Assembly (NCBI GenBank): GCA_027492675.1
Contig: JAPUEI010000060.1
Span: 1-62,687 of the forward strand
DNA length: 62,687 nt
From: Propionibacteriaceae bacterium
GTDB lineage: Bacteria; Actinomycetota; Actinomycetes; Propionibacteriales; Propionibacteriaceae
Direction of reading: 5' to 3'
Both the position numbers and the translations under genes were made by a program. The notes under the pieces were generated by a model. That model saw nothing but the letters and a program-made list of their open reading frames with translations, was not told where the DNA came from and made no database searches. Numbering within the stretch: position 1 is the first letter of the stretch; each line of letters begins with the position of its first letter. Positions 1 to 62,687 of this stretch are shown one piece after another.

Positions 1-27
1 TTCAACTCCTCTCTCGCGCACAGCATC

Positions 28-72
28 GCAAGGCCCCTTGACTCTGGGAGAACCCAGGTCGAGGGGCCTTGC
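28..72. terminator. Long hairpin, probable terminator
   Basis: The arms GCAAGGCCCC (28-37) and GGGGCCTTGC (63-72) pair perfectly. The stem continues inward through GAC/GTC and CTGGG/CCCAG to an AGAA loop, giving about 20 paired positions with one bulge and one G-T pair. No clear T tract follows on either strand, so the direction is open. It lies downstream of the DUF2871 gene, which reads leftward, and may end its transcript or that of a gene beyond the window edge. The rest of 1-159 shows no gene. Confidence 0.55.
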
Positions 73-159
73 GCATTGTTGCGTCCAAGGATCCAGAAAG
101 AATGCCGCGGAGATCGCGCATCATCCTTGGGCTGACCTGCGATCCCTTCGGCGGGGTGA

Positions 160-576
160 TCAGCTCTTCGCGATGCGCCCCTTGATCGGGCCGTTCAAGG
201 ACACCAGGAGGCTGACGATGCCGACGCCGAGCAGGATGTGGCCGAGGCCGGCGATGCCCGCGATGGCGGGGCCGGCCTCCTGGCCGAGGACCTGCATGGT
301 GCCGTGGACGACGAGCATGGTGACGGTGAGCAGCAGGCCTGCGTTGTACGTGAGGAAGAACCATCGGAACGAGCGACTTCCGCTGATGCCGAGGGTGGCG
401 TCGAGGGTCAGCACGATGAGCATCATCAGCAGCCCGAGGGCGAGCAGATGCGTGTGGACGATCGCGAGCTGGGTGACGCCGGTGAACCCGCGGCCCTTCG
501 TGAACTCCCGATAGAACAGTCCGCCGAGCAGGCCGAGGGCGGCGTAGATGATGGCAGCGAGGTAGGTCCGGCGCAT
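160..576 (-). CDS. DUF2871 family integral membrane protein
   Basis: A 138-residue protein with four hydrophobic segments (about 5-22, 44-61, 74-95 and 103-125), so an integral membrane protein. The sequence YREFTKGRGFTG followed by an HTHLLALG segment is typical of DUF2871, a small family whose function is not known. The His residues in the HTH motif could bind metal or haem, but that is inference. The length fits the family. The start is the ATG with a GGAG-like sequence just upstream. A near-perfect inverted repeat at 603-636 lies about 27 bp upstream of the start and could be its operator. It is transcribed away from the TetR gene across a 200-bp spacer. Confidence 0.8.
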   Translation of the reverse strand: MRRTYLAAIIYAALGLLGGLFYREFTKGRGFTGVTQLAIVHTHLLALGLLMMLIVLTLDATLGISGSRSFRWFFLTYNAGLLLTVTMLVVHGTMQVLGQEAGPAIAGIAGLGHILLGVGIVSLLVSLNGPIKGRIAKS

Positions 577-602
577 GAGTCCTCCAGATCGTGTGTGTCA
601 CC

Positions 603-636
603 GATGATGCCCGGGAACCACGGCCCGGACATCATC
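603..636. promoter_or_regulatory. Inverted repeat upstream of DUF2871 gene
   Basis: The arms GATGATGCCCGGG (603-615) and CCCGGACATCATC (624-636) match at 12 of 13 positions around an 8-base spacer. It sits about 27 bp upstream of the DUF2871 start. Placement and symmetry suit an operator or a 5'-UTR hairpin. The cognate regulator is unknown. The remainder of the 577-779 spacer shows nothing clear. Confidence 0.4.
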
Positions 637-779
637 CAAAAGGTTGGTTTGTGGGCCGCCGGCCGTGGGACGTACGGCGGGCCTTCGCCGCGACCAGGAC
701 ATCGACCCCCTCCGACCTCGACAACCCCTCGCGCTGCCTCTCGCGGCCGACCAGGGCTGATCGCCGTACGGACCGTGGC

Positions 780-1400
780 TCAGGCCACCAGTCGTACGAT
801 CGCCGCTCGCAGGTGGGCCGACAGCTGCTCGAGGGTGAGCTCGCGGTTAGAGGCGCTCTCGAGCATCAGGCCATCGATCAGAGCGCCGACGATCTGGATC
901 GCCATGTCGCGCGGGAGCTCGGCGTCGGTGGGCGGTAGGACCTGGTCGATGATGCCCGCGATGAGGTCGGACCACGCCATCGTCTTGGCCCGCAGCGCGG
1001 GGTTCCGCGTGGCCTCCATGAACATCTCGAACAGCGCCAGGTCGTACATCGGGTCGGCGATCGACTTGTCCAGGAACGTCTCGGTGAGCAGTTCGACGGA
1101 CCGGTCCACGGTGATGGGCGCATCCCCGACCGACGCCAGGATCTGCGTCATGCGCTCCTTCTCGATCTCGACGGCGTACGACATGGTCTCGTCGATGAGC
1201 TCGTCGCGGTCGCGGAAGTAGTACGTCATCGAGCCGAGCGGAACTCCCGCCGCGTCGGCTACGGCGCGGTGGGTCACCGACGCCAGCCCGCCTGTACCGA
1301 TGACCCGTACGGCCGCCTCGAGGATCGTGCGTCGCTTGGCCTCGCCGCGCGAGCCACCGCGACGGCCGCGCAGGGCGCGCTCATCGAACTGGGTCACCAC
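780..1400 (-). CDS. TetR/AcrR family transcriptional regulator
   Basis: A 206-residue TetR-type repressor. The N-terminal helix-turn-helix spans about residues 22-70, with the typical run TILEAAVRVIGTGGLASVT, then VADAAGVPLGSMTYYFRDRDEL, in which YYF marks the recognition helix. The rest is a helical ligand-binding domain. It begins with a GTG (a second GTG follows) preceded by GAGGGAGAG. It lies directly downstream of carbamate kinase on the same strand, so it is probably the regulator of the agmatine operon, with the palindrome at 6190-6213 as candidate operator. Its Shine-Dalgarno sequence lies in one arm of a long inverted repeat. The ligand (agmatine or putrescine would be logical) is inference. 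Confidence 0.88.
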   Translation of the reverse strand: MVTQFDERALRGRRGGSRGEAKRRTILEAAVRVIGTGGLASVTHRAVADAAGVPLGSMTYYFRDRDELIDETMSYAVEIEKERMTQILASVGDAPITVDRSVELLTETFLDKSIADPMYDLALFEMFMEATRNPALRAKTMAWSDLIAGIIDQVLPPTDAELPRDMAIQIVGALIDGLMLESASNRELTLEQLSAHLRAAIVRLVA

Positions 1401-1403
1401 ATG

Positions 1404-1472
1404 CTCTCCCTCGGACGACTCGCCACCTTACCGCGCGGCGATGCCGCGCCCGGGCGAGCGCCCGAGGGAGAG
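1404..1472 (-). promoter_or_regulatory. Hairpin that would sequester the tetR Shine-Dalgarno
   Basis: In the 82-bp gap between arcC and tetR, + strand CTCTCCCTCGG (1404-1414) and CCGAGGGAGAG (1462-1472) are perfect 11-bp inverted arms. Inside are CTCGCC/GGCGAG and GCGCGGC-GAT-GCCGCGC stems. On the coding (minus) strand the 3' arm is the GAGGGAGAG ribosome binding site of tetR. The folded RNA would therefore hide it, or the element may act as a terminator or attenuator between arcC and tetR. Confidence 0.5.
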
Positions 1473-1482
1473 AGGTGTGTGC

Positions 1483-2418
1483 TCACGCGTGGATGAGGGT
1501 CCCCGATCGGCCGGCCATCGCGTCCGGCGCGCGGTCCAGCGAGCCGATGACGGCGCGCCGACCGGGACCGCGACGTACGTACTCCACCGCGGCCATCACC
1601 TTCGGGAGCATCGAGCCGGTCCCGAACTGCCCCTCGGCCGCGTACCGCTCAGCGGTGTCGGCGTCGAGCTCGTCGAGATCGACCTGCTCCGGCGTCCCGA
1701 AGTTCACCGACACCTTGTCGACGGCAGTGAGGATGAACAGGTAGTCGGCGCTCACCGCGTCGGCCAGCGCCGCGGACGTGAAGTCCTTGTCGATGACCGC
1801 TGCCACACCGGAGTACGTGCTCTCGCAGCCGACCACGGGGATCCCGCCGCCGCCGCACGCGATGACCACGAACTCGTGGTCGAGCAGGTTGAGGATCGAC
1901 TCCTTCTCGACGATCCCCTTCGGGCGCGGTGAGGCGACGACCCGCCGCCAGCCCCGCCCCGAGTCCTCGACCATGGTCAGCGAGGGGTCGTCGGCCATCA
2001 TCCGTTGGGCCGTCTCCTCGTCGACGAACGAGCCGATCGGCTTGGTCGGGTGAGCGAACGCCGGGTCATCCGGGTCGACCTCCACCTGCGTGACCACGGT
2101 CGCGACGTACCACGGCATGCCCTGTCGGCGGAGCTCCGCGAGCAGCCCCTGCTGCAGGTGGTAGCCGATGTAGCCCTGGCTCATGGCCGCACACTCGGGC
2201 AGATCCATCGCCGGGACGGCCGAGGTCGTTCCGTGGGCGATCTCGAACGCCTTGGCGATCGTGCCGACCTGTGGCCCGTTCCCGTGGGACACGATGATCT
2301 CGTGTCCCTGGGCGATCAGGCCGATGAGCGGGGCGGCCGCTCGCTCGATGGCGGCACGCTGCTCGGCGGGGTTGTCGCCGAGCGCGTTGCCACCGAGCGC
2401 GATGACGATGCGCGACAT
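1483..2418 (-). CDS. arcC: Carbamate kinase
   Basis: A 311-residue cytoplasmic kinase making ATP from ADP and carbamoyl phosphate, releasing CO2 and ammonia. It starts MSRIVIALGGNALGD, the nucleotide/carbamoyl phosphate loop of the amino acid kinase fold. Other family signatures are VSHGNGPQVG (about 45-54), CGGGGIPV (about 188-195) and a C-terminal GSMLPKV stretch. Length matches ArcC enzymes of about 310 residues. It starts 2 bp after the stop of putrescine carbamoyltransferase, so the two are surely co-transcribed, and it completes the ATP-yielding agmatine pathway. No arginine deiminase is adjacent, so the substrate most likely comes from carbamoylputrescine rather than citrulline. Confidence 0.95.
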   Translation of the reverse strand: MSRIVIALGGNALGDNPAEQRAAIERAAAPLIGLIAQGHEIIVSHGNGPQVGTIAKAFEIAHGTTSAVPAMDLPECAAMSQGYIGYHLQQGLLAELRRQGMPWYVATVVTQVEVDPDDPAFAHPTKPIGSFVDEETAQRMMADDPSLTMVEDSGRGWRRVVASPRPKGIVEKESILNLLDHEFVVIACGGGGIPVVGCESTYSGVAAVIDKDFTSAALADAVSADYLFILTAVDKVSVNFGTPEQVDLDELDADTAERYAAEGQFGTGSMLPKVMAAVEYVRRGPGRRAVIGSLDRAPDAMAGRSGTLIHA

Positions 2419-2420
2419 CG

Positions 2421-3446
2421 TCAGCCGATCTTCGCCAGTACGTCGTCCAGGTCGCTCTTGGCCGCAGCCAGGGTGGCGGCGTCGACGTGCGCGGCCGGCA
2501 TGAAGTACACGAGCAGCGCCCGCTGGGCCGTGAGCCGGTTGCCGGCCTCGTCGAACGCGATGGACGCCGGCCCGTCGAGGACCTCGTCGGTGACCTCCTC
2601 GCCCCGGGTCGCCGGCAGGCAGTGCATGAACTTCGCCGTACCCCCCGCGCGACGCATGAAGTCCGCGTTCACCTGGTACTTCGGCATGAACACCGCCTGG
2701 CGCTGCTCGGGCGACAGCTCGCTCTCGTACAGCCCGTACCAGACGTCGGTGTAGACGAAGTCCGACCCCTCGATGCTCGCCGGGTCGTCGGTGACGAGGA
2801 TCGACCCGCCGGAGACGGCCGCGTTCGACCGGCCGATCTCCTGCATCGCGTCATTGAGCTGGTAGCCCTTCGGGCCGAACTGGACGAAGTTCATGCCCAT
2901 CTTCGTGGCGATCATCATCAGCGACGCGCACACCTGCGTGGCATCGCCCACGAACGTCACCTTGCAGTCCTCGAGGCGCTTCCCGGCGGGCAGGTGCTCG
3001 ATCATCGTGATCAGGTCGCCCAGCTCCTGGGTCGGGTGGTTGTAATCCGACATGCCGTTGATGACCGGTACGGACGACGCGGCGGCGAGGTCGACGACCG
3101 TCTGGTGCACGGCGACGCGGGCCATGAGGATGTCGACGAGCGTGCCGAGCACCCGGCCGGTGTCGCCGAGGCTCTCGTGGCCGCCGAGCTGGATCTGGCC
3201 GGGCGCGAGGTACTGCGCGTGGCCGCCGAGCTGCGTCATGGCGGTCTCGAACGAGACCCGAGTACGGGTCGACGACTGCTCGAAGATCATGCCGAGCGTC
3301 TTGTTGGCGAGGAGCTGCGGGTAGTAGCCGTTCGCGATGCAGCCCTTGAGGGCCAGGCCCAGGCGGGCCATGTCCAGGAGCTCGGACTTGGTGAAGTCCT
3401 GCGTGTCGAGGAAGTCGACGGTGCGCGTGGCGGTCATGGCGGTCAT
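2421..3446 (-). CDS. ptcA: Putrescine carbamoyltransferase
   Basis: A 341-residue transcarbamylase. In the agmatine pathway it phosphorolyses N-carbamoylputrescine to putrescine and carbamoyl phosphate. The carbamoyl phosphate motif is SSTRTRVSF (about 56-64). The stretch [15 protein letters not shown] is characteristic of putrescine carbamoyltransferases rather than ornithine carbamoyltransferases. Further family sequence includes [23 protein letters not shown] and [13 protein letters not shown]. The start is preceded by GGAAGGAA. Its position between agmatine deiminase and carbamate kinase supports putrescine over ornithine as substrate. An ornithine carbamoyltransferase label is the likely automatic alternative, but the motif and context argue against it. 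Confidence 0.9.
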
Positions 3447-3551
3447 AGGTGGTTCCTTCCGGTACGAGTCAAGGTTCAGGGCACGGCGGAGCCGGCCACG
3501 GGTGTGGTGCGGGGTGCCCGAAGGCGGATGGTGCGGGTGAGGGTCTCCCGG

Positions 3552-4649
3552 TCAGCGGCCCGACGGGCGCTGCTGGGTGATGCAGTGGACGTTGCCGCCG
3601 CCGAGCAGGATCTCCCGGCCCGGGACGGTCACGACGCGACGAGGGGCGAAGACCCGTTCGTACGTCGCGATGGCCGCGGCGTCGTGCGGGTCGTCGAAGA
3701 CCGGCAGGACGACGAGGTCGTTGCCGATGTAGGAGTTGACGTACGAGCCGGCGAGCCGGTCGCCCTCCTCGCGGGGGAGCGTCCCGTCGACCGCGTCGAC
3801 GCCGTCGGCCTCGGAAGCGGTGATGGTGATCGGTCCCGGCTGGAGGATCGTCACGACGTCGAGGGTGCGACCGCGGGCGTCGGTGGTCGACGTCAGAACC
3901 TCCATCGCGGCCTGCGACCGTGCGTACTGCGGGTCGGTCTCGTCGTCGGTCCACGTGAGGATGACCTGACCGGGACGCGTGAACCGGCAGAAGTTGTCGA
4001 CGTGGCCGTTGGTCTCGTCGAGGTAGACGCCTTCCGGCAGCCAGATGACCTTGTCGGCGCCGAGGTAGTCGAGCAGACGCGCCTCGATCTCCTCCTTGGT
4101 GAGCCCCGGGTTGCGCCCCTCCGACAGCAGGCACTCGGCCGTCACCAGGACGGTCCCCTCGCCGTCGACGTCGATCGAGCCGCCCTCGAGCACGAAGTCC
4201 GTACGGTAGCGGTCGACGCCCTCGACCTCGCAGACCTTGCGGGCCACGGCATCGTCGGCGACCCACGGGAAGTACAGCCCGTCGACCAGTCCGCCCCAGG
4301 CGTTGAAGACCCAGTCCACGCCTCGTACGTCGCCGGCGTCGTTGACGACGAAGCTCGGGCCGATGTCGCGCATCCACGAATCGTCGTTGCTCATCTCGAC
4401 GACCCGGACGTGCGCCGGCAGCTGGCCGCGCGCGTTGTCGTACTGCCGCTCGGAGACGGCGACCGTGACCTGCTCGGTCTCGGCGATCGCCGTGGCGACG
4501 GCCGCGAACGCGTGCTGCGCCGGCTTGCCGCCCAGGCGCCAGTTGTCGGGCCGCTCGGGCCAGACGAGCCAGCAGCCGCTGTGGTGCGCCCACTCGCCCG
4601 GCATGCGGTAGCCGTCGGCCTTCGGGGTGGTCTCAAGAGTGCGGGTCAT
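3552..4649 (-). CDS. aguA: Agmatine deiminase
   Basis: A 365-residue enzyme of the guanidino-group-modifying (porphyromonas-type PAD) family, hydrolysing agmatine to N-carbamoylputrescine and ammonia. It shows [12 protein letters not shown] near the N-terminus, [11 protein letters not shown] (about 90-100), the [12 protein letters not shown] segment, and the catalytic Cys in [11 protein letters not shown] near the C-terminus (about C356). The ATG at 4649 was chosen over one 18 bp upstream because GGAAGGAA precedes it at good spacing. This places the start 1 base after the transporter stop, which suggests translational coupling. A 102-bp spacer separates it from ptcA. Confidence 0.94.
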
Positions 4650-4650
4650 G

Positions 4651-6144
4651 TCAGTTCCTTCCGGCATCGGCGGTGAGCGTGGACTCGGTGGCGTCAGCGG
4701 CCAGCGCCGCCTCGGCCTCGCGGGCTGCGGCCCATCCCGGCGCCTTGAGGCAGAAGATCTCCTGGATCACGACGGTGATCACGAGGCCCACAAGGATCGA
4801 GCCGGTGACCTCCCAGGAGAAGTCGAACGGGTTCACGACGAAGAAGATCGCCGCGACGACGAGCAGGACGGTGGGGACCCACGAGATGAGCTGGGTCATC
4901 ACCCGGCCGCCGGGAACGCGGTACGGCCGGACGGTGTCCGGATCGGTCTTGCGCAGCTTGGCGAACACCCGCATGAGCACGATGTAGGGCAGCAGGAAGA
5001 CGACCGACGAGAACGCGAACAGGTTCCAGAAGAGGTCGTCCACGGCGCCTTCGGTGATGGCGAACAGGATGGCGTACGCGATCGTGACCGCGGTTCCGAC
5101 GAGCGAGCACAGCAGGGCCGCGCCGATGGGAGTGCCGCGCGTGGGGTGCGTACGGCCGAAGATCTTGGGGAGGTCACCCAGCTGCGCGGACTCGGAGGCG
5201 GCGAGGTTCGCGCCGATCGTCCAGGGGATGAGGGAGGCGAAGAAGCAGTACAGCGAGCCGATGCCGAGCACCGAGACCGCGACCCGCGCGATCGGGGACT
5301 CTCCGAAGCCCAGCCGCAGCGCGTCGATGAGGCCGGTGGTCTCGGAGATCTGGTCGGCGGGGACGATGACCTGCATGGCGACCGTCGCGATGAGGTAGAA
5401 GCCTCCGATGAGCAGGCCTGCGATCAGGATCGTGCGGGGCACGTCGCGCTTCGGGTTCTCCATCTGGCCCGACGCGGAGCTCATGAGCTCGAAGCCCAGG
5501 AAGTTGTAGATGACGATCGGCAGCGCGAGCGCCAGGGCCGAGATGCCTTGGTGCGGCAGCATCGTCGACAGGCTCCACTCGGTGGCAGAGCCGTTCGTCC
5601 AGCCGTACATCCCGGCGGCCACACCCAGGGCCAGGATGACGATGACCGTGATGCCGGCGCCGAGGTTCGACACCCAGGTGCCCGTCTCGAGACTGCGGGA
5701 GTTGACCCAGTAGTTCACCCAGATCAGCACGAGCGCGATGGCGACCTGCACCCAGAAGCTCAGCTTGCCGTCGAAGAACATCGCCGACAGCGTGCCGGAG
5801 AACATGAGGTAGACGCTCGGCACCCACAGGGCCGTGTTGAGCCAGTACCACCACGACACGCGTGTGCCCCAGCGCTTCCCGAAGGCGCGCACGACCCAGG
5901 AGTAGATGCCTCCGGCGTCCGGGTAGGTGGAGCCGAGCTCGCTCGTGACCAGCCCGTACGGCACGAAGAAGGCGATGATGATCGCGATCGTCCAGAAGAC
6001 CGTCGTCGGCCCGACCCCGGCCGTCACGGTGAGCTGCGACAGCAGCAGCATCGCGCACACCGAGAACAGGATCATGTCGAACATCTTCAGTGCGGGTCGT
6101 GCTGATCCCGGCTCCTGGGAGACGGGTGGTGCTTCGGTCGTCAT
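4651..6144 (-). CDS. aguD: APC family transporter, probable agmatine/putrescine exchanger
   Basis: A 497-residue membrane protein with about 12 transmembrane segments of the amino acid-polyamine-organocation superfamily, in the glutamate/GABA antiporter-like branch ([22 protein letters not shown] after TM1-2). It is the first gene of the agmatine operon. By analogy with AguD of lactic acid bacteria it probably imports agmatine in exchange for putrescine; this rests on context. The internal ATG at 6144 has a strong AAAGGAG at 5 bp. An upstream in-frame ATG at 6165 has only AGAGG and would add seven residues. The palindrome at 6190-6213 lies just upstream, consistent with repression at this promoter. 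Confidence 0.85.
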
Positions 6145-6189
6145 CGCTGCTCCTTTGCTGCTCATCGTCGACCTCTAGGGAGTTCTCTA

Positions 6190-6213
6190 CGACTTGTACA
6201 TTTGTACAAGTCG
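6190..6213. promoter_or_regulatory. Perfect palindromic operator upstream of the agmatine operon
   Basis: CGACTTGTACA (6190-6200) and TGTACAAGTCG (6203-6213) are perfect 11-bp inverted arms around a TT spacer, 46 bp upstream of the transporter start. A TTGTACA core with dyad symmetry is typical of TetR-family operators, and the only adjacent TetR gene is at the end of this operon. It also lies in the spacer shared with the divergent MATE gene, so it could control both. Binding is inferred, not shown. Confidence 0.65.
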
Positions 6214-6381
6214 TGTGTGCGAGACAGAAGCGTACATGGCTGCTCGGGGAGCCCTCAGGCGGGGTCGGTGTTTGCGTGCTATCTCGGTGGTGGCTAGGGG
6301 AAATGCGTCCGCCGGGCCCGGTGCTGGGGGAGCGCATCGCGCCCCCGAATCGCCGAAACCCTCTCCCCTTCGGGGCGTTCA

Positions 6382-7923
6382 GTGCGATACGTTTCAATCG
6401 AGCACCCTGCCGGTCGCTGCGCCCGTCGGACGCACGCATCGACCCGTGCCCCAGCCACCATCGCGTACTCCTCCAAAGGCCTTGTCATCACCAGGAATCT
6501 CACTGTCGGATCACCGCTTCGCGTGATCGGCTTGTTCACCGTGCCGTTGCTGCTGGGCAACCTGTTCCAGCAGCTGTACGCGGTGACCGACGCGCTGGTC
6601 GTCGGTCGCCTGCTGGGCGTCGACGCGCTCGCCGCCGTGGGGGCGTCAGGCAGCTTGCAGTTCCTGCTGTTCGGGTTCGGCTTCGGGTCCGCGTCGGGCA
6701 TCGCGATCCCCGTCGCGCGGGCCTTCGGCGCTGGAAACCTGCCCGCGATGCGACGTGCGGTCGCGGCGGGTGTCGTCGTGAGCGCGGGGATCACGGTAGC
6801 CGTCACCGTCATCGGCACGCTCGGCTCCCGTCCGCTGCTCACGCTGCTCGGCACGCCTCCGGAGCTGATGGGGATGGCGGACACGTTCCTCGTCGTCCTG
6901 TTCAGCGGCACCATCACGACGATCGCCTTCGGGTTCCTGAGCGCGATCATCCGCGCGCTCGGCGACAGCCGTACACCCCTGGTCTTCCTCATCGTCTCCT
7001 GCGTGCTCAACGCAGGCCTCGTCGTCCTGCTCATCGCGGGCTTCGGCATGGGGGTCGCGGGAGCGGCCCTGGCGACGATCATCGCTCAGGCCCTCTCGGT
7101 GATCCTCTGCCTCGTGCTCGTCGCGCGCCGGATGCCCGACCTCCACCTGCGACGCGAGGACTGGCGCTTCGGCCGCGCCGAGCTCTCGGATGCGACGCGA
7201 CTAGGCCTGACGATGGGGTTCCAGGTCTCGATCATCGCGGTGGGGGCAGCGATCCTGCAGTACGGCGTCAACCAGCTCGGCACCGACGTGATCGCCGCGT
7301 TCACCGCCTCCATCCGCGTCGAGCAGGTCGGTGTGACGCCGCTGGTGTCCCTCGGCGTGGCGCTCAGCACGTACGTCGCGCAGAACGTCGGCGCTCGCCA
7401 CTATCAGCGCATCCGGGTCGGCGTCTTCCGCGCCAGCCTGTTGTCCATCGGGTTCGCAGTGACGCTGGGGCTGGTCATCCAACTGTGGGGTACGCAGCTC
7501 GTCCGGTTGTTCGTCGGCTCGGGCTCCGACGACGTGGTCGCCATGTCCCACAGGTTCCTGGTCATCACGAGCAGCACGTACGCATCGGTGGCTCTGCTGC
7601 TGGTGTTCCGGAACGCGCTGCAGGGGCTCGGCAGGGCCGCCGTACCCACCATCGCCGGCGCCATGGAGCTGCTCGCGCGGGCGGTCGTCGGCCTGTACCT
7701 CATCCACAGCTGGGGCTTCTTCGGCGTCATCATTGCCGGCCCGCTCGCCTGGGTGGCGTCACTGACGCCTCTGGCCGTCGCGTGGGTGATCCAGCATCGA
7801 CGGCTGCTCGCGCTGGAGGCCGCCGAAGCCCAGGGACTCGTGGTCATCGGCGAACGCGCGCCATCGCGTGAGCCGAAGGTGGGGACACCCGCCGCCACGG
7901 GCGAGGACGTGGCGGCTACTTGA
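6382..7923 (+). CDS. MATE family efflux transporter
   Basis: A 513-residue multidrug and toxic compound extrusion protein with 12 predicted membrane spans. The core starts at about residue 40 with NLTVGSPLRVIGLFTVPLLL, then NLFQQLYAVTDALVVGRLLG, typical of the family. It probably exports cationic compounds by H+ or Na+ antiport. The start is uncertain. The only in-frame start codon upstream of the conserved region is the GTG at 6382, giving about 38 unusual basic residues. Starting at the GTG inside RVIGLF would cut the first helix. It is divergent from the agmatine transporter, and its last 8 bp overlap the convergent MmpS-like gene. Confidence 0.85.
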   Translation: MRYVSIEHPAGRCARRTHASTRAPATIAYSSKGLVITRNLTVGSPLRVIGLFTVPLLLGNLFQQLYAVTDALVVGRLLGVDALAAVGASGSLQFLLFGFGFGSASGIAIPVARAFGAGNLPAMRRAVAAGVVVSAGITVAVTVIGTLGSRPLLTLLGTPPELMGMADTFLVVLFSGTITTIAFGFLSAIIRALGDSRTPLVFLIVSCVLNAGLVVLLIAGFGMGVAGAALATIIAQALSVILCLVLVARRMPDLHLRREDWRFGRAELSDATRLGLTMGFQVSIIAVGAAILQYGVNQLGTDVIAAFTASIRVEQVGVTPLVSLGVALSTYVAQNVGARHYQRIRVGVFRASLLSIGFAVTLGLVIQLWGTQLVRLFVGSGSDDVVAMSHRFLVITSSTYASVALLLVFRNALQGLGRAAVPTIAGAMELLARAVVGLYLIHSWGFFGVIIAGPLAWVASLTPLAVAWVIQHRRLLALEAAEAQGLVVIGERAPSREPKVGTPAATGEDVAAT

Positions 7924-8497
7924 CCGTGGTGGCCGAGCAGCTGACGCTGCCTGACTTGCCCGTCGCGGAGTTCTTCGACTGGCTCTTCCCGTCGACGAGG
8001 ATCTCGCACGAGATCGTGGACTTGTCCGGCACGTCGTAGTCCAGCGTCGCCATCAACGTGGTCACGTCGAAGCCGTTCACCTTCTTCTCCGTGGTCCACG
8101 ACGTCGTGATGGTCTCCTGCGAGGTGCCCGTGGTCGAGCCGTACACGACCTGCGCCTTGCCGGTGGTCTCCACCTTGTACGTGATGGTGTGCTCGCTGTT
8201 CGTCACGTTCGAGACGCCCTTGCCGATGGCCGCGATCGCCACGACGATGGCGACGATGATGCCGATCACGATCACGCCCGCGATCACGGCGGCGATCAGG
8301 CATCCCTTGTTGCTCTTCTTCACCGGCGCCGCCGGCGCGCTGAAGCCGGCCTGGTACGGCGGCGGCCCGGGCTGGTACGGCTGCTGAGGCCCACCCTGGT
8401 AGGGCGGCTGCTGCTGGTACGGCTGCTGGGGCCCACCCTGGTACGGCGGGTGGTTGCCGGGCTGCTGGGGTCCGGGCGGGTAGGGCGGCTGGCTCAT
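7916..8497 (-). CDS. Proline/glutamine-rich membrane protein with MmpS-like domain
   Basis: A 193-residue protein. Residues 1-60 are a cytoplasmic tail of P-P-Y, Q-Q-P and G-G repeats. A single membrane helix spans about 66-92. The extracellular part (about 100-193) reads HTITYKVETTGKAQVVYGS, then CEILVDGKSQ and SVSCSA, the arrangement of the MmpS family (ITY..VTG...; C-x-I-x-VDG; S-C near the end). The two Cys probably form a disulfide. MmpS proteins assist MmpL exporters, but no mmpL gene is adjacent, so its role here is open. AGGAA precedes the ATG. It converges with the MATE gene. Confidence 0.7.
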   Translation of the reverse strand: MSQPPYPPGPQQPGNHPPYQGGPQQPYQQQPPYQGGPQQPYQPGPPPYQAGFSAPAAPVKKSNKGCLIAAVIAGVIVIGIIVAIVVAIAAIGKGVSNVTNSEHTITYKVETTGKAQVVYGSTTGTSQETITTSWTTEKKVNGFDVTTLMATLDYDVPDKSTISCEILVDGKSQSKNSATGKSGSVSCSATTVK

Positions 8498-8594
8498 CGG
8501 GTTCCTGTCGGCGTGAGCGGCAAAAGCAGGTGTTCAGCAGAGTAGAGCCCGGACACGCCGGTGTGAGACATCCGGCGCGACAAATCTGCTCGGG

Positions 8595-9611
8595 TCAGGC
8601 CTTCTTCTCGTCGTGCCCGCCGAACTGCTTGCGCATGGCGGAGAGCACCTTGTCGGCGTACAGATCGGCGTCGCGCGAGGAGAACCGGGCGAACAGGGCG
8701 GTGGAGAGTACGGGGGCGGGGATTCCCTCCTCGATCGCGGCGAGCGCCGTCCAGCGCCCCTCGCCGGAGTCGGACACATGACCGGAGAAGCCCTCCAGGT
8801 GCGGGTCCTCGGAGAGCGCGAGGGCCGTGAGGTCGAGCAGCCACGACTGCACCACGCTGCCGCGTCGCCACACCTCGGCGACCTGGGAGATGTCGATGTC
8901 GTACATGAAGTGCTCCGGGTGCTCCAGCGGGGCGGTCTCGGCGTCGGCTGTGCGCGCCACCGCACCGGCGTTGGCGCCCTTGAGGATGTTCAGCCCCTCC
9001 GCGTACGACGCCATCAGCCCGTACTCGATCCCGTTGTGCACCATCTTCACGAAGTGGCCGGCGCCGACCGGCCCGCAGTGCAGCCAGCCCTGCTCGGCCG
9101 GGGAAGGGTCGCCCTCGAGGCCTTGCGTACGGGGCGCGGCGTCGACGCCGGGAGCCACGCTGGCCCAGATCGGGCGGAGCCTGTCGACCGGCTCGGTCTC
9201 TCCGCCGATCATCAGGCAGTAGCCCCGGTCGAGGCCCCAGACGCCACCCGAGGTGCCGACGTCGATGTAGTGAATGCCCTTGTCGCGCAGAGACTGCCCG
9301 CGCGCGATGTCGTCGTGGTAGTGAGAGTTGCCGCCGTCGATGATCGCGTCGTCGGCGCTCAGCACGCCGGCCAGCCCGTCGACGGTCTTCGTCGTGATCG
9401 CGCCGGCGGGCACCATGATCCAGACGTTGCGCGGGGCGGCCAGCTTGCTCGCGAGGTCCTCCAGCGAGGTCGCGCCGACCGCGCCCTCGGCCGCGAGCGC
9501 CTCGACGGCGGCCGGGCTGATGTCGTACACCACGCACTCGTGACCGTCGCGCATCAAGCGCCGCACGATGTTCGCACCCATCCGGCCGAGGCCGATCATT
9601 CCGAGCTGCAT
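8595..9611 (-). CDS. gnd: 6-phosphogluconate dehydrogenase (short, decarboxylating type)
   Basis: A 338-residue enzyme oxidising 6-phosphogluconate to ribulose 5-phosphate and CO2 in the pentose phosphate pathway. [19 protein letters not shown] is the Rossmann dinucleotide fold. DGGNSHY and the catalytic [13 protein letters not shown] motif follow at about 115-185. The length fits the ~300-340 residue class, often NAD+-preferring, rather than the 470-residue class. The ATG at 9611 has GGAGG at 5 bp; a longer in-frame reading to 9884 lacks family sequence. Cofactor preference cannot be settled from sight alone. A large inverted repeat lies upstream in the divergent spacer. Confidence 0.92.
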
Positions 9612-9680
9612 GCCATCCTCCACAAGCCGGGCCAGTACCGCGGCCCACCGTACCCGCGGATGGCACCTGACGCCGTCGTC

Positions 9681-9762
9681 GATCCGCGTTTTCGTACCCC
9701 AGATGGTCCGATCGACCGCCCCAGGGCCCGAATGGGTGATCGGCGGTGCGGAAACGCGGATC
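9681..9762. repeat. 82-bp imperfect inverted repeat in divergent spacer
   Basis: GATCCGCGTTTTCGTACC (9681-9698) matches the reverse complement of 9745-9762 at 16 of 18 positions. Weaker internal pairing occurs between CCGATCGACC and GGGTGATCGG. It occupies much of the gap between gnd (leftward) and the small gene at 9804 (rightward). It could be a palindromic repeat element or a two-arm operator for both genes. Confidence 0.5.
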
Positions 9763-9803
9763 TGTCGTCGTATCACCATCCCCGGCAGGCCCTCTCCACG
9801 GAC

Positions 9804-10085
9804 ATGAGCACATCGACAGTCACCGTGAACGGTCGGACGGTCGTCATCCCCGACCACACCTACCTGTGGAGCCCCGACCCGCACGTGGTCGTGCGCCTGA
9901 CCCGCCCGTGCGTGAGCACCTTGGCCGCGCAGCTCGCCGACCTGGGAGCGGCCGTTGACCTCTGGTGCCCGCCGTACGGGGTCTGCGTGAGCATCTCGGC
10001 TGACGCGCCGGACCTGCTGGCGGCGTCCGACCTGGTGGCCGGCTACGTCCCGTATTCACACGATGCCGTCGCTGCGGTCGCCTAG
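9804..10085 (+). CDS. Small hypothetical protein
   Basis: A 93-residue protein starting [18 protein letters not shown], with no transmembrane segment and no family I recognise. It has a beta-rich N-terminal half and an Ala-rich C-terminal half with two Cys (about C36 and C55) plus a Val-Cys-Val segment. The ATG at 9804 has only a weak upstream purine run. GC-rich third positions and an even reading to TAG support coding. It is 21 bp from the next gene and could form an operon with the 249-residue unknown protein and the PfkB kinase. Confidence 0.5.
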
Positions 10086-10106
10086 CGTCGCCGATATCTT
10101 GGCGGC

Positions 10107-10856
10107 GTGAACCGAGACGACTGGTGGCGAACGCTCGACCCTTCCGCAACGAATGACCTAGCCGCGACGTGGTTCCCGGTGGGCCAGCCGGGCTTCGCCG
10201 GGGACAGCAAGCACGCCTGGCGCGCGACGCTCGACGAGCGCTACGGCCCCGAGGGCTGGCGGATGGGTCACTACGTGCGCGGGCAGATCGTGCCGCCGGC
10301 GGTCGCGATCGGCGAGTACGAAGAGGCGTACCGGGTCTTCCTGCGCGCCCGCCCGTCCCTGGTGCGATTCCTCGCCACGACGTGCGGCAACGTCTACGAC
10401 AGCCACCCCTCGAACGTGTACGACGCGGCGTACGAGCAACCGGACACCGTCTCGAACCACTACCAGGACATCTCCGTGCGGCGGGTGATCGCCGAGCTCG
10501 CCGACGATCCCGACTGGCCGGACGTCACCCCGACCGAGCCGGGGGACGTCGAGCTGACCGACGCCGGTACGGGCGAGCGGCGCGTCGTGCCCAGGGCGTA
10601 CGGCTTCCGCGGCGACCTGCTGTGGCAGATCCGTGAGCCGGACTCGCCCGGGTTCGTGCTCAGCCCCGCCGTCGTACCGGCCCATGACCCCGCCCTGCTC
10701 ACGACCCTGCCGGGACGACTCGAGTGGTACCACGGCGAGGGCTGCGGTCACCTCTCGATCGAGGCCTTCTGGCAGATGAGCAAGGTCATCGAGGTGCGCC
10801 TCGACCGGTTCCTCGCGCTCGGCGAGGGACGGCTGACGCCCCTGGCGGGCCTGTGA
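10107..10856 (+). CDS. Hypothetical protein coupled to a PfkB kinase
   Basis: A 249-residue cytoplasmic protein that I do not recognise. It is rich in Trp, Tyr, Asp and His, for example MGHYVRGQIVPP, CGNVYDSHPSN, EWYHGEGCGHLSIEAFWQ. The clustered HGEGCGH, CGNVYDSH and NHYQ sites could bind metal, suggesting an enzyme, but this is only suggestive. It starts with GTG after GGCGGC. Its stop overlaps the start of the PfkB-family kinase (GTGA), so the two are translationally coupled and probably share a pathway. Confidence 0.75.
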   Translation: MNRDDWWRTLDPSATNDLAATWFPVGQPGFAGDSKHAWRATLDERYGPEGWRMGHYVRGQIVPPAVAIGEYEEAYRVFLRARPSLVRFLATTCGNVYDSHPSNVYDAAYEQPDTVSNHYQDISVRRVIAELADDPDWPDVTPTEPGDVELTDAGTGERRVVPRAYGFRGDLLWQIREPDSPGFVLSPAVVPAHDPALLTTLPGRLEWYHGEGCGHLSIEAFWQMSKVIEVRLDRFLALGEGRLTPLAGL

Positions 10857-11743
10857 ACCCGCCGGTCCTGCTGGGCACGATCAGCCTCGACAAGTACGTC
10901 GACTTCGGCTTCGACCTGCCCGGCGGCGGGGTGCTCAACATGGCCTGGCACTGGAGGCAGCTGGGCCAGCCGTACGAGCTGGTCACGCGCGTCGGCGCCT
11001 CCGACGCGGAGGTCTTCGGGTGGTTCCTGGCCCGGCACGGGATCCCGCACGATCCGGCCGCGCTGCTGTCGGATGAGGCGTCGTCGTCGATCGACATCCG
11101 CTTCGGGGAGGACCGGCAGCCGCGGATGAGCAACTTCGTCCCCGGCGTGTGGGACGACTTCCGCTGTACAGCCGAGCAGGAGCGGCTGGTTGCGGCGGCG
11201 CCGGCGTACCACACGGTGCTCGTCGAGGGCGCGATCGCCGAGACGATGCGGCTGGGCGAGGCCGGGCTGCTGCCGCGCGGTGCGGTGTCGGCGGACTTCC
11301 TCGGGTTCGTGCACTACACGCCGGAGCGGATGGCCGACACGCTCCGCGTCGTCGACCTCGGCTTCGTCGGCTGGCCCGGCGCGCCGACAGATGCGGGCGT
11401 CGAGGCGATCGTGGGAGTCGCCCGGGAGATGGGCCGCATGGTCGTGCTGACGTTCGGCGCCCAGGGCGTACGGGTCGTGGACGGCCGTCCCGGCGGAGCG
11501 GACACCTGGTTCCCGACCGTGGCGGTCCCGGTGGCGGGCACGACGGTCGGCTGCGGCGACGCGTTCATCGCGGCGTTCCTGGCGTCCTGGTGGGCCGAGG
11601 CGGATGTCGCGGCCGCGGTCGCCGCCGGCGCTGCGCGCGGCGCGATGGCGACGCGATGGAACCGGCCGATCCCAGACGAGGCGTACGGGGAGGAACTGGC
11701 CGCGTTCCTCGCGGTGACCGACGCGGCGGCGGGCCACGCCTGA
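10853..11743 (+). CDS. PfkB family carbohydrate kinase
   Basis: A 296-residue ribokinase-type sugar kinase, possibly close to the FrlD (fructosamine 6-kinase-like) branch; the substrate is unknown. It has an N-terminal GTISLDKYVDFGF strand, GGGVLNMAWHWRQLG (the early GG substrate site) and the C-terminal PfkB signature GTTVGCGDAFIAAFLASWW, whose Asp is the catalytic base. The GTG start at 10853 overlaps the upstream TGA by GTGA, so it needs coupled translation. A longer in-frame reading from 10724 runs through the upstream gene and is rejected. It is short for the family at about 300 residues but seems complete. Confidence 0.88.
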   Translation: MNPPVLLGTISLDKYVDFGFDLPGGGVLNMAWHWRQLGQPYELVTRVGASDAEVFGWFLARHGIPHDPAALLSDEASSSIDIRFGEDRQPRMSNFVPGVWDDFRCTAEQERLVAAAPAYHTVLVEGAIAETMRLGEAGLLPRGAVSADFLGFVHYTPERMADTLRVVDLGFVGWPGAPTDAGVEAIVGVAREMGRMVVLTFGAQGVRVVDGRPGGADTWFPTVAVPVAGTTVGCGDAFIAAFLASWWAEADVAAAVAAGAARGAMATRWNRPIPDEAYGEELAAFLAVTDAAAGHA

Positions 11744-11866
11744 CCGGACGCGACGATCCCGCCACGATGCGCGGTGTGGAGGGTCCTCACGGCCTCCGAC
11801 GGCCGGATGCTGGCGGAATCCTCCCGCGGTGCCGCCCCGATGGCATGCTGCGTGGCGAGGAGGACC

Positions 11867-12337
11867 ATGAGCACCAGCCGTACCCAGCAGCACTTCGACA
11901 CCCTCGGCACCGGCCTACAGGTCATCGAGACCGGCGAGGACACGTCGACCGTGGTCGCCGCGGCGGCCGCCCTCGGCGTCCAGCCTGGCCAGATCGCCAA
12001 GACGCTGGCCGTACGGGCGGGCGACGAGGTGTTCCTGCTCGTCGCGTGCGGCACCGCGCGGCTCGACAACCGCAAGTTCAAGGACCGTTTCGGCGCCAAG
12101 CCGCGCATGCTCGGCCACGAGGAGACCTCCGACCTCACCGGACAGCCGGTGGGTGGCGTCGGCCCGTTCGGGCACGTCCGTGAGCTGACGATGTACTTGG
12201 ATGCGTCGCTGCGCGACTTCGACGCCGTGTACCCCGCGGCCGGCAGCCGGTCCAGCGCGTTCCGGATCACCCCCGACGAGCTCGGCCGCCTGACCGGCGC
12301 CGAGTGGGTGGACGTCTGTACGGTGCCGCAGACCTGA
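11867..12337 (+). CDS. ybaK: YbaK/EbsC family aminoacyl-tRNA deacylase
   Basis: A 156-residue protein of the YbaK/ProRS-associated domain family, which hydrolyses mischarged tRNA (Cys-tRNA-Pro and relatives). It shows the family order VVAAAAALGVQPGQIAKTLAVR with the conserved Lys in IAKTL, LVACGTARLDNRKFK, then GGVGPFGH (the Gly-rich hydrolysis site). The ATG at 11867 has GAGGAGG immediately upstream; earlier ATGs in frame are not conserved. The exact tRNA target is not predictable. The antisense MFS remnant starts just beyond its stop. Confidence 0.9.
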   Translation: MSTSRTQQHFDTLGTGLQVIETGEDTSTVVAAAAALGVQPGQIAKTLAVRAGDEVFLLVACGTARLDNRKFKDRFGAKPRMLGHEETSDLTGQPVGGVGPFGHVRELTMYLDASLRDFDAVYPAAGSRSSAFRITPDELGRLTGAEWVDVCTVPQT

Positions 12338-12344
12338 GCGGCTC

Positions 12345-12437
12345 GTACACCATGTCGGCGAGCAGCGACACGACGCCGAACCCGACGACGAAGGTCCACG
12401 GCCGCAGCAGCGGCGGGGCGTTCTCGGATCGGCTCAT
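12345..12437 (-). pseudogene. N-terminal remnant of an MFS transporter gene
   Basis: On the minus strand, an ATG at 12437 begins about 30 codons reading MSRSENAPPLLRPWTFV and GFGVVSLLADMVYE. This is the typical first helix and loop of a major facilitator exporter family (SLLAD-x-x-YE). The similarity stops at VYE and the frame then enters the 3' end of ybaK. The rest of the roughly 400-codon gene is absent, so this looks like a deletion scar. No Shine-Dalgarno remains. The call rests on motif recognition in a short peptide. Confidence 0.55.
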
Positions 12438-12489
12438 GGTGAAGAGGATCGTACGTCCGCGGCGCGGGTCCACCGGCTACGGTCGCCCC

Positions 12490-12948
12490 ATGAACCTCGG
12501 GGACTCGGTGACGGTGGAGATGCGCGCGACGCCGGAGGCGGTGTGGGCGGTGGTGGCGGACGTCACGCGCATCGGCGAGCTCAGCCCCGAGACGTTCGAG
12601 GCCGAGTGGCTCGATGGCGCCACCGGCCCCGCGCTCGGGGCGTACTTCCGCGGGCACGTGAAGCGCAACGGCGTCGGCCCGACGTACTGGAGCCGCTGCC
12701 ATGTCACAGCGTGCGAGCCGGGGCGGACGTTCGGGTTCGAGGTCGGCGTCGGGGAGGTGTGGATCAACAGCTGGCGGTACGAGATCGCGCCGAGCCCGAC
12801 CGGCTGCGCGGTCACCGAGTCGTTCCAGCTCCTGCCCACGGTCGGCAACCGCCTGTACTGGGGGCTGATGGGTCGGTGGCGCGGCCGCACGAACCGGCGC
12901 GGCATGATCCAGACTCTCGCTCGCGTGAAGGGGATCGTCGAGGGCTGA
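12490..12948 (+). CDS. SRPBCC (START-like) family protein
   Basis: A 152-residue single-domain protein. VTVEMRATPEAVWAVVADVTRIGELSP is the classic first strand and helix of polyketide cyclase/START-like folds. The middle has FRGHVKRNG and WSRCHV, and there is a long C-terminal helix ending MIQTLARVKGIVEG. Such proteins bind hydrophobic ligands in a deep cavity; the ligand is unknown. The ATG at 12490 starts directly at the conserved strand, while longer readings pass through the MFS remnant. A lipoprotein gene follows after 73 bp. Confidence 0.85.
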   Translation: MNLGDSVTVEMRATPEAVWAVVADVTRIGELSPETFEAEWLDGATGPALGAYFRGHVKRNGVGPTYWSRCHVTACEPGRTFGFEVGVGEVWINSWRYEIAPSPTGCAVTESFQLLPTVGNRLYWGLMGRWRGRTNRRGMIQTLARVKGIVEG

Positions 12949-13021
12949 CGGGCGCCCCGACGTCGGATGTGGACTGGCCCAGTGGGACCCTGAAAGGAGT
13001 CTCGAGCGTCTGGAGGTCGCC

Positions 13022-13321
13022 ATGAGGCGTCACGTACCGCTGGTCCTGGTCGCCGTGGCGGCCACCCTCGTCCTAGCCGGGTGCGCGGCAGGTCCGAACA
13101 CCGCAGCGACCGGTGTCGATCCGGCCGGGTTCTGGCTCGGCCTGTGGCACGGCCTGATCTGCCCGATCACGTTCGTGATCTCGCTGTTCACCCACCAGGT
13201 GAGCATCTACGAGGTCAACAACAACGGCGGCTGGTACAACTTCGGCTTCCTGCTGGGCGCCTCCGCCACCCTCGGCGGCAGCGGCGGTGCGGGCGCCCGA
13301 CGTCGGCGCCACAAGGACTGA
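13022..13321 (+). CDS. Small conserved lipoprotein with membrane segment
   Basis: A 99-residue protein. The N-terminal signal MRRHVPLVLVAVAATLVLAGC carries a lipobox (LAGC, about 18-21), so it is likely lipid-anchored after cleavage. The core FWLGLWHGLICPITFVISLF is hydrophobic, followed by VSIYEVNNNGGWYNFGFLLG, a conserved pattern of a small family without known function. The tail is basic (GARRRRHKD). A GGAGGTCGCC sequence precedes the ATG. It converges with the SGNH gene 8 bp away. Confidence 0.8.
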   Translation: MRRHVPLVLVAVAATLVLAGCAAGPNTAATGVDPAGFWLGLWHGLICPITFVISLFTHQVSIYEVNNNGGWYNFGFLLGASATLGGSGGAGARRRRHKD

Positions 13322-13328
13322 CAGGCCG

Positions 13329-14075
13329 TCAGCCGACGAGCGTCCAGGTCGGGTGCTTGGGGGCGCGGTGCGCGCCCGATGACGTCTTGCGGATCCGTCG
13401 TCCGATCCACGGGGCGACGTGCTCGCGGTAGTACTGCGCCTCGCCGACCATTCCCTGCTTCCACGGCCGCGGCGTCGGCGCGGGCTCCAGCTCCGACGTC
13501 ACGCCGATCGCCGTCAGCACCTTGTGCGCGACCCGCGCGTGCCCGTACGGGTTGAGGTGGAGCCTGTCCTCGGACCAGAACTCCGCGCCGCGCAGCTCGT
13601 CATCGCCGAACGCGTTGACGAACACGATGCCCAGGTCCTCGGTGAGCGCCCGTGCCGCCTCGGTGAGTGCCTCGCCGCGCTCGTGGAACGTACGACCCAT
13701 CGGCAGCCCCGCGGACGGGTCGGGTCCGCTGAGCAGTACGGGCTGCACGCCGGCGCGCAGGCACCGGATCATCGCTGAGCGGATGAGCATCATCTGCACG
13801 CGGGTGTCGTGCCCCGGGCGGAGCATGTCGTTGCCACCGCCGTTGAACGTCAGCAGCGTCGGCAGCGGGTCCAGCGCCAGCGCGGCGTCGACCTGCGTCG
13901 TCGCGATGGGGATCAGCAGGCGACCGCGGATCGCGAGGTTGGCGTACTCCACCGGCTCGTCGCTGTGGGCCGCGAGACCCTCGGCGACGCGGTCGGCCCA
14001 GCCCCGTGGCGTACCGTCCTCGCGCCAGTCCCCGACGCCCTCGGTGAAGCTGTCGCCGACGGCCACGTACCGCAT
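13329..14075 (-). CDS. SGNH/GDSL family hydrolase
   Basis: A 248-residue esterase/lipase-type enzyme. Block I is GDSFTEGVGDW with the nucleophile Ser at about 9. Block III is FNGGGNDML, with the oxyanion Asn. Block V is DRLHLNPYGHARVA with the catalytic Asp-x-x-His. No signal peptide is seen, so it is probably cytoplasmic; the substrate is unknown. The ATG at 14075 follows GGAGGA and begins exactly at the first beta strand (MRYVAVGDS), so the longer frame upstream is rejected. Confidence 0.9.
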   Translation of the reverse strand: MRYVAVGDSFTEGVGDWREDGTPRGWADRVAEGLAAHSDEPVEYANLAIRGRLLIPIATTQVDAALALDPLPTLLTFNGGGNDMLRPGHDTRVQMMLIRSAMIRCLRAGVQPVLLSGPDPSAGLPMGRTFHERGEALTEAARALTEDLGIVFVNAFGDDELRGAEFWSEDRLHLNPYGHARVAHKVLTAIGVTSELEPAPTPRPWKQGMVGEAQYYREHVAPWIGRRIRKTSSGAHRAPKHPTWTLVG

Positions 14076-14139
14076 CAGTCCTCCTCCGTGTTGACCCGGT
14101 CCCATCCTGCACTGCGGCGGGTCGCCGCACGGGGATGCG

Positions 14140-14550
14140 TCAGGCGAAGGTGCGCTCGGCGTACGTGTTGTCCCACGGGCCACCGCCAGTGACCGTCCAC
14201 TCCCGCAACCGGCTCAGCGTGATCCGTACGACCGTCAGCCGCCGCTGCGACGGCAGTCCAGCGGCGACCAGCGCGGCCGCCGTGGCGTCCTGGTCGACGA
14301 CCGCCGAGCCCTCCGCACTCCACCAGCCGTCGGGGCACGGTCCGCCGAGAGCCACGTCGGGCCGGTCCGCGATGTCGCTGATCTTCTCCGCGTCCGGCTC
14401 CGTCAGAACGAGCAGGTCGCACGGGCAGTCGCCCGGCCAGACCGTGACAGGCCGCGTATGGAGGGTGGTCGGACCGTACGTGGTGAGCATGCAGACGGTC
14501 CCCGGCGCGGGCAGCTCCGGTGTCACGGAAACAGATGTCACGGAAGTCAT
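14140..14550 (-). CDS. Pyridoxamine 5'-phosphate oxidase-like split-barrel protein
   Basis: A 136-residue protein. VCMLTTYGPTTLHTRPVTVW, a block like LLVLTEPDAEKISDIADRP, and DGWWSAEGSAVVDQD follow the order seen in FMN-binding split-barrel proteins of the general stress/PNPOx-like group (x-LTT...H-S/T-RP; K-x-x-x-I-x-x-x-P; W...G-x-A). It may be a flavin-dependent reductase or oxidase; the substrate is unknown. GGGG lies upstream of the ATG. It is divergent from kdpF, and the 153-bp spacer carries an inverted repeat and direct repeats. Confidence 0.65.
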   Translation of the reverse strand: MTSVTSVSVTPELPAPGTVCMLTTYGPTTLHTRPVTVWPGDCPCDLLVLTEPDAEKISDIADRPDVALGGPCPDGWWSAEGSAVVDQDATAAALVAAGLPSQRRLTVVRITLSRLREWTVTGGGPWDNTYAERTFA

Positions 14551-14584
14551 CCTGCCCCTTTGCGATGCCCCTGGTGACCGATCG

Positions 14585-14609
14585 GAACGTCGGGATGGGG
14601 TGGACGTTC
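14585..14609. promoter_or_regulatory. Inverted repeat in the PNPOx-like/kdp divergent spacer
   Basis: GAACGTC (14585-14591) and GACGTTC (14603-14609) are perfect inverted arms separated by 11 bases. The site is 35 bp upstream of the PNPOx-like gene and about 95 bp upstream of kdpF. It may be an operator for either gene. Confidence 0.35.
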
Positions 14610-14636
14610 ACCATCCGCCGCCCTGAGTAAGGATTT

Positions 14637-14662
14637 CGTCAAGCCCCGTCAGGGGGCCGTCA
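14637..14662 (+). promoter_or_regulatory. Triple CGTCA direct repeat, candidate KdpE site
   Basis: CGTCA occurs at 14637-14641, 14647-14651 and 14658-14662, a 10-11 bp helical step, 42 bp before the kdpF start. Tandem half-sites at one helical turn are typical of OmpR/PhoB-type response regulators, and KdpE is encoded in this operon. KdpE binding is inferred. Confidence 0.45.
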
Positions 14663-14703
14663 AGGGTCGGCCGATCCGCTCAGCGGTGGCACAGGCTGGC
14701 CCC

Positions 14704-14790
14704 ATGACCGAGAACATCCTGGCCGCGGTGATCGGCATCGGGCTGCTGATCTACCTCACGTACGCCCTGATCAGACCGGAGAAGTTCTGA
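14704..14790 (+). CDS. kdpF: Potassium-transporting ATPase small subunit KdpF
   Basis: A 28-residue single-helix peptide starting MTENILAAVIGIGLLIYLT and ending ALIRPEKF. It has the size and RPEKF end typical of KdpF, which stabilises the KdpFABC complex in the membrane. Its stop overlaps the kdpA ATG (TGATG), giving translational coupling. There is no strong Shine-Dalgarno, and the mRNA may start close to the ATG. Confidence 0.9.
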   Translation: MTENILAAVIGIGLLIYLTYALIRPEKF

Positions 14791-16417
14791 TGCCGCTCTG
14801 GCTCAGCGCCGCCTTGTCGATCGTCACCGTCGTGGCGATCCTCGCGGCCATCCACGTGCCGCTCGGCGGTTGGATCCACCGCGTGTACACCTCCCCGAAG
14901 CACCTGCGGATCGAGCGGGCGATCTACCGGCTCGTCGGCGTCGACCCGGACACGGAACAGCGCTGGCAGACGTACGCGATCAGCCTGGTGTCGTTCTCGA
15001 TCGTGTCCATCCTCGCGTTGTGGGGCCTGCTCGTGGCCCAGCGGCTGCTGCCCTGGTCGCAGGGTCGCTCGATGCACGTCGACACCGCGCTCAACACGGC
15101 CGTCTCGTTCGTGACCAACACCAACTGGCAGTCGTACGCGGGGGAGTCGGGCACGGGCTACCTCGTACAGGCGGCAGGCCTCGCCGTACAGAACTTCCTC
15201 TCGGCGGCCGTCGGTCTCGCGGTCGCTGTGGCCGTCGTACGCGGCCTCGCCCGTGAGCGCACCGACCGGATCGGCAACTTCTGGGTGGACCTCACGCGCG
15301 GCGTCATCCGGATCCTGCTGCCGCTCGCGGTGGTGGGCGCGATCCTGCTCGTGGTGTGCGGGGTGATCCAGAACGTCACCGACCCGTACACCGTGACCAC
15401 CATCACCGGCGGCACCCAGGTCATCCAGGGCGGCCCCGTCGCGTCGCAGGAGGCGATCAAGGAGCTCGGCACCAACGGCGGCGGCTTCTTCAACGCCAAC
15501 TCGGCGCACCCCTTCGAGAACCCGAGCGGCCTCACCAACCTCATCGAGATCGTGTTCCTGCTGGCGATCGCGTCGGCGCTGCCTCGTACGTACGGGCTGC
15601 TCGTCGGCGACCGCCGCCAGGGCCGGGCGATGGCCATCACCATGGCGATCCTCGGGGTCGGCGCGATGGTGCTGCTCACGGTCGTGGAGCTCCACTGGGG
15701 CACGATGGAGGGCAAGGAGCAGCGCTTCGGCGTGGCCTGGTCGGCGATCTTCGGGTCCGCCACCACCGGCACCTCGACGGGCGCGGTCAACTCGCTGCAC
15801 GAGTCGTTCTCGCCGCTCGGTGGCGGGCTGTTGCTGCTCAACATGATGCTCGGCGAGCTGTCGCCCGGCGGGGTGGGCACGGGTCTGTACTCGATGATCA
15901 CGATGATCGTCATCACCGTGTTCCTGGCCGGCCTGATGGTCGGGCGCACCCCGGAGCTGCTGGGCAAGACGATCGGTCGACAGGAGATCACGCTGGCCGC
16001 GTTGTCCCTCGTCGTCACGCCGGCGCTCACGCTGCTGGGGGCCGGGATCTCCCTGGTGCTGCCGGTCGCGACCGCGTCGATGTCCACCTCGGGCCCACAC
16101 GGGTTGAGCGAGATGCTGTACGCGTTCACATCGGCCGCCAACAACAACGGCTCCGCGTTCGCCGGTCTGTCCGCGGACACCCCGTACCTCAACCTGGTTC
16201 TCGCCACCGCGATGCTGCTGGGCCGGTTCGTGCCGATCCTCCTGCTGGTACGGCTCGCTGGTCGGCTCGGCGAGCAACAACGGCGACCCGAGACAGCAGG
16301 CACCATGCCCACCCATACGGCGAGCTTCGTCGGCCTGCTGGTCGCGGTGATCCTCATCGTCGCCGCCCTCACGTACTTCCCGTCCCTCGCTCTCGGTCCC
16401 GTCGCGGAGGCACTGTC

Positions 16418-16421
<4 letters not shown>
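14790..16421 (+). CDS. kdpA: Potassium-transporting ATPase subunit A (K+ channel-like subunit)
   Basis: A 543-residue integral membrane protein with about ten helices, forming the K+ selectivity pathway of KdpFABC. Four selectivity-type loops are visible: [10 protein letters not shown] (about 110-119), [19 protein letters not shown] (about 228-246), the GTSTGAVNS stretch, and [12 protein letters not shown] near the C-terminus. Length agrees with other KdpA proteins of about 550. It overlaps kdpF by 1 bp and kdpB by 4 bp. High-affinity K+ uptake under K+ limitation is the known role. Confidence 0.97.
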
Positions 16422-18475
<2,054 letters not shown>

Positions 18476-18477
18476 TC

Positions 18478-19044
18478 ATGCTTCGTCAGTCACTCGCCGC
18501 GGTGCGGCTCCTCCTGCTCATGACGGTGCTGCTCGGCGTCGCCTACCCGGCGGTGATCACCCTTGTCGCTCGGCTCGACGCGCCGGCTGCCGACGGGTCG
18601 CTGGTGACCGTCGACGGGCACGTCGTGGGCTCTGCGCTGCTGGGCCAGGCCGCCGCTGGCCCCGAGTGGTTCCAGCCGCGGCCGTCGGTCTCCGACTACG
18701 CCGGGGACACCTCGGGCGGGTCGAACCTGTCGCCGAACTCGCAGGCCCAGGCCGATGCTCGGGCGAAGCGTGAGGCCGATCTGAAGGCCGCCAACCCGGA
18801 CGCCGTCGGGCCCATCCCCGAGGACGCGCTGACCGCCTCGGCGTCCGGCCTCGAGCCGTACATCTCGGTGGCCTACGCGACGTGGCAGATCCCGCGCGTC
18901 GCTGCCGCGCGCGGGGTCGACAGGTCAGTATTGGAGAGGCTGGTCGCCGACTGTACGGACCACGCGCTGCTCGGCTACATCGGCCAGGACGGCGTGAACG
19001 TGACGCGGCTGAACGCGGCCCTCGCAGGGCTGCCGAAGGGGTGA
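18478..19044 (+). CDS. kdpC: Potassium-transporting ATPase subunit C
   Basis: A 188-residue protein with one N-terminal membrane helix (about 9-30) and an extracytoplasmic domain. It starts MLRQSLAAVRLLLLMTVLLG, with family sequence GSALLGQ, WFQPRPSVSDY, GGSNLSPNSQ and, near the end, VNVTRLNAALAGL. It assembles with KdpF, A and B and may act as a chaperone for ATP binding. It starts 2 bp after kdpB and stops 2 bp before kdpD. Confidence 0.95.
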   Translation: MLRQSLAAVRLLLLMTVLLGVAYPAVITLVARLDAPAADGSLVTVDGHVVGSALLGQAAAGPEWFQPRPSVSDYAGDTSGGSNLSPNSQAQADARAKREADLKAANPDAVGPIPEDALTASASGLEPYISVAYATWQIPRVAAARGVDRSVLERLVADCTDHALLGYIGQDGVNVTRLNAALAGLPKG

Positions 19045-19046
19045 CG

Positions 19047-21551
19047 ATGTCTCGCGGAAAGCTGCGGATCTACCTGGGCGCCGCTCCCGGCGTCGGGAAG
19101 ACCGTCGCCATGCTCGACGAGGGACACCGGCGCTGCGAACGCGGTACGGAGGTCGTCGTCGGGCTCTGCGAGACCCATGGGCGGCCTCACACGGCGGGCC
19201 TGCTCGAAGGCCTGGAGGTGATCCCGCGCCGGACCATCGACTACCTCGGCACGACGATGGCCGAGATGGACCTGGACGCCATCCTCGCTCGGCACCCACC
19301 GGTGGTGCTCGTCGACGAGTTGGCGCACACCAACGTGCCGGGGTCGCGCAACGAGAAGCGCTGGCAGGACATCGACGAGCTGCTCGCGGCGGGCATCGAC
19401 GTCATCTCGACGGTGAACATCCAGCACCTGGAGTCGCTCAACGACGCGGTCACCTCGATCACGGGAGTGGTCCAGCGCGAGACCGTACCCGACGAGGTCG
19501 TGCGCGCCGCCGACCAGATCGAGCTCGTCGACATGTCCCCGGAGGCGCTTCGGCGCCGCATGGCCCACGGGAACATCTACAAGTCGGAGAAGGTCGACGC
19601 CGCGCTCGCCAACTACTTCCGGGTCGGCAACCTGTCGGCGCTGCGGGAACTCGCGCTGCTCTGGCTCGCGGACAAGGTGGACGCCGGACTGGAGGGGTAC
19701 CGCGCCGAGCACGGCATCCTGACCTCCTGGCCGACGCGAGAGCGGATCGTGGTCGCCTTGTCGGGTGGGCCGGAGGGGGAGGCGCTGCTGCGGCGCGGGG
19801 CACGGATCGCGTCCCGGCTGGCGGGCGGCGAGCTGCTGGGGGTGTACGCGACGCGCAGCGACGGCCTCGCGAACGCGCCGCTGGCGCACGTGGCCGAGCT
19901 TCGTACCCTCACCGAGGAGCTCGGTGGCGAGTTCCACACCGTGACCGGCGACGATCCCGCCTCGGCCGTCCTCGAGTTCGCCCGCGGCGTCAACGCGACG
20001 CAGATCCTGGTGGCCGCGCACCGCCGCAAGCCGTGGACGCGGTTGTTCTCGCACTCGATGGCCGAGGCGATCATCGCCGGGGCCGACGACATCGACGTCC
20101 ATGTGGTGAGCAGTTCCAAGAGTCTGCTCGACCGCGTACGGGTGCCTCGTGCCGACCTCTCGACGCGGCGTACGGTCCTGGGTTTCGTGAGCGCCGTCCT
20201 GCTCCCGTCGGCGGTGACCGGGGTGGTGTTCGCGACGCCGTACCAGGAGGGGCTGCCGTTGGTGATCCCGGTCTTCCTGCTCGCGACCGTGGCCGTCGCG
20301 ACGATCGGCGGCCTCGCGCCGGCCGTCCTCGCGGCCGTGCTGTCGTCGCTGATGCTCAACTGGTTCTTCATCCCGCCCGTACAGACCCTCACCATCGCCG
20401 ACCCGGAGAACCTGCTCGCGTTGTTGGTGTTCGTGCTGGTCGGCGTGGCAGTGGCGGCGATCGTGCACGTGAGCGCTCGACGGCGGACCGTCGCCGAGGC
20501 GGCGCAGCGCGAGGCCGAGGCGCTCGCGGAACTGTCGCACAGCCTGCTGGGCTCGGTGGACCAGCTCCCGTTGCTGCTGACCAGCGCGGTCGACCGGTTC
20601 GGCGTCACCTCCGCGGCGATCGTCGGCACCGGGCGCGACCACGTCGGTGAGGTGCTCGCGGCCACGGAGGGGTGGGCGGCGGGCCAGCAGTACGACCACG
20701 AGCCGGTCAGCGACGCGTACGAGCTCCGGCTCCAGCCGGCCGGGCTCACCGCTGGCGAGCGTCGGCTGTTCGCGGCGTTCGCGGCGCATGCCGGTGCCGT
20801 CCTGCAGCGCCGCGAGCTCCAGCAGTCGGCGAGGAGCGCGGCGTTGCTGGCCCGCGACAACCAGGCCAGGACGGCGTTGCTGTCCGCGGTCTCGCACGAT
20901 CTCCGTACCCCGCTGGCGGGCATCAAGGCGGCCATCGGGAGCCTTCGCTCGACCGAGGTCCAGTGGTCGCCGAGCGATGAGGCGGAGCTCAAGGAGGCGA
21001 TCGAGGAGTCCGTGGACCGGCTGGACACCCTGGTCGGCAACCTGCTCGACATGTCCCGGCTGCAGGCGGGGGCGCTGGTTGCCCACCCCGCGGTCGTGGA
21101 CCTGCACGAGGTGATCCCGTCGACGGTGGCGGCACTGTCCCGCCCCGACGGCGCCGTGTGGCAGATCGACCCGGACGCGCGCCGCGTCATGGCTGACGCG
21201 GGCCTGCTCGACCGCGTCCTCGGCAACGTCGCGGAGAACGCGCTGCGCTACCAGGTGGACGCGCCGACGAGCGTGCACGCCAGCCGGGTGGCCGACCGTG
21301 TCGAGATCCGCGTGGTCGACAACGGCGTGGGGGTGCCCGAGTCCGAGCTCGAGGCGATCTTCCTGCCGTTCCAGCGCCGCGGCGACGTACCGGCGGGGGA
21401 CGGTGTCGGGCTCGGACTGGCGGTGGCCCGGGGATTGGCCGAGGCGATGGGTGGCGAGGTCTCGGCCGAGCCGACGCCCGGCGGCGGCCTTACCGTGGTG
21501 ATCACGCTGCCCACGCCGGAGGCCGCGCGGGACACGGGAGGTGACCGATGA
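19047..21551 (+). CDS. kdpD: Osmosensitive K+ channel sensor histidine kinase KdpD
   Basis: An 834-residue sensor kinase. The N-terminal KdpD domain (1-210) has Walker A GAAPGVGKT (11-19) and a VLVDELAHTNVPG Walker B-like stretch. A Usp-like domain follows (about 230-360). Four membrane helices lie at about 380-475 with a GAF-like region behind. The kinase core has SHDLRTPLAGI with phosphorylated His about 617, then an N-box and GLGLAVARGLAEAMGG in the ATPase domain. It senses K+ limitation and passes phosphate to KdpE. The ATG at 19047 is 2 bp after kdpC; kdpE overlaps its end (ATGA). Confidence 0.96.
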   Translation: MSRGKLRIYLGAAPGVGKTVAMLDEGHRRCERGTEVVVGLCETHGRPHTAGLLEGLEVIPRRTIDYLGTTMAEMDLDAILARHPPVVLVDELAHTNVPGSRNEKRWQDIDELLAAGIDVISTVNIQHLESLNDAVTSITGVVQRETVPDEVVRAADQIELVDMSPEALRRRMAHGNIYKSEKVDAALANYFRVGNLSALRELALLWLADKVDAGLEGYRAEHGILTSWPTRERIVVALSGGPEGEALLRRGARIASRLAGGELLGVYATRSDGLANAPLAHVAELRTLTEELGGEFHTVTGDDPASAVLEFARGVNATQILVAAHRRKPWTRLFSHSMAEAIIAGADDIDVHVVSSSKSLLDRVRVPRADLSTRRTVLGFVSAVLLPSAVTGVVFATPYQEGLPLVIPVFLLATVAVATIGGLAPAVLAAVLSSLMLNWFFIPPVQTLTIADPENLLALLVFVLVGVAVAAIVHVSARRRTVAEAAQREAEALAELSHSLLGSVDQLPLLLTSAVDRFGVTSAAIVGTGRDHVGEVLAATEGWAAGQQYDHEPVSDAYELRLQPAGLTAGERRLFAAFAAHAGAVLQRRELQQSARSAALLARDNQARTALLSAVSHDLRTPLAGIKAAIGSLRSTEVQWSPSDEAELKEAIEESVDRLDTLVGNLLDMSRLQAGALVAHPAVVDLHEVIPSTVAALSRPDGAVWQIDPDARRVMADAGLLDRVLGNVAENALRYQVDAPTSVHASRVADRVEIRVVDNGVGVPESELEAIFLPFQRRGDVPAGDGVGLGLAVARGLAEAMGGEVSAEPTPGGGLTVVITLPTPEAARDTGGDR

Positions 21552-22225
21552 GCCGGGTCCTGGTGGTGGACGACGACGAGATCCTCCAGCGCACCCTGCG
21601 GATCAACCTGCGGGCCAGGGGCCACGAGGTGCTGCTGGCCGCCACGGGCAAGCAGGCGCTGACCTCGATGCTCGCCGACCAGCCCGAGCTCGTGCTCCTC
21701 GACCTGGGGCTGCCGGACCTCGACGGGGTCGAGGTGCTCCGCCGGATCCGCCACCGCTCGGCCGTGCCCGTCATCGTGTTGTCCGCCCGGCAGGAGGCCG
21801 ACGACAAGGTCGAGGCGCTCGACGAGGGCGCAGACGACTACGTGAGCAAGCCGTTCAGCATGGACGAGCTGATGGCGAGGGTACGGGTCGCGCTGCGGCG
21901 CACGTCGTCGGAGAACCCGCCGGACACGTTCGCGGTCGACGGGCTCGTGCTCGACTTCGCCGAGAACCGGGCGACGCGTGACGGCGCCGAGTTCCATCTC
22001 ACGCCGACCGAGTGGCGGATGCTCGCAGAGCTCGCACGGCACGCGGGGCGGGTCGTGCCGCACGAGAAGCTGCTGGTCGCCGTGTGGGGTCCGGAGTACG
22101 GACGCGAGAACCACTACCTGCGCGTTTTCGCCAACCAGATCCGCCGCAAGATCGAACGAGACCCCGGTGCGCCGCGTCATCTGGTCAACGAGAGCGGGCT
22201 GGGGTACAGGCTGGTCGAGGGCTGA
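21548..22225 (+). CDS. kdpE: KDP operon response regulator KdpE
   Basis: A 225-residue OmpR/PhoB-type regulator. The receiver domain (1-118) has the acidic pocket DDDE, phospho-acceptor Asp about 52 in LLDLGLPDLDG, and the conserved Lys in KPFSMDEL. The C-terminal winged helix DNA-binding domain (about 130-225) includes LTPTEWRMLAELARHAG and ENHYLRVFANQIRRKI. It probably activates kdpFABC through tandem half-sites such as those at 14637-14662. It overlaps kdpD by 4 bp. Confidence 0.96.
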   Translation: MSRVLVVDDDEILQRTLRINLRARGHEVLLAATGKQALTSMLADQPELVLLDLGLPDLDGVEVLRRIRHRSAVPVIVLSARQEADDKVEALDEGADDYVSKPFSMDELMARVRVALRRTSSENPPDTFAVDGLVLDFAENRATRDGAEFHLTPTEWRMLAELARHAGRVVPHEKLLVAVWGPEYGRENHYLRVFANQIRRKIERDPGAPRHLVNESGLGYRLVEG

Positions 22226-22283
22226 CCGTACGCCGTGCGAGACGTGGCGTGATCGCGAGAGTGGACGTGAAACTATCCGGTAC

Positions 22284-23465
22284 GTGAGTGAAGACGTCTT
22301 CCGGTTGTCCAGCAGGTTCGCAGCTATGAAGTCCTCGCCGGTGAGGGACATCCTCGCCGTGCTCGGTCGTGGCGACATCATCTCCTTCGCCGGCGGTATC
22401 CCTGACCCGACGCTGTTCGAGTTGGAGGACTTCCGCGAGTCGTTCGAGTACGTATTCGCTCACCAGGGCGCCAGGGCGCTCCAGTACGCGTCGACCATCG
22501 GCGAGCCGGAGCTGCGCGAGCAGGCGGCCCTTCGGCTGTCGCGGCACCTGCCGACCACGGCGAACCAGGTCCAGGTCACGAGCGGCTCCCAGGAGGGGCT
22601 GTACCTCGCCGCCACGACCCTGGTGGATCCGGGCGACGTGGTGCTCGTCGAGCGCCCGACGTACCTCACCGCTGTGCAGGCGTTCACCCTTGTCGGCGCC
22701 CGATTGGTCGGCGTCGAGAGCGACGACGACGGGATGCTGCCGGATGAGCTCGAGGACGCCATCGAGGCGTACGGGCCGAAGCTGGTCTACCTCATCCCCA
22801 CGTTCCAGAACCCGACCGGCCGCACGATGTCGGCCGAGCGTCGGGCCGCCATCGCCGACGTGCTGGTCCGTACAGGCGTGCCCCTGCTCGAGGACGACCC
22901 GTACGGCGAGCTCCGCTTCGAGGGCGAGGCACTGCCGCCGATCGCGGCGCAGCCGGGGATGGCGGCGCGGACCGTGCTGCTGAACTCGGCGTCCAAGGTG
23001 ATGGCACCGGGCGTGCGTGTCGGCTGGCTGCGCGCCGAGGGCCAGATCCTGCGCTCGCTGGAGATCGCGAAGCAGGGTGTCGGCCTCCAGACCGCGGTCA
23101 CCGACCAGCTGGCGGTGGCGCACTACCTGGCGACGTACGACCTGGACGCGCACATCGCCCACGTCGCCGGCATCTACCGTGTGCGGCGCGACGCCATGCT
23201 CGCGAGCCTCGACGCGCGGATGCCCGAGGGTGCGACGGCGACCCGGCCCGAGGGCGGCATGTTCGTCTGGGTGCGTGTCGGCGGCGACCAGGACTCCGCG
23301 CTGGTGCTGCCGAAGGCCGTGGACCTCGGCGTCGCGTTCGTGCCGGGCTGGCCGTTCTACGCCGGCGAACCCGACCGTACGACCATGCGTCTGAGCTTCG
23401 TCACCAACTCCCCGGAGACTATCGACGAGGGCCTCGCCCGCCTCGCGGCCGCCTGGGGCTGGTGA
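22284..23465 (+). CDS. PLP-dependent aminotransferase, 2-aminoadipate/aromatic type
   Basis: A 393-residue fold-type I aminotransferase resembling LysN/2-aminoadipate and aromatic aminotransferases. It starts VSEDVFRLSSRF, then SFAGGIPDPTLF near the N-terminus, VTSGSQEGLYLAA (PLP phosphate site), YLIPTFQNPTGRTM (Asn and Pro of the cofactor pocket), and NSASKVMAPGVRVGW, where Lys about 238 forms the Schiff base. No GntR domain precedes it, so it is not a MocR regulator. The GTG at 22284 is used; the ATG at 22326 is possible. No strong Shine-Dalgarno is seen. It is probably independent of kdp. Confidence 0.88.
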   Translation: MSEDVFRLSSRFAAMKSSPVRDILAVLGRGDIISFAGGIPDPTLFELEDFRESFEYVFAHQGARALQYASTIGEPELREQAALRLSRHLPTTANQVQVTSGSQEGLYLAATTLVDPGDVVLVERPTYLTAVQAFTLVGARLVGVESDDDGMLPDELEDAIEAYGPKLVYLIPTFQNPTGRTMSAERRAAIADVLVRTGVPLLEDDPYGELRFEGEALPPIAAQPGMAARTVLLNSASKVMAPGVRVGWLRAEGQILRSLEIAKQGVGLQTAVTDQLAVAHYLATYDLDAHIAHVAGIYRVRRDAMLASLDARMPEGATATRPEGGMFVWVRVGGDQDSALVLPKAVDLGVAFVPGWPFYAGEPDRTTMRLSFVTNSPETIDEGLARLAAAWGW

Positions 23466-23479
23466 CCCGGGTCGCCCAG

Positions 23480-24910
23480 TCAGCTCGCTGCGACGGGATC
23501 GGCGTCCGATGATGCGGACGCCGTGACCGCCTCGGGGGCACGGTGCTGGCGTGTGAAGAGCGCGACCGCAACGACGCAGCAGAGCACCTCGGACACCGTG
23601 ATCGCCCAGATGGTGCCGGTGAGACCGAACCAGGCGTGGGCGCCGAAGAGCACGGGGATGAACAGCACGCCCTGAGTGACCGAGAGGATCGTCGCCGGGC
23701 GTACCTGACCCGTGGCCTGGAACCACGTGATCGCGAGGCCGGTGAAGCCGTTGAACAACGCCGAGACCAGCAGCGCGGTCAGCACTCTCGCCCCCACGGC
23801 CAGGACGGTCGGGTCGGCGCTGAACAGTCCCAGGGTGTCCGGACCCCACACGAACAGAGGCAACGCGAACACGGCCACGATGGCCGCCACCCAGCCCACC
23901 CCATGGCCGAGCGCCTGATGGGCCCGGCGCACCATGCCGGCGCCGAAGGTGGTGGCGAGCAGCGGCATCGCACCCAGCGCCACGCCCATGGCAAGGGCCT
24001 CCGGCAGCTGGACGATGCGCTGGGCGACCCCGAAGGCGGCCAGAAGAGAGTCGCCGTAGCTCATGGCGATGTGGTTGAACACGAGGGAGCTGACCACCAG
24101 GAAGCCGCTCATCAACAGCTCTGAGGCTCCCACTCCGAAGACCTCCTTCGCCGTGGCGGCGTCGGGCCGGAACCAGCGCAGGCCGATCCGGATCTCGGGG
24201 CTCTTCCGGTGCAGGTGCCACGCGAGGTAGCAGACGGTCACGACGTTGGACAGCACGATGGCGAGGCCTGCGCCGGTCACGCTCCAGTGCAGACCGAGGA
24301 TCAGCAGGATGTCGAGACCGAAGTTGGCGATGGTCGAGGCGATGATCGCCACCATCGACGCCCTGGCCGCGCCCTCGGCACGGACCAGCTGCTCGATCGC
24401 GAACGCGACGGTCAGGACGGGTGTGCCGGCGAGCAACACGCCGACGTACGCGGCAGTGGGAGCCGCCGTGTCACCGGACGCGCCGAGCAGGGTGACCAGA
24501 GGCCCCAGGAAGGCGAGCCCGAGCACGGCGACGGCGACCCCGGCCAACGCAGCGCCCCACACGGTGAAGGCTGAGTAGGCCCGGACCTTCGACCGCAGCT
24601 GGTCGGCGGCCTCCCCCGTGACGTTCCCCAGCTCACCGAGGTAGCGGGAGACAGCTGAGCTGCCGCCCGTGCCGAAGACGCCTCCGACGGCCATGACGAT
24701 CGCGGTCAGGGGGAGCCCGAACGTGATCGCCGCGAGCAGCGGGGTGGAATGCAGCGAGCCGATGAAGCCGGCGTTGACGATGCTGTAGATGAAGCCGGCG
24801 GCAACCGCCGCCATCATCGGTCCTGCGAGGTGGACCAGCGCTCGGCCCATCGGAGCGTCGAGCAGGTAGTAGCGATCGTCCCTCTCCGGGACGGGGTTGT
24901 CGTTGGTCAT
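23480..24910 (-). CDS. MATE family efflux transporter
   Basis: A 476-residue multidrug and toxic compound extrusion protein with 12 hydrophobic segments. It shows YLLDAPMGRALVHLAGPMM, then family sequence FGTGGSSAVSRYLGE and FNHIAMSYGDSLLAAFGVAQR. It lies 63 bp downstream of a marR gene on the same strand and is probably under its control, a usual drug-efflux arrangement. It is a different subfamily from the MATE gene at 6382. Transported compounds cannot be predicted. Confidence 0.9.
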   Translation of the reverse strand: MTNDNPVPERDDRYYLLDAPMGRALVHLAGPMMAAVAAGFIYSIVNAGFIGSLHSTPLLAAITFGLPLTAIVMAVGGVFGTGGSSAVSRYLGELGNVTGEAADQLRSKVRAYSAFTVWGAALAGVAVAVLGLAFLGPLVTLLGASGDTAAPTAAYVGVLLAGTPVLTVAFAIEQLVRAEGAARASMVAIIASTIANFGLDILLILGLHWSVTGAGLAIVLSNVVTVCYLAWHLHRKSPEIRIGLRWFRPDAATAKEVFGVGASELLMSGFLVVSSLVFNHIAMSYGDSLLAAFGVAQRIVQLPEALAMGVALGAMPLLATTFGAGMVRRAHQALGHGVGWVAAIVAVFALPLFVWGPDTLGLFSADPTVLAVGARVLTALLVSALFNGFTGLAITWFQATGQVRPATILSVTQGVLFIPVLFGAHAWFGLTGTIWAITVSEVLCCVVAVALFTRQHRAPEAVTASASSDADPVAAS

Positions 24911-24973
24911 ATCGGGTCTCTTTCGGGCATGGCGACAGGGCGCCGTGACGGCGTGGAGCGAAGGAAGGTGTGG

Positions 24974-25420
24974 TCAGCCGGCCAGTTCTTGGTCGAGCTT
25001 GGCCAGCAGCCGACGGAGATCGTCGGCTTCGGCCTCGGTGAAGGTGTCGAGCTGAGGGCTGGACCCGGCCCAGATGTCGGACTCGAACCGTTTGACCTGG
25101 GCTCGACCCTTGGTGGTCGTGTGCAGTGTCTTGCGTCGAGAGTCGGACGGGTCGGCGCGCCGTTCGATCCACCCGTCACGTTCGAGCAGCTGCAGCAGGC
25201 TCGAGACGCTGGCGGCGCGGGTGCCCATCACGTCGGCGATGTCGCGCTGGATGAGGCCACTCGCCTCGTTCGCCTCGATCCACCCCAGGATGCGCGCCTG
25301 GTGAGGAGTGAGACCAGCGAGGTCGACCGAATCCATCACGGTGGCCATGTTCTGGCGGGTGCGCAGGGAGATCCGTCCGATCAGCTCGGCGATCGCGGCT
25401 GCGCTCTCTCTCTTGGCCAT
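24974..25420 (-). CDS. MarR family transcriptional regulator
   Basis: A 148-residue regulator with a winged helix domain (about 35-105). It includes LTPHQARILGWIEANEASGLIQRDIADVMG, the ASVSSLLQLLERDGWIER recognition helix, and the wing with ADPSDSRRKTLHTT (the conserved D-x-R in the beta hairpin). Family members are dimers that lose DNA binding upon drug or oxidant binding. It is first in an operon with a MATE exporter, so it most likely represses both. Its upstream region 25421-25470 is AT-richer than its surroundings and contains a minus-strand TTGACT and a TTAGG/CCTAA pair (25438-25464), a weak operator candidate. Confidence 0.92.
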   Translation of the reverse strand: MAKRESAAAIAELIGRISLRTRQNMATVMDSVDLAGLTPHQARILGWIEANEASGLIQRDIADVMGTRAASVSSLLQLLERDGWIERRADPSDSRRKTLHTTTKGRAQVKRFESDIWAGSSPQLDTFTEAEADDLRRLLAKLDQELAG

Positions 25421-25519
25421 ACCCAGACTCTAGATACTTAGGTTTCGAATAGTCAAGGTCCTAACCATTGTCTCTGTCCTCTGGTCCGCCCGGACGCGGG
25501 CTCCCCAGGACCTTGGGGC

Positions 25520-26146
25520 TCAGCGGCCCCACTTCGTACGGACCGAGGAGCGGACCTTCAAGTAGCGCCACTGGGAGACGAGGCCGAGCGCGACGAGGCC
25601 CAGGTACAGCGCGTACCAGCCCCAGCCGTCAGCCACCACAGCCGTCAGCGACGCCTGGCTGAAGGTGAGCAGGGCGACCTTGCCCATGGTGAGCATCGTG
25701 CCGAGCGTCACCAGGCTGGCGCCGACGAGGGTCGTGAGGATCACCAGGACGAGTCCGGGCAGGTCGAAGCGGTACGCGATCACGCCGAGCACAACGGCGC
25801 CCACGATGCCCGCCGCGAGCGATGCCCAGCGGTTGTCCACGTGCGCGGCCACAAGGGCGCTCACTCCGAGCGTGTAACCGATCGCGGCCAAGCCGCCGAT
25901 CATCGCGAACTTGTAGACGAAGAACGCCAGCAGGCCGAACACGGCCGCGCCGATGGCGCCGCCGATCCAGGCGGTCTGGGTCTGCAGCAGCGGGGTGTCC
26001 GTGAACCGCGAGACGGCGTAGACGCCGACCGCGAACCCGATCAGTCCGCCGAACAGGCTGATGATCGCGCGGATCGTCGCGTAGCCGCGCACCACCAGCG
26101 ACAGCCCGATGAGCGCCACCGCGACGCCGATAGCCGTGCCGGACAT
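25520..26146 (-). CDS. TM7S3/TM198-like (DUF4203) membrane protein
   Basis: A 208-residue protein with about seven short hydrophobic helices, rich in Gly. LFGGLIGFAVGVYAV and GGAIGAAVFGLLAFFVYKFA resemble the TM7S3/TM198-like domain (DUF4203), whose function is not known. The C-terminus is basic and cytoplasmic (RSSVRTKWGR). The ATG at 26146 follows GGAGG; a GTG 12 bp upstream is inside that ribosome site and is rejected. Confidence 0.8.
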   Translation of the reverse strand: MSGTAIGVAVALIGLSLVVRGYATIRAIISLFGGLIGFAVGVYAVSRFTDTPLLQTQTAWIGGAIGAAVFGLLAFFVYKFAMIGGLAAIGYTLGVSALVAAHVDNRWASLAAGIVGAVVLGVIAYRFDLPGLVLVILTTLVGASLVTLGTMLTMGKVALLTFSQASLTAVVADGWGWYALYLGLVALGLVSQWRYLKVRSSVRTKWGR

Positions 26147-26209
26147 TCGTACCTCCACTCGTTCCGTACGACCATGGTGCCCCGTGCGGCTGTGCCGGGT
26201 GGGGACCCG

Positions 26210-26971
26210 TCAGTCGGCGGCGAGCGCGGCGGCGCCGATGATGCCCGCGCCGTTGAGGAGCGTGGCCGGGATGATCGGTGTCTCGAGCTTCAGGTAGGGC
26301 AGGAACTTCTCGGACTTCCGACTGACGCCGCCGCCGACGACGAACAGGTCGGGGGACAGGATGAACTCGAGGTGGGAGAAGTACGGCTGAAGGCGCTCAG
26401 TGGCCCACTTCTCGTACGACAGCCCGTCGCGTTCGCGGGCGCTGGCCGCGGCCCTGGTCTCCGCGTCGTGGCCGTTCAGCTCGATGTGGCCCAGCTCGGC
26501 GTTGGGGATCAGCACCCCGTCGTACATCAGCGCGATGCCGATGCCCGTGCCCAGCGTGGCGAGGATGACGAGGCCGTCTCTGCCCTTGGCAGCCCCGTAG
26601 CGGAGTTCGGCAACGCCGGCCGCGTCCGCGTCGTTGACCAGGTGGACATGGCGGCCCAACTGCGCGGTGAACAGCTCCTCGCCGTTGCAGTTCTTCCAGC
26701 CCTTGTCGATGTTGGCGGCCGTCTTCACGACGCCACGCTTCACGATGCCGGGGATCGTCACGCCGATCGGCGCGCCGCTGGGGAGCGTGTCGAGGAAGCG
26801 CTCGGCGATCTTGTCGACGACGTCCGCGACGGCCTCAGGGGTGGACGGCTGCGGGGTCGCGATCTTGTATCGCTCCTCCAGCAACTCACCAGTGGTGATG
26901 TCGACCGGGGCGCCTTTGATGCCACTCCCGCCGATGTCGATGCCTAGAGCTACGGTCGGCTTCTCGGTCAC
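26210..26971 (-). CDS. ppgK: Polyphosphate glucokinase
   Basis: A 253-residue ROK-family kinase that phosphorylates glucose using polyphosphate (and often ATP). It shows [16 protein letters not shown] (phosphate 1), [37 protein letters not shown] with the catalytic Asp, and the long [15 protein letters not shown] loop, followed by a [11 protein letters not shown] segment with the substrate Glu. The lack of the zinc CXCG motif of other ROK kinases and the total length are typical of PpgK, an actinobacterial hallmark. It starts with GTG after GAGGAGG. It is divergent from the CE7 esterase gene. Confidence 0.94.
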
Positions 26972-27138
26972 GGTGTCCTCCTCGAGTCGACGACCGACTC
27001 GCGCGGCTCGTCAGCGGCATCCTTCCGCACGGACGCACGGCCTGCAATCGGCACGCGCACACTCGTCGAGCCCCTCGCTGTCGAGACAACAGCCGTCCCG
27101 GCGCGCACGTAGGCCGCGGCGTGTGAGAGGTTCTCGCC

Positions 27139-28110
27139 ATGCCGTTCACCGACCTGACCCTCGACGAACTCATCGACTACCGCCCGGCCGTCGACGAGCC
27201 TGCTGACTTCGACTCCTTCTGGCAGGCGACGCTTGCCGAATCCCGCGCCGCTGGGGGCGACCTGACCGTCACCGACGTACAGACCCCGCTGACCTTGTTC
27301 CGCGTCTCGGACGTGACCTTCCCGGGCTTCGCCGGCGACCCCATCCGCGCCTGGCTGATCCGTCCCGCCGCGGCGAGCGGACCCCTGCCGGTGGTCGTGG
27401 AGTTCATCGGGTACGGCGGCGGGCGCGGGCTGCCGTCGGAGAAGCTGCGCTGGGCGGCGTCGGGCTATGCGCACCTCGTGATGGACACCCGCGGACAAGG
27501 CAGCAACTGGGGAACCGGCGGCGAGACCCCCGATCCGCACGTCACCCAGCCGAGCGTCCCCGGCGTCATGACGAACGGGATCCTCGACCCCGCCACGTAC
27601 TACTACCGCCGGCTGTTCACCGATGGCGTGCGCCTCGTCGACGCCGTGTCGCAGCTCGACGGGCTCGATCCCACGCGGATCGCGGTGACCGGCGGCAGCC
27701 AGGGCGGCGGCATCTCCGTGGCCGTGGCCGCGCTCTCGCCCGCCGTGGCAGCCGTGATGCCGGACGTGCCGTACCTCGCGCACTTCCGCCGGTCGGTCGC
27801 GATGACCCCGGCCGCGCCGTACACCGAGGTCGCCCGCTACCTCGCCGTCCACCGTGGCGTCGATGAGCAGGTGTTCCGCACCCTGTCGTACATGGACGGC
27901 GTCAACTTCGCCGCCCGCATCACCGCGCCGGCGCTGTACTCGGTGGGGCTGATGGACGAGATCGTGCTGCCCTCGAGCGTGTACGCGTCGTACAACGCTC
28001 TGGGTAGCACCGACAAGGAGATCGCGGTGTACGCGTACAACGGCCACGAGGGCGGCGAGAGCTTCCACTGGGAGCGCCAGGTCGCCTGGCTCGGGTCGCG
28101 ACTCGGCTAG
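27139..28110 (+). CDS. axe1: CE7 family acetyl xylan esterase/cephalosporin C deacetylase
   Basis: A 323-residue alpha/beta hydrolase of carbohydrate esterase family 7, removing acetyl groups from short xylo-oligosaccharides and cephalosporin C. RGQGSNWG is the CE7 signature. The catalytic Ser is about S187 in GGSQGGG, the Asp about D273 in [10 protein letters not shown], and the His about H303 in NGHEGGE. There is no signal peptide, so it is intracellular as usual for CE7. GAGAGG precedes the ATG. Its last 4 bp overlap the convergent LtrA gene. Confidence 0.93.
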
Positions 28111-29369
28111 CCCGCGTCCTTGGGAGCGTGCTCCAGCTCGGACATCGCCTCGGCGACGTGAGTGTGGCCGAGGATCTCGTACGCCACCACCCAGATCACT
28201 GGTCCCAGCACCAGCACGACCAGGCACACGGGCAGTGCGACGCCCGCTGCGGCAAGGGCGAACGCTGCGCCGAGGACCACGACGGTGATCGCCGCGAGCC
28301 CCGCGTGCAGGAGGTGGCCCGCGGGCATCAGGACGACCGTCGACACGATGAAGATGGCGCCGAAGGCGAGCACGGGGATGCCGATCGTCGCCACCACCAT
28401 GAGCTCGGACAGAGGCGAGTGACCGGCGAACCAGAGCGCGGCGACGTGCAGGCCGGCGCCGGCGGCGGCGATCGCCGCGAACAGCAGCGGCTGCGAGTAG
28501 CCCCACACGAACGACCCGGAGCGCGACGCGTGCAGGATGTCGCCGAAGGGCACGGTGAAGTACGTCCACCAGAGCGCGAACGCCAGCCCCAGCCCGGCAA
28601 GGAGGAGCACGCCCGCGTCGACGGTCCAGCCGGTGCCCTCGACCAGGGTCTGTACGGCCTCGACCGTGCCGAGGATCACCTCGCCGAGCGCGATGATCAC
28701 GAGCAGCCCGTACCGCTCCGAGATGTGGTGCGGGTGCCACGACGTGCCGCCCTTGCGGCGCTCATTGAGGTACGGCCCGCTCAGCTCGATCACGTACAGC
28801 ACGGCCACCACCGCGGACGTCGGCAGCACCGCCAGGGGCAGGACCGCGAGCAGGATCCAGCCGACCTGGGCGATCAGCAGCGTGCCCACGTAGCCGAGGG
28901 CGACCCCTCTGCTGGACGGGTCGCTCACCGCGACGCGCAGCCAGAGCGCCACCATCGACAGCCGCATCACCACGTAGCCGGCGACCATCACCGTGTTGTC
29001 GAGGTGCCAGCCGTCGTCGAGGCCGTGTGCCAGGGGTGGGATGCCCAAGGTGAGGATGCCGACGCCGGCCATCTGGACGAGGGTCGCGATCCGTACGAAC
29101 CAGTCGTCGGTGTCGTACGCGCTCATGAACCACGAGTACGAGATCCACGCCCAGATCACGGCGAACATCGAGAACGCGAACGTGGCGATGCCCTGCCAGA
29201 CGTGCCCCTCGGCGACGAGGTGCGCCAACTGCGAGGCGGCTGCGGAGAAGGCGACGACCACGGTCAGGTCGTACAGCAACTCCAGCGTCGTCGCGGTGCG
29301 GTGGTGCTCGTGTGGGTCACGGCTCACCATCCGCCGGAACCGGTGTACGGCAACGGCTGGATGGCTCAC
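28107..29369 (-). CDS. ltrA: Low temperature requirement protein A family
   Basis: A 420-residue membrane protein with about 11 helices. The N-terminal stretch TTLELLYDLTVVVAF then WAWISYSWFMSAYDTDD is the LtrA domain. ERYGLLVIIALGEVILGT in the centre is also diagnostic. The biochemical function is unknown; the family is named for cold-sensitive growth in Listeria. The GTG at 29369 is assumed; an ATG at 29330 is a plausible alternative. It starts 2 bp after the DUF5302 gene, suggesting one transcript. Confidence 0.87.
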   Translation of the reverse strand: MSHPAVAVHRFRRMVSRDPHEHHRTATTLELLYDLTVVVAFSAAASQLAHLVAEGHVWQGIATFAFSMFAVIWAWISYSWFMSAYDTDDWFVRIATLVQMAGVGILTLGIPPLAHGLDDGWHLDNTVMVAGYVVMRLSMVALWLRVAVSDPSSRGVALGYVGTLLIAQVGWILLAVLPLAVLPTSAVVAVLYVIELSGPYLNERRKGGTSWHPHHISERYGLLVIIALGEVILGTVEAVQTLVEGTGWTVDAGVLLLAGLGLAFALWWTYFTVPFGDILHASRSGSFVWGYSQPLLFAAIAAAGAGLHVAALWFAGHSPLSELMVVATIGIPVLAFGAIFIVSTVVLMPAGHLLHAGLAAITVVVLGAAFALAAAGVALPVCLVVLVLGPVIWVVAYEILGHTHVAEAMSELEHAPKDAG

Positions 29370-29371
29370 GC

Positions 29372-29554
29372 CTAGCCCCCGGACTTGCGGCGGAACTGCC
29401 GCTTGCCGGCCGCAGCCTTGTGCGGTCCTCCCGCCACCTTGTTGCTTGCCCCGTGGGCCTCGCCCACCGCCTGCTTGCCCTGCTTGGCCTCGAGCGCGCG
29501 CTTCATGACCTCTCGGGGATCCAGGGCCTCGGGCTCGGTCGTCTCGTCACTCAT
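29372..29554 (-). CDS. DUF5302 small basic protein
   Basis: A 60-residue protein starting MSDETTEPEALDPREVMKRA and ending GKRQFRRKSGG. The order acidic N-terminus, K-R-ALEAKQ helix, Gly/Ala-rich linker with His and a basic FRRKSG tail is typical of DUF5302, a small actinobacterial family of unknown function that may bind nucleic acid (inference). An in-frame GTG 9 bp upstream is possible. It directly precedes ltrA; the 68-bp repeat lies behind it. Confidence 0.75.
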   Translation of the reverse strand: MSDETTEPEALDPREVMKRALEAKQGKQAVGEAHGASNKVAGGPHKAAAGKRQFRRKSGG

Positions 29555-29623
29555 AGGGGCCACTCTGCCATGAGCGGGCGGTTGCCCACATCAGGAAAGC
29601 CCGTTGACGCGCTCCCGCGACCC

Positions 29624-29691
29624 GCTTGGCAAGGCAAGCACTGCTTGGCAAGGCGCCGAACCCTTGCCGAGCACGCCTTGCCTTGCCAAGC
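29624..29691. repeat. 68-bp palindromic repeat, copy A
   Basis: It begins GCTTGGCAAGGCAAG and ends CTTGCCTTGCCAAGC, with internal repeats of TTGGCAAGG. The reverse complement is nearly identical to copy B at 37375-37442, and the length is exactly the same. It lies in the spacer between the divergent DUF5302 and mannosidase genes. This suggests a dispersed REP/MITE-like element. No transposase was seen. Confidence 0.75.
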
Positions 29692-29783
29692 CGACGGCGG
29701 ACGCGGGATGAGGGCGCGGAAACTGGGCGCAACCACCGGCGATCCCGTGACGTGCGTCGGGGGCGCCTGTCAGGATCGAGCCC

Positions 29784-32700
29784 GTGCACACTCAGCTCTC
29801 CTCGCTCCCCGCCCGTACAGCGAAGACCCACGAACGGATCAAGGCGCACGTGTACGCGCGTCGCGTGCCCGTGACGCTGGCCGCGAACCACCTGACCGGC
29901 GAGCCGGTCTCCTTCGACGAGGCGACCGGCGGCGACTTCGTCCCGTTCGCGCTCGGCACCCCGTGGGGCCGCGGCTGGTCGACGTCGTGGTTCCGGATCA
30001 CGGCGACACTGCCCGAGGACGCGACGGGCCGCTGGGAGCTGGTGATCGACCCCGGCTTCGACGCCAACTCGCCCGGCTTCCAGGCCGAAGGGCTGTTCTG
30101 GAGCACCGATGGTCGACCGCTCAAGGGGCTCAACCCGCTCAACGGCTACCTGCCCCTGCCCGACCTGGCACCGGGCGAGACGGTGACGGTGTACCTGGAG
30201 GCCGCCTCCAACCCGCCCGTACACGGCAATGCCGACACCAGCTACTCCGATCTCGACACGACGCCGAACACGTCGATCTACACGTTCCGCACAGCCGTGC
30301 TCGCCGAGCTCGACGAGGAGGTGTACGGGCTGGACCTGGACCTGGCCGTGCTCAACGAACTGCAGGGCGAGCTGCCCCAGGGTCCGCGCAAGGCCCAGAT
30401 CAACACGGCCATCGAGGCGGCGCTCGACGCCCTCGACGTACGGAACATCTCCGGCACGGCCACAGCGGCCCGCGCGGCCCTCGCGCCCGCCCTGGCCGCG
30501 CCGGCTCACGCCACCGAGCACACGATCTCGGCCGTCGGCCACGCGCACATCGACTCCGCGTGGCTGTGGCCGATCCGGGAGACCATGCGCAAGTGCGCCC
30601 GGACGTTCTCCAACGTCGCCACCCTCGCCGAGGACTACCCGGACCTGGTGTTCGCGTGCAGCCAGGTGCAGCAGTACGAGTGGATGCGGGACCACTACCC
30701 GGAGGTCTTCCGCCGGATCAAGGACACGATCGCGAAGGGCAGCTGGGCGCCGGTCAGCGGGATGTGGGTCGAGTGCGACTCCAACCTGCCCGGCGGTGAG
30801 GCGATGGTCCGTCAGTTCACGTACGGCAAGCGGTTCTACGCCGACGAGCTCGGCGTCGAGGCGAACGAGGTCTGGCTGCCCGACACGTTCGGCTACTCGG
30901 GCGCGCTGCCGCAGATCTGCCGGCTCGCCGAGGGCCGCTGGTTCATGAGCCAGAAGATGAGCTGGAACACCACCGACGTCTTCCCCCACCACACCTTCCG
31001 CTGGGAGGGCATCGACGGCACGCGGGTGTTCGCCCACTTCCCGCCGTCCGATACGTACAACGCCCAGATCTTCGGCGAGGAGCTGGCCCGGTCGGCGCGC
31101 AACTTCAAGGACGCCGGACCTGCGAACCGGTCCCTGATGGCGTTCGGCCACGGCGACGGCGGTGGCGGTCCGACCAGGGAGATGATGGAGCGCGCGCGGC
31201 GCGTGGCGAACCTCGAAGGGTCGCCGAAGGTCGTCGTCGAGTCGCCGAGAGAGTTCTTCGCGAAGGCGGAGGAGGAGTACGCCTCCGCGCCGGTGTGGGT
31301 CGGCGAGATGTACCTGGAGTTCCACCGCGGCACGTACACCACGCATGTGAACGTCAAGCAGTCGAACCGGCGCACTGAGCACCAGCTGTTCGAGGCCGAG
31401 CTGTGGGCGACGACGGCGACGCTGCTGACGGGGGCGGACTACCCGTACGACGAACTCGACGCCCTGTGGCGCGCGACGCTGCTCAACCAGTTCCACGACA
31501 TCCTGCCGGGGTCGTCGATCCGGTGGGTGTACAGGGATGCGCGGGCGTCGTACGACGACCTCAACACGCGTCTCGAGTCGCTGATCGGGGAGTCGCTGAG
31601 GGAGTTGGGGACCCTTCGAGACGCAGCGGGGCTCCGCCCGGCTGCTCCTCAGGGATCCGAGGGTGACGAAGCCGATCGGCGTCTCGAAGGGCCCATCACC
31701 GCCAACGCCGCACCGCACGCGAGGGGTGGGGTGAGCGCGTTCGGGGCCGGGGCTGCCGAGCCGGCCGGCCACGCTCCCGTACAGATCGACGGCGACTCGT
31801 ACGTCCTCGACAACGGACTGCTGCGCGTCACGGTCGGACCCGACGGCACGATCGGCTCGATCCGGGACCTCGTGGTCGACCGCGAGCTCGTACCGGCCGG
31901 GGCCAAGGCCAACCTGCTGCAGCTACACCCGGACTTCCCGATCACGTACGAGGCGTGGGACATCGACGAGTACTACCGCCACACCGTCACCGACCTCACG
32001 GACGCCGACGCGATCACGGTCGACGGCGACGCGGTCGTCGTGACGCGGAGCTTCGACGGCTCGACGGCGACCCAGCGGGTGCGGCTCGCGGCCGACGCCC
32101 CGCGCGTCGACATCACCACCGAGGTGGACTGGCACGAGCGCGAGCGGCTGCTGAAGCTGGCGTTCCCGCTCGACCTGCACACGACGACGTCGACGAGCGA
32201 GATCCAGTTCGGCCACGTGACCCGCCCGACGCACGCCAACACGAGCTGGGACGCGGCCAAGTTCGAGACGGCCGCCCAGCGTTGGGTGCACGTGGCCGAG
32301 GGCTCGTACGGCGTCGCGGTCGTCAACAAGGGGACGTACGGGCATGACATCTCTCGGCCGCCGGTGGGCGAGTCGCGCGCGAGCCTGCCGACGACGATCC
32401 GGATGTCGCTGGTGCGCGGCCCGATGTACCCCGACCCGCTGGCCGACGAGGGGCGCCACACGTTCGAGTGCTCGCTGCTCGTGGGTGATGTCGGGGACGC
32501 GACGCGCGAGGGGTACGCGAAGGCGCTCCCCGGTCGTACGGTCGCCGGCGCCGGCTGGGACCCGGTCGTCACCTGCTCGAACCCCGATGTCGTCGTCAGC
32601 GCGGTGAAGCTCGCCGACGACCGCTCGGGCGACGTGATCGTGCGGGTGTACGAGTCGCGCGGGGCGCGTGCGGCCGCCGACCTGGGGCTCGGGTTCGCCC

Positions 32701-32843
32701 ACGGCGAGGTGTCGGTGGTGAACCTGCTGGAACGTACGGACGGCGAGTCGGAGCACCTCACGGAGATCGAGGCCACGGACGGCGGCGTACGGGTGCGGCT
32801 GCGGCCATTCCAGATCGCGACACTGAGGGTGAAGCGCGCATGA
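29784..32843 (+). CDS. GH38 alpha-mannosidase
   Basis: A 1019-residue cytoplasmic glycoside hydrolase family 38 enzyme, closest in form to MAN2C1-type. It removes alpha-mannose from free oligosaccharides. Zinc ligands are in GHAHIDSAWLWP (H253, H255, D257 by count) and the nucleophile Asp about 332 in WVECDSNLPGGEA. DTFGYSGALPQI, then FGHGDGGGGPTREM and FHDILPGSSI are further family sequence. The C-terminal beta domains run from about 640. Residues 609-637 are an odd Gly/Arg/Glu-rich insert encoded by a palindromic DNA element. The start is a GTG 92 bp beyond repeat copy A. Confidence 0.93.
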   Translation: MHTQLSSLPARTAKTHERIKAHVYARRVPVTLAANHLTGEPVSFDEATGGDFVPFALGTPWGRGWSTSWFRITATLPEDATGRWELVIDPGFDANSPGFQAEGLFWSTDGRPLKGLNPLNGYLPLPDLAPGETVTVYLEAASNPPVHGNADTSYSDLDTTPNTSIYTFRTAVLAELDEEVYGLDLDLAVLNELQGELPQGPRKAQINTAIEAALDALDVRNISGTATAARAALAPALAAPAHATEHTISAVGHAHIDSAWLWPIRETMRKCARTFSNVATLAEDYPDLVFACSQVQQYEWMRDHYPEVFRRIKDTIAKGSWAPVSGMWVECDSNLPGGEAMVRQFTYGKRFYADELGVEANEVWLPDTFGYSGALPQICRLAEGRWFMSQKMSWNTTDVFPHHTFRWEGIDGTRVFAHFPPSDTYNAQIFGEELARSARNFKDAGPANRSLMAFGHGDGGGGPTREMMERARRVANLEGSPKVVVESPREFFAKAEEEYASAPVWVGEMYLEFHRGTYTTHVNVKQSNRRTEHQLFEAELWATTATLLTGADYPYDELDALWRATLLNQFHDILPGSSIRWVYRDARASYDDLNTRLESLIGESLRELGTLRDAAGLRPAAPQGSEGDEADRRLEGPITANAAPHARGGVSAFGAGAAEPAGHAPVQIDGDSYVLDNGLLRVTVGPDGTIGSIRDLVVDRELVPAGAKANLLQLHPDFPITYEAWDIDEYYRHTVTDLTDADAITVDGDAVVVTRSFDGSTATQRVRLAADAPRVDITTEVDWHERERLLKLAFPLDLHTTTSTSEIQFGHVTRPTHANTSWDAAKFETAAQRWVHVAEGSYGVAVVNKGTYGHDISRPPVGESRASLPTTIRMSLVRGPMYPDPLADEGRHTFECSLLVGDVGDATREGYAKALPGRTVAGAGWDPVVTCSNPDVVVSAVKLADDRSGDVIVRVYESRGARAAADLGLGFAHGEVSVVNLLERTDGESEHLTEIEATDGGVRVRLRPFQIATLRVKRA
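31612..31691. repeat. Palindromic element inserted in frame in the mannosidase gene
   Basis: CCCTTCGAGACGC (31612-31624) and GCGTCTCGAAGGG (31679-31691) are perfect 13-bp terminal inverted repeats, 80 bp in total, within the GH38 gene. The reading stays open and codes a low-complexity linker of about 29 residues between the catalytic and beta domains. The base pattern and TTCGAGACG end resemble palindromic repeats of actinobacterial spacers. Other copies were not seen in this window. Confidence 0.6.
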
Positions 32844-32957
32844 GTATCGGCGGTAACCTCATGCCCACTGCAGGTCTGTGAGGCGCCTCTCACGTACAGT
32901 CGACAGCCGTGGTCCGTGGGGCAGGATGGGCCTCCGGATCCACCCGAAGGAGTCTCT

Positions 32958-35576
32958 ATGCGCGCGCGCCGGACGTTCTTGGTCGTCCTGGCCACCCTGG
33001 GGCTCCTCGCCGGGGTGATGCCTGCAGCCCACGCTGACACGTCGACCGACACCTACATCGTGGTGTTGAAGAACACGGTCTCGGCGTCGTCGCTGGGGAA
33101 GTCGGTGCTGGGCTCGAACGTCAAGACCCTCCCCGCGGCGCATGCGGCGATCGTCGAGCTCACGGCCGCCAAGGCTGCGTCGTTGGCCACGAACCCGAAC
33201 GTGCGGTCCGTCCAGAAGAACGTCCGCGTCAAGAAGTCCGGCACCCAGACGAACCCGCCGTGGGACCTCGACGTGCTCGACAGTCGCGCCGGGACCCTCG
33301 ACCACTCGTACACCTATCCGAACACGGGCTCCGGCGTCACGGCGTACGTCGTGGACTCGGGCCTGACCACGGTCAACAGCGAGTTCGCGACGGCCAGCGT
33401 CGGCGTGGGCATCAACTTCGTCCAGCGCGGGTCGGCCGAGGTGGTCAACCCGGACCCGGCCCTGGCGGTCGCGGCGTGCGGATCCGGAATCGACGACACC
33501 AGCGTCGATCCGACGGACACCGTTGACCAGGCCGGCCATGGCACGGCCGTCACGAGCCTGATCGTCGGAGCGACCTTCGGCGTCGCGAAGGGCGCCACCG
33601 TGGTGCCCGTCCGCGTGCTCGACTGCAACGGTGGCGGCTACGCGACCGACGTCTACAAGGCGGTCGACTGGATCCTTGCGAACCACGCCGCGGGCGCTCC
33701 TGCCGTCGTCAACATCAGCCTCGGCACCGCGGGCAATGTCCTCGACCTCGCGGCGCAGGAGCTCATCGACGCTGGCATCACCGTCGTGGCCGCCGCGGGC
33801 AACGACAACCAGAACGCATGCCTCGAAACACCGGCCCGCGTGCCCGGCGTGCTGACCGTGGCCGCGACCACCCAGAGCAACGCCGAGCCCGTCTGGCCCG
33901 ACGGCCAGGGCACCAACTACGGCTCGTGCGTCGACTTCTACGCACCGGGCGACAGCGTGATCGCGGCGTCGCGTGAGGCGGGGATGTACGAGATCTCGAC
34001 GGGCACGTCGTTCTCCTCCCCACTGGCGGCCGGAGGAGCCGTGCTGGCGCTTGCGGACCACCCCACGTGGACGCCTGCCCAGGTCTCGGCGGACCTGACC
34101 AGCCGCGCGACGTACGGCGTGATCAACGGTGCACGGTCGGTGAACAAACTGCTCAACGTCGGGCCCCTGGGGGTCATGACCGGCACCGCTCCCACCCTCA
34201 CCGCCCCGACCCGGGTCGCGGACACGGTGACCGCCGTCACCCATTGGACCCCGGTGCCGACGAGCGCGACGTACCAGTGGAACCTCGACGGATCCGCGAT
34301 CACCGGAGCGACCACCATCTCCTACGTCCCGGTCGCCGCCGACGAAGGGAAGACACTGACTGTCACCGTCACCGGTTCCTACCCCGGCTACGCCGACATC
34401 AGCGACACCAGCGCGGGCTCGGTCGTCGCCGCCGCCCCGCCGCCCCCACCGGCCGGCATGGTGACGTCGCTGTCTCCGTCCCGGCTCCTCGACACGCGCA
34501 TCGGCCAGGGTGCCTGGGGCCCCATGACGAACGGGCGCACGGTGTCGATCCCCGTACGCGGCGTGGGCGGGGTCTCGTCCAACGCGTCGGCCGTGCTGAT
34601 CAACATCACCTGCACCGACGCCAGCTCCAGCGGGTTCATCTCCGGACACGCGTCCGGGACGGGCATGCCGGGGGTGTCGAGCGCGAACTTCGTCGCAGGC
34701 AAGACCGGCGCCAACCTCGCCCTGATCCCGGTCGGCGACGACGGCGCGATCTGGCTCACGTCGGCGGTGAGTAACGGCGGGACCGTACAGCTCGTGGTCG
34801 ACCTCCAGGGATTTGTGTCCGGCGGCGGTGCCGTGACCGAGGCGGGCGCAGTCGTCCCCGTCTCGCCGCAGCGGCTGGCCGACACGCGGATGACCGGCTC
34901 GATCGGCGGCGGCGGCACGTTGAACGTGATGGTCGCCGGAGCAGCAGGTGTCCCGTCCGGTGCCGCGGCCGCCTTCCTGAACGTCACCGTCACTCAGCCG
35001 GGCACGCCCGGCTTCCTCACGGCCTACCCCGGTGGGGAGAACCGGCCGGCCACCTCCAACGTGAACTTCGTGCCCGGCCAGACGGTGCCCAACATGGTCC
35101 TCGTCAAGATCGGAGGGAACGGGATCGTCTCGATCTTCAACTCCTCCGCCACGGCGGTGCACATCATCGTCGACATCCAGGGGTACGTGACGCCGGGGAC
35201 CCCGACCGCCACCGGCGCGATCGTGCCGATGTCGCCGCTGCGGGTGCTCGACACGCGGTACGGGATCGGCACGACTCCCGGGATCGTGTACTCGGGGACG
35301 GGTCGCACCATCTACTTCACGGGCTCTGGTCTGGGCACCGCGTCGGGCGTCTTCCTCAACATCACGGCGACGGGCCCCTCGGGCAGTGGGTACCTCTCGG
35401 CCTACCCCGCCAACAGTGGCCGACCGGCGGTGTCGAACCTCAACTTCGACGCGGGCGCCACGGTGCCGAACCTCGCAGCGGTGGCCCTCAACAATTCGCA
35501 GTGCCGGGTGGATGCGGCGGTCACGAACAACGGGTCGGTGGCCATCGTGGCCGACGTCTTCGCGTACATCATCTGA
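32958..35576 (+). CDS. Secreted S8 (subtilisin-like) protease with Ig-like domain and three LDTR repeats
   Basis: An 872-residue secreted protease. The signal peptide ends at about 26 (AAHA-DTS), followed by an I9-type propeptide (about 30-92). The catalytic domain has Asp about 133 (VVDSG), His about 194 (GHGTAVTS), oxyanion Asn about 282 (AAAGND) and Ser about 351 (GTSFSSP). An Ig-like domain is at 412-490, then a Pro-rich hinge, then three repeats of about 115 residues (504-620, 635-745, 757-872), each starting with a P-x-R-L/V-x-DTR motif. The same repeat ends the amidase at 52499-55066. The ATG at 32958 follows GAAGGAG. Probably wall-associated; targets unknown. Confidence 0.93.
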   Translation: MRARRTFLVVLATLGLLAGVMPAAHADTSTDTYIVVLKNTVSASSLGKSVLGSNVKTLPAAHAAIVELTAAKAASLATNPNVRSVQKNVRVKKSGTQTNPPWDLDVLDSRAGTLDHSYTYPNTGSGVTAYVVDSGLTTVNSEFATASVGVGINFVQRGSAEVVNPDPALAVAACGSGIDDTSVDPTDTVDQAGHGTAVTSLIVGATFGVAKGATVVPVRVLDCNGGGYATDVYKAVDWILANHAAGAPAVVNISLGTAGNVLDLAAQELIDAGITVVAAAGNDNQNACLETPARVPGVLTVAATTQSNAEPVWPDGQGTNYGSCVDFYAPGDSVIAASREAGMYEISTGTSFSSPLAAGGAVLALADHPTWTPAQVSADLTSRATYGVINGARSVNKLLNVGPLGVMTGTAPTLTAPTRVADTVTAVTHWTPVPTSATYQWNLDGSAITGATTISYVPVAADEGKTLTVTVTGSYPGYADISDTSAGSVVAAAPPPPPAGMVTSLSPSRLLDTRIGQGAWGPMTNGRTVSIPVRGVGGVSSNASAVLINITCTDASSSGFISGHASGTGMPGVSSANFVAGKTGANLALIPVGDDGAIWLTSAVSNGGTVQLVVDLQGFVSGGGAVTEAGAVVPVSPQRLADTRMTGSIGGGGTLNVMVAGAAGVPSGAAAAFLNVTVTQPGTPGFLTAYPGGENRPATSNVNFVPGQTVPNMVLVKIGGNGIVSIFNSSATAVHIIVDIQGYVTPGTPTATGAIVPMSPLRVLDTRYGIGTTPGIVYSGTGRTIYFTGSGLGTASGVFLNITATGPSGSGYLSAYPANSGRPAVSNLNFDAGATVPNLAAVALNNSQCRVDAAVTNNGSVAIVADVFAYII

Positions 35577-35586
35577 GGGAGCTTGC

Positions 35587-36249
35587 ATGACCTTGCCCGC
35601 CGCGGTCGTCTTCGACATGGACGGGATCCTCATCGAGACCGAGCCCATCTGGGACCAGGTGCGTCGCCGCCTGGCCGCGGAGGACGGTCTCCTGTGGCCC
35701 GAGTCGTCGACCCCGATCATGATGGGCCTGTCGACCCAGGAGTGGGCCTCGCACATGACCGACGTCGTGGGCTTCGCCGGCACCTGGCAGCAGGTCGCGC
35801 AGCGGGTGATCGACGCGATGGCCGAGGCGTACGCTCACGGCGGGCTGCCTGAGCTGCCGGGTGCGGTCGAGGCGGTACGGAGGATGGCCGGGCTCGTTCC
35901 GACGGCCATCGCATCCTCGTCGCCGCGCCGGCTCATCGACACGGTCGTCGCCCGGCTCGAGCTGGGCGAGGCGCTGTCGGTGACCGTCTCCACCGAGGAG
36001 GTGCCGCGCGGCAAGCCGTACCCCGACGGCTACCTCAAGGCGTGCGAGCTGCTCGGCGTCGACGCGCGCCGCTCGGTCGCGGTGGAGGACTCCACGAACG
36101 GCATCCGCTCGGCCCACGCCGCAGGGATGGCCGTTGTCTGCGTGCCGCCCGGCTTCCACCCACCCGCCGACGACACCCTCGCCCTGTGCTCGGCCGTCAT
36201 CGACACCCTCGACGATCTCACCGAGGACCTGGTCCGCGGCCTCCTCTGA
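35587..36249 (+). CDS. HAD family hydrolase, beta-phosphoglucomutase-like
   Basis: A 220-residue haloacid dehalogenase-type phosphatase. Motif I FDMDGILIETEP (nucleophile Asp about 10), cap domain about 18-90, motif II in AIASSSPRRLI, Lys in GKPYPDGYL, and motif III/IV VAVEDSTNGIRSA. This is the profile of sugar-phosphate phosphatases and phosphoglucomutases; the substrate is open. It starts 10 bp after the protease stop with GGGAG and thus may share its transcript, although no functional link is obvious. It converges with adenosine deaminase. Confidence 0.9.
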   Translation: MTLPAAVVFDMDGILIETEPIWDQVRRRLAAEDGLLWPESSTPIMMGLSTQEWASHMTDVVGFAGTWQQVAQRVIDAMAEAYAHGGLPELPGAVEAVRRMAGLVPTAIASSSPRRLIDTVVARLELGEALSVTVSTEEVPRGKPYPDGYLKACELLGVDARRSVAVEDSTNGIRSAHAAGMAVVCVPPGFHPPADDTLALCSAVIDTLDDLTEDLVRGLL

Positions 36250-36264
36250 GGTGCGAGTACGGGC

Positions 36265-37311
36265 TCAGGCCTGGGCGGCTTCGTACGTCCGGATCTCGTC
36301 GTACAGGCGGCTCTTCACCTCCGCGGGCGCGAAGCTGTGGTCCACCGCGGCGCGCGCGAGGTGCGCCAGACCCGCCTGATCGAGGTCGAGGAGCGCGGCC
36401 GCGACCCCGTACTCGGTGTTGAGGTCCGTCGAGAACATCGGCGGGTCGTCGGAGTTGATGCTCACCGGCACGCCCGCTTCGACCAGGCGGCGCAGCGGGT
36501 GCTCGGCGAACGTCGCCACCGCGCGCGTCGCGATGTTGGAGGTCGGCGACACCTCGACGGGGATGCGGTGCTCGGCCAGGTGGGCGAGCAGCCGCTCGTC
36601 CTGAACGGCCGACGTGCCGTGGCCGATCCGCTCGGCGCCGAGGATGGTCAGCGCGTCCCAGATCGTCTGAGGCCCGGTCGTCTCGCCCGCGTGCGGGATG
36701 GAGTGCAGCCCGGCGGCGCGGGCCCGGTTGAAGCAGTCCTCGAACTGCGGCCGCGGCACACCGATCTCCGGGCCACCGAGGCCCAGTGCGATGAGGCTCG
36801 CCGGGCCGTGCTTGAGTGCCAGATCGGTGGTCGCGATGCCGCCTTCGAGGCCGAGCTCGCCGGGGATGTCCCAGATCCAGCGCATGACCAGGTCGAGGTC
36901 GCGCTCGGCCGCCACCCGTACGTCCTCGACCGCCTCGACGAACGCCTCGATCGGCACGCCGGCGTTCACGTTGGTGAGCGGGGTGCAGGTCAGCTCGACG
37001 TAGCGGACCTTCTGGCGGGCGAGCTCCTCGGCGATGCCGTAGGTGAGGGTGTGGATGTCCTCGGGCGTCTTCACGATGTCGACGACCGAGAGGTACAGGT
37101 CGACGAAGTGGGCGAAGTCGGTGAACGTGAAGTACTCGGCCAGCGCCGCGGGATCGGTCGGCACCCGTCCGGGATGGCGCCGGGCGAGCTCGGCGACGAT
37201 GGCCGGCGACGCGGAGCCGACGTGATGTACGTGTAGCTCGGCCTTCGGCAGTCCGGCGATGAACGCCTCGATCTCGGGCGTGGGACGGGGCTGCGCATCA
37301 GACAGTGACAT
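36265..37311 (-). CDS. add: Adenosine deaminase
   Basis: A 348-residue TIM-barrel zinc enzyme that deaminates adenosine to inosine. LPKAELHVHHVGSASP gives the HxH zinc ligands near the N-terminus, in the variant seen in streptomycete-type enzymes. HAGET (about 210), HGTSAV and the C-terminal ISPTSN-like stretch plus SINSDDPPMF (zinc Asp) follow in order. The ATG at 37311 is chosen; the open frame upstream to 37440 runs through the 68-bp repeat and carries no family sequence. It belongs to purine salvage. Confidence 0.93.
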   Translation of the reverse strand: MSLSDAQPRPTPEIEAFIAGLPKAELHVHHVGSASPAIVAELARRHPGRVPTDPAALAEYFTFTDFAHFVDLYLSVVDIVKTPEDIHTLTYGIAEELARQKVRYVELTCTPLTNVNAGVPIEAFVEAVEDVRVAAERDLDLVMRWIWDIPGELGLEGGIATTDLALKHGPASLIALGLGGPEIGVPRPQFEDCFNRARAAGLHSIPHAGETTGPQTIWDALTILGAERIGHGTSAVQDERLLAHLAEHRIPVEVSPTSNIATRAVATFAEHPLRRLVEAGVPVSINSDDPPMFSTDLNTEYGVAAALLDLDQAGLAHLARAAVDHSFAPAEVKSRLYDEIRTYEAAQA

Positions 37312-37374
37312 GCGAGAGATCCTGCCGTATCGGGCGTCGGGCCGCGCGGATCTGCTGGGATGCCCGATCGACCC

Positions 37375-37442
37375 GCTTGGCAAGGCTTGGCGTGCTTGGC
37401 AAGGGATCGGCGCCTTGCGAAGCGCTGCTTGCCTTGCCAAGC
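37375..37442. repeat. 68-bp palindromic repeat, copy B
   Basis: It begins GCTTGGCAAGGCTTGGCG and ends GCTTGCCTTGCCAAGC, nearly identical over all 68 bp to the reverse complement of copy A (29624-29691). It lies 64 bp upstream of adenosine deaminase. Imperfect dyad symmetry would allow a strong cruciform or RNA hairpin. Confidence 0.75.
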
Positions 37443-37499
37443 AGCCTCGGCTGGCCGCACCCGCGCCGAGCGAGGTGACCCGGCGGCCTCACGAGCGGA

Positions 37500-37802
37500 T
37501 CAGCCGAGCGCCACCCAGGTGCCGCGGTAGCGGCGGAGTAGCCGGTACCGACCCGTGGTCGCGACGGTGTCGACGGCCTCCCGACTCGCGCGCGACGCCG
37601 TACGGGCCGCGGCATCCTCGTCGTACCCGCTCGATGCCGGCACCGTGAACCGCACGAGGATCCGCGGCGTGCCGGCCACCACGGTGATGTCGGTCGCGTC
37701 GATGTGGTGCCCGAGCGCGGAGACGGCCGCATCCATCACCTGCTCCGGCGACCTCCCCGGCAGCAGGTCCCCGATCTCGATCTCCAGGCGGTACGACGGC
37801 AC
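37500..37802 (-). CDS. Small hypothetical protein
   Basis: A 100-residue protein starting MPSYRLEIEIGDLLPGRSPE. It alternates beta strands and helices (LEIEIGDL, VMDAAVSALG, ITVVAGTPRILVRFTVPA), suggesting a small ferredoxin-like alpha/beta fold. No family or active site is recognised, and there is no membrane segment. It is followed at 37826 by a membrane protein gene read on the same strand from upstream, so the two may form a transcript. Confidence 0.65.
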   Translation of the reverse strand: MPSYRLEIEIGDLLPGRSPEQVMDAAVSALGHHIDATDITVVAGTPRILVRFTVPASSGYDEDAAARTASRASREAVDTVATTGRYRLLRRYRGTWVALG

Positions 37803-37825
37803 CCGGGCAGTCTAGGTAGGGCGGA

Positions 37826-38194
37826 TCATCGCGCGGCGATCGCGACGAACATCGGGCTGAGATAGGGGATGAGCCAGACGACCCAGACGAAGACCGAGAA
37901 GCGGTGGAACCTCCGGATCATGGTCTCGTCCCTGCGGAGCAGCACCACGAGGGCCCAGATGGCGTGGACGATCATCAGCACGATGGCGATCACGCCGGAG
38001 ATGCCGTGGACGTCGGCGCTCAGCCCACCCACGTACGCCATCATCATCGCCGTCCCCGCCGTGTCGCAGCCGACGCCGAGGACGAAGAACACGAAGTTCC
38101 ACCACTGCAGCCGGCCGACGATGCGTTCACCCCAGACGCCGATCGTGTAGCAGACGAGGGCTGAGGTGATGAAGGTGCTGGCGAGCGGGTTCAC
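37826..38194 (-). CDS. HsmA/TIGR03987 family membrane protein
   Basis: A 122-residue protein with four membrane helices. It has FVFFVLGVGCDTAGTAMM, then VHGISGVIAIVLMIVHAIWA and RRFHRFSVFVWVVWLIPYLSPM. The spaced His in helices 3 and 4 and the GCDTAGT motif fit the TIGR03987 (HsmA-like) family, whose function is not known; haem or quinone binding is a possibility from the His pattern. It precedes the 100-residue gene on the same strand. Confidence 0.8.
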   Translation of the reverse strand: MNPLASTFITSALVCYTIGVWGERIVGRLQWWNFVFFVLGVGCDTAGTAMMMAYVGGLSADVHGISGVIAIVLMIVHAIWALVVLLRRDETMIRRFHRFSVFVWVVWLIPYLSPMFVAIAAR

Positions 38195-38246
38195 GCGGGC
38201 TCCTGGGTACGGGCTGGTCCCAGGCTAGTGCCGGACGTGCGGGAGG

Positions 38247-38630
38247 ATGGCCGTCGTGGCGAGCGAGCGAACGTGTCCTTGCGGTGGCGAGATGTACGAG
38301 ACGTGCTGCGGTCCGTACCACCTCGGCGTCGCGCAGGCGCCGACCGCGGAAGCGCTGATGCGCTCGCGCTACTCGGCGTTCGCCCTCGGGCTGAGCGACT
38401 ACCTGTGGCGCACCTGGCATCCCCGGACACGCCCAGAGACGGTGACGCTCGACGGCACAGAGTGGGTCGGACTCGAGATCGTGGACGTCGTCGACGGCAC
38501 CGAGCGCGACCAGGAGGGTGTCGTGGAGTTCGTCGCCAGCTACACAGAGGGCCGCCACCGCGGACGGATGCGTGAGCGCTCCCGGTTCGAGCGACGCGGA
38601 GGACGATGGCTGTACCTGGATGCCGTCTGA
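38247..38630 (+). CDS. ychJ: YchJ family metal-binding protein
   Basis: A 127-residue protein. ERTCPCGGEMYETCCGPYH is the N-terminal SEC-C-like zinc motif of YchJ/UPF0225. AEALMRSRYSAFALGLSDYLWRTWHP and the NTF2-like C-terminal half with FVASYTEG, then RERSRFERRGGRWLYLDA complete the family pattern. Function is unknown; a metal-dependent chaperone or enzyme role has been suggested for SEC-C proteins. It converges with the zinc-ribbon gene across a 194-bp spacer. Confidence 0.9.
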   Translation: MAVVASERTCPCGGEMYETCCGPYHLGVAQAPTAEALMRSRYSAFALGLSDYLWRTWHPRTRPETVTLDGTEWVGLEIVDVVDGTERDQEGVVEFVASYTEGRHRGRMRERSRFERRGGRWLYLDAV

Positions 38631-38704
38631 CCTGGAGCGCGCTTGAGGTCCAACACGTATCTTCTTAACGCGGTCTTAATGGGACAAGTGCGTGCCGGAT
38701 AGCG

Positions 38705-38810
38705 TACGCTTCGGCGTGGGGGACGTAGCCGCTCACTTGGGGAGAGCAGCTCCGATCTGTCACGCGAGGGGTCTGCCAGGCATCATGCCTAGGGGCAGGC
38801 CCCTCACGTT
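38705..38810 (+). ncRNA. Candidate small RNA in a convergent spacer
   Basis: The 194-bp spacer between ychJ and the zinc-ribbon gene has a promoter-like TTAATG-18-TAGCGT (about 38675-38704) on the + strand, about 60 bp of unannotated sequence, and a strong terminator-like hairpin at 38766-38805. This would give a transcript of roughly 100 nt. No open frame explains it. No Rfam family is recognised, so this is a candidate only. Confidence 0.3.
38766..38805. terminator. Strong hairpin between convergent genes
   Basis: GAGGGGTCTGCC (38766-38777) pairs with GGCAGGCCCCTC (38794-38805) with one G-T pair, and an inner AGGCAT/ATGCCT stem adds to it. TTGTTT follows 4 bases later on the + strand, so it most probably stops rightward transcription (ychJ or the candidate small RNA). 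It may work in both directions. Confidence 0.65.
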
Positions 38811-38824
38811 GTTTCCAGAGTCGG

Positions 38825-39427
38825 TCAGCCGCAGTTCTGGCAGTCGCCTTCGATGGGCGTCTCGAGGTAGCAACGGTCGCAGATGCGGCTCGTCGGCACA
38901 TCCGGGACCTCCGCGACCACAGGGCGCTTCGGAGCGGCCGCACGCGGCGTCCGTACGGGCTTGTCCCGCCGGGTCCTGAGCGCGCTGGAGAGCATCGGCG
39001 TCGCATTCGCGGGCACGTCGGACGCGTACTTGAGGTAGCTGTCCAGGCGCCCCTGCGCGGCCGCCTTCTCGCGGGCCAGATCGTTCAGCGCCCGGCTGCC
39101 GTTGACGCGCTGCACCTCGCTGTACGCGGGACCGACCGCGCCGGTCGAGCGGTTGACCACGAGCGAGGTCAGCGGCGGTTCGCCCGTGGCGAAGCAGCGG
39201 TGCACGACGAGCGTGAGCACCCGACCGAGCCAGTTCGGCGCCGGCTCGGTGGACTTCACGCCCGTACGCTCCTGGATCAGCGCCGCGAGCTGGTCGGGCG
39301 AGATCACCCGGCCATAACGGGAGGCGATCGCGACCAGCACGGTGTACGTCGCGTCGGCCCACAGCCGCAGCGCGTCCTCCGTGGTGACGGGGGTCGAGTC
39401 GATGGAACGGAAGTACGGGGCGGTCAT
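38825..39427 (-). CDS. Hypothetical protein with C-terminal zinc ribbon
   Basis: A 200-residue protein of unknown function. The N-terminal 80 residues are helical (TEDALRLWADATYTVLVAIA, VISPDQLAALIQERTG), perhaps a winged-helix-like fold. A linker rich in Ala, Arg and Pro follows. The last 18 residues form CDRC-x9-CQNC, a short zinc ribbon. Its start overlaps the stop of the DUF4261 gene by 4 bp (ATGA), so the two are coupled and may act together. Confidence 0.75.
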   Translation of the reverse strand: MTAPYFRSIDSTPVTTEDALRLWADATYTVLVAIASRYGRVISPDQLAALIQERTGVKSTEPAPNWLGRVLTLVVHRCFATGEPPLTSLVVNRSTGAVGPAYSEVQRVNGSRALNDLAREKAAAQGRLDSYLKYASDVPANATPMLSSALRTRRDKPVRTPRAAAPKRPVVAEVPDVPTSRICDRCYLETPIEGDCQNCG

Positions 39428-40239
39428 AGCACGATCCTCAAGACAGGGTCTCCGTGGCTGGGGCTCTGGGCGGCGGCGAGGGTCAGCTGCCGATCGGCAT
39501 GACCGAGCACCTCACCTGCGGTGAGCTGGACGCCGGTGGAGACCACATAGCGAGCCACGTCCAGCAGAAGGTTCGTGGAGTCGGCCAGCGAGAGCGGGGT
39601 CGACTCGAGCATCAGATCGGCGTGGCCGAAGGTGGGCAGGCCGAACGTCGCGAGCGTCGTTCCGGTGACCTCGTTGCCCCACGACCACACGGACAGCCAC
39701 AGGTCGATCGGCAGCTGCGGGTCCTCGGGATCCGCGTAGGCCGCCCGCACGATGTCGTACACCACGTCAGGCGGCAGCGTCGTCGCGGCGGCCGCGCTGT
39801 ACAGGCCCACCACTTCCGGCGCCTCGACCAGGCTCGCGGCCACGAGCGACCCCGTGACGTGGGCGGCGAGTGTGCGCTCCAGCGCCGAGTCGACGTCGAT
39901 CGGCGAGGCAGGATCCGTACCCGTGGCCTCGGCGCTGACCACCGCGTGCGCCACGTGAGCGTCTACCGCGGCGGTGTCCGGCCAGTACGCGGGGTGGCAG
40001 TTCCTCGTCGCCTCCCCCTCGGGCACGGGTGACGCGACGAGAGCGACGACGATCCGTACGCCGTGAAGGGTCACCACCACCGTCGGTTCGCCTCCCGAGG
40101 ACGGGAGGCCCTTCCCGACCGACTCGTCCGAGAAGGCCGCCCGCAGCCGCGCGACGACGGCGTCAGCGTCGAGGGGTGCGGAGAAAAGAGGGAAGGAGGT
40201 GTACGAGCCGGACGGGTCCGGATGGACGATGACGGTCAT
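39424..40239 (-). CDS. DUF4261 domain-containing protein
   Basis: A 271-residue soluble protein. The order VVVTLHGVRIVVALVASPVPEG, then a stretch with HPAYWP, HVAHAVVS, ALERTLAAHVTGSLV, VVGLYSAAAATTLPPDV and LWLSVWSWGNEVTG resembles DUF4261, of unknown function. The ATG follows AAAGG. A terminator hairpin lies only about 21 bp upstream, so its promoter must overlap that hairpin or transcription comes by read-through from gltA. It is coupled to the zinc-ribbon gene. Confidence 0.7.
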   Translation of the reverse strand: MTVIVHPDPSGSYTSFPLFSAPLDADAVVARLRAAFSDESVGKGLPSSGGEPTVVVTLHGVRIVVALVASPVPEGEATRNCHPAYWPDTAAVDAHVAHAVVSAEATGTDPASPIDVDSALERTLAAHVTGSLVAASLVEAPEVVGLYSAAAATTLPPDVVYDIVRAAYADPEDPQLPIDLWLSVWSWGNEVTGTTLATFGLPTFGHADLMLESTPLSLADSTNLLLDVARYVVSTGVQLTAGEVLGHADRQLTLAAAQSPSHGDPVLRIVL

Positions 40240-40259
40240 GTGACCTTTCGTAGAAAGAC

Positions 40260-40294
40260 GAACACCCGGCCGACACGGGGTCGGCCGGGTGTTC
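40260..40294. terminator. Rho-independent-type terminator after gltA
   Basis: GAACACCCGGCCGAC (40260-40274) and GTCGGCCGGGTGTTC (40280-40294) are perfect 15-bp arms with a 5-base loop, 11 bp past the gltA stop. On the minus strand it is followed by a modestly T-rich CGTCTTTCTACG. Confidence 0.8.
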
Positions 40295-40305
40295 GCCGGT
40301 TGCTC

Positions 40306-41613
<1,308 letters not shown>

Positions 41614-41984
41614 GTGTCCTCCAGTCGTCAAACCGATAACCGGGGCGCCCCCGGGGTGGATCCTCGTACGTCGGAGCGTTGTCGCAACGTCGCTGACAGG
41701 CCAAAAGTACCGGGCGCGTGAGCACTGCACCACTTGATGTCAAGATTTCTTGGACGAGTTTCCTCGGACCGCGCTCTCCAGGCGCGGAATGCGTGGCCCC
41801 GGCGGCGACCGCAGCCCTCGAGGGTGGGTCGAGCGGGTTCGGAACCGCCGCCGGGTCCTACGACAGGCGACCGCTGGACGGTCGCGCTGAGGAGCACGCT
41901 ACTCGCCGTCGTCTGGTTGGTTCAGCGGGTCCCGCCAAGCTGTGACTGATGTGACGAACGTGATGGATGTGACGAAGTCCCGGC
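41614..41984. other. 371-bp spacer upstream of gltA, no convincing gene
   Basis: Several short open frames cross this spacer on both strands, but none has a good ribosome site, family sequence or normal codon bias. It holds the palindrome at 41733-41744 and a direct repeat GATGTGACGAA at 41948-41958 and 41966-41976 (18-bp step), near the 3' end of the DUF2277 gene. It must contain the gltA promoter; I cannot place it with confidence. Confidence 0.5.
41733..41744. promoter_or_regulatory. Palindrome CTTGATGTCAAG upstream of gltA
   Basis: The arms CTTGA and TCAAG flank TG. On the minus strand it reads CTTGACATCAAG, containing a consensus-like TTGACA about 120 bp upstream of gltA. It could be a regulator site, a -35 box or both; no matching -10 at standard distance is evident. 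Confidence 0.35.
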
Positions 41985-42254
41985 TCAGGAGGCGTACCGC
42001 GTAGCCGCTCTGGCGCGCGCCTTGGCCGCCTCGACCTCACGGTCCTTGGGCGGAGCGCTGCTCGTGAGGTGGTCGAGCAGGTGCTGCGTCGCATGGGCGA
42101 TGGCCTCGACCGCCTCGTCGAACGCCTCCTGGTTCGCCTTCGATGGTTTTGTCGTGCCGGCGACCTTGCGGACGTACTGGAGCGCGGCCGCCGTCACCTC
42201 GTCGTTCGTGGCGGGAGGCTCGAAGTTGTGGAGCACGTGGATGTTCCTGCACAT
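41985..42254 (-). CDS. DUF2277 family protein
   Basis: An 89-residue protein starting MCRNIHVLHNFEPPAT. The MCRNI start followed by L-NFEPPAT-x-EV, then AALQYVRKVAG and PSKANQEAFDEAV, is nearly invariant in DUF2277, an actinobacterial and more widespread family of unknown function. The conserved N-terminal Cys may bind metal. The ATG at 42254 is fixed by this motif; the frame upstream has no family sequence. Confidence 0.9.
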   Translation of the reverse strand: MCRNIHVLHNFEPPATNDEVTAAALQYVRKVAGTTKPSKANQEAFDEAVEAIAHATQHLLDHLTSSAPPKDREVEAAKARARAATRYAS

Positions 42255-42394
42255 GCTCGCCGAGCCTAGGTCGGGAGGGGCGGTAGGAGAAGGGGTGCAC
42301 GTGCGATCCCAGTTTTGGCAGTCCAGATCGCGAGGATGGCGCCTTCTGGGGCGTTTCCGGCTCACTGGACCGCCACAACGGGGATCCGCACGCC

Positions 42395-43294
42395 TCACCG
42401 CGGGGTGCGCTCGGAGGTGGGGGTCTCGGTTCCGGGCTGGGCGCTAGCTTCCTTCGCAGGCTGCTGGGCGGCTCCCGCCTTGACGGACTCGGGCACCGCG
42501 GCGACGTACTCGTACGTCGTGAGGGTCGAGCGGAAGGACAGCTTTCCGACGTACGTCTCGCCCTCCTCGATCATCGCTGAGGTCGCCTCGACGAAGCAGT
42601 AGAACTTGCCGGCCATGAAGAAGCGGGCGGGTTCGGTGTACGTGATCTTGAGGCACGCTCGGCCGTCGACCGTGGTCGCGCGCTGTACTCCGAGGTGGGG
42701 GAGCCGTCCCATCGCGGTCACCATCGCCTGCCGTACGGAAGCCGGCACGTACCCCATGCGCAGCGCGTCCCCGTAGAACGTGAAGACCGCCTCGTCGGTC
42801 GACATCGACCCCTGGACTCGGCTGCGCACGACCGCGTCGAGGCGCTTCGGGTCGGTCGGCAGGAGGGCCATCTCCTGTGGGGACAGCCAACTGATCGTGT
42901 CGAAGTGGTGGTAGTTCACCGAGCCGTCGTGACCGACGTCGCGGCGCCAGCTACTGCCATCGGGCATGGTCCAGCTCTCGAGGATCCGCAGGCCGTCGAA
43001 GCCCTCCTGCCAGTCCTGGGTGACCTGGTGCAGGACACCCGACGGTGTCTGGGCCGGCTGGCGACCAGCGGTGCTGGACAGTCGGTCGACCGCCGCGGCG
43101 TCCGCCGCGCTCAGCGGCACGACAAGGGGAAGCGCGACCAGCCCCGTGGTCAGGGCGGCCGCGGCGGCCACGAGCAGGAGGCGGCGCCGTACGGTCCGGG
43201 GCCGGGCGGCCAGGTCGGGAAACAGGTGGTCGAGGTCGGAGCGGAGTACGGGGGCGTGCTCGGCCAGCTGGTCGACGGGATCGGTGATGGTCAT
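42395..43294 (-). CDS. CU044_5270 family membrane-anchored protein
   Basis: A 299-residue protein with a cytoplasmic N-terminus of about 38 residues (DHLFPDLAARPRTVRRR), one membrane helix (about 40-62) and a large extracellular domain ending in a Pro/Thr-rich tail. This is the CU044_5270 architecture, commonly coded with an ECF sigma factor in actinomycetes. Its start overlaps the sigma gene stop (ATGA). It is a candidate anti-sigma or sensor partner, though it lacks an obvious zinc anti-sigma motif. Function is inferred from context. Confidence 0.8.
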   Translation of the reverse strand: MTITDPVDQLAEHAPVLRSDLDHLFPDLAARPRTVRRRLLLVAAAAALTTGLVALPLVVPLSAADAAAVDRLSSTAGRQPAQTPSGVLHQVTQDWQEGFDGLRILESWTMPDGSSWRRDVGHDGSVNYHHFDTISWLSPQEMALLPTDPKRLDAVVRSRVQGSMSTDEAVFTFYGDALRMGYVPASVRQAMVTAMGRLPHLGVQRATTVDGRACLKITYTEPARFFMAGKFYCFVEATSAMIEEGETYVGKLSFRSTLTTYEYVAAVPESVKAGAAQQPAKEASAQPGTETPTSERTPR

Positions 43295-43830
43295 GAGTTG
43301 TCCTTGGTGGTGAGAAGCGTGAGTCGAGGGGTCTGGGCCTCGGAGGAGTCGGAGCCCTGCACGTGAGCGGTGAAGCGGGTGCGGGCACGTGCGAGACGTA
43401 CGGTGAAGGCGTGGGTCGAGCAGCCGGCGACGCGGGCCGCTTCGGAGGCGGTCAGCCCGTCCCAGGCGGTGAGCAAGAGGGCTTCGCGTTCGGCCTCCGT
43501 ACAGACGGCGAGCGCGGCCAGGGCCGTTTCGCGGTGCAGCACCTCGGCGTCTGGCGGTGGTGAGGTGGGCCGCCACTGGTCCCGTACCGCACTGAGCCAC
43601 AGCTGGTCGGCGCGGCGCCGGGACCGACGGTGGTTGGAGGCGAGGTTGCGGGCGACGACCAGCAGCCAGGGCAGTGGAGGGACAGGGATCTGCGAGCGTC
43701 GTCGCCAGGCGACCGCGTACGTCTCGCTGACCAGGTCGTCGGCCGAGTCGCCGCCCACCTGGCGCACGGCGTACGCATGGACGCGGGGCGCGGTCTGCCG
43801 GAAGAGGGATGTGAACTCCTCCGGCGTCAT
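43291..43830 (-). CDS. ECF-type RNA polymerase sigma factor
   Basis: A 179-residue sigma-70 family factor. Region 2 runs from about TSLFRQTAPRVHAYAVRQVG to DDLVSETYAVAWRRRSQ (the D-x-x-Q/S-E-x-x-A-W -10 recognition helix). Region 4 spans about 105-165 with ALLLTAWDGLTASEAARVAGCS and the recognition helix TVRLARARTRF. The ATG at 43830 has AAGGA at 4 bp and is preferred; an ATG 12 bp upstream lacks spacing. It is coupled to the downstream CU044_5270 gene, forming a sigma/transmembrane pair. Confidence 0.88.
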   Translation of the reverse strand: MTPEEFTSLFRQTAPRVHAYAVRQVGGDSADDLVSETYAVAWRRRSQIPVPPLPWLLVVARNLASNHRRSRRRADQLWLSAVRDQWRPTSPPPDAEVLHRETALAALAVCTEAEREALLLTAWDGLTASEAARVAGCSTHAFTVRLARARTRFTAHVQGSDSSEAQTPRLTLLTTKDNS

Positions 43831-43937
43831 GTGGTCCTTCATACCTGGGAATGTCCGGCCATGCCCCGGATGTCACGCGAGCGGGCCATTGTCGGTGGAG
43901 GTCGGCCGCTGTCGGGGGCGTCTGGCAGGCTCTGCGC

Positions 43938-45017
43938 ATGCGCGATCGGGACATCGCCGCGTGGCGACTGGCGACACAGGGGCTGACGCGGCCCGGCGCT
44001 GATGCGCGGGCGGTGGTCGAGTCTTTGCTGGCTGTACAGGCGGAGAACCCGCGCCAGTCGGAGTGGGCGGTGGCGGCTCGGACGGCCGCGCCGAGGGCTG
44101 ACGCGGTGGCGGGGCTGCTCGCCGACGGCACCGTGGTCCGTACGCACGTGCTGCGGCCCACCTGGCACTACGCGTTGGCGAGTGACATCGGGTGGCTGCT
44201 CGACCTGACCGGGCCGCGGAACCGGGCGACCGTCGCCGGCACGCTGGCGCGGCGAGGCATCGGCCCTGATGAGGTGGCCCGGGTGACCGAGGTGGTCGCC
44301 TCCTCGCTGGCCGAGCGCGGCGACCAGGTGCGGCCCGAGCTGCGCGATTCCTTGCTCGCTGCGGGGATCGACCACGACTCGATGGGGTTGTCGCAGATCC
44401 TCGAGCTCATCGAGTTCGACAAGGTCATCATCAGCGGCGCGCCGAGGGACGGCGAGCATACGTACGGGCTGTACGAGGAGCGCGTACGGGCACCGCGCGT
44501 GCTCGATCGCGACGACGCGCTGGGGGAGATGGTGACCCGCTACGTGGGTGGGCACGGGCCGGCGACGCTCCGCGACCTCGCGTACTGGGCCACGCTGGGC
44601 ATCACCGACGTGAGGCGCGGGCTGGCCGTGGCCCGCGACCGACTGGGGTCGTTCGAGCATGAGGGACGTACGTACTGGCATGCGGCCGACGCGGAGCCGC
44701 CGACCGGTGAGGGTGCCCCGCGCGGACACCTGGTGATGGCCCTGGACGAGATGCACAACGGGTTCCAGGACACGCGGTACGTCATCGACGAGGCCGGACT
44801 CGTACCCCGCGCGACCCGCTACCCGGCCGTCGGGATGGCGCTGGTCGACGCGCAGTTCGTCGCCGTACACACCCGCACGGTCACGCCCACATCCGTACGG
44901 TTCGACCTCATCGGCTGGCGCCCGCTGGACGCGGACGACCTCACGGCTCTCGGGGAGGCCGCTGACCGGGTGGGCGAGTACCTGGGTCTGCCGGCAGTGC
45001 TGCGCGTCGTCAACTGA
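43938..45017 (+). CDS. Winged helix DNA-binding domain protein (AlkZ-like)
   Basis: A 359-residue protein of the HTH_42/AlkZ-like superfamily. It starts MRDRDIAAWRLATQGL, then VVESLLAVQAENPRQSEWAVAAR, LRPTWHYALASDIGWLLDLT, and a C-terminal beta domain with VDAQFVAVHTRTV and RFDLIGWRPL. Known relatives are DNA glycosylases that unhook crosslinks, via a Q-x-Q/D motif; here LAVQAENP lies at the matching place, but activity is not assured. The ATG at 43938 starts at the conserved helix. It converges with the transglutaminase operon across the repeat array. Confidence 0.85.
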   Translation: MRDRDIAAWRLATQGLTRPGADARAVVESLLAVQAENPRQSEWAVAARTAAPRADAVAGLLADGTVVRTHVLRPTWHYALASDIGWLLDLTGPRNRATVAGTLARRGIGPDEVARVTEVVASSLAERGDQVRPELRDSLLAAGIDHDSMGLSQILELIEFDKVIISGAPRDGEHTYGLYEERVRAPRVLDRDDALGEMVTRYVGGHGPATLRDLAYWATLGITDVRRGLAVARDRLGSFEHEGRTYWHAADAEPPTGEGAPRGHLVMALDEMHNGFQDTRYVIDEAGLVPRATRYPAVGMALVDAQFVAVHTRTVTPTSVRFDLIGWRPLDADDLTALGEAADRVGEYLGLPAVLRVVN

Positions 45018-45035
45018 TCCCGAGACATCCTGTGC

Positions 45036-45216
45036 GGTTACCGAGAGAACTTCACCAGCTACCGAGAGAGTTTCTAGCGGTTGGCGAGAGAACTTCACCG
45101 GGTAGCGAGAGAACTTCTGCACCGCCAACCGCTGAAGTTCTCTCGGTAACGGTGTGGAAGTCTCTCGGTAACGGTGTGGAAGTCTCTCGGTAACGGTGTG
45201 GAAGTCTCTCGGTAGC
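45036..45216. repeat. Eight-unit inverted repeat array between convergent genes
   Basis: Four units carrying C/GCGAGAGA(A/G)(C/T)TTC in one orientation (45036-45055, 45058-45074, 45079-45098, 45100-45117) are followed by four in the other, GAAGT(T)CTCTCGGTA(A/G)C (starts 45134, 45157, 45179, 45201; step 22-23 bp). Around the centre, AGCGGTTGGCG (45076-45086) and CGCCAACCGCT (45123-45133) are perfect arms. It fills the space between two convergent genes and could fold into a very large hairpin. It could serve as a terminator, a protein-binding array or a mobile-element remnant. Confidence 0.8.
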
Positions 45217-45224
45217 GGCGGCGG

Positions 45225-46070
45225 CTAGACCAAGCGCGTGAAGCTCACCGTGACCGACAGGGTGGAGTCGCTGCGGCCCTGGTAGACGCCCTTCATGGGG
45301 GGTACGTCGTCGTAGTCGCGGCCTCGGGCCACCACCACGTGGTCGAGGTCGACGGGCCGCAGGTTCGTCGGGTCGACGCCCGTCCAGCTGCCCGCCCACC
45401 ACTCGACCCAGGAGTGTGACTCGCCGGACGCGGTCTCACCGACCTCCATGTCGACCTTCGGACACAGGTAGCCCGAGACGTACCGCGCCGGGATCCGTAC
45501 GACCCTCAGCGCCGCCAACGTCACGTGCGTGAAGTCCTGGCACACGCCCTGCCTGGCGTCCCACGCCGTCTGCGCGTCGTCGCCGACCGACGTCGAGCCC
45601 GACACGTACATCATGCGCTCGTTCACCAGGCGGCAGATCGTCTGTACGGCCTCGGTCGGGGTCATGCCCGCCACGGCGTCGCGGAACTCGCGCTGAACCT
45701 CGGGTTCGAGGCGCGTACGGGGACTGGGCGCGAGGTACTCGTCGTACTGGTCGCGCAGGGTCTCCAGCTGGTAGTCCTCCCAGCTCAGGCACTCGACGTC
45801 CTCGGGCTGGCTGCTGCGTTCGACCGTGCTGTTCGACTCGATCTCGAACAGGCGGTGTGGCTCGAGCGCCTCCAGGCTCGTGACGTGCGTGCCCCAGTAG
45901 TCGCGGTAGACGTGGCTCCACGTCATCGGCTTCACGCGGATCCGGCTCTCGAGCGCGGTCTGCCCCGGCTCGGTGGTCGGCGTCATCCGGACCTCGTTGT
46001 GCGACGACGAGACAGGCGCGTCGTACGCGAGCCTCGTCGTGTGCGAGATGCGATAGCGGACCGTGCTCAT
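45225..46070 (-). CDS. Transglutaminase-like family protein
   Basis: A 281-residue protein with an N-terminal beta domain (VRYRISHTTRLAYDAPVSSS, then SHVYRDYWGTHVTSLE) and a papain-like transglutaminase core. The catalytic Cys is in RQGVCQDFTHV, the His in ESHSWVEWW and the Asp in GVDPTN. It is cytoplasmic with no signal peptide. The ATG at 46070 overlaps the stop of the alpha-E gene (ATGA). This transglutaminase, alpha-E and ATP-grasp trio is widespread; a peptide or amide-bond chemistry is assumed, but the product is unknown. Confidence 0.92.
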   Translation of the reverse strand: MSTVRYRISHTTRLAYDAPVSSSHNEVRMTPTTEPGQTALESRIRVKPMTWSHVYRDYWGTHVTSLEALEPHRLFEIESNSTVERSSQPEDVECLSWEDYQLETLRDQYDEYLAPSPRTRLEPEVQREFRDAVAGMTPTEAVQTICRLVNERMMYVSGSTSVGDDAQTAWDARQGVCQDFTHVTLAALRVVRIPARYVSGYLCPKVDMEVGETASGESHSWVEWWAGSWTGVDPTNLRPVDLDHVVVARGRDYDDVPPMKGVYQGRSDSTLSVTVSFTRLV

Positions 46071-46984
46071 ACGACCTCTCCTGTCCACTGCGAGATCGCC
46101 CGTGAGGGGAAGTACTGCTTGGTGACCTCCGAGGCCGACTCGGCCACGGCGTGCTGCACGCGGCCCATCGACGGGGCCAGGTCGGCGATGACGTCGTCGG
46201 TCTGGCGGTATTCGATGGACGTACGGATCCGGGCCAGCCGCCGTCGCGCCTCGTCCGAGATGCCCTGGCGGTCGCTGGGCGGTCGCAGCCGCATCAAACA
46301 CTCCTCGGCCGTGCGCAGGTTGTACACCACCGACCGCGGGAACTGCCGGTCCAGCGTGAGGAACGCCGCCGCGAGCCCGTCGTCGACGACGCCGCGGTGG
46401 GTCTGCGTGTACGCCTGCTGCGCGTTGCACGCCGTGAGCACGCCCGTCCACGACAGGCCGGCGAACTGCAGCGTGCCGGTCGCGACCATGCGGGCCGTCA
46501 TGTCGGCCCGCTCCAGCGAGCGACCCAGCGTGAGGAAGTCCCACGCCTCGTCGTGCGCCATCGACGAGTCGGCCACGCCGCGAATCAACGCCGCCCGGTC
46601 ACGGGTCCACGCCAGGTGCCGGGTGGTCGCGTCCGGCGCGCCGAGGTTGCGCCACCGGAACCAGGCCGTGTTGAGCACCTCCCAGAGGTCCGTCGGCAGC
46701 ACCTCGCGGGCGCGTCGGGCGTTCTCCCGCGCCGCGTACCAGGACCCCGCGATCGAGCTCGGGTTGCCGGCGTCAAACACGAGCCGGTCCCGTACCTCGT
46801 CGAACGTCACGGTCGTCGTCGGCGGCTGGATGCCCATGATCATGGACAGGACCAGCTCGGCGGCGTCCGACTTCGTCGTCTCCAGCAGCGACAGCCGTAC
46901 GACGTCGACGATGCGCGCCGTGCCGTCGGCGCGCTCGACGTAGCGTCCGATCCAGTACAGCGACTCGGCGATGCGGCTCAACAT
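46067..46984 (-). CDS. Alpha-E domain-containing protein
   Basis: A 305-residue almost fully helical protein. It starts MLSRIAESLYWIGRYVERADG, the signature of the alpha-E domain, with ENARRAREVLPTDLWEVLN and a second helical repeat DFLTLGRSLERADMTARMV. The acidic-basic ERAD motif occurs twice, suggesting an internal duplication. Function is unknown; it always travels with a circularly permuted ATP-grasp and a transglutaminase. It overlaps both neighbours (4 bp and 7 bp). Confidence 0.92.
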   Translation of the reverse strand: MLSRIAESLYWIGRYVERADGTARIVDVVRLSLLETTKSDAAELVLSMIMGIQPPTTTVTFDEVRDRLVFDAGNPSSIAGSWYAARENARRAREVLPTDLWEVLNTAWFRWRNLGAPDATTRHLAWTRDRAALIRGVADSSMAHDEAWDFLTLGRSLERADMTARMVATGTLQFAGLSWTGVLTACNAQQAYTQTHRGVVDDGLAAAFLTLDRQFPRSVVYNLRTAEECLMRLRPPSDRQGISDEARRRLARIRTSIEYRQTDDVIADLAPSMGRVQHAVAESASEVTKQYFPSRAISQWTGEVV

Positions 46985-48555
46985 GGCGAACCTCCCTGCT
47001 GCTGTTGCTGCTGCTGAGCGCGGATCTCGTCGTCGCGGAACACCGCGGGCGGGCTGAGCACGATGACCTCGCGTGGCCGCTCGGGATCGGCCGGCCGGTC
47101 GTGGCGGCTGTCCGAGAGCACCCAGGTGTCCTTGGAGCCACCGCCGCGCGAGGAGTTCACGACGAGCTGTCCCTCGGGCAGCGCGACCCGGGTGAGGCCT
47201 CCCGGTAGCACGGTGACCCGCTCGCCGTCGTTGACCGCGAACGGTCGGAGGTCCACGTGGCGAGGCCTGAGCTTGCCGTCCACGTACGTCGGGATCGTCG
47301 ACAGCTGCACGATCGGCTGCGCGATCCAGTTGCGGGGGTCGGCGACGAGTGCGGCCCGCAGGTCGTCGAGCTCGGCAGACGTGGCCTGCGACCCGACGAC
47401 CAGCCCCTTGCCGCCCGACCCGGCGACCGGCTTCACGACCATCGCGTCGGCGTTGTTGAGCACGTACTGCAGCGACTTCGGCTCGATGCAGCGGAACGTG
47501 TCGACGTTGGGCAGGATCGGGTCCTCGTCGAGGTAGTAGCGGATGAGGTCCGGCACGTACGAGTAGAGCAGCTTGTCGTCGGCCACCCCGTTGCCGACGG
47601 CGTTGGCGATCGTGACGCGGCCGCTGCGCATCGCCGACACCAGGCCCGGGCAGCCGAGCATGGAGTCGGGCCGGAAATGCACCGGGTCGAGGAAGTCGTC
47701 GTCGACGCGGCGGTAGATGACGTCGACCTGCTGCAGGCCCTGGGTGGTGCGCATCCGTACGACGCCGCCGGAGCAGATGAGATCACGGCCCTCGACGAGC
47801 TCGACGCCCATCGTGCGGGCGAGCAGCGTGTGCTCGTAGTAGGCGGAGTTGAACACGCCCGGCGTGAGCACCACGACCGTGGGGTCCCGGGTGCCGTCCG
47901 GGGCTGCGGCCCGCAGCGCGTCGAGCAGCAGGCTGGGGTAGTCGGCCACCGGTCGTACGGAGAATTCCTCGAACGACTCGGGGAACACGGTCGTCATGGC
48001 GCGGCGGTTGGAGATGACGTACGAGACGCCCGAGGGCACCCGCACGTTGTCCTCCAGGACGCGGAACGTGCCCTGCTCGTCGCGGATCAGGTCGATGCCG
48101 GAGACGTGGATACGTACGCCGTTGGGCGTCCGCAGACCCGCCACGCAGCGGTGGAAGTGCTCGCTGGAGGCGATCACGCGCCACGGCAGCACACCGTCGC
48201 GTACCGCCCGTGGGATGCCCGACACCTCGCCGGCGTAGATGTCCTCGAGCAGCATCTCGAGCACCGTCACGCGCTGTTTCACGCCGCGGTCGACGACGTC
48301 CCACTCGTCCGCGGTGATGATGCGCGGCACCAGGTCCAGGGGGAACGCGCGCTCCTCGCCGGCGTAGTCGAACGTCACGCCCGTGTCGACATAGTGACGC
48401 GACAGCGTGTCCACACGAGAGTTGAGGTCCTCCGGCGTCATGCGCCGCAACGTCTCGTACACGCCCGCGTAGGCATCCCTCGGGCTGTCTGGGCCCGCGA
48501 GCATCTCGTCCCAGGCAGGTCGACCTGTGGGGTAGTCGTCGAACAGTGCCGTCAT
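46978..48555 (-). CDS. Circularly permuted type 2 ATP-grasp protein
   Basis: A 525-residue putative ligase, first gene of the trio. Family sequence includes FPLDLVPRIITADEWDVVDRGVKQR, then GIDLIRDEQGTFRVLEDN with acidic metal ligands, and the glycine loop VKPVAGSGGKGLVVGS. ATP-grasp enzymes form C-N bonds through acyl phosphates, so amide ligation is likely; the substrate is not known. The C-terminus carries a run of seven Gln coded by a CAG/CAA tract (about 46996-47016). Two direct GTGTTACGC repeats lie upstream. Confidence 0.92.
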   Translation of the reverse strand: MTALFDDYPTGRPAWDEMLAGPDSPRDAYAGVYETLRRMTPEDLNSRVDTLSRHYVDTGVTFDYAGEERAFPLDLVPRIITADEWDVVDRGVKQRVTVLEMLLEDIYAGEVSGIPRAVRDGVLPWRVIASSEHFHRCVAGLRTPNGVRIHVSGIDLIRDEQGTFRVLEDNVRVPSGVSYVISNRRAMTTVFPESFEEFSVRPVADYPSLLLDALRAAAPDGTRDPTVVVLTPGVFNSAYYEHTLLARTMGVELVEGRDLICSGGVVRMRTTQGLQQVDVIYRRVDDDFLDPVHFRPDSMLGCPGLVSAMRSGRVTIANAVGNGVADDKLLYSYVPDLIRYYLDEDPILPNVDTFRCIEPKSLQYVLNNADAMVVKPVAGSGGKGLVVGSQATSAELDDLRAALVADPRNWIAQPIVQLSTIPTYVDGKLRPRHVDLRPFAVNDGERVTVLPGGLTRVALPEGQLVVNSSRGGGSKDTWVLSDSRHDRPADPERPREVIVLSPPAVFRDDEIRAQQQQQQQGGSPC

Positions 48556-48576
48556 GGGGGAACGGTAGTGGCCACA

Positions 48577-48606
48577 GTGTTACGCGCGGCCGATCCCGTG
48601 TTACGC
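48577..48606. promoter_or_regulatory. Direct repeat GTGTTACGC upstream of the ATP-grasp operon
   Basis: GTGTTACGC occurs at 48577-48585 and 48598-48606, a 21-bp step (two helical turns), 22-51 bp upstream of the ATP-grasp start. On the coding strand the half-site is GCGTAACAC. It fits a response-regulator-type binding site. The cognate protein is unknown. Confidence 0.35.
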
Positions 48607-48617
48607 CTTGGTGACAC

Positions 48618-49631
48618 TCATCCGAGAGCGGAGACCGCCTGCGAGGAGCCGGAGACGATGAGGTGCTCGTCGCGGGCGAGCACACGGTCGTCGGGAGGGT
48701 TGGGTTCGTACGAGCCGTCGCTGCGCGTGATCGCGAGCGTGAACACCTTCCGGGAGCGCAGTTCGGCGATCGTCACGCCGACCAGATCGTCGTCGACGGT
48801 GACCTCTTCCAGGGTGAACGCGAGGTCGCCCCGGGAGAGGGCCGCGTCGATGAACTCGAGTACGCGCGGCCGCAGGGCCATGTTCGCGATCGTCGTGCCG
48901 GCCATGGTGTACGGGGAGATCGCGCGGTCGGCCCCGGCGATCCGCAGCTTCTGCACGACGCCCTCGTCGCCGGCGCGCCCGACGATGAACAGGTCGGGGT
49001 TGAGCGCGCGGGCCGAGAGCGTGACGTACACGTTGCTGGCGTCGGAGTCGATGCAGCTGACGAGCCCTCGGGCCTTGGCGATCCCCGCCTTGCGCAGCAC
49101 CGCGTCGGAGGTGCCGTCGCCGTGGAGCACGGGGTAGCCGGCCGCCTCGGCACGGTTGAGCGACTCCTCGCCGACGTCGAGGACGACGACGTCCAGGCCG
49201 GCGGCGGTGAGGTCCCGGGCCACGAGCGAGCCCACGCGGCCGAAGCCGCAGACGATGAAGTGGTCCTTGAGCGAGTCGACGATGCGTTCCATCTGGCTTC
49301 TGCCTTTCCTGCCGCTCCAGACGGCCCCGACGGTCTGCTCGGCGACGAACCCCACCGTGCCGAAGATGATCCCGATGGCGACGACCGAGAGGATCATCGT
49401 CCAGATCCGTCCGGCGACATCAAGGTCGCGGACCTCGCGGAAACCTGTGGTGGTGAGGGTGATGACCGACATGTACATCGCGTCGAAGAGGCTCCAGCCC
49501 TCGAGCACGACGTAGCCGATCGCGCCGACGAACGACACCGCGACGACGATGACCAGCCAGAGCAGGACCATCCTCAGCGGACGGACGGCCTGCAGCCGCT
49601 TCGCCTGTGCCACCCCGCGAGGGTCCCTCAC
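48618..49631 (-). CDS. Two-helix potassium channel with TrkA-N/RCK domain
   Basis: A 337-residue ion channel protein. Helix 1 is at about 20-42, a pore loop at about 50-66, and helix 2 at about 74-96. RCK domain starts with HFIVCGFGRVGSLVARDL (NAD-binding Rossmann motif), then DGTSDAVLRKAGI; a TrkA-C-like segment follows at about 250-335. The pore reads TLTTTGFREV, not the usual T-V-G-Y-G-D. It may gate K+ flux by nucleotide binding. The GTG start has no clear ribosome site. Together with kdp it adds to the potassium theme. Confidence 0.88.
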   Translation of the reverse strand: MRDPRGVAQAKRLQAVRPLRMVLLWLVIVVAVSFVGAIGYVVLEGWSLFDAMYMSVITLTTTGFREVRDLDVAGRIWTMILSVVAIGIIFGTVGFVAEQTVGAVWSGRKGRSQMERIVDSLKDHFIVCGFGRVGSLVARDLTAAGLDVVVLDVGEESLNRAEAAGYPVLHGDGTSDAVLRKAGIAKARGLVSCIDSDASNVYVTLSARALNPDLFIVGRAGDEGVVQKLRIAGADRAISPYTMAGTTIANMALRPRVLEFIDAALSRGDLAFTLEEVTVDDDLVGVTIAELRSRKVFTLAITRSDGSYEPNPPDDRVLARDEHLIVSGSSQAVSALG

Positions 49632-49681
49632 GAGGCGACACTATTGCCTGCGGCGCCTCCCTGCTGGCTCCGCGACGATGC

Positions 49682-50146
49682 TCAGCCCTCGCTCGCGTAC
49701 AGCGCCGTGAACGACGCCCTCTCGAGCTCGGAGAAGTGCATCAGCAGTCGCACCATCGCCGGCGGTGTGGCGTCGCCGGCGTCGAGGCGGGCCACGCTCA
49801 TCGCGTGCACCGTGAACACGTAGTGATGTGCCGGTCCGGGCGGCGGCCAGGGACCGCCCCAGCCGGTGTACGCATAGTCGTTGCCCCACGTTCGGGCGCC
49901 GTCGGGCAGTGGGCCGCCCTCCGGAATGCTCGTCACGTCCGCGGGGATGTCGGTGACCAGCCAGTGCCACCAGCCCGAGCCCGTGGGCGCGTCCGGGTCG
50001 AAGCACGTGATGCAGTACGAGGCCGTACCTGCGGGCCCCTCGGTCCAGCTGAGATCAGGGCTGACGTTGTCGCCGCCGATGCCGGGCTCGACGTGGCGCC
50101 GGTCGATCGTGGAGCCGTCGGGAACCGCTGCGCTGCGGAGTTCCAT
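49682..50146 (-). CDS. YbhB/YbcL (PEBP-like) family protein
   Basis: A 154-residue protein related to phosphatidylethanolamine-binding proteins. NVSPDLSWTEGPAGTASYCI (ligand pocket: P-D-L-x-W), CFDPDAPTGSGWWHWLVTDIP (D-P-D-A-P, H-W), GRxWG-like GARTWGNDYAYTGWGGPWPP and HHYVFTVHAM are all in family order. Role in bacteria is not known; a kinase-modulating or small-ligand role is suggested by relatives. The ATG at 50146 follows GGGAGG. Confidence 0.92.
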   Translation of the reverse strand: MELRSAAVPDGSTIDRRHVEPGIGGDNVSPDLSWTEGPAGTASYCITCFDPDAPTGSGWWHWLVTDIPADVTSIPEGGPLPDGARTWGNDYAYTGWGGPWPPPGPAHHYVFTVHAMSVARLDAGDATPPAMVRLLMHFSELERASFTALYASEG

Positions 50147-50232
50147 GAGTGCCTCCCGCACGATGTGGATGCGGTCAGCGTAGGCGCTCAGCCCGTCGCA
50201 GGGGAGGGCCTGAGCGGGGCCAGCCAGGAGGC

Positions 50233-50272
50233 GTGACGAGACCGTGACGACATCGTGACGACAGCGTGATCG
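50233..50272. promoter_or_regulatory. Four 11-bp iterons (GTGACGA)
   Basis: GTGACGA starts at 50233, 50244 and 50255, with GTGATCG at 50266, an exact 11-bp step. This is typical of OmpR/PhoB-type regulators binding one face of the helix. It lies about 90 bp upstream of the PEBP gene and 230 bp upstream of the surface protein gene, just ahead of a weak TTGGTA -35-like sequence at 50285. The core TGACG is the complement of the CGTCA repeats before kdpF. Confidence 0.5.
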
Positions 50273-50501
50273 GGGCGCCCGGTTATTGGTACGTGATCGG
50301 GTCGGATTGTCTAGTGACTGTCCCTGTGAGCGCCAATAGCGTGAGGGCAGGGCTTGGGGCCCCCTCACAAAGAGGTTCGTGAGCAGTTCCGCGAAGACGC
50401 TGGCTGTATCAGGGGACACGGCAACAACTCTTCTCGGGTGAGCCATTGGGGGGCGCGCATATCCCTGCAGTGGTGCGGTCACCAGAGGAGCGGAGCAACA
50501 A
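50273..50501 (+). other. Long leader-like region before the surface protein gene
   Basis: The region between the iterons and the ATG contains a hairpin GTGAGGG (50341-50347)/CCCTCAC (50362-50368) with an inner GGGC/GCCC stem, then about 130 bp of unassigned sequence with several G runs. No open frame stands out. It may be a structured 5' UTR, but no riboswitch consensus was recognised. Confidence 0.3.
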
Positions 50502-52232
50502 ATGAGGATTCCACGAGCACTCGCGGCCATGGCGGCCGCGACCCTCTTCGTCATGTCGATCGGAGTGGCTGCGCACGCCGACGACACTGTCACCCCAGAC
50601 CCGGTGGTGACGGCCACGGCGGATGCCACTCCGCCGCCCGCCCCCGTCGTGGTCACGAAGGCGGAGGTCACGACCCCGCCGCCTGCCTCCACGACGCCGC
50701 CTGCGCCGGTGGTGACAACGTCTCCGCCCGTGGTGACTCCGTCGGCACCCGAGACGACCCAGGCCGCCGAGACGACGACCCCGGCTGCGCCGGTGACGAC
50801 CTCGCCGCCGAGCAGCACCCCCGAGACCACCGGCCCGACTGCCGGCGAAACGACGACGGCCCCGGCCTCCGCTGAGTCGACCGGCGTGCAGGCGACCAGC
50901 GAAGACAGCTCACCCCCGGCATCCGAGGACCCCTCCACGGGCGTGATCGAGTCGGTCGACCGCGTCGGCTGCGAGGTCAACATCACCGTCACGACGCATG
51001 GCCCCGGCTTCTGGTCGCTGGCCGTGTACGACGACGGTGAGGAGATCGGCCTGTTCTGGTGGACCACCACCACCGATGACGCTCACACCGCCGTGTGGAC
51101 GATCCCGGGTCCGGCAGGTACGGACTCTCCGGGCATCGGCTTCTTCCTCGCGCTCGGCACCCACGGCATCGACCAGGTCGACCCGTGGTTCTACCCGCAC
51201 CGCGTCGGTGAGGCGTGCGAGGCGGAGCAGGTCCCGACCGAGCTGACCCTGCCCGGCTACACCGGCTCGACGACGGCGGGTTCGCCGCTCGTCGTGCACG
51301 GCACCGGCTACGGTCCGAACGAGGACGTCATGGTGTCCTTCGACGACACCCTGGCCGGCACCTTCCACACCGATGAGTCGGGTGCGTTCACGGGCACGAT
51401 CCAGGTCCCGAGCGGGGCGGACGCCGGCAAGCACACGCTGACCGGTGTCGGCGCCACGAGCGAGAAGAGCGCCTGCGCGAAGGTCAAGGTCGTCGCACCC
51501 ACGGCGACGATCGGCGAGATCAGCCGTGACGGCTGCGTCGTCTCGATCCCCGTCACCACCACCGGCCCCGGTACGTACAAGCTCGAGGTCTGGGACGACG
51601 GTGCGGTCATCGACACCTTCAGCTGGGTCGTCACGACGCCTGGCGTCAAGACGATCGTGTGGACGATCACCCGTCCGGCTGGAGCGAGTGCTCCGGGCGT
51701 CGCGTTCGTGGTCTCGCTCGGTGGAGATGATCTCGACATCGTCGACAACTACATGTTCCCCGACGAGACGGCCAACCAGTGCTCGGCCGCCGTCCCGGTG
51801 ACCATCATGCTGCCGGACTACGCAGGCTCGACGACCGCTGGTGCGACCCTCCACGTGACCGGCACGGGCTACCTGCCCAACGAGCAGGTCACGCTCGTCT
51901 TCGCCAGCACACCGACCGGTGTCGGTACGGCGACGGCGGACGCCACGGGGACGTACTCGACGACCTTCGTGGTTCCTGCCGATGCGATCGCGGACATCCA
52001 CCACCTCACGGCGACGGGTGTCACGAGCGGCCGTGCAGCGACCGCCGAGCTCACGGTCGTGGAGAGTGGTGAGGTTCTCGACGCCACGCTCACCCTGCCT
52101 GCGGCCACGCCGACGCTCGCCAACACCGGAAGCGACATCAACCCCGGGTTCGCGGCGCTCGCCCTGACCTCGGTGGTCGTCGGTGCCGGTGCCATCGTGA
52201 TCGGTCGTCGTCGGAGCAAGACGATGCAGTGA
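50502..52232 (+). CDS. Thr/Pro-rich surface protein with LANTG sorting signal
   Basis: A 576-residue secreted protein. Signal peptide about 1-26 (AAHA). A Thr/Pro-rich wall-spanning stretch is at 28-145. Two related modules follow (about 148-330 and 335-510). Each contains a VGCEVNITV/DGCVVSIPV-type strand start, a WTIPGPAG/WTITRPAG strand, then an Ig-like part with LPGYTGSTTAGSPL or LPDYAGSTTAGATL. The C-terminus has LANTG (539-543), a hydrophobic helix and RRRSK tail, an LAxTG sorting signal for class E-type sortase. No sortase gene is in the window. A GAGGAGCGG sequence precedes the ATG. Confidence 0.85.
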   Translation: MRIPRALAAMAAATLFVMSIGVAAHADDTVTPDPVVTATADATPPPAPVVVTKAEVTTPPPASTTPPAPVVTTSPPVVTPSAPETTQAAETTTPAAPVTTSPPSSTPETTGPTAGETTTAPASAESTGVQATSEDSSPPASEDPSTGVIESVDRVGCEVNITVTTHGPGFWSLAVYDDGEEIGLFWWTTTTDDAHTAVWTIPGPAGTDSPGIGFFLALGTHGIDQVDPWFYPHRVGEACEAEQVPTELTLPGYTGSTTAGSPLVVHGTGYGPNEDVMVSFDDTLAGTFHTDESGAFTGTIQVPSGADAGKHTLTGVGATSEKSACAKVKVVAPTATIGEISRDGCVVSIPVTTTGPGTYKLEVWDDGAVIDTFSWVVTTPGVKTIVWTITRPAGASAPGVAFVVSLGGDDLDIVDNYMFPDETANQCSAAVPVTIMLPDYAGSTTAGATLHVTGTGYLPNEQVTLVFASTPTGVGTATADATGTYSTTFVVPADAIADIHHLTATGVTSGRAATAELTVVESGEVLDATLTLPAATPTLANTGSDINPGFAALALTSVVVGAGAIVIGRRRSKTMQ

Positions 52233-52242
52233 TCGTCAATTG

Positions 52243-52287
52243 ACACAGAACGCGCCGCCGGGAATCCGGCGGCGCGGTCTGTGTTTT
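52243..52287 (+). terminator. Rho-independent terminator
   Basis: CGCGCCGCCGG (52251-52261) and CCGGCGGCGCG (52266-52276) are perfect arms with a GAAT loop. The outer ACACAGA (52243-52249)/TCTGTGT (52278-52284) extends the stem, and a TTTT run follows. It lies 10 bp after the surface protein stop. Confidence 0.9.
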
Positions 52288-52328
52288 CGCGGTCCGTTTC
52301 CGGGTACACGCACCCGGGAAAGACCTGG

Positions 52329-52352
52329 TCGGGGAGAGACTTATCTCCCCGA
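52329..52352. promoter_or_regulatory. GGGGAG hairpin upstream of the amidase gene
   Basis: TCGGGGAGA (52329-52337) and TCTCCCCGA (52344-52352) are perfect arms with a 6-base loop. About 28 bp further on is TATAGAT (52380-52386), a -10-like box. The hairpin is about 150 bp upstream of the amidase ATG. It may be an operator or, if transcribed, a leader hairpin. Confidence 0.4.
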
Positions 52353-52498
52353 TAGGCACCTGTTGGGGTCCGGTAACCGTATAGATCAGGTAGAGACACT
52401 GGGCTTGCCCGAACCCGCCCCCGTTGCGCAGCCTAGGTTCGGCGGCTCGTCGACCGACCCACGTGTCGAGCCCGATGTACGACGGAAGGTGTACCGCG

Positions 52499-55066
52499 AT
52501 GACCCGAGGACGACGACTTCTGAGCGGGGTGGCAGTGTTCGCGCTGGCACTGGCGAACCCGATCCCCAGTGTCGCCGCGGCACCGACGGTGCCCGACAGT
52601 CCACTTCCGACGCAGCGGCCAGCGGTCAACCCTGTCTTCACGTCCATCCCCGCGGATGCCGCACCGGCGACCGTTGGCGCGCAGAGCACCAGTGCCAAGA
52701 CCCCCGCCGGAGACTCCGTCCTGGCAGAGGTCGCCCCGCGTGACGTGAGCTTCAACCTCGTCGGGGCTTCCTGGACGTCCATGACCGGCTCCGTGACCGT
52801 ACAGGTGCGGACGCAGGCCGCCACTGGCTGGAGCGACTGGACGACCCTCGATCCGGAGGCTGAGCCAGGGACGAAGGAGACGACCGAACCGCTGTACGTG
52901 GGGGACTCGACCGGACTGGAGCTGCGCGCCGTGGGTCCCGCGGGCTCGGCCATCACCGGGCTTGCTGCGACCGCCGTGTCCTCGCCCGCGGTCGCCGCGG
53001 ACAGCACCCTGCAGAAGGTCCAGGCACAGTCGGTCTCGACCGACGGTGTCCCGGCGCCCGCGATCATCTCGCGCGCCGCGTGGGGCGCCGACGAGAACCT
53101 CAAGGCCTCCAGCGGTGCGGACTGCATGACGCCCAAGATCGACGACACCGTACAAGCGGCGGTCATTCATCACACGGCGGGCAGCAACGACTACACCGCC
53201 GACCAGTCGGCATCCATCGTGCGCGGCATCTACGCCTACCACGTGCAGGGCAACGGCTGGTGCGACATCGGCTACAACTTCCTCGTCGACAAGTACGGGC
53301 AGCTGTTCGAGGGTCGCTTCGGTGGCATCAACCTGCCCATCCACGGGGCCCACGCGTCGAGCTGGAACACGAACACGATGGGCGTCTCGTTCATGATGAA
53401 CTCATCGCTGATGCCGGCGACCGAGGCGTCGCTGAACTCGGCCATCTCACTGCTGGCGTGGAAGCTCGGCAGCTTCTACCGCGATCCGCTGGGATCGACG
53501 ACCCTTGTCGGCGCGACCCAGCCGGTGATCTTCGGGCACGGTGACGTGATGGCGACCGACTGCCCGGGCACCTCGCTGCACTCGTTGCTCCAGCAGATCC
53601 GCGACAGGGTGGCGACGGCGATGGCCGGCCGGCAGAACACGCCGCTGCTGGCGCTCTGGGCGAGCCGCGGTGGCAACTCCTCCGACCTCGGGCCGGTTCA
53701 CATCGCCGAGCGCACGGTCGGCACCGGCCGGATGGTCACCTTCCTGAACGGCGGCGGGTACGAGCGGGCCGATGCCAACGTCTTCTGGCTCGGTGGCGGG
53801 CTCGACTACGTCTACACCCAGCAGGGTGGGCCCACGGGGGCCCTCGGCTGGCCCACGTCGAGCCAGGTCACCTCCCATGGCATCGCCACGGCGACCTTCG
53901 AGCACGGCACCCTCACGTACCCCGTGGAGAGCGGCACCGCGACGTTCGGCGGCGACAGCACGTACCACGGCGTGACGCCCGCTCGGATCCTCGACACCCG
54001 GGCATCGGGCTCCGTCGGGGCCGGCTCGATGACCTCGTTCGCGGTCGCAGGTGTGGCCGGCGTGCCCACCGACGCGACTGCGGTGACACTGAACGTCACG
54101 ACGACGAACGCCAAGGCGCCGGGCTTCCTCACGGTGTGGCCTTCTGGCGTGACGGCGCCGGTGGTGTCCAACCTCAACTTCGTCGCCGGTCAGACCGTCC
54201 CCAACCTCGTCACCGTCTCGGTCGGCGCGAACGGGAAGGTCTCCGTCCTCAACGGGTCGCCCGCGTCGTCGGACGTCGTCGTCGACATCAGCGGCTACTA
54301 CAGCGCCGGGTCGCCGTCCTCGGGCGGCGGTACGGTCGCGACCACTCCGACGCGCATCCTCGACACCCGGGTCGGGCTCGGGGCGAGCGGCGCGGTCGCT
54401 CCCAACGCGGACCTCGGCCTGATGGTCCGCAGCGGAGTGGTGCCCGCCGACGCCACCGCCGTACTGCTCAACCTCACCGTCGACCAGACCGGCGCCAGCG
54501 GCTGGCTGGCGGCGTACCCGGCCGGGGTCGGCGTGCCCACGGTCTCCAACGTCAACTTCTCCAAGGGCCAGACGACGGCCAACCTCGCGCTCGTCAAGGT
54601 GGGTACGAACGGCGTCGTCATGCTGCGCAACGGCTCGACCGGGTTCACCCACCTGATCGCGGACGTGGTCGGCTACGTCACCGGCAGCGGCACCGGGGGT
54701 GGCTTCCGGGCCGCCGACCAGCCCACCCGGATCCTCGACACCAGAGCCGGCATCGGTCTGGGCGGGCCCGTGGCCGGCAATGCCGCGCTGGTGCTGCCGA
54801 TCGCCGGTCACTCGGGTGTCCCCAACACGGGCGTCAAGGCGGTCGTGCTCAACGTCACCGCCACGGACATCACCAGGGCGGGGTACGTCACCATCTACCC
54901 GAGCGGGCAGAACCGGCCCACGGCGTCGAACCTCAACTTCCGCGCGGGCCAGGTCGTCGCCAACCAGGTCGTGGTGGGCGTCGGCAGCGACGGCAAGATC
55001 GTGCTGCAGAACCTGTCCGCGGGGTCGCTGTCGCTGATCGCGGACATCGCCGGGTACATCGTCTGA
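52499..55066 (+). CDS. Secreted N-acetylmuramoyl-L-alanine amidase with three LDTR repeats
   Basis: An 855-residue peptidoglycan hydrolase. Signal peptide about 1-27. A beta domain is at 80-165 with WSDWTTLD. The Amidase_2/PGRP domain is at about 190-375, with zinc ligands His about 224 (VIHHTAG), His about 347 (FGHGDV) and Cys about 355 (TDCPG). An LGFP-like stretch (GGPTGALGWP) is at 440-475. Three repeats starting P-x-R-I-LDTR follow (493-604, 615-728, 740-855), the same module as in the S8 protease. The ATG at 52499 follows GGAAGG. Confidence 0.94.
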   Translation: MTRGRRLLSGVAVFALALANPIPSVAAAPTVPDSPLPTQRPAVNPVFTSIPADAAPATVGAQSTSAKTPAGDSVLAEVAPRDVSFNLVGASWTSMTGSVTVQVRTQAATGWSDWTTLDPEAEPGTKETTEPLYVGDSTGLELRAVGPAGSAITGLAATAVSSPAVAADSTLQKVQAQSVSTDGVPAPAIISRAAWGADENLKASSGADCMTPKIDDTVQAAVIHHTAGSNDYTADQSASIVRGIYAYHVQGNGWCDIGYNFLVDKYGQLFEGRFGGINLPIHGAHASSWNTNTMGVSFMMNSSLMPATEASLNSAISLLAWKLGSFYRDPLGSTTLVGATQPVIFGHGDVMATDCPGTSLHSLLQQIRDRVATAMAGRQNTPLLALWASRGGNSSDLGPVHIAERTVGTGRMVTFLNGGGYERADANVFWLGGGLDYVYTQQGGPTGALGWPTSSQVTSHGIATATFEHGTLTYPVESGTATFGGDSTYHGVTPARILDTRASGSVGAGSMTSFAVAGVAGVPTDATAVTLNVTTTNAKAPGFLTVWPSGVTAPVVSNLNFVAGQTVPNLVTVSVGANGKVSVLNGSPASSDVVVDISGYYSAGSPSSGGGTVATTPTRILDTRVGLGASGAVAPNADLGLMVRSGVVPADATAVLLNLTVDQTGASGWLAAYPAGVGVPTVSNVNFSKGQTTANLALVKVGTNGVVMLRNGSTGFTHLIADVVGYVTGSGTGGGFRAADQPTRILDTRAGIGLGGPVAGNAALVLPIAGHSGVPNTGVKAVVLNVTATDITRAGYVTIYPSGQNRPTASNLNFRAGQVVANQVVVGVGSDGKIVLQNLSAGSLSLIADIAGYIV

Positions 55067-55074
55067 CGTACGTG

Positions 55075-55100
55075 GGCCGGCTCGCTCAGTCGAGCCGGTC
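55075..55100. terminator. Hairpin between the convergent amidase and helicase genes
   Basis: GGCCGGCTCG (55075-55084) pairs with CGAGCCGGTC (55091-55100), with one G-T pair and a CTCAGT loop. It overlaps the last codons of the helicase gene. The space between the two convergent stops is only 19 bp, so a two-way terminator role is plausible; no T tract is seen. Confidence 0.5.
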
Positions 55101-57620
55101 CAACGCGCACGTGCGCAGCACCAGGTCGCCGGCCTCGTCGCTGGCCGCCAGGTCGACCTCGGCGAGGATCGACCAGTCGTGGTTGCCCTCGGGGTCGTCG
55201 AGCACCTGCCGCACCTCCCAGCGCCGTCCGGCGAGCTCGCTGACCAGCAGCAGGCCGGGTCCGCGGGAGTCCGGGCCCATGCCGACGGTCTCGTGCTCGT
55301 CGTAGTACGCGTCCAGCGCCCGCTCCCACGCCGTACGGTCCATGACGATCTGCTGCGGCGGGTCGGTCGCGGCCGCGGCCAGCTCCTCGGCCTCGACGAG
55401 CCCCGCGAGGTCGTCGTGGCCCACGAGCTCCACCCGCCTGTACATCGCATTGCGTACGAGCACACGGAACGCCCGCTGGTTGGCCGTGATCGGGCGCTCG
55501 GACACCTCGGGCGTCTCGCCCGGTTCGAGGCCCGCCAGCAATGACTCCCACTCGGCCACGAGTGACGAGTCCGTCTGGCGTACGAGCTCGCCGAGCCACT
55601 CCACGAGGTCGCTGAACGACTCGTCGCGGCTCGCGGCCGGGATCGTACGTCGCAGTGCCCGATACGCGTCCGACAGGTAGCGCAGCAGCACGCCCTCGGC
55701 CCGCGCCAGCCGGTAGTGCGCGACGTACTCGGTGAACGTCAGCCCCCGCTCGTACAGATCCCTGACCACCGACTTCGGTCGCAGCGCGTCGGGCAGCCAC
55801 GGGTGGGTCTGCCTGTACGAGCGGAGCGTGTGCTCGAGCAGCTCCGCGAGCGGCTTGGGCCAGGTGACCTGCTCGAGCAGCTCCATGCGCTCGTCGTACT
55901 CGATGCCTTCGTCCTTCATCTCCCGCACGGCCTCGCCGCGCGCCTCGAACTGCTGCGCCAGCAGCACGGCGAGCGGGTCCTCCAGCGTCGCCTCGATGAC
56001 GCTGACCAGGTCCAGCGCGTACGTCGGCGCGTCCGGGTCGAGCACGTCCACGACGGCCAGTGCGTACGCGCTCAGGGGCTGGTTGAGCGCGAAGTCGTGC
56101 TGCAGGTCGAGCGTCAGCCGGTGCGTACGTCCCGTCGCGTCCGGCTCGGGCAGCGGCACGACGATGCCGGCGCTCAGCAGCGACCGCCCGATGGCCAGCG
56201 CGCGTCGGACGAGGCGGCGGCGCGACGCGGGCTCCTCGTGGTTCTCCATGAGCAGCCGGCGCAGCGTCTCCACGGGGTTCCCCGGGCGGGCGATCACGTC
56301 GAGCACCATCGAGTACGTCACCTGCATGCGGCTGCGCAGCGGCTCCGGCGGCGAGCCGACGAGGCGGTCGAAGGTCTCGCGGGTGTACGAGACGACGCCC
56401 TCGGGCGGCTTCTTCCGCACGATCTTGCGCTGTGCCTTCACGTCGTCGCCGGCCTTGGCGACGGCCTTGGCGTTCGCGATCACGTGTTCGGGTGCCTGCG
56501 CGACCACGTACCCGATCGTGTCGAATCCCGCCCGTCCGGCGCGGCCGGCGATCTGGTGGAAGCTGCGCGCGGACAGAATGCGGGAGCGGTGCCCGTCGAA
56601 GTGGGCGAGCGTCGTGAAGAGCACCGTACGGATGGGCACGTTGATGCCGACCCCGAGCGTGTCGGTGCCGCAGACCACGCTCAGCAGGCCGGCCTGCGCG
56701 AGCCGCTCCACGAGCCGGCGGTAGCGCGGCAGCATCCCCGCGTGGTGCACGCCGATGCCACGTCGGACCAGCTTCGACAACGTCCGGCCGAAGCCCGCCG
56801 AGAACCGGAACGTCGCGACCATGGCGGCGATCTCGTCGCGCTGCGACCGGTTGCCCAGGTCGACGCTCAGCAGCGACTGGGCGCGTTCGAGGGCGTCCTT
56901 CTGCGTGGCATGCACGACGTACACCGGCGCCCGTCGCTCGGCGATGATCTCCGCGATCGTGTCGTGGACCGGGGTCATCGCCCACTCGTACGACAGGGGC
57001 ACGGGACGTACGGCGTCGTCGACGAGCACCGTCGGTCGCCCCGTGCGGCGCGCGAGGTCGATGCGCAGATCGCGGGTGTCGCCCAGCGTGGCCGACATCA
57101 GCAGGAACTGGGCGCGGTTCAGCTCGAGCAGGGGTACCTGCCAGGCCCAGCCCCGGGAGGCGTCGCCGTAGTAGTGGAACTCGTCGGCCACCACACTCGC
57201 GACGTTCGCGTCGGCGCCTTCGCGCAGAGCCAGGTTCGCGAGGATCTCGGCCGTGCAGCAGATGATCGGCGCGTCGGGGTTCACGGACGCATCCCCCGTG
57301 AGCATGCCCACCCGGTCGGCGCCGAACGCGTCGACGAGGGCGAAGAACTTCTCGCTGACGAGGGCCTTGATGGGTGCGGTGTAGTACGTCCGACCGCCTG
57401 CGGCCACCGTCGCGAGGTGGAGCGCCATCGCGACCAGCGACTTGCCGGACCCCGTGGGCGTCGCCAGCACGACGTTGGCGCCGCTCAGCAGCTCGAGGAT
57501 CGACTCCTCCTGGTGGGGGTACGGCTCCAGACCGCGCTCCGCCAACCAGCCCGCGAACGCCTCGTACACCTCGTCGGTGCCGTGCAGACCCGCGTCGAGC
57601 AGGTCGCCCAGCGCGCTCAT
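55086..57620 (-). CDS. DEAD/DEAH-box RNA helicase with DUF3516 domain
   Basis: An 844-residue superfamily 2 helicase. Motif I ATPTGSGKS (about 52-60), motif II DEFH (about 147-150), motif III SAT, and motif VI HQIAGRAGRAGFD (about 350). The C-terminal half (about 420-844) is the DUF3516 domain of actinobacterial and related Ski2-like helicases. The substrate is probably structured RNA. The ATG at 57620 overlaps the stop of the KDPG-aldolase-like gene (ATGA). It converges with the amidase gene. Confidence 0.92.
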   Translation of the reverse strand: MSALGDLLDAGLHGTDEVYEAFAGWLAERGLEPYPHQEESILELLSGANVVLATPTGSGKSLVAMALHLATVAAGGRTYYTAPIKALVSEKFFALVDAFGADRVGMLTGDASVNPDAPIICCTAEILANLALREGADANVASVVADEFHYYGDASRGWAWQVPLLELNRAQFLLMSATLGDTRDLRIDLARRTGRPTVLVDDAVRPVPLSYEWAMTPVHDTIAEIIAERRAPVYVVHATQKDALERAQSLLSVDLGNRSQRDEIAAMVATFRFSAGFGRTLSKLVRRGIGVHHAGMLPRYRRLVERLAQAGLLSVVCGTDTLGVGINVPIRTVLFTTLAHFDGHRSRILSARSFHQIAGRAGRAGFDTIGYVVAQAPEHVIANAKAVAKAGDDVKAQRKIVRKKPPEGVVSYTRETFDRLVGSPPEPLRSRMQVTYSMVLDVIARPGNPVETLRRLLMENHEEPASRRRLVRRALAIGRSLLSAGIVVPLPEPDATGRTHRLTLDLQHDFALNQPLSAYALAVVDVLDPDAPTYALDLVSVIEATLEDPLAVLLAQQFEARGEAVREMKDEGIEYDERMELLEQVTWPKPLAELLEHTLRSYRQTHPWLPDALRPKSVVRDLYERGLTFTEYVAHYRLARAEGVLLRYLSDAYRALRRTIPAASRDESFSDLVEWLGELVRQTDSSLVAEWESLLAGLEPGETPEVSERPITANQRAFRVLVRNAMYRRVELVGHDDLAGLVEAEELAAAATDPPQQIVMDRTAWERALDAYYDEHETVGMGPDSRGPGLLLVSELAGRRWEVRQVLDDPEGNHDWSILAEVDLAASDEAGDLVLRTCALDRLD

Positions 57621-58264
57621 GACGCCGGCGGCCTCCACGGGCCGACACGTTCGGCCTCGGCCGTGTAGTTGCGGGCGCGGTCGCGCAGGTAGCCGATCTC
57701 GCCGTAGCCCGTGATGTCGGCGAGCAGCGACGGGTCCGCCACCACCGCGAAGGCGCCCGCGTTGAGCCACTGCGTCACGCCGTACGGACTCGAGCCGCCC
57801 GCGATCAGCAACGCGCTGCCCGCCGCGGCCAGAGCGTGGGGTGCGTACGTGGTGCCGAGCACGTCGGCCGGGTGGATGAGCACCCCGGTGGCGCCGAACC
57901 CGACGGCGGTCGCGATCTCGCCCGGCGTCAGCGCCCCGGCGAAGAACGGCATGGAACGCCGGGCCGCGGCCTGGGCGAGGGTCTTGCTGCCGATCGGCGC
58001 GAGCGCGTACTCCGCCCCTGCGGACTGGGCGCGGGTGAGATCGCCGGCGGTGCGGACGCCGTGGACTCCGAAGGTCGCTCTGCCTCCGAGCGGTGTGGCC
58101 AGCTTCTCGATCACGTCGAGGTCGCCGACGTCGAAGGTCATGGCCGCGAAGCCTTCCTCGACGAGGATCGTGGCGGCCACGATCGCGCGCGCGGTCGTGC
58201 CACGCGGGAAGGAGGCCAGCAGCCGGGTCTCCGAGAGCATCCCCAGCGGGCCGCCATCAGTCAT
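57617..58264 (-). CDS. KDPG-aldolase-like TIM-barrel protein, probably lacking the Schiff-base lysine
   Basis: A 215-residue protein. ASFPRGTTARAIVAATILVEEGFAAMTF, FGVHGVRTAGDLTRAQSAGAEYALAPIG, then MPFFAGALTPGEIATAVGFGATG and VLIHPADVLG match in order the 2-keto-3-deoxy-6-phosphogluconate aldolase barrel. In true aldolases the strand before F-P-A carries the catalytic Lys; here the same place reads VLIHPAD without it, and the VSPG motif reads LAPI. It may be a non-aldolase member. It is translationally coupled to the helicase, an odd pairing. Confidence 0.7.
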   Translation of the reverse strand: MTDGGPLGMLSETRLLASFPRGTTARAIVAATILVEEGFAAMTFDVGDLDVIEKLATPLGGRATFGVHGVRTAGDLTRAQSAGAEYALAPIGSKTLAQAAARRSMPFFAGALTPGEIATAVGFGATGVLIHPADVLGTTYAPHALAAAGSALLIAGGSSPYGVTQWLNAGAFAVVADPSLLADITGYGEIGYLRDRARNYTAEAERVGPWRPPAS

Positions 58265-58299
58265 GGGTCACATCTTGCCGTACGTGTCTGTCGATCCCG

Positions 58300-59295
58300 T
58301 CACGCCGAGCGTCTGCGGCCGAAGTCGCTGCCGAAACCGCGGCGCTCGCCGGGGAGAAGCTCGTGGCGCCGCCAGGCCAGCACCCAGACCACACACAGGG
58401 CGGCGAACGCGTACAGCGCCACCGCGCCGAGGAAGAAGCCGGCTGTCGAGGCAGGGGTCGGGACGTCGCGGCGCGTCGCGGAGGCGACCGCAGAGCCGGT
58501 CTCGCGGGTCGCGGAGACCTGGGAGGTCGGCGGAAGGCTGGAGGGAGGGACGATGCTGGGCGAGGGTACGGGCGTGGGCGTGACCGCTGCGGTGACGGTG
58601 GCCTTGAACCCCGTCCGGGCGGCAGGGAAGCGCCCGTCACCGGCGAAGCTGACCGTCACCGTGAGGCTGGCGGGCTGCCCGGTCGACGGCAGCGCGAGTG
58701 GGGCCGAGAACGCGCCGGTCGCGTCGGTCGCACCCATCGCCGTGACACCGCCGAAGTCGCAGACGATGTCCACACGGGCCGAGTCGATCGGGGTGCCGTT
58801 GCTGGTGAGCGTTCCGGCCACGGTGAGCACGTCACCCGCGTGCACGGGGTTGGGCGTCAGCGTGGCGGCGATCGTCGTCGTGACGGCCGGTGGCGGCGGC
58901 GAGGACGGGGTGTCGTGGACGGTAACCGGCTGCATGGCCGCGGCGGCCCGATAGGTCTTGTCGCCCCCGAACGTCGCGTTCACGATGTGCATGCCCGGCG
59001 ACGGCAGCGCAGCCGACGTCGCGTACGAGCCGTCGGCGTCGGTGACGACCTGCTTGATGACCTGGTTGTCGAGCGAGAGGTAGATCGTGGCGCCGGCGAT
59101 CGGCTGGTTGACCGACTGCAGCTTGCCGCTCATGTCGAGGGAGTTGTTGTCCGCCGTGGCCTTGAGCGACAGGTTGGCGGGCTGGTTGGGCGCCGCCGGG
59201 AGCACAGCGTGCGCCGAGACCGGCGCGGACCAGAGCAGCGCGAGGAGCGCCCAGGCAGCGAGGGCGACACCTCGCACTTTCCTGAGATATCTCAT
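58300..59295 (-). CDS. Membrane-anchored Ig-like repeat protein
   Basis: A 331-residue exported protein. Signal peptide about 1-29 (VSAHA). Two Ig-like domains: the first at 38-125 (a carboxypeptidase regulatory-like GATIYLSLDNQVIKQVVTD region) and the second at 138-235 (Big_3-type, LTPNPVHAGDVLTVAGTL). A Pro/Ser-rich linker runs to about 285, a membrane helix spans about 287-308, and a basic cytoplasmic tail ends GRRRSA. There is no LPXTG motif. It is probably a surface adhesive or spacer protein. GGAGG precedes the ATG. Confidence 0.8.
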   Translation of the reverse strand: MRYLRKVRGVALAAWALLALLWSAPVSAHAVLPAAPNQPANLSLKATADNNSLDMSGKLQSVNQPIAGATIYLSLDNQVIKQVVTDADGSYATSAALPSPGMHIVNATFGGDKTYRAAAAMQPVTVHDTPSSPPPPAVTTTIAATLTPNPVHAGDVLTVAGTLTSNGTPIDSARVDIVCDFGGVTAMGATDATGAFSAPLALPSTGQPASLTVTVSFAGDGRFPAARTGFKATVTAAVTPTPVPSPSIVPPSSLPPTSQVSATRETGSAVASATRRDVPTPASTAGFFLGAVALYAFAALCVVWVLAWRRHELLPGERRGFGSDFGRRRSA

Positions 59296-59404
59296 CGAGT
59301 CTGTTCCTCCCGGCCAGTGATCGAACCGTTCACTGTGTTCTGATTGTGGACCTGATCAGGGAGTGTACGGTCAAAGGCTCGCGGTTGGACCATTCGGGGC
59401 CCAC

Positions 59405-59432
59405 TTGACGTCCCCAATGCTGAGGGTATGCT
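59405..59432 (+). promoter_or_regulatory. Sigma-70-type promoter of the wall hydrolase gene
   Basis: TTGACG (59405-59410), a 16-base spacer and TATGCT (59427-59432) lie about 50 bp upstream of the GTG start at 59483. A GCTGAGG/CCTCAGC pair flanks the -10. This is the clearest promoter in the window. Confidence 0.6.
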
Positions 59433-59482
59433 GAGAAAGCCTCAGCCTTTGGGTGGTGCTGAGCGACTTGGGGAGATCCACT

Positions 59483-60403
59483 GTGGCTGGACGCGCGCGA
59501 CGAAGTGCAGGTGAGTACGACTCGTTCGACACCGAGGCGACTCCCGCACGCCGGGCGCTCGATGCCCCAGACGCTGCCGCCCCTGTGAAGGTGCGCCCGT
59601 TCGTGCTCGGCGTCACCCTTCTCGCGACGGCACTGTGGGCCGGCCTCACCCTCACCTCGTCGGTCCCCGCGGCGGGCACCACGGTCGCCCTACCGGCGGC
59701 CTCGACGGCGACGTACGACAGCAGCGATGTCGACACCGTCAGCCGCGGAGCGGTCGACCGCGAGGCGGCCATCGTCACGGCGTCCGCGACCCCGACCCCG
59801 GCGGCCACCACGGCAGCCCCGGCTCCGGTGGTGTTCGCGGTCAGCAGCGTCGCGTACCTGCGAGATCAGCCGGCCACGACGGGCAAGATCCTCGCCACTC
59901 TCGCCGTCGGCACGAAGGTCACCGCGACCGCCGACGCCGCCAACGGCTGGCAGGCGGTGACCAGCGGCACGCTCACCGGCTTCGTGAAGAGCTCACTGCT
60001 CGCGACGCCGAAGGCAGCGGGTACGAAGACGGTGACGGTCTCGAGCGCGTACCCCGCCTGCGCCTCCGGCTCGGCCGTCGAGAGCGGTCTGGTCGCGCAC
60101 ACGATCCTGGTGCACCGCGCGGTCTGCACGACGTACCCCAGCATCACCAGCTACGGAGGCATCCGCGGCGACGGCAGCGAGCACGCGTCCGGCCACGCCC
60201 TCGACATCATGGTCTCCGGCAGCCTCGGCACCGACGTGGCCGCGTGGTTGCGGGCGAACTACGCCTCCCTGGGCATCACCGAGATCATCTACCAACAGCG
60301 CATCTGGACGACCCAGCGCGCATCAGAGGGATGGCGGGCGATGGAGGACCGCGGCAGCGCCACGGCCAACCACTACGACCACATCCACGTCCTCACGAGC
60401 TAG
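59483..60403 (+). CDS. SH3-domain wall hydrolase with M15/VanY-like C-terminal domain
   Basis: A 306-residue type II membrane or secreted protein. The cytoplasmic N-terminus is 1-36, a membrane helix spans about 38-60 and a Thr/Ala/Pro linker follows. A bacterial SH3 domain is at 116-174 (VAYLRDQP...GWQAVTSGTLTGFVKSSLL). The C-terminal domain at 190-306 has HASGHALD (about 234-241) and HYDHIHV (about 297-303), the zinc ligand layout of VanY/M15-like peptidases in the ARB_07466 family. It probably cleaves peptidoglycan peptides. The GTG at 59483 has GGGGAG at 7 bp. Confidence 0.87.
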   Translation: MAGRARRSAGEYDSFDTEATPARRALDAPDAAAPVKVRPFVLGVTLLATALWAGLTLTSSVPAAGTTVALPAASTATYDSSDVDTVSRGAVDREAAIVTASATPTPAATTAAPAPVVFAVSSVAYLRDQPATTGKILATLAVGTKVTATADAANGWQAVTSGTLTGFVKSSLLATPKAAGTKTVTVSSAYPACASGSAVESGLVAHTILVHRAVCTTYPSITSYGGIRGDGSEHASGHALDIMVSGSLGTDVAAWLRANYASLGITEIIYQQRIWTTQRASEGWRAMEDRGSATANHYDHIHVLTS

Positions 60404-60435
60404 GTGCTGCCCCCAACGGCAACCCACACCCAGGT

Positions 60436-60468
60436 TCGCGGCTCCTCGGCCCCCCCGAGGAGCCGCGA
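60436..60468. terminator. Bidirectional terminator hairpin
   Basis: TCGCGGCTCCTCGG (60436-60449) and CCGAGGAGCCGCGA (60455-60468) are perfect 14-bp arms with a C5 loop, between the convergent wall hydrolase and DUF2339 genes. Confidence 0.8.
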
Positions 60469-60505
60469 CGGCGTTCGGGGGGTCGTCGTGGGGCTCGGCG
60501 AGACG

Positions 60506-62494
60506 TCAGGCGGCGGCCGGGTGGGTTGCCGCACGGGCCCGGTCGTACGCCCTCGCGTAGCCCACGCCGAGCACCAGGAGCAGCAGGCCCACGCCCACGA
60601 AGGCGAGGCCGCGTTCGATGCCCGTGAGCACCGACAGGTCGATGAGGAACAGCTTGGCCGTCGCGGAGGCCGCCAGCACGAGGCCCAGCGTCACCCAGCC
60701 GGCGCCCGCACCGCGGCGCAGCGGGACCCACAGCGCCATCACGGAGGCCAGCGCCCAGAGCACGGTCACCGTGGCTGAGGCGATCAGGTAGCCCGCGGCC
60801 ACCGTCGACAGGGTGCGGCCGAGCAGTACACCGAGCGAGTCGACCGTGGCCGACGCGGCGAGCAGGCCGAGGACGATGGCGAGGTTGCGGTACCAGCGGG
60901 GCTGCGACCCGGGGAGCACTGCGGGCCAGGCCAGGTAGGCGAGCAGCGCCCAGGCCGTGAGGAAGGCGCTGGTGCCGACGGGCGAGCTGTACTGCGCGAC
61001 CACGACGAGCAGGAAGGCCGGGACGATCCACACGAGCGTCGCCATCGTGCCGAGCACGGCCGAGGCGAGAGCCACCAGGCGCGAGCGGGAGAACAGCGCG
61101 ACGGAGGCGTACGCCGCGGCGACCGCAGCGAGGACCGTGGTGGTGTGGTCGCCACCGGCGATGCGCAGCCCGGCGAACGTGACGAGCAGCGCGCCGACCG
61201 GGATGACGGCCGAGCGGGGGATGCGGTCGAACAGGGGGAGTGCGGCGGCGGCGAGGTACGTGATCGCCAGGATCCCCAGAGCCACGGAGCCCCAGACCTG
61301 GCCGAGCTGCCACGCCGCGTACAGGGCCGGGAGCGGCGCGAGCGTCACCAGCACGGCGATCACGACCTGCTCGTGATGCCCAGCGCTGCGGCCGAGCCAT
61401 GCCGACACCAGACCCGAGAGCGCGAAGACGCCCGCGATGACGGTGAGCAGCACGGTGTCGATGCTCGTGCCAGGCGTAGCGGCCGACGCGGCGAGCGTGA
61501 GCAGGACGAGGGCGGGGGCCGTACGGGCGACGAGGAAGATCGGCCAGCTGGTGCGCAGCTGCGCGAGGATCGCGACGACGGAGAGGACGACGGCGAAGGC
61601 CACGCCGATGCGCGGGTCACCGCCGAGGTAGGCGCCGATGAGGCTCGCGCTGGCCACGCCGAGGGAGGCCAGCCACTGGCTGCGCCACAGCACGGCGACC
61701 GCGACGACGGCCAGGCCGAGAACTGCCGTGCCTGACAGGGCGGCCCAGCTCGGGATGAAGGTGTACAGGCTGCCGGCGGCGTACAGGCCGAGGTAGCCCG
61801 CGGCCGCGCCCGTCGCGAGCAGCGCGTGGGCGCCCGCGTTCTCGGGGTCGCGGCGACGGATGACGAACGCGACGCCGGCCAGCACCGCACCGAGCGCGCC
61901 GGAAGAGATCGTGCGGGCGAGCGGGCCGAAGTAGCCGTTCTGCGCAGCCAGCACCAGGATGAACGCGATCCCGACGAGGGTGATCACGGCGCCGACGCCG
62001 GCCACCAGGCGCGAGACCAGCTGCGTGCGGGAGATGCCCAGGCGCGCGGCGAGTGCTGTACCGATGGGCAGCGTCGGCTGGGGAGCCGGTGGCGTGACAG
62101 GGGGCAGCGACGCCGGGATCTGGCGCGTCACAGGCAGACCGGTGGGCGGCGGGAAGTTCGGTGCGGGCGGCGGGGTCTGCTGCGGCGAGCGTGCCGCGAC
62201 CTCGGCCTGCCGGGCGGCGAGTGGGCCGACGGGCTGCTGGGCTGCAGGCTGCGGTGCCGGAGCGTACATCGGCATGGACGGACGCGGCGCGGGCACAGGG
62301 CGTACCGGCATCGGCTGAGGAGGTACGGGCATCGGCTGAGGGGGTACGGGCCGGGGCTGCGCGATGGCCGCCGCCGACTGCTCCGCGGCGAGCGCATCGG
62401 CGAGCGCGTGCAGGTTGCGGTTGAGCTGGGCGGTGTTGGCAGCGATGAGGTCGTGGCTGCGAAGGACCCGGTAGAGGGACTCGTTGACGGTCAT
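60506..62494 (-). CDS. DUF2339 family polytopic membrane protein
   Basis: A 662-residue membrane protein. A cytoplasmic N-terminus (1-150) has a short helix (NLHALADALAAEQSAAAIAQ) and a Pro/Gln/Met-rich low-complexity stretch with PVPPQPMP tandem repeats. About 18 hydrophobic segments follow from about 155. GYLGLYAAGSLYTFIPS and the C-terminal KLFLIDLSVLTGIERGLAFVGVG are DUF2339 hallmarks. The function is unknown; a role in envelope or surface glycan transport has been proposed for relatives by shape only. The ATG at 62494 follows AAAGGCC. Confidence 0.88.
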   Translation of the reverse strand: MTVNESLYRVLRSHDLIAANTAQLNRNLHALADALAAEQSAAAIAQPRPVPPQPMPVPPQPMPVRPVPAPRPSMPMYAPAPQPAAQQPVGPLAARQAEVAARSPQQTPPPAPNFPPPTGLPVTRQIPASLPPVTPPAPQPTLPIGTALAARLGISRTQLVSRLVAGVGAVITLVGIAFILVLAAQNGYFGPLARTISSGALGAVLAGVAFVIRRRDPENAGAHALLATGAAAGYLGLYAAGSLYTFIPSWAALSGTAVLGLAVVAVAVLWRSQWLASLGVASASLIGAYLGGDPRIGVAFAVVLSVVAILAQLRTSWPIFLVARTAPALVLLTLAASAATPGTSIDTVLLTVIAGVFALSGLVSAWLGRSAGHHEQVVIAVLVTLAPLPALYAAWQLGQVWGSVALGILAITYLAAAALPLFDRIPRSAVIPVGALLVTFAGLRIAGGDHTTTVLAAVAAAYASVALFSRSRLVALASAVLGTMATLVWIVPAFLLVVVAQYSSPVGTSAFLTAWALLAYLAWPAVLPGSQPRWYRNLAIVLGLLAASATVDSLGVLLGRTLSTVAAGYLIASATVTVLWALASVMALWVPLRRGAGAGWVTLGLVLAASATAKLFLIDLSVLTGIERGLAFVGVGLLLLVLGVGYARAYDRARAATHPAAA

Positions 62495-62687
62495 GGTGTG
62501 GCCTTTCTGGGCTGACACCTCGACGCTAGGGACGCGCGGGTCCGCCACCATCTGACCGAGGTCGTACATAACAGCCCATCCGAGGTCCCCAACGCGGCGT
62601 ACGAGCGGGCTGCGAACTGGGATCCGTCCCTCCACGGCCGAAACCCTGGCTCGGGGAGAGGTCCCATACCCCTCGGGGAGAGGTCTC
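62495..62687. other. Upstream region of the DUF2339 gene to the window edge
   Basis: No gene was seen. TCGGGGAGAGGTC occurs twice, at 62651-62663 and 62673-62685 (22-bp step), a possible regulator site. GGGGAGA also occurs in the hairpin before the amidase gene (52329). Confidence 0.35.

Follow-up and report, generated by a model that had tools for sequence, protein, structure and literature searches.

An agmatine deiminase operon of a Propionibacteriaceae bacterium with a TetR-family regulator and a candidate palindromic operator

Overview

The window, by which we mean the whole 62,687-nt stretch of Propionibacteriaceae DNA analysed here, contains an agu operon on its minus strand (6144-1483) with genes for an APC transporter, agmatine deiminase, putrescine carbamoyltransferase (PTC) and carbamate kinase; a tetR gene comes next. 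The operon quite probably converts imported agmatine to putrescine, ammonia, CO2 and ATP, with the TetR-family protein acting as its repressor at a palindrome (6189-6214), from which agmatine or a product of agmatine would release it. From sequence we infer the enzyme activities, the direction of exchange, the binding of TetR to the palindrome, the inducer, and a repressing rather than an activating role.

Organization of the operon

The features of the region are as follows.

4651..6144, minus strand: aguD, APC-family transporter, predicted agmatine/putrescine exchanger (PF13520; nearest structures GadC and AdiC)
3552..4649, minus strand: aguA, agmatine deiminase (TIGR03380; relative 2jer)
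2421..3446, minus strand: ptcA (aguB), putrescine carbamoyltransferase (TIGR04384 over cut-off; PTC clade; signature)
1483..2418, minus strand: arcC (aguC), carbamate kinase (NF009007 over cut-off)
780..1400, minus strand: tetR, TetR-family regulator, GTG start (PF00440 and PF17940)
6189..6214, no strand: candidate TetR operator, palindrome with 12-nt arms and a 2-nt spacer
6382-7923, plus strand: MATE efflux gene, divergent from aguD

An earlier note on this DNA had described four agu genes and then tetR, almost without gaps. All five genes are found on the minus strand, and the family models agree with their assignments. The spacing is mostly as tight as described, with the aguA ATG (4649) one base past the transporter stop at 4651 and 2 bases between ptcA and arcC, but 105 bases separate aguA from ptcA and 82 bases separate arcC from tetR. 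The span given in that note holds at its aguD end, where the best start is ATG 6144, preceded by AAAGGAG (the open reading frame list holds a second possible start at 6165), but it leaves out tetR (1400-780), which comes last in this genome. A scan of 500-6600 found no sigma-70-type promoter and three terminator-like sites, all within the transporter gene (shuffle mean 1.3).

The aguA product scores 577 bits on TIGR03380 (cut-off 381.8), and its best solved relative is the agmatine deiminase 2jer (E 2.1e-130). The arcC product passes NF009007 (346.5 bits; cut-off 266) and falls slightly below the cut-off of TIGR00746 (350.5 bits; cut-off 358.25). No arginine deiminase model matches anywhere in the genome, so the carbamate kinase is not explained by the arginine deiminase pathway. 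The aguD transporter matches PF13520 with 160.9 bits, and its nearest solved structures are GadC and the arginine/agmatine antiporter AdiC; it lies below every curated cut-off, the best being that of the GadC model (147.9 bits versus 640). In the proposed pathway this transporter would import agmatine in exchange for putrescine, and the deiminase, PTC and kinase would turn agmatine into putrescine, ammonia, CO2 and ATP.

The same genes could instead serve putrescine supply or detoxification, with the kinase merely draining carbamoyl phosphate. No speA arginine decarboxylase model match in the genome exceeds the cut-off (best 54.7 bits versus 624.1), and putrescine made from imported agmatine could therefore be needed. 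We regard this alternative as unlikely, because the operon has its own dedicated kinase and a transporter resembling GadC and AdiC, features that argue for ATP yield with amine exchange as described in enterococci (PMC3796520, PMC3282769).

The carbamoyltransferase is of the putrescine type

By its sequence, ptcA encodes a putrescine-type rather than an ornithine carbamoyltransferase (OTC). Its product scores 552.7 bits on the putrescine model TIGR04384 (cut-off 500), and it matches 3txx and 4a8h (E about 1e-144). The PTC-type motif is located at residue 79, and the protein has a terminal LDDVL. It carries FEQSSTRT and DVWYGLY where the genome's own ArgF (L116), encoded on a different contig and bearing the OTC signature, has FEKTSTRT and DVWVSMGE; these signatures are the published traits that distinguish PTC from OTC (PMC3282769, section 13).

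The carbamoyltransferase phylogeny, set beforehand as the refuting check, gives the same answer. A single branch divides 28 PTC rows from 17 OTC rows with 100/100 support and in 100% of 200 bootstrap trees, placing the window protein within the PTC clade and ArgF on the ornithine-enzyme side. The input comprised 46 hand-picked rows (the window, 27 PTC loci and 18 OTC loci), 45 of which were built, L011 being excluded for an internal stop or insufficient length; the tree program flagged that L119, on a long branch, joins at the OTC branch. A 527-aa PTC match (P0002) contains some of its own sequence repeated internally and is probably an assembly artefact.

The ptcA product is also over the cut-off of the broad OTC models TIGR00658 (318.7 bits; cut-off 280.85) and NF001986, as would suit an ornithine enzyme of arginine metabolism in a mixed cluster. 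That assignment is extremely improbable given the higher score on the PTC model, the PTC clade and signature, and the separate ArgF, and we rejected it on the model scores, signature and tree. The curated model, signature and clade thus agree with the earlier description of a real PTC in an agmatine deiminase operon.

The TetR-family regulator

The tetR product contains the PF00440 TetR DNA-binding domain and PF17940. Its predicted structure (mean pLDDT 90.5, pTM 0.82) is all-helical and its best fold matches are TetR proteins, in agreement with the earlier assignment of the adjacent regulator to this family. The nearest solved folds are RcdA and EbrR, a multidrug binder, which suggests that the modelled protein may bind a small amine or cationic compound.

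A TetR ortholog is present on 13 of the 80 PTC loci kept from 439 relatives. All 13 are among the 15 loci of actinobacterial type, the remaining two of which are interrupted by contig ends. At E <= 1e-30, an ortholog occurs in one of 394 class genomes, namely the window's own operon-bearing genome, in a survey that scored the best seven candidates per listed genome. The residues of the helix-turn-helix are nearly invariant in an alignment of 39 orthologs (36 of 120 listed homologs, from 177 found, together with the window and two loci), which is what a shared operator would require.

The earlier note had also reported that AguR is absent. We searched the genome with a LuxR-like protein from the aguR position of Streptococcus ratti (L094; assigned by eye and position) and obtained no full-length match. 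The 11 matches all lie within residues 243-312 of 318, at the helix-turn-helix end, with a best E of 8e-6, and none is on the window's contig.

A palindrome upstream of aguD is a candidate operator

In the intergenic region from which aguD and the MATE gene diverge lies a perfect 26-base palindrome, ACGACTTGTACA-TT-TGTACAAGTCGT, at 6189-6214. It is 44 nt upstream of the start of aguD. Scanning the window with up to three mismatches matches it once, and 100 shuffles give no match. The core TTGTACANNTGTACAA occurs at a single place in the 3.27-Mb genome with up to one mismatch (reversed control, 0). The palindrome is not mentioned in the earlier note, and a literature search of titles and abstract beginnings, covering few subscription papers, showed no report of such an operator among the papers listed.

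The pattern TTGTACNNNNGTACA (TTGTAC-N4-GTACA) is present in 14 of 15 genomes that carry the operon, a Bifidobacteriaceae genome being the exception; the search covered about 53 Mb, and the reversed control had no match in any of the 15. All 27 listed matches, counting both strands, map by coordinate arithmetic to agu promoters; the frequency expected from base composition at 66-73% GC is about 0.10-0.34 per 3.5 Mb. Among the 80 PTC loci, the motif occurs in 12 of the 13 with a TetR ortholog versus 1 of the 67 without, although these co-occurrences are not independent events because the tetR-linked loci share descent. The one exception without an ortholog (L039) has its motif (position 4385) over 3 kb away from ptcA, and a Bifidobacteriaceae locus (L036) has the ortholog and no site with up to two mismatches. 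Two copies precede the first agu gene in 11 of 12 closely scanned related loci, and one is present in the window. A degenerate second copy in the window was considered and discarded, the only candidate being a half-site-like ATGTACG (6237-6231) at the wrong spacing.

In the proposed mechanism, a dedicated TetR would repress the operon by binding this palindrome, and agmatine or one of its products would free it. Palindromes are a common regulatory form, and the site might be bound by another regulator or form a leader RNA hairpin, with TetR nearby by chance. The joint occurrence of motif and ortholog, within the limits of related loci, makes this very improbable, as does the conservation of the TTGTAC-N4-GTACA core with varied flanks, a pattern more in keeping with a protein dimer than with a hairpin.

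TetR proteins often adjoin efflux genes. The palindrome might accordingly serve the MATE gene, with TetR governing efflux rather than agmatine use; the intergenic position of the site and the near fold match to EbrR both fit that arrangement. In relatives, however, the sites fall upstream of the first agu gene with tetR on their other side, and a tblastn search with the window MATE protein found no match in the 22 loci listed. The MATE gene is present in two of six genus mates at 67% identity, with different neighbours and with neither operon nor site in the fetched stretches. Control of efflux through this palindrome is thus very unlikely, and we retain the agu operon as the predicted target of TetR.

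Occurrence and comparison with known systems

The operon is rare within its class. At E <= 1e-120 the PTC model finds matches in 2 of 394 class genomes and 2 of 197 family genomes, and none in six genus mates (completeness 69-98%), where the operon stretch gives only short, weak matches, those on the PTC gene being OTC-like. Contamination by a foreign contig was rejected: 8494-16000 (7.5 kb) is matched in all six genus mates, with best identities of 76-81%, so the contig fits the genus.

We identified 15 related loci of actinobacterial type in 14 genomes, nearly all Actinomycetota, including Actinotalea, Cellulomonas, Pengzhenrongella, Buchananella and a Bifidobacteriaceae MAG. Fourteen of the 15 carry the full set of four operon genes. 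The Buchananella locus (L034) has TetR, sites, deiminase and PTC, but its transporter is only 32% identical and its 17 kb yielded no carbamate kinase, indicating that the switch does not require precisely these genes. Public records already label such actinobacterial proteins putrescine carbamoyltransferase.

In the Actinotalea, Cellulomonas and Pengzhenrongella loci each of the five genes has an ortholog (identity to the window 54-68% for TetR and 70-75% for PTC), and the operator core is the same. These loci differ in placing tetR upstream of aguD (divergently in L022) rather than last, in having two operator copies 22-25 bp apart rather than one, and in an extra upstream GGAC-N4-GTCC box that the window promoter lacks.

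The aguBDAC operon of the agmatine deiminase (AgDI) pathway in Enterococcus faecalis and Streptococcus mutans is controlled by a divergently encoded LuxR-like activator, AguR (PMC3796520). Its genes cover the four functions seen in the window (PTC, transporter, agmatine deiminase and carbamate kinase), whereas its gene order is B-D-A-C rather than D-A-B-C and its regulator is LuxR-like rather than TetR-type (PMC3796520). Identity between the window PTC and the PTCs of the retained Bacillota-labelled loci is 65-74%, and the transporter is only about 31-36% identical to that of four Bacillota loci (L035, L038, L041 and L042) among the 22 loci listed. In two Enterococcus loci the flanking gene appears by eye to be GntR-like, so the Bacillota regulator is not always LuxR-like.

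Pseudomonas aeruginosa aguBA is controlled by a TetR-family repressor, also named AguR, that is released by agmatine (PMC4287709). The likeness of aguR-aguBA to the window is one of regulator family and pathway, an agmatine deiminase operon with a TetR-family regulator; the next step there is an N-carbamoylputrescine amidohydrolase and, unlike in the window, there is no PTC or carbamate kinase and hence no ATP step. Among actinobacteria, Eggerthella lenta has agmatine-induced operon genes for PTC, agmatine deiminase and a transporter (PMC10234575), and it resembles the window in these genes (PMC10234575).

These comparisons qualify the earlier view that both occurrence and control are unusual. 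The operon is indeed rare in its class, but it recurs at the 15 related loci and its genes have a parallel in E. lenta (PMC10234575). Similarly, a TetR-type regulator in place of a LuxR-like AguR departs from the Bacillota arrangement, but the ortholog is found on 13 of 15 loci and there is a TetR precedent in Pseudomonas (PMC4287709).

Implications

Since tetR comes last in this genome, derepression would also raise the repressor, giving negative feedback if tetR is co-transcribed. We give about even chances to a broader proposal, in which an Actinomycetota lineage would have placed agmatine fermentation under a dedicated one-target TetR that senses agmatine (or its carbamoyl product) and recognizes TTGTAC-N4-GTACAA as its only site in the genome. 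This switch would have arisen independently of either AguR, the LuxR-type one in Bacillota and the TetR-type one in Pseudomonas, with the Cellulomonadaceae adding a genome-wide GGGAC-N3-GGTCCC box, possibly for oxygen or dormancy control.

The pathway itself is already known, and the novelty is the candidate operator and the regulatory variant. Together they supply agmatine fermentation outside Bacillota with a concrete regulator and a short candidate operator, making control in Actinomycetota testable by a single binding experiment. Because every exact match to the pattern in the 15 genomes is at an agu promoter, the TetR/operator pair is a candidate compact agmatine sensor. Set beside the cases with LuxR-like, GntR-like and Pseudomonas TetR regulators, it suggests repeated acquisition of new regulators by the agmatine pathway.

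The agmatine operon and its products

The five genes described in the earlier note are all found in the window, on the minus strand, and are followed by one further gene:

6144–1483, minus strand: operon of aguD (APC transporter), aguA (agmatine deiminase), ptcA (putrescine carbamoyltransferase, PTC) and arcC (carbamate kinase)
1400–780, minus strand: tetR, TetR-family regulator gene
160–576, minus strand: DUF2871 protein (147 bits), immediately downstream of tetR

The likeliest start of aguD is at 6144, preceded by AAAGGAG; a further open ATG lies upstream at 6165. The aguA start is positioned 1 base past the aguD stop, and the remaining gaps measure 105 bases (aguA–ptcA), 2 bases (ptcA–arcC) and 82 bases (arcC–tetR). 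In family-model searches, the agmatine deiminase, putrescine carbamoyltransferase and carbamate kinase each scored above the cut-off of a curated model; against the carbamate kinase model TIGR00746, the arcC product is 8 bits below cut-off. The aguD product is an APC permease with GadC and AdiC as nearest relatives, and it reached the cut-off of none of the curated family models.

The window PTC also exceeds the cut-offs of two broad ornithine carbamoyltransferase (OTC) models, with lower scores. PTCs are described as having no lysine two residues before STRT, the SMG loop replaced by (Y/W)(G/W)(V/L/I)X, and a C-terminal extension bearing a weak LXX(F/Y/L/M/v)(L/i/m) motif (PMC3282769). The window PTC has Q at the position two residues before STRT, DVWYGLY at the loop and LDDVL close to its C-terminus; ArgF, the OTC of the same genome (contig C57), has K at that position and an SMG loop. 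One branch with support 100/100 splits all 28 PTC rows of the tree from all 17 OTC rows, with the caveat that the sequences from two other loci, L119 and L120, are long-branched and that the tool issued a warning on L119 versus the OTC branch. The window PTC groups with Cellulomonadaceae-type proteins (96/87), and its grouping with Buchananella and a Bifidobacteriaceae MAG (94/93) falls slightly under the tool's firm-support mark.

The cluster at locus L120 (genome G137, contig C63) encodes a deiminase, a transporter and a carbamoyltransferase that are, in this order, 65%, 51% and only 45% identical to the window's. This carbamoyltransferase scores 459 against the PTC cut-off of 500, contains no DVW-type loop by pattern search and forms the deepest branch on the PTC side of the tree. 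It may have a different substrate.

Agmatine is probably imported, since the window's genome contains no match to the arginine deiminase model and no speA-type arginine decarboxylase above cut-off. On the basis of the established pathway (PMC3282769, PMC3796520), the likely net outcome is that agmatine yields putrescine, ammonia, CO2 and one ATP. In the cell this may serve to gain energy, to resist acid or to supply putrescine.

Occurrence in related genomes

At E ≤ 1e-120, PTC is found in 2 of 394 class genomes (one above the model cut-off) and in 2 of 197 family genomes (both above). The named genome collection gave 439 relatives, of which the top 80 were retained; 15 of these loci are of the actinobacterial type (L021–L034 and L036; 14 genomes). 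The order aguD–aguA–ptcA–arcC is found in 13/13 loci L021–L033, with aguD partial in L024 and L029. L036 has the order aguD–ptcA–arcC–aguA, and L034 contains aguA, a transporter 32% identical to the window's and ptcA, with no carbamate kinase match at the locus. A TetR ortholog (55–68% identity) is present in 13 of the 15. L024 and L029 end at contig ends, and in both genomes tetR adjoins aguD on another contig, which for L024 looks like a second operon copy. None of the remaining 65 loci has a TetR match at E ≤ 1e-8, and at E ≤ 1e-30 the only one of 394 class genomes with a match is the window's own. Because of these counts, the actinobacterial-type set is rare yet coherent, with regulator and enzymes occurring together.

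L027 comes from a MAG labelled Proteobacteria, and its agmatine operon places among Cellulomonadaceae; this is probably a mixed or mislabelled bin. The second PTC-bearing genome of the window's family has a locus of a different type (L119; G545, contig C243), with the order ptcA–aguD–aguA and no tetR match on its 4.6-kb contig. Its PTC and transporter are 61% and 34% identical to the window's. Given these differences in order and identity, the family may have acquired the agmatine pathway at least twice.

In the Enterococcus loci L037 and L040, the divergent gene adjoining ptcA appears GntR-like by eye, unlike the Streptococcus loci L094, L097 and L076, where it looks LuxR-like.

The TetR regulator and a candidate operator

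In an alignment of 39 TetR orthologs, the helix-turn-helix is nearly invariant, as is the ligand-domain stretch F-x-D-K-x-x-A-D-P-x-Y-D-L-A-L-F-E-x-F-x-E-A-T-R. The structure model is confident (mean pLDDT 90.5, pTM 0.82). Among its nearest solved folds, at about 24–27% identity, are RcdA, whose entries contain TMAO or Tris, and EbrR, whose entries contain proflavin, imidazole or ethidium. The conserved acidic residues would be compatible with a cationic ligand such as agmatine.

An inverted-repeat search identified a candidate operator upstream of aguD:

6189–6214: palindrome ACGACTTGTACA-TT-TGTACAAGTCGT, between aguD and a divergent MATE gene

This is the sole inverted repeat reported in 6100–6500 with the settings used. 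It has one match in the window at ≤3 mismatches (0 in 100 shuffles), and its core occurs at a single place in the window's genome at ≤1 mismatch. Allowing ≤2 mismatches, the interval that separates tetR from the leading agu gene (aguD, or aguA in L034) contains two TTGTAC-N4-GTACAA sites 22–25 bp apart in 11 of 12 related loci scanned; L036 has no such site there. Outside that interval, the 12 loci, which together span about 194 kb, contain one site, at 2 mismatches. The two-site arrangement is also present on the companion contigs L121 and L122, and Cellulomonas sp. SG140 has a site pair at each of its two operon copies (L031, L032). The pattern TTGTACNNNNGTACA is matched in 14 of 15 genomes, all operon-bearing (reversed control, 0/15), and 27/27 listed matches, counted on both strands and assigned by arithmetic from locus ranges, fall at agu promoters. 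This distribution, in loci that share descent and in operon-bearing genomes only, is what a single-target regulator would leave.

Twelve loci also have a different palindromic box, GGAC-N4-GTCC (in many cases GGGAC-N3-GGTCCC), as a single copy immediately upstream of the TetR sites; it is found in neither the window's promoter nor L034 or L036. We take it to resemble the DosR/DevR box. With symmetric sites counted on both strands, GGGAC-N3-GGTCCC is above the reversed control genome-wide in 13 of 14 relatives and not in the window's genome (3 versus 6).

Table. GGAC-N4-GTCC boxes in related loci (locus, position)
L021, 5123
L022, 5144
L023, 5037
L025, 664
L026, 4912
L027, 4085
L028, 5047
L030, 4988
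L031, 4938
L033, 3081
L121, 3444
L122, 783

Relation to known systems

As in the window, an agmatine pathway is present in the actinobacterium E. lenta, where it is agmatine-induced (PMC10234575). The control proposed here resembles that in P. aeruginosa, where agmatine deiminase is under a TetR-type repressor released by agmatine (PMC4287709). The pathway, its actinobacterial occurrence and TetR-type control of agmatine deiminase are therefore already known; the biology proposed in the earlier note holds, but these precedents remove much of the surprise that it attached to occurrence and control. A literature search, mostly at title and abstract level, found no published account of this TetR group or of the candidate operator. 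The novelty is thus in the regulation of a known pathway, and the candidate operator is the part of the finding that deserves a bench test.
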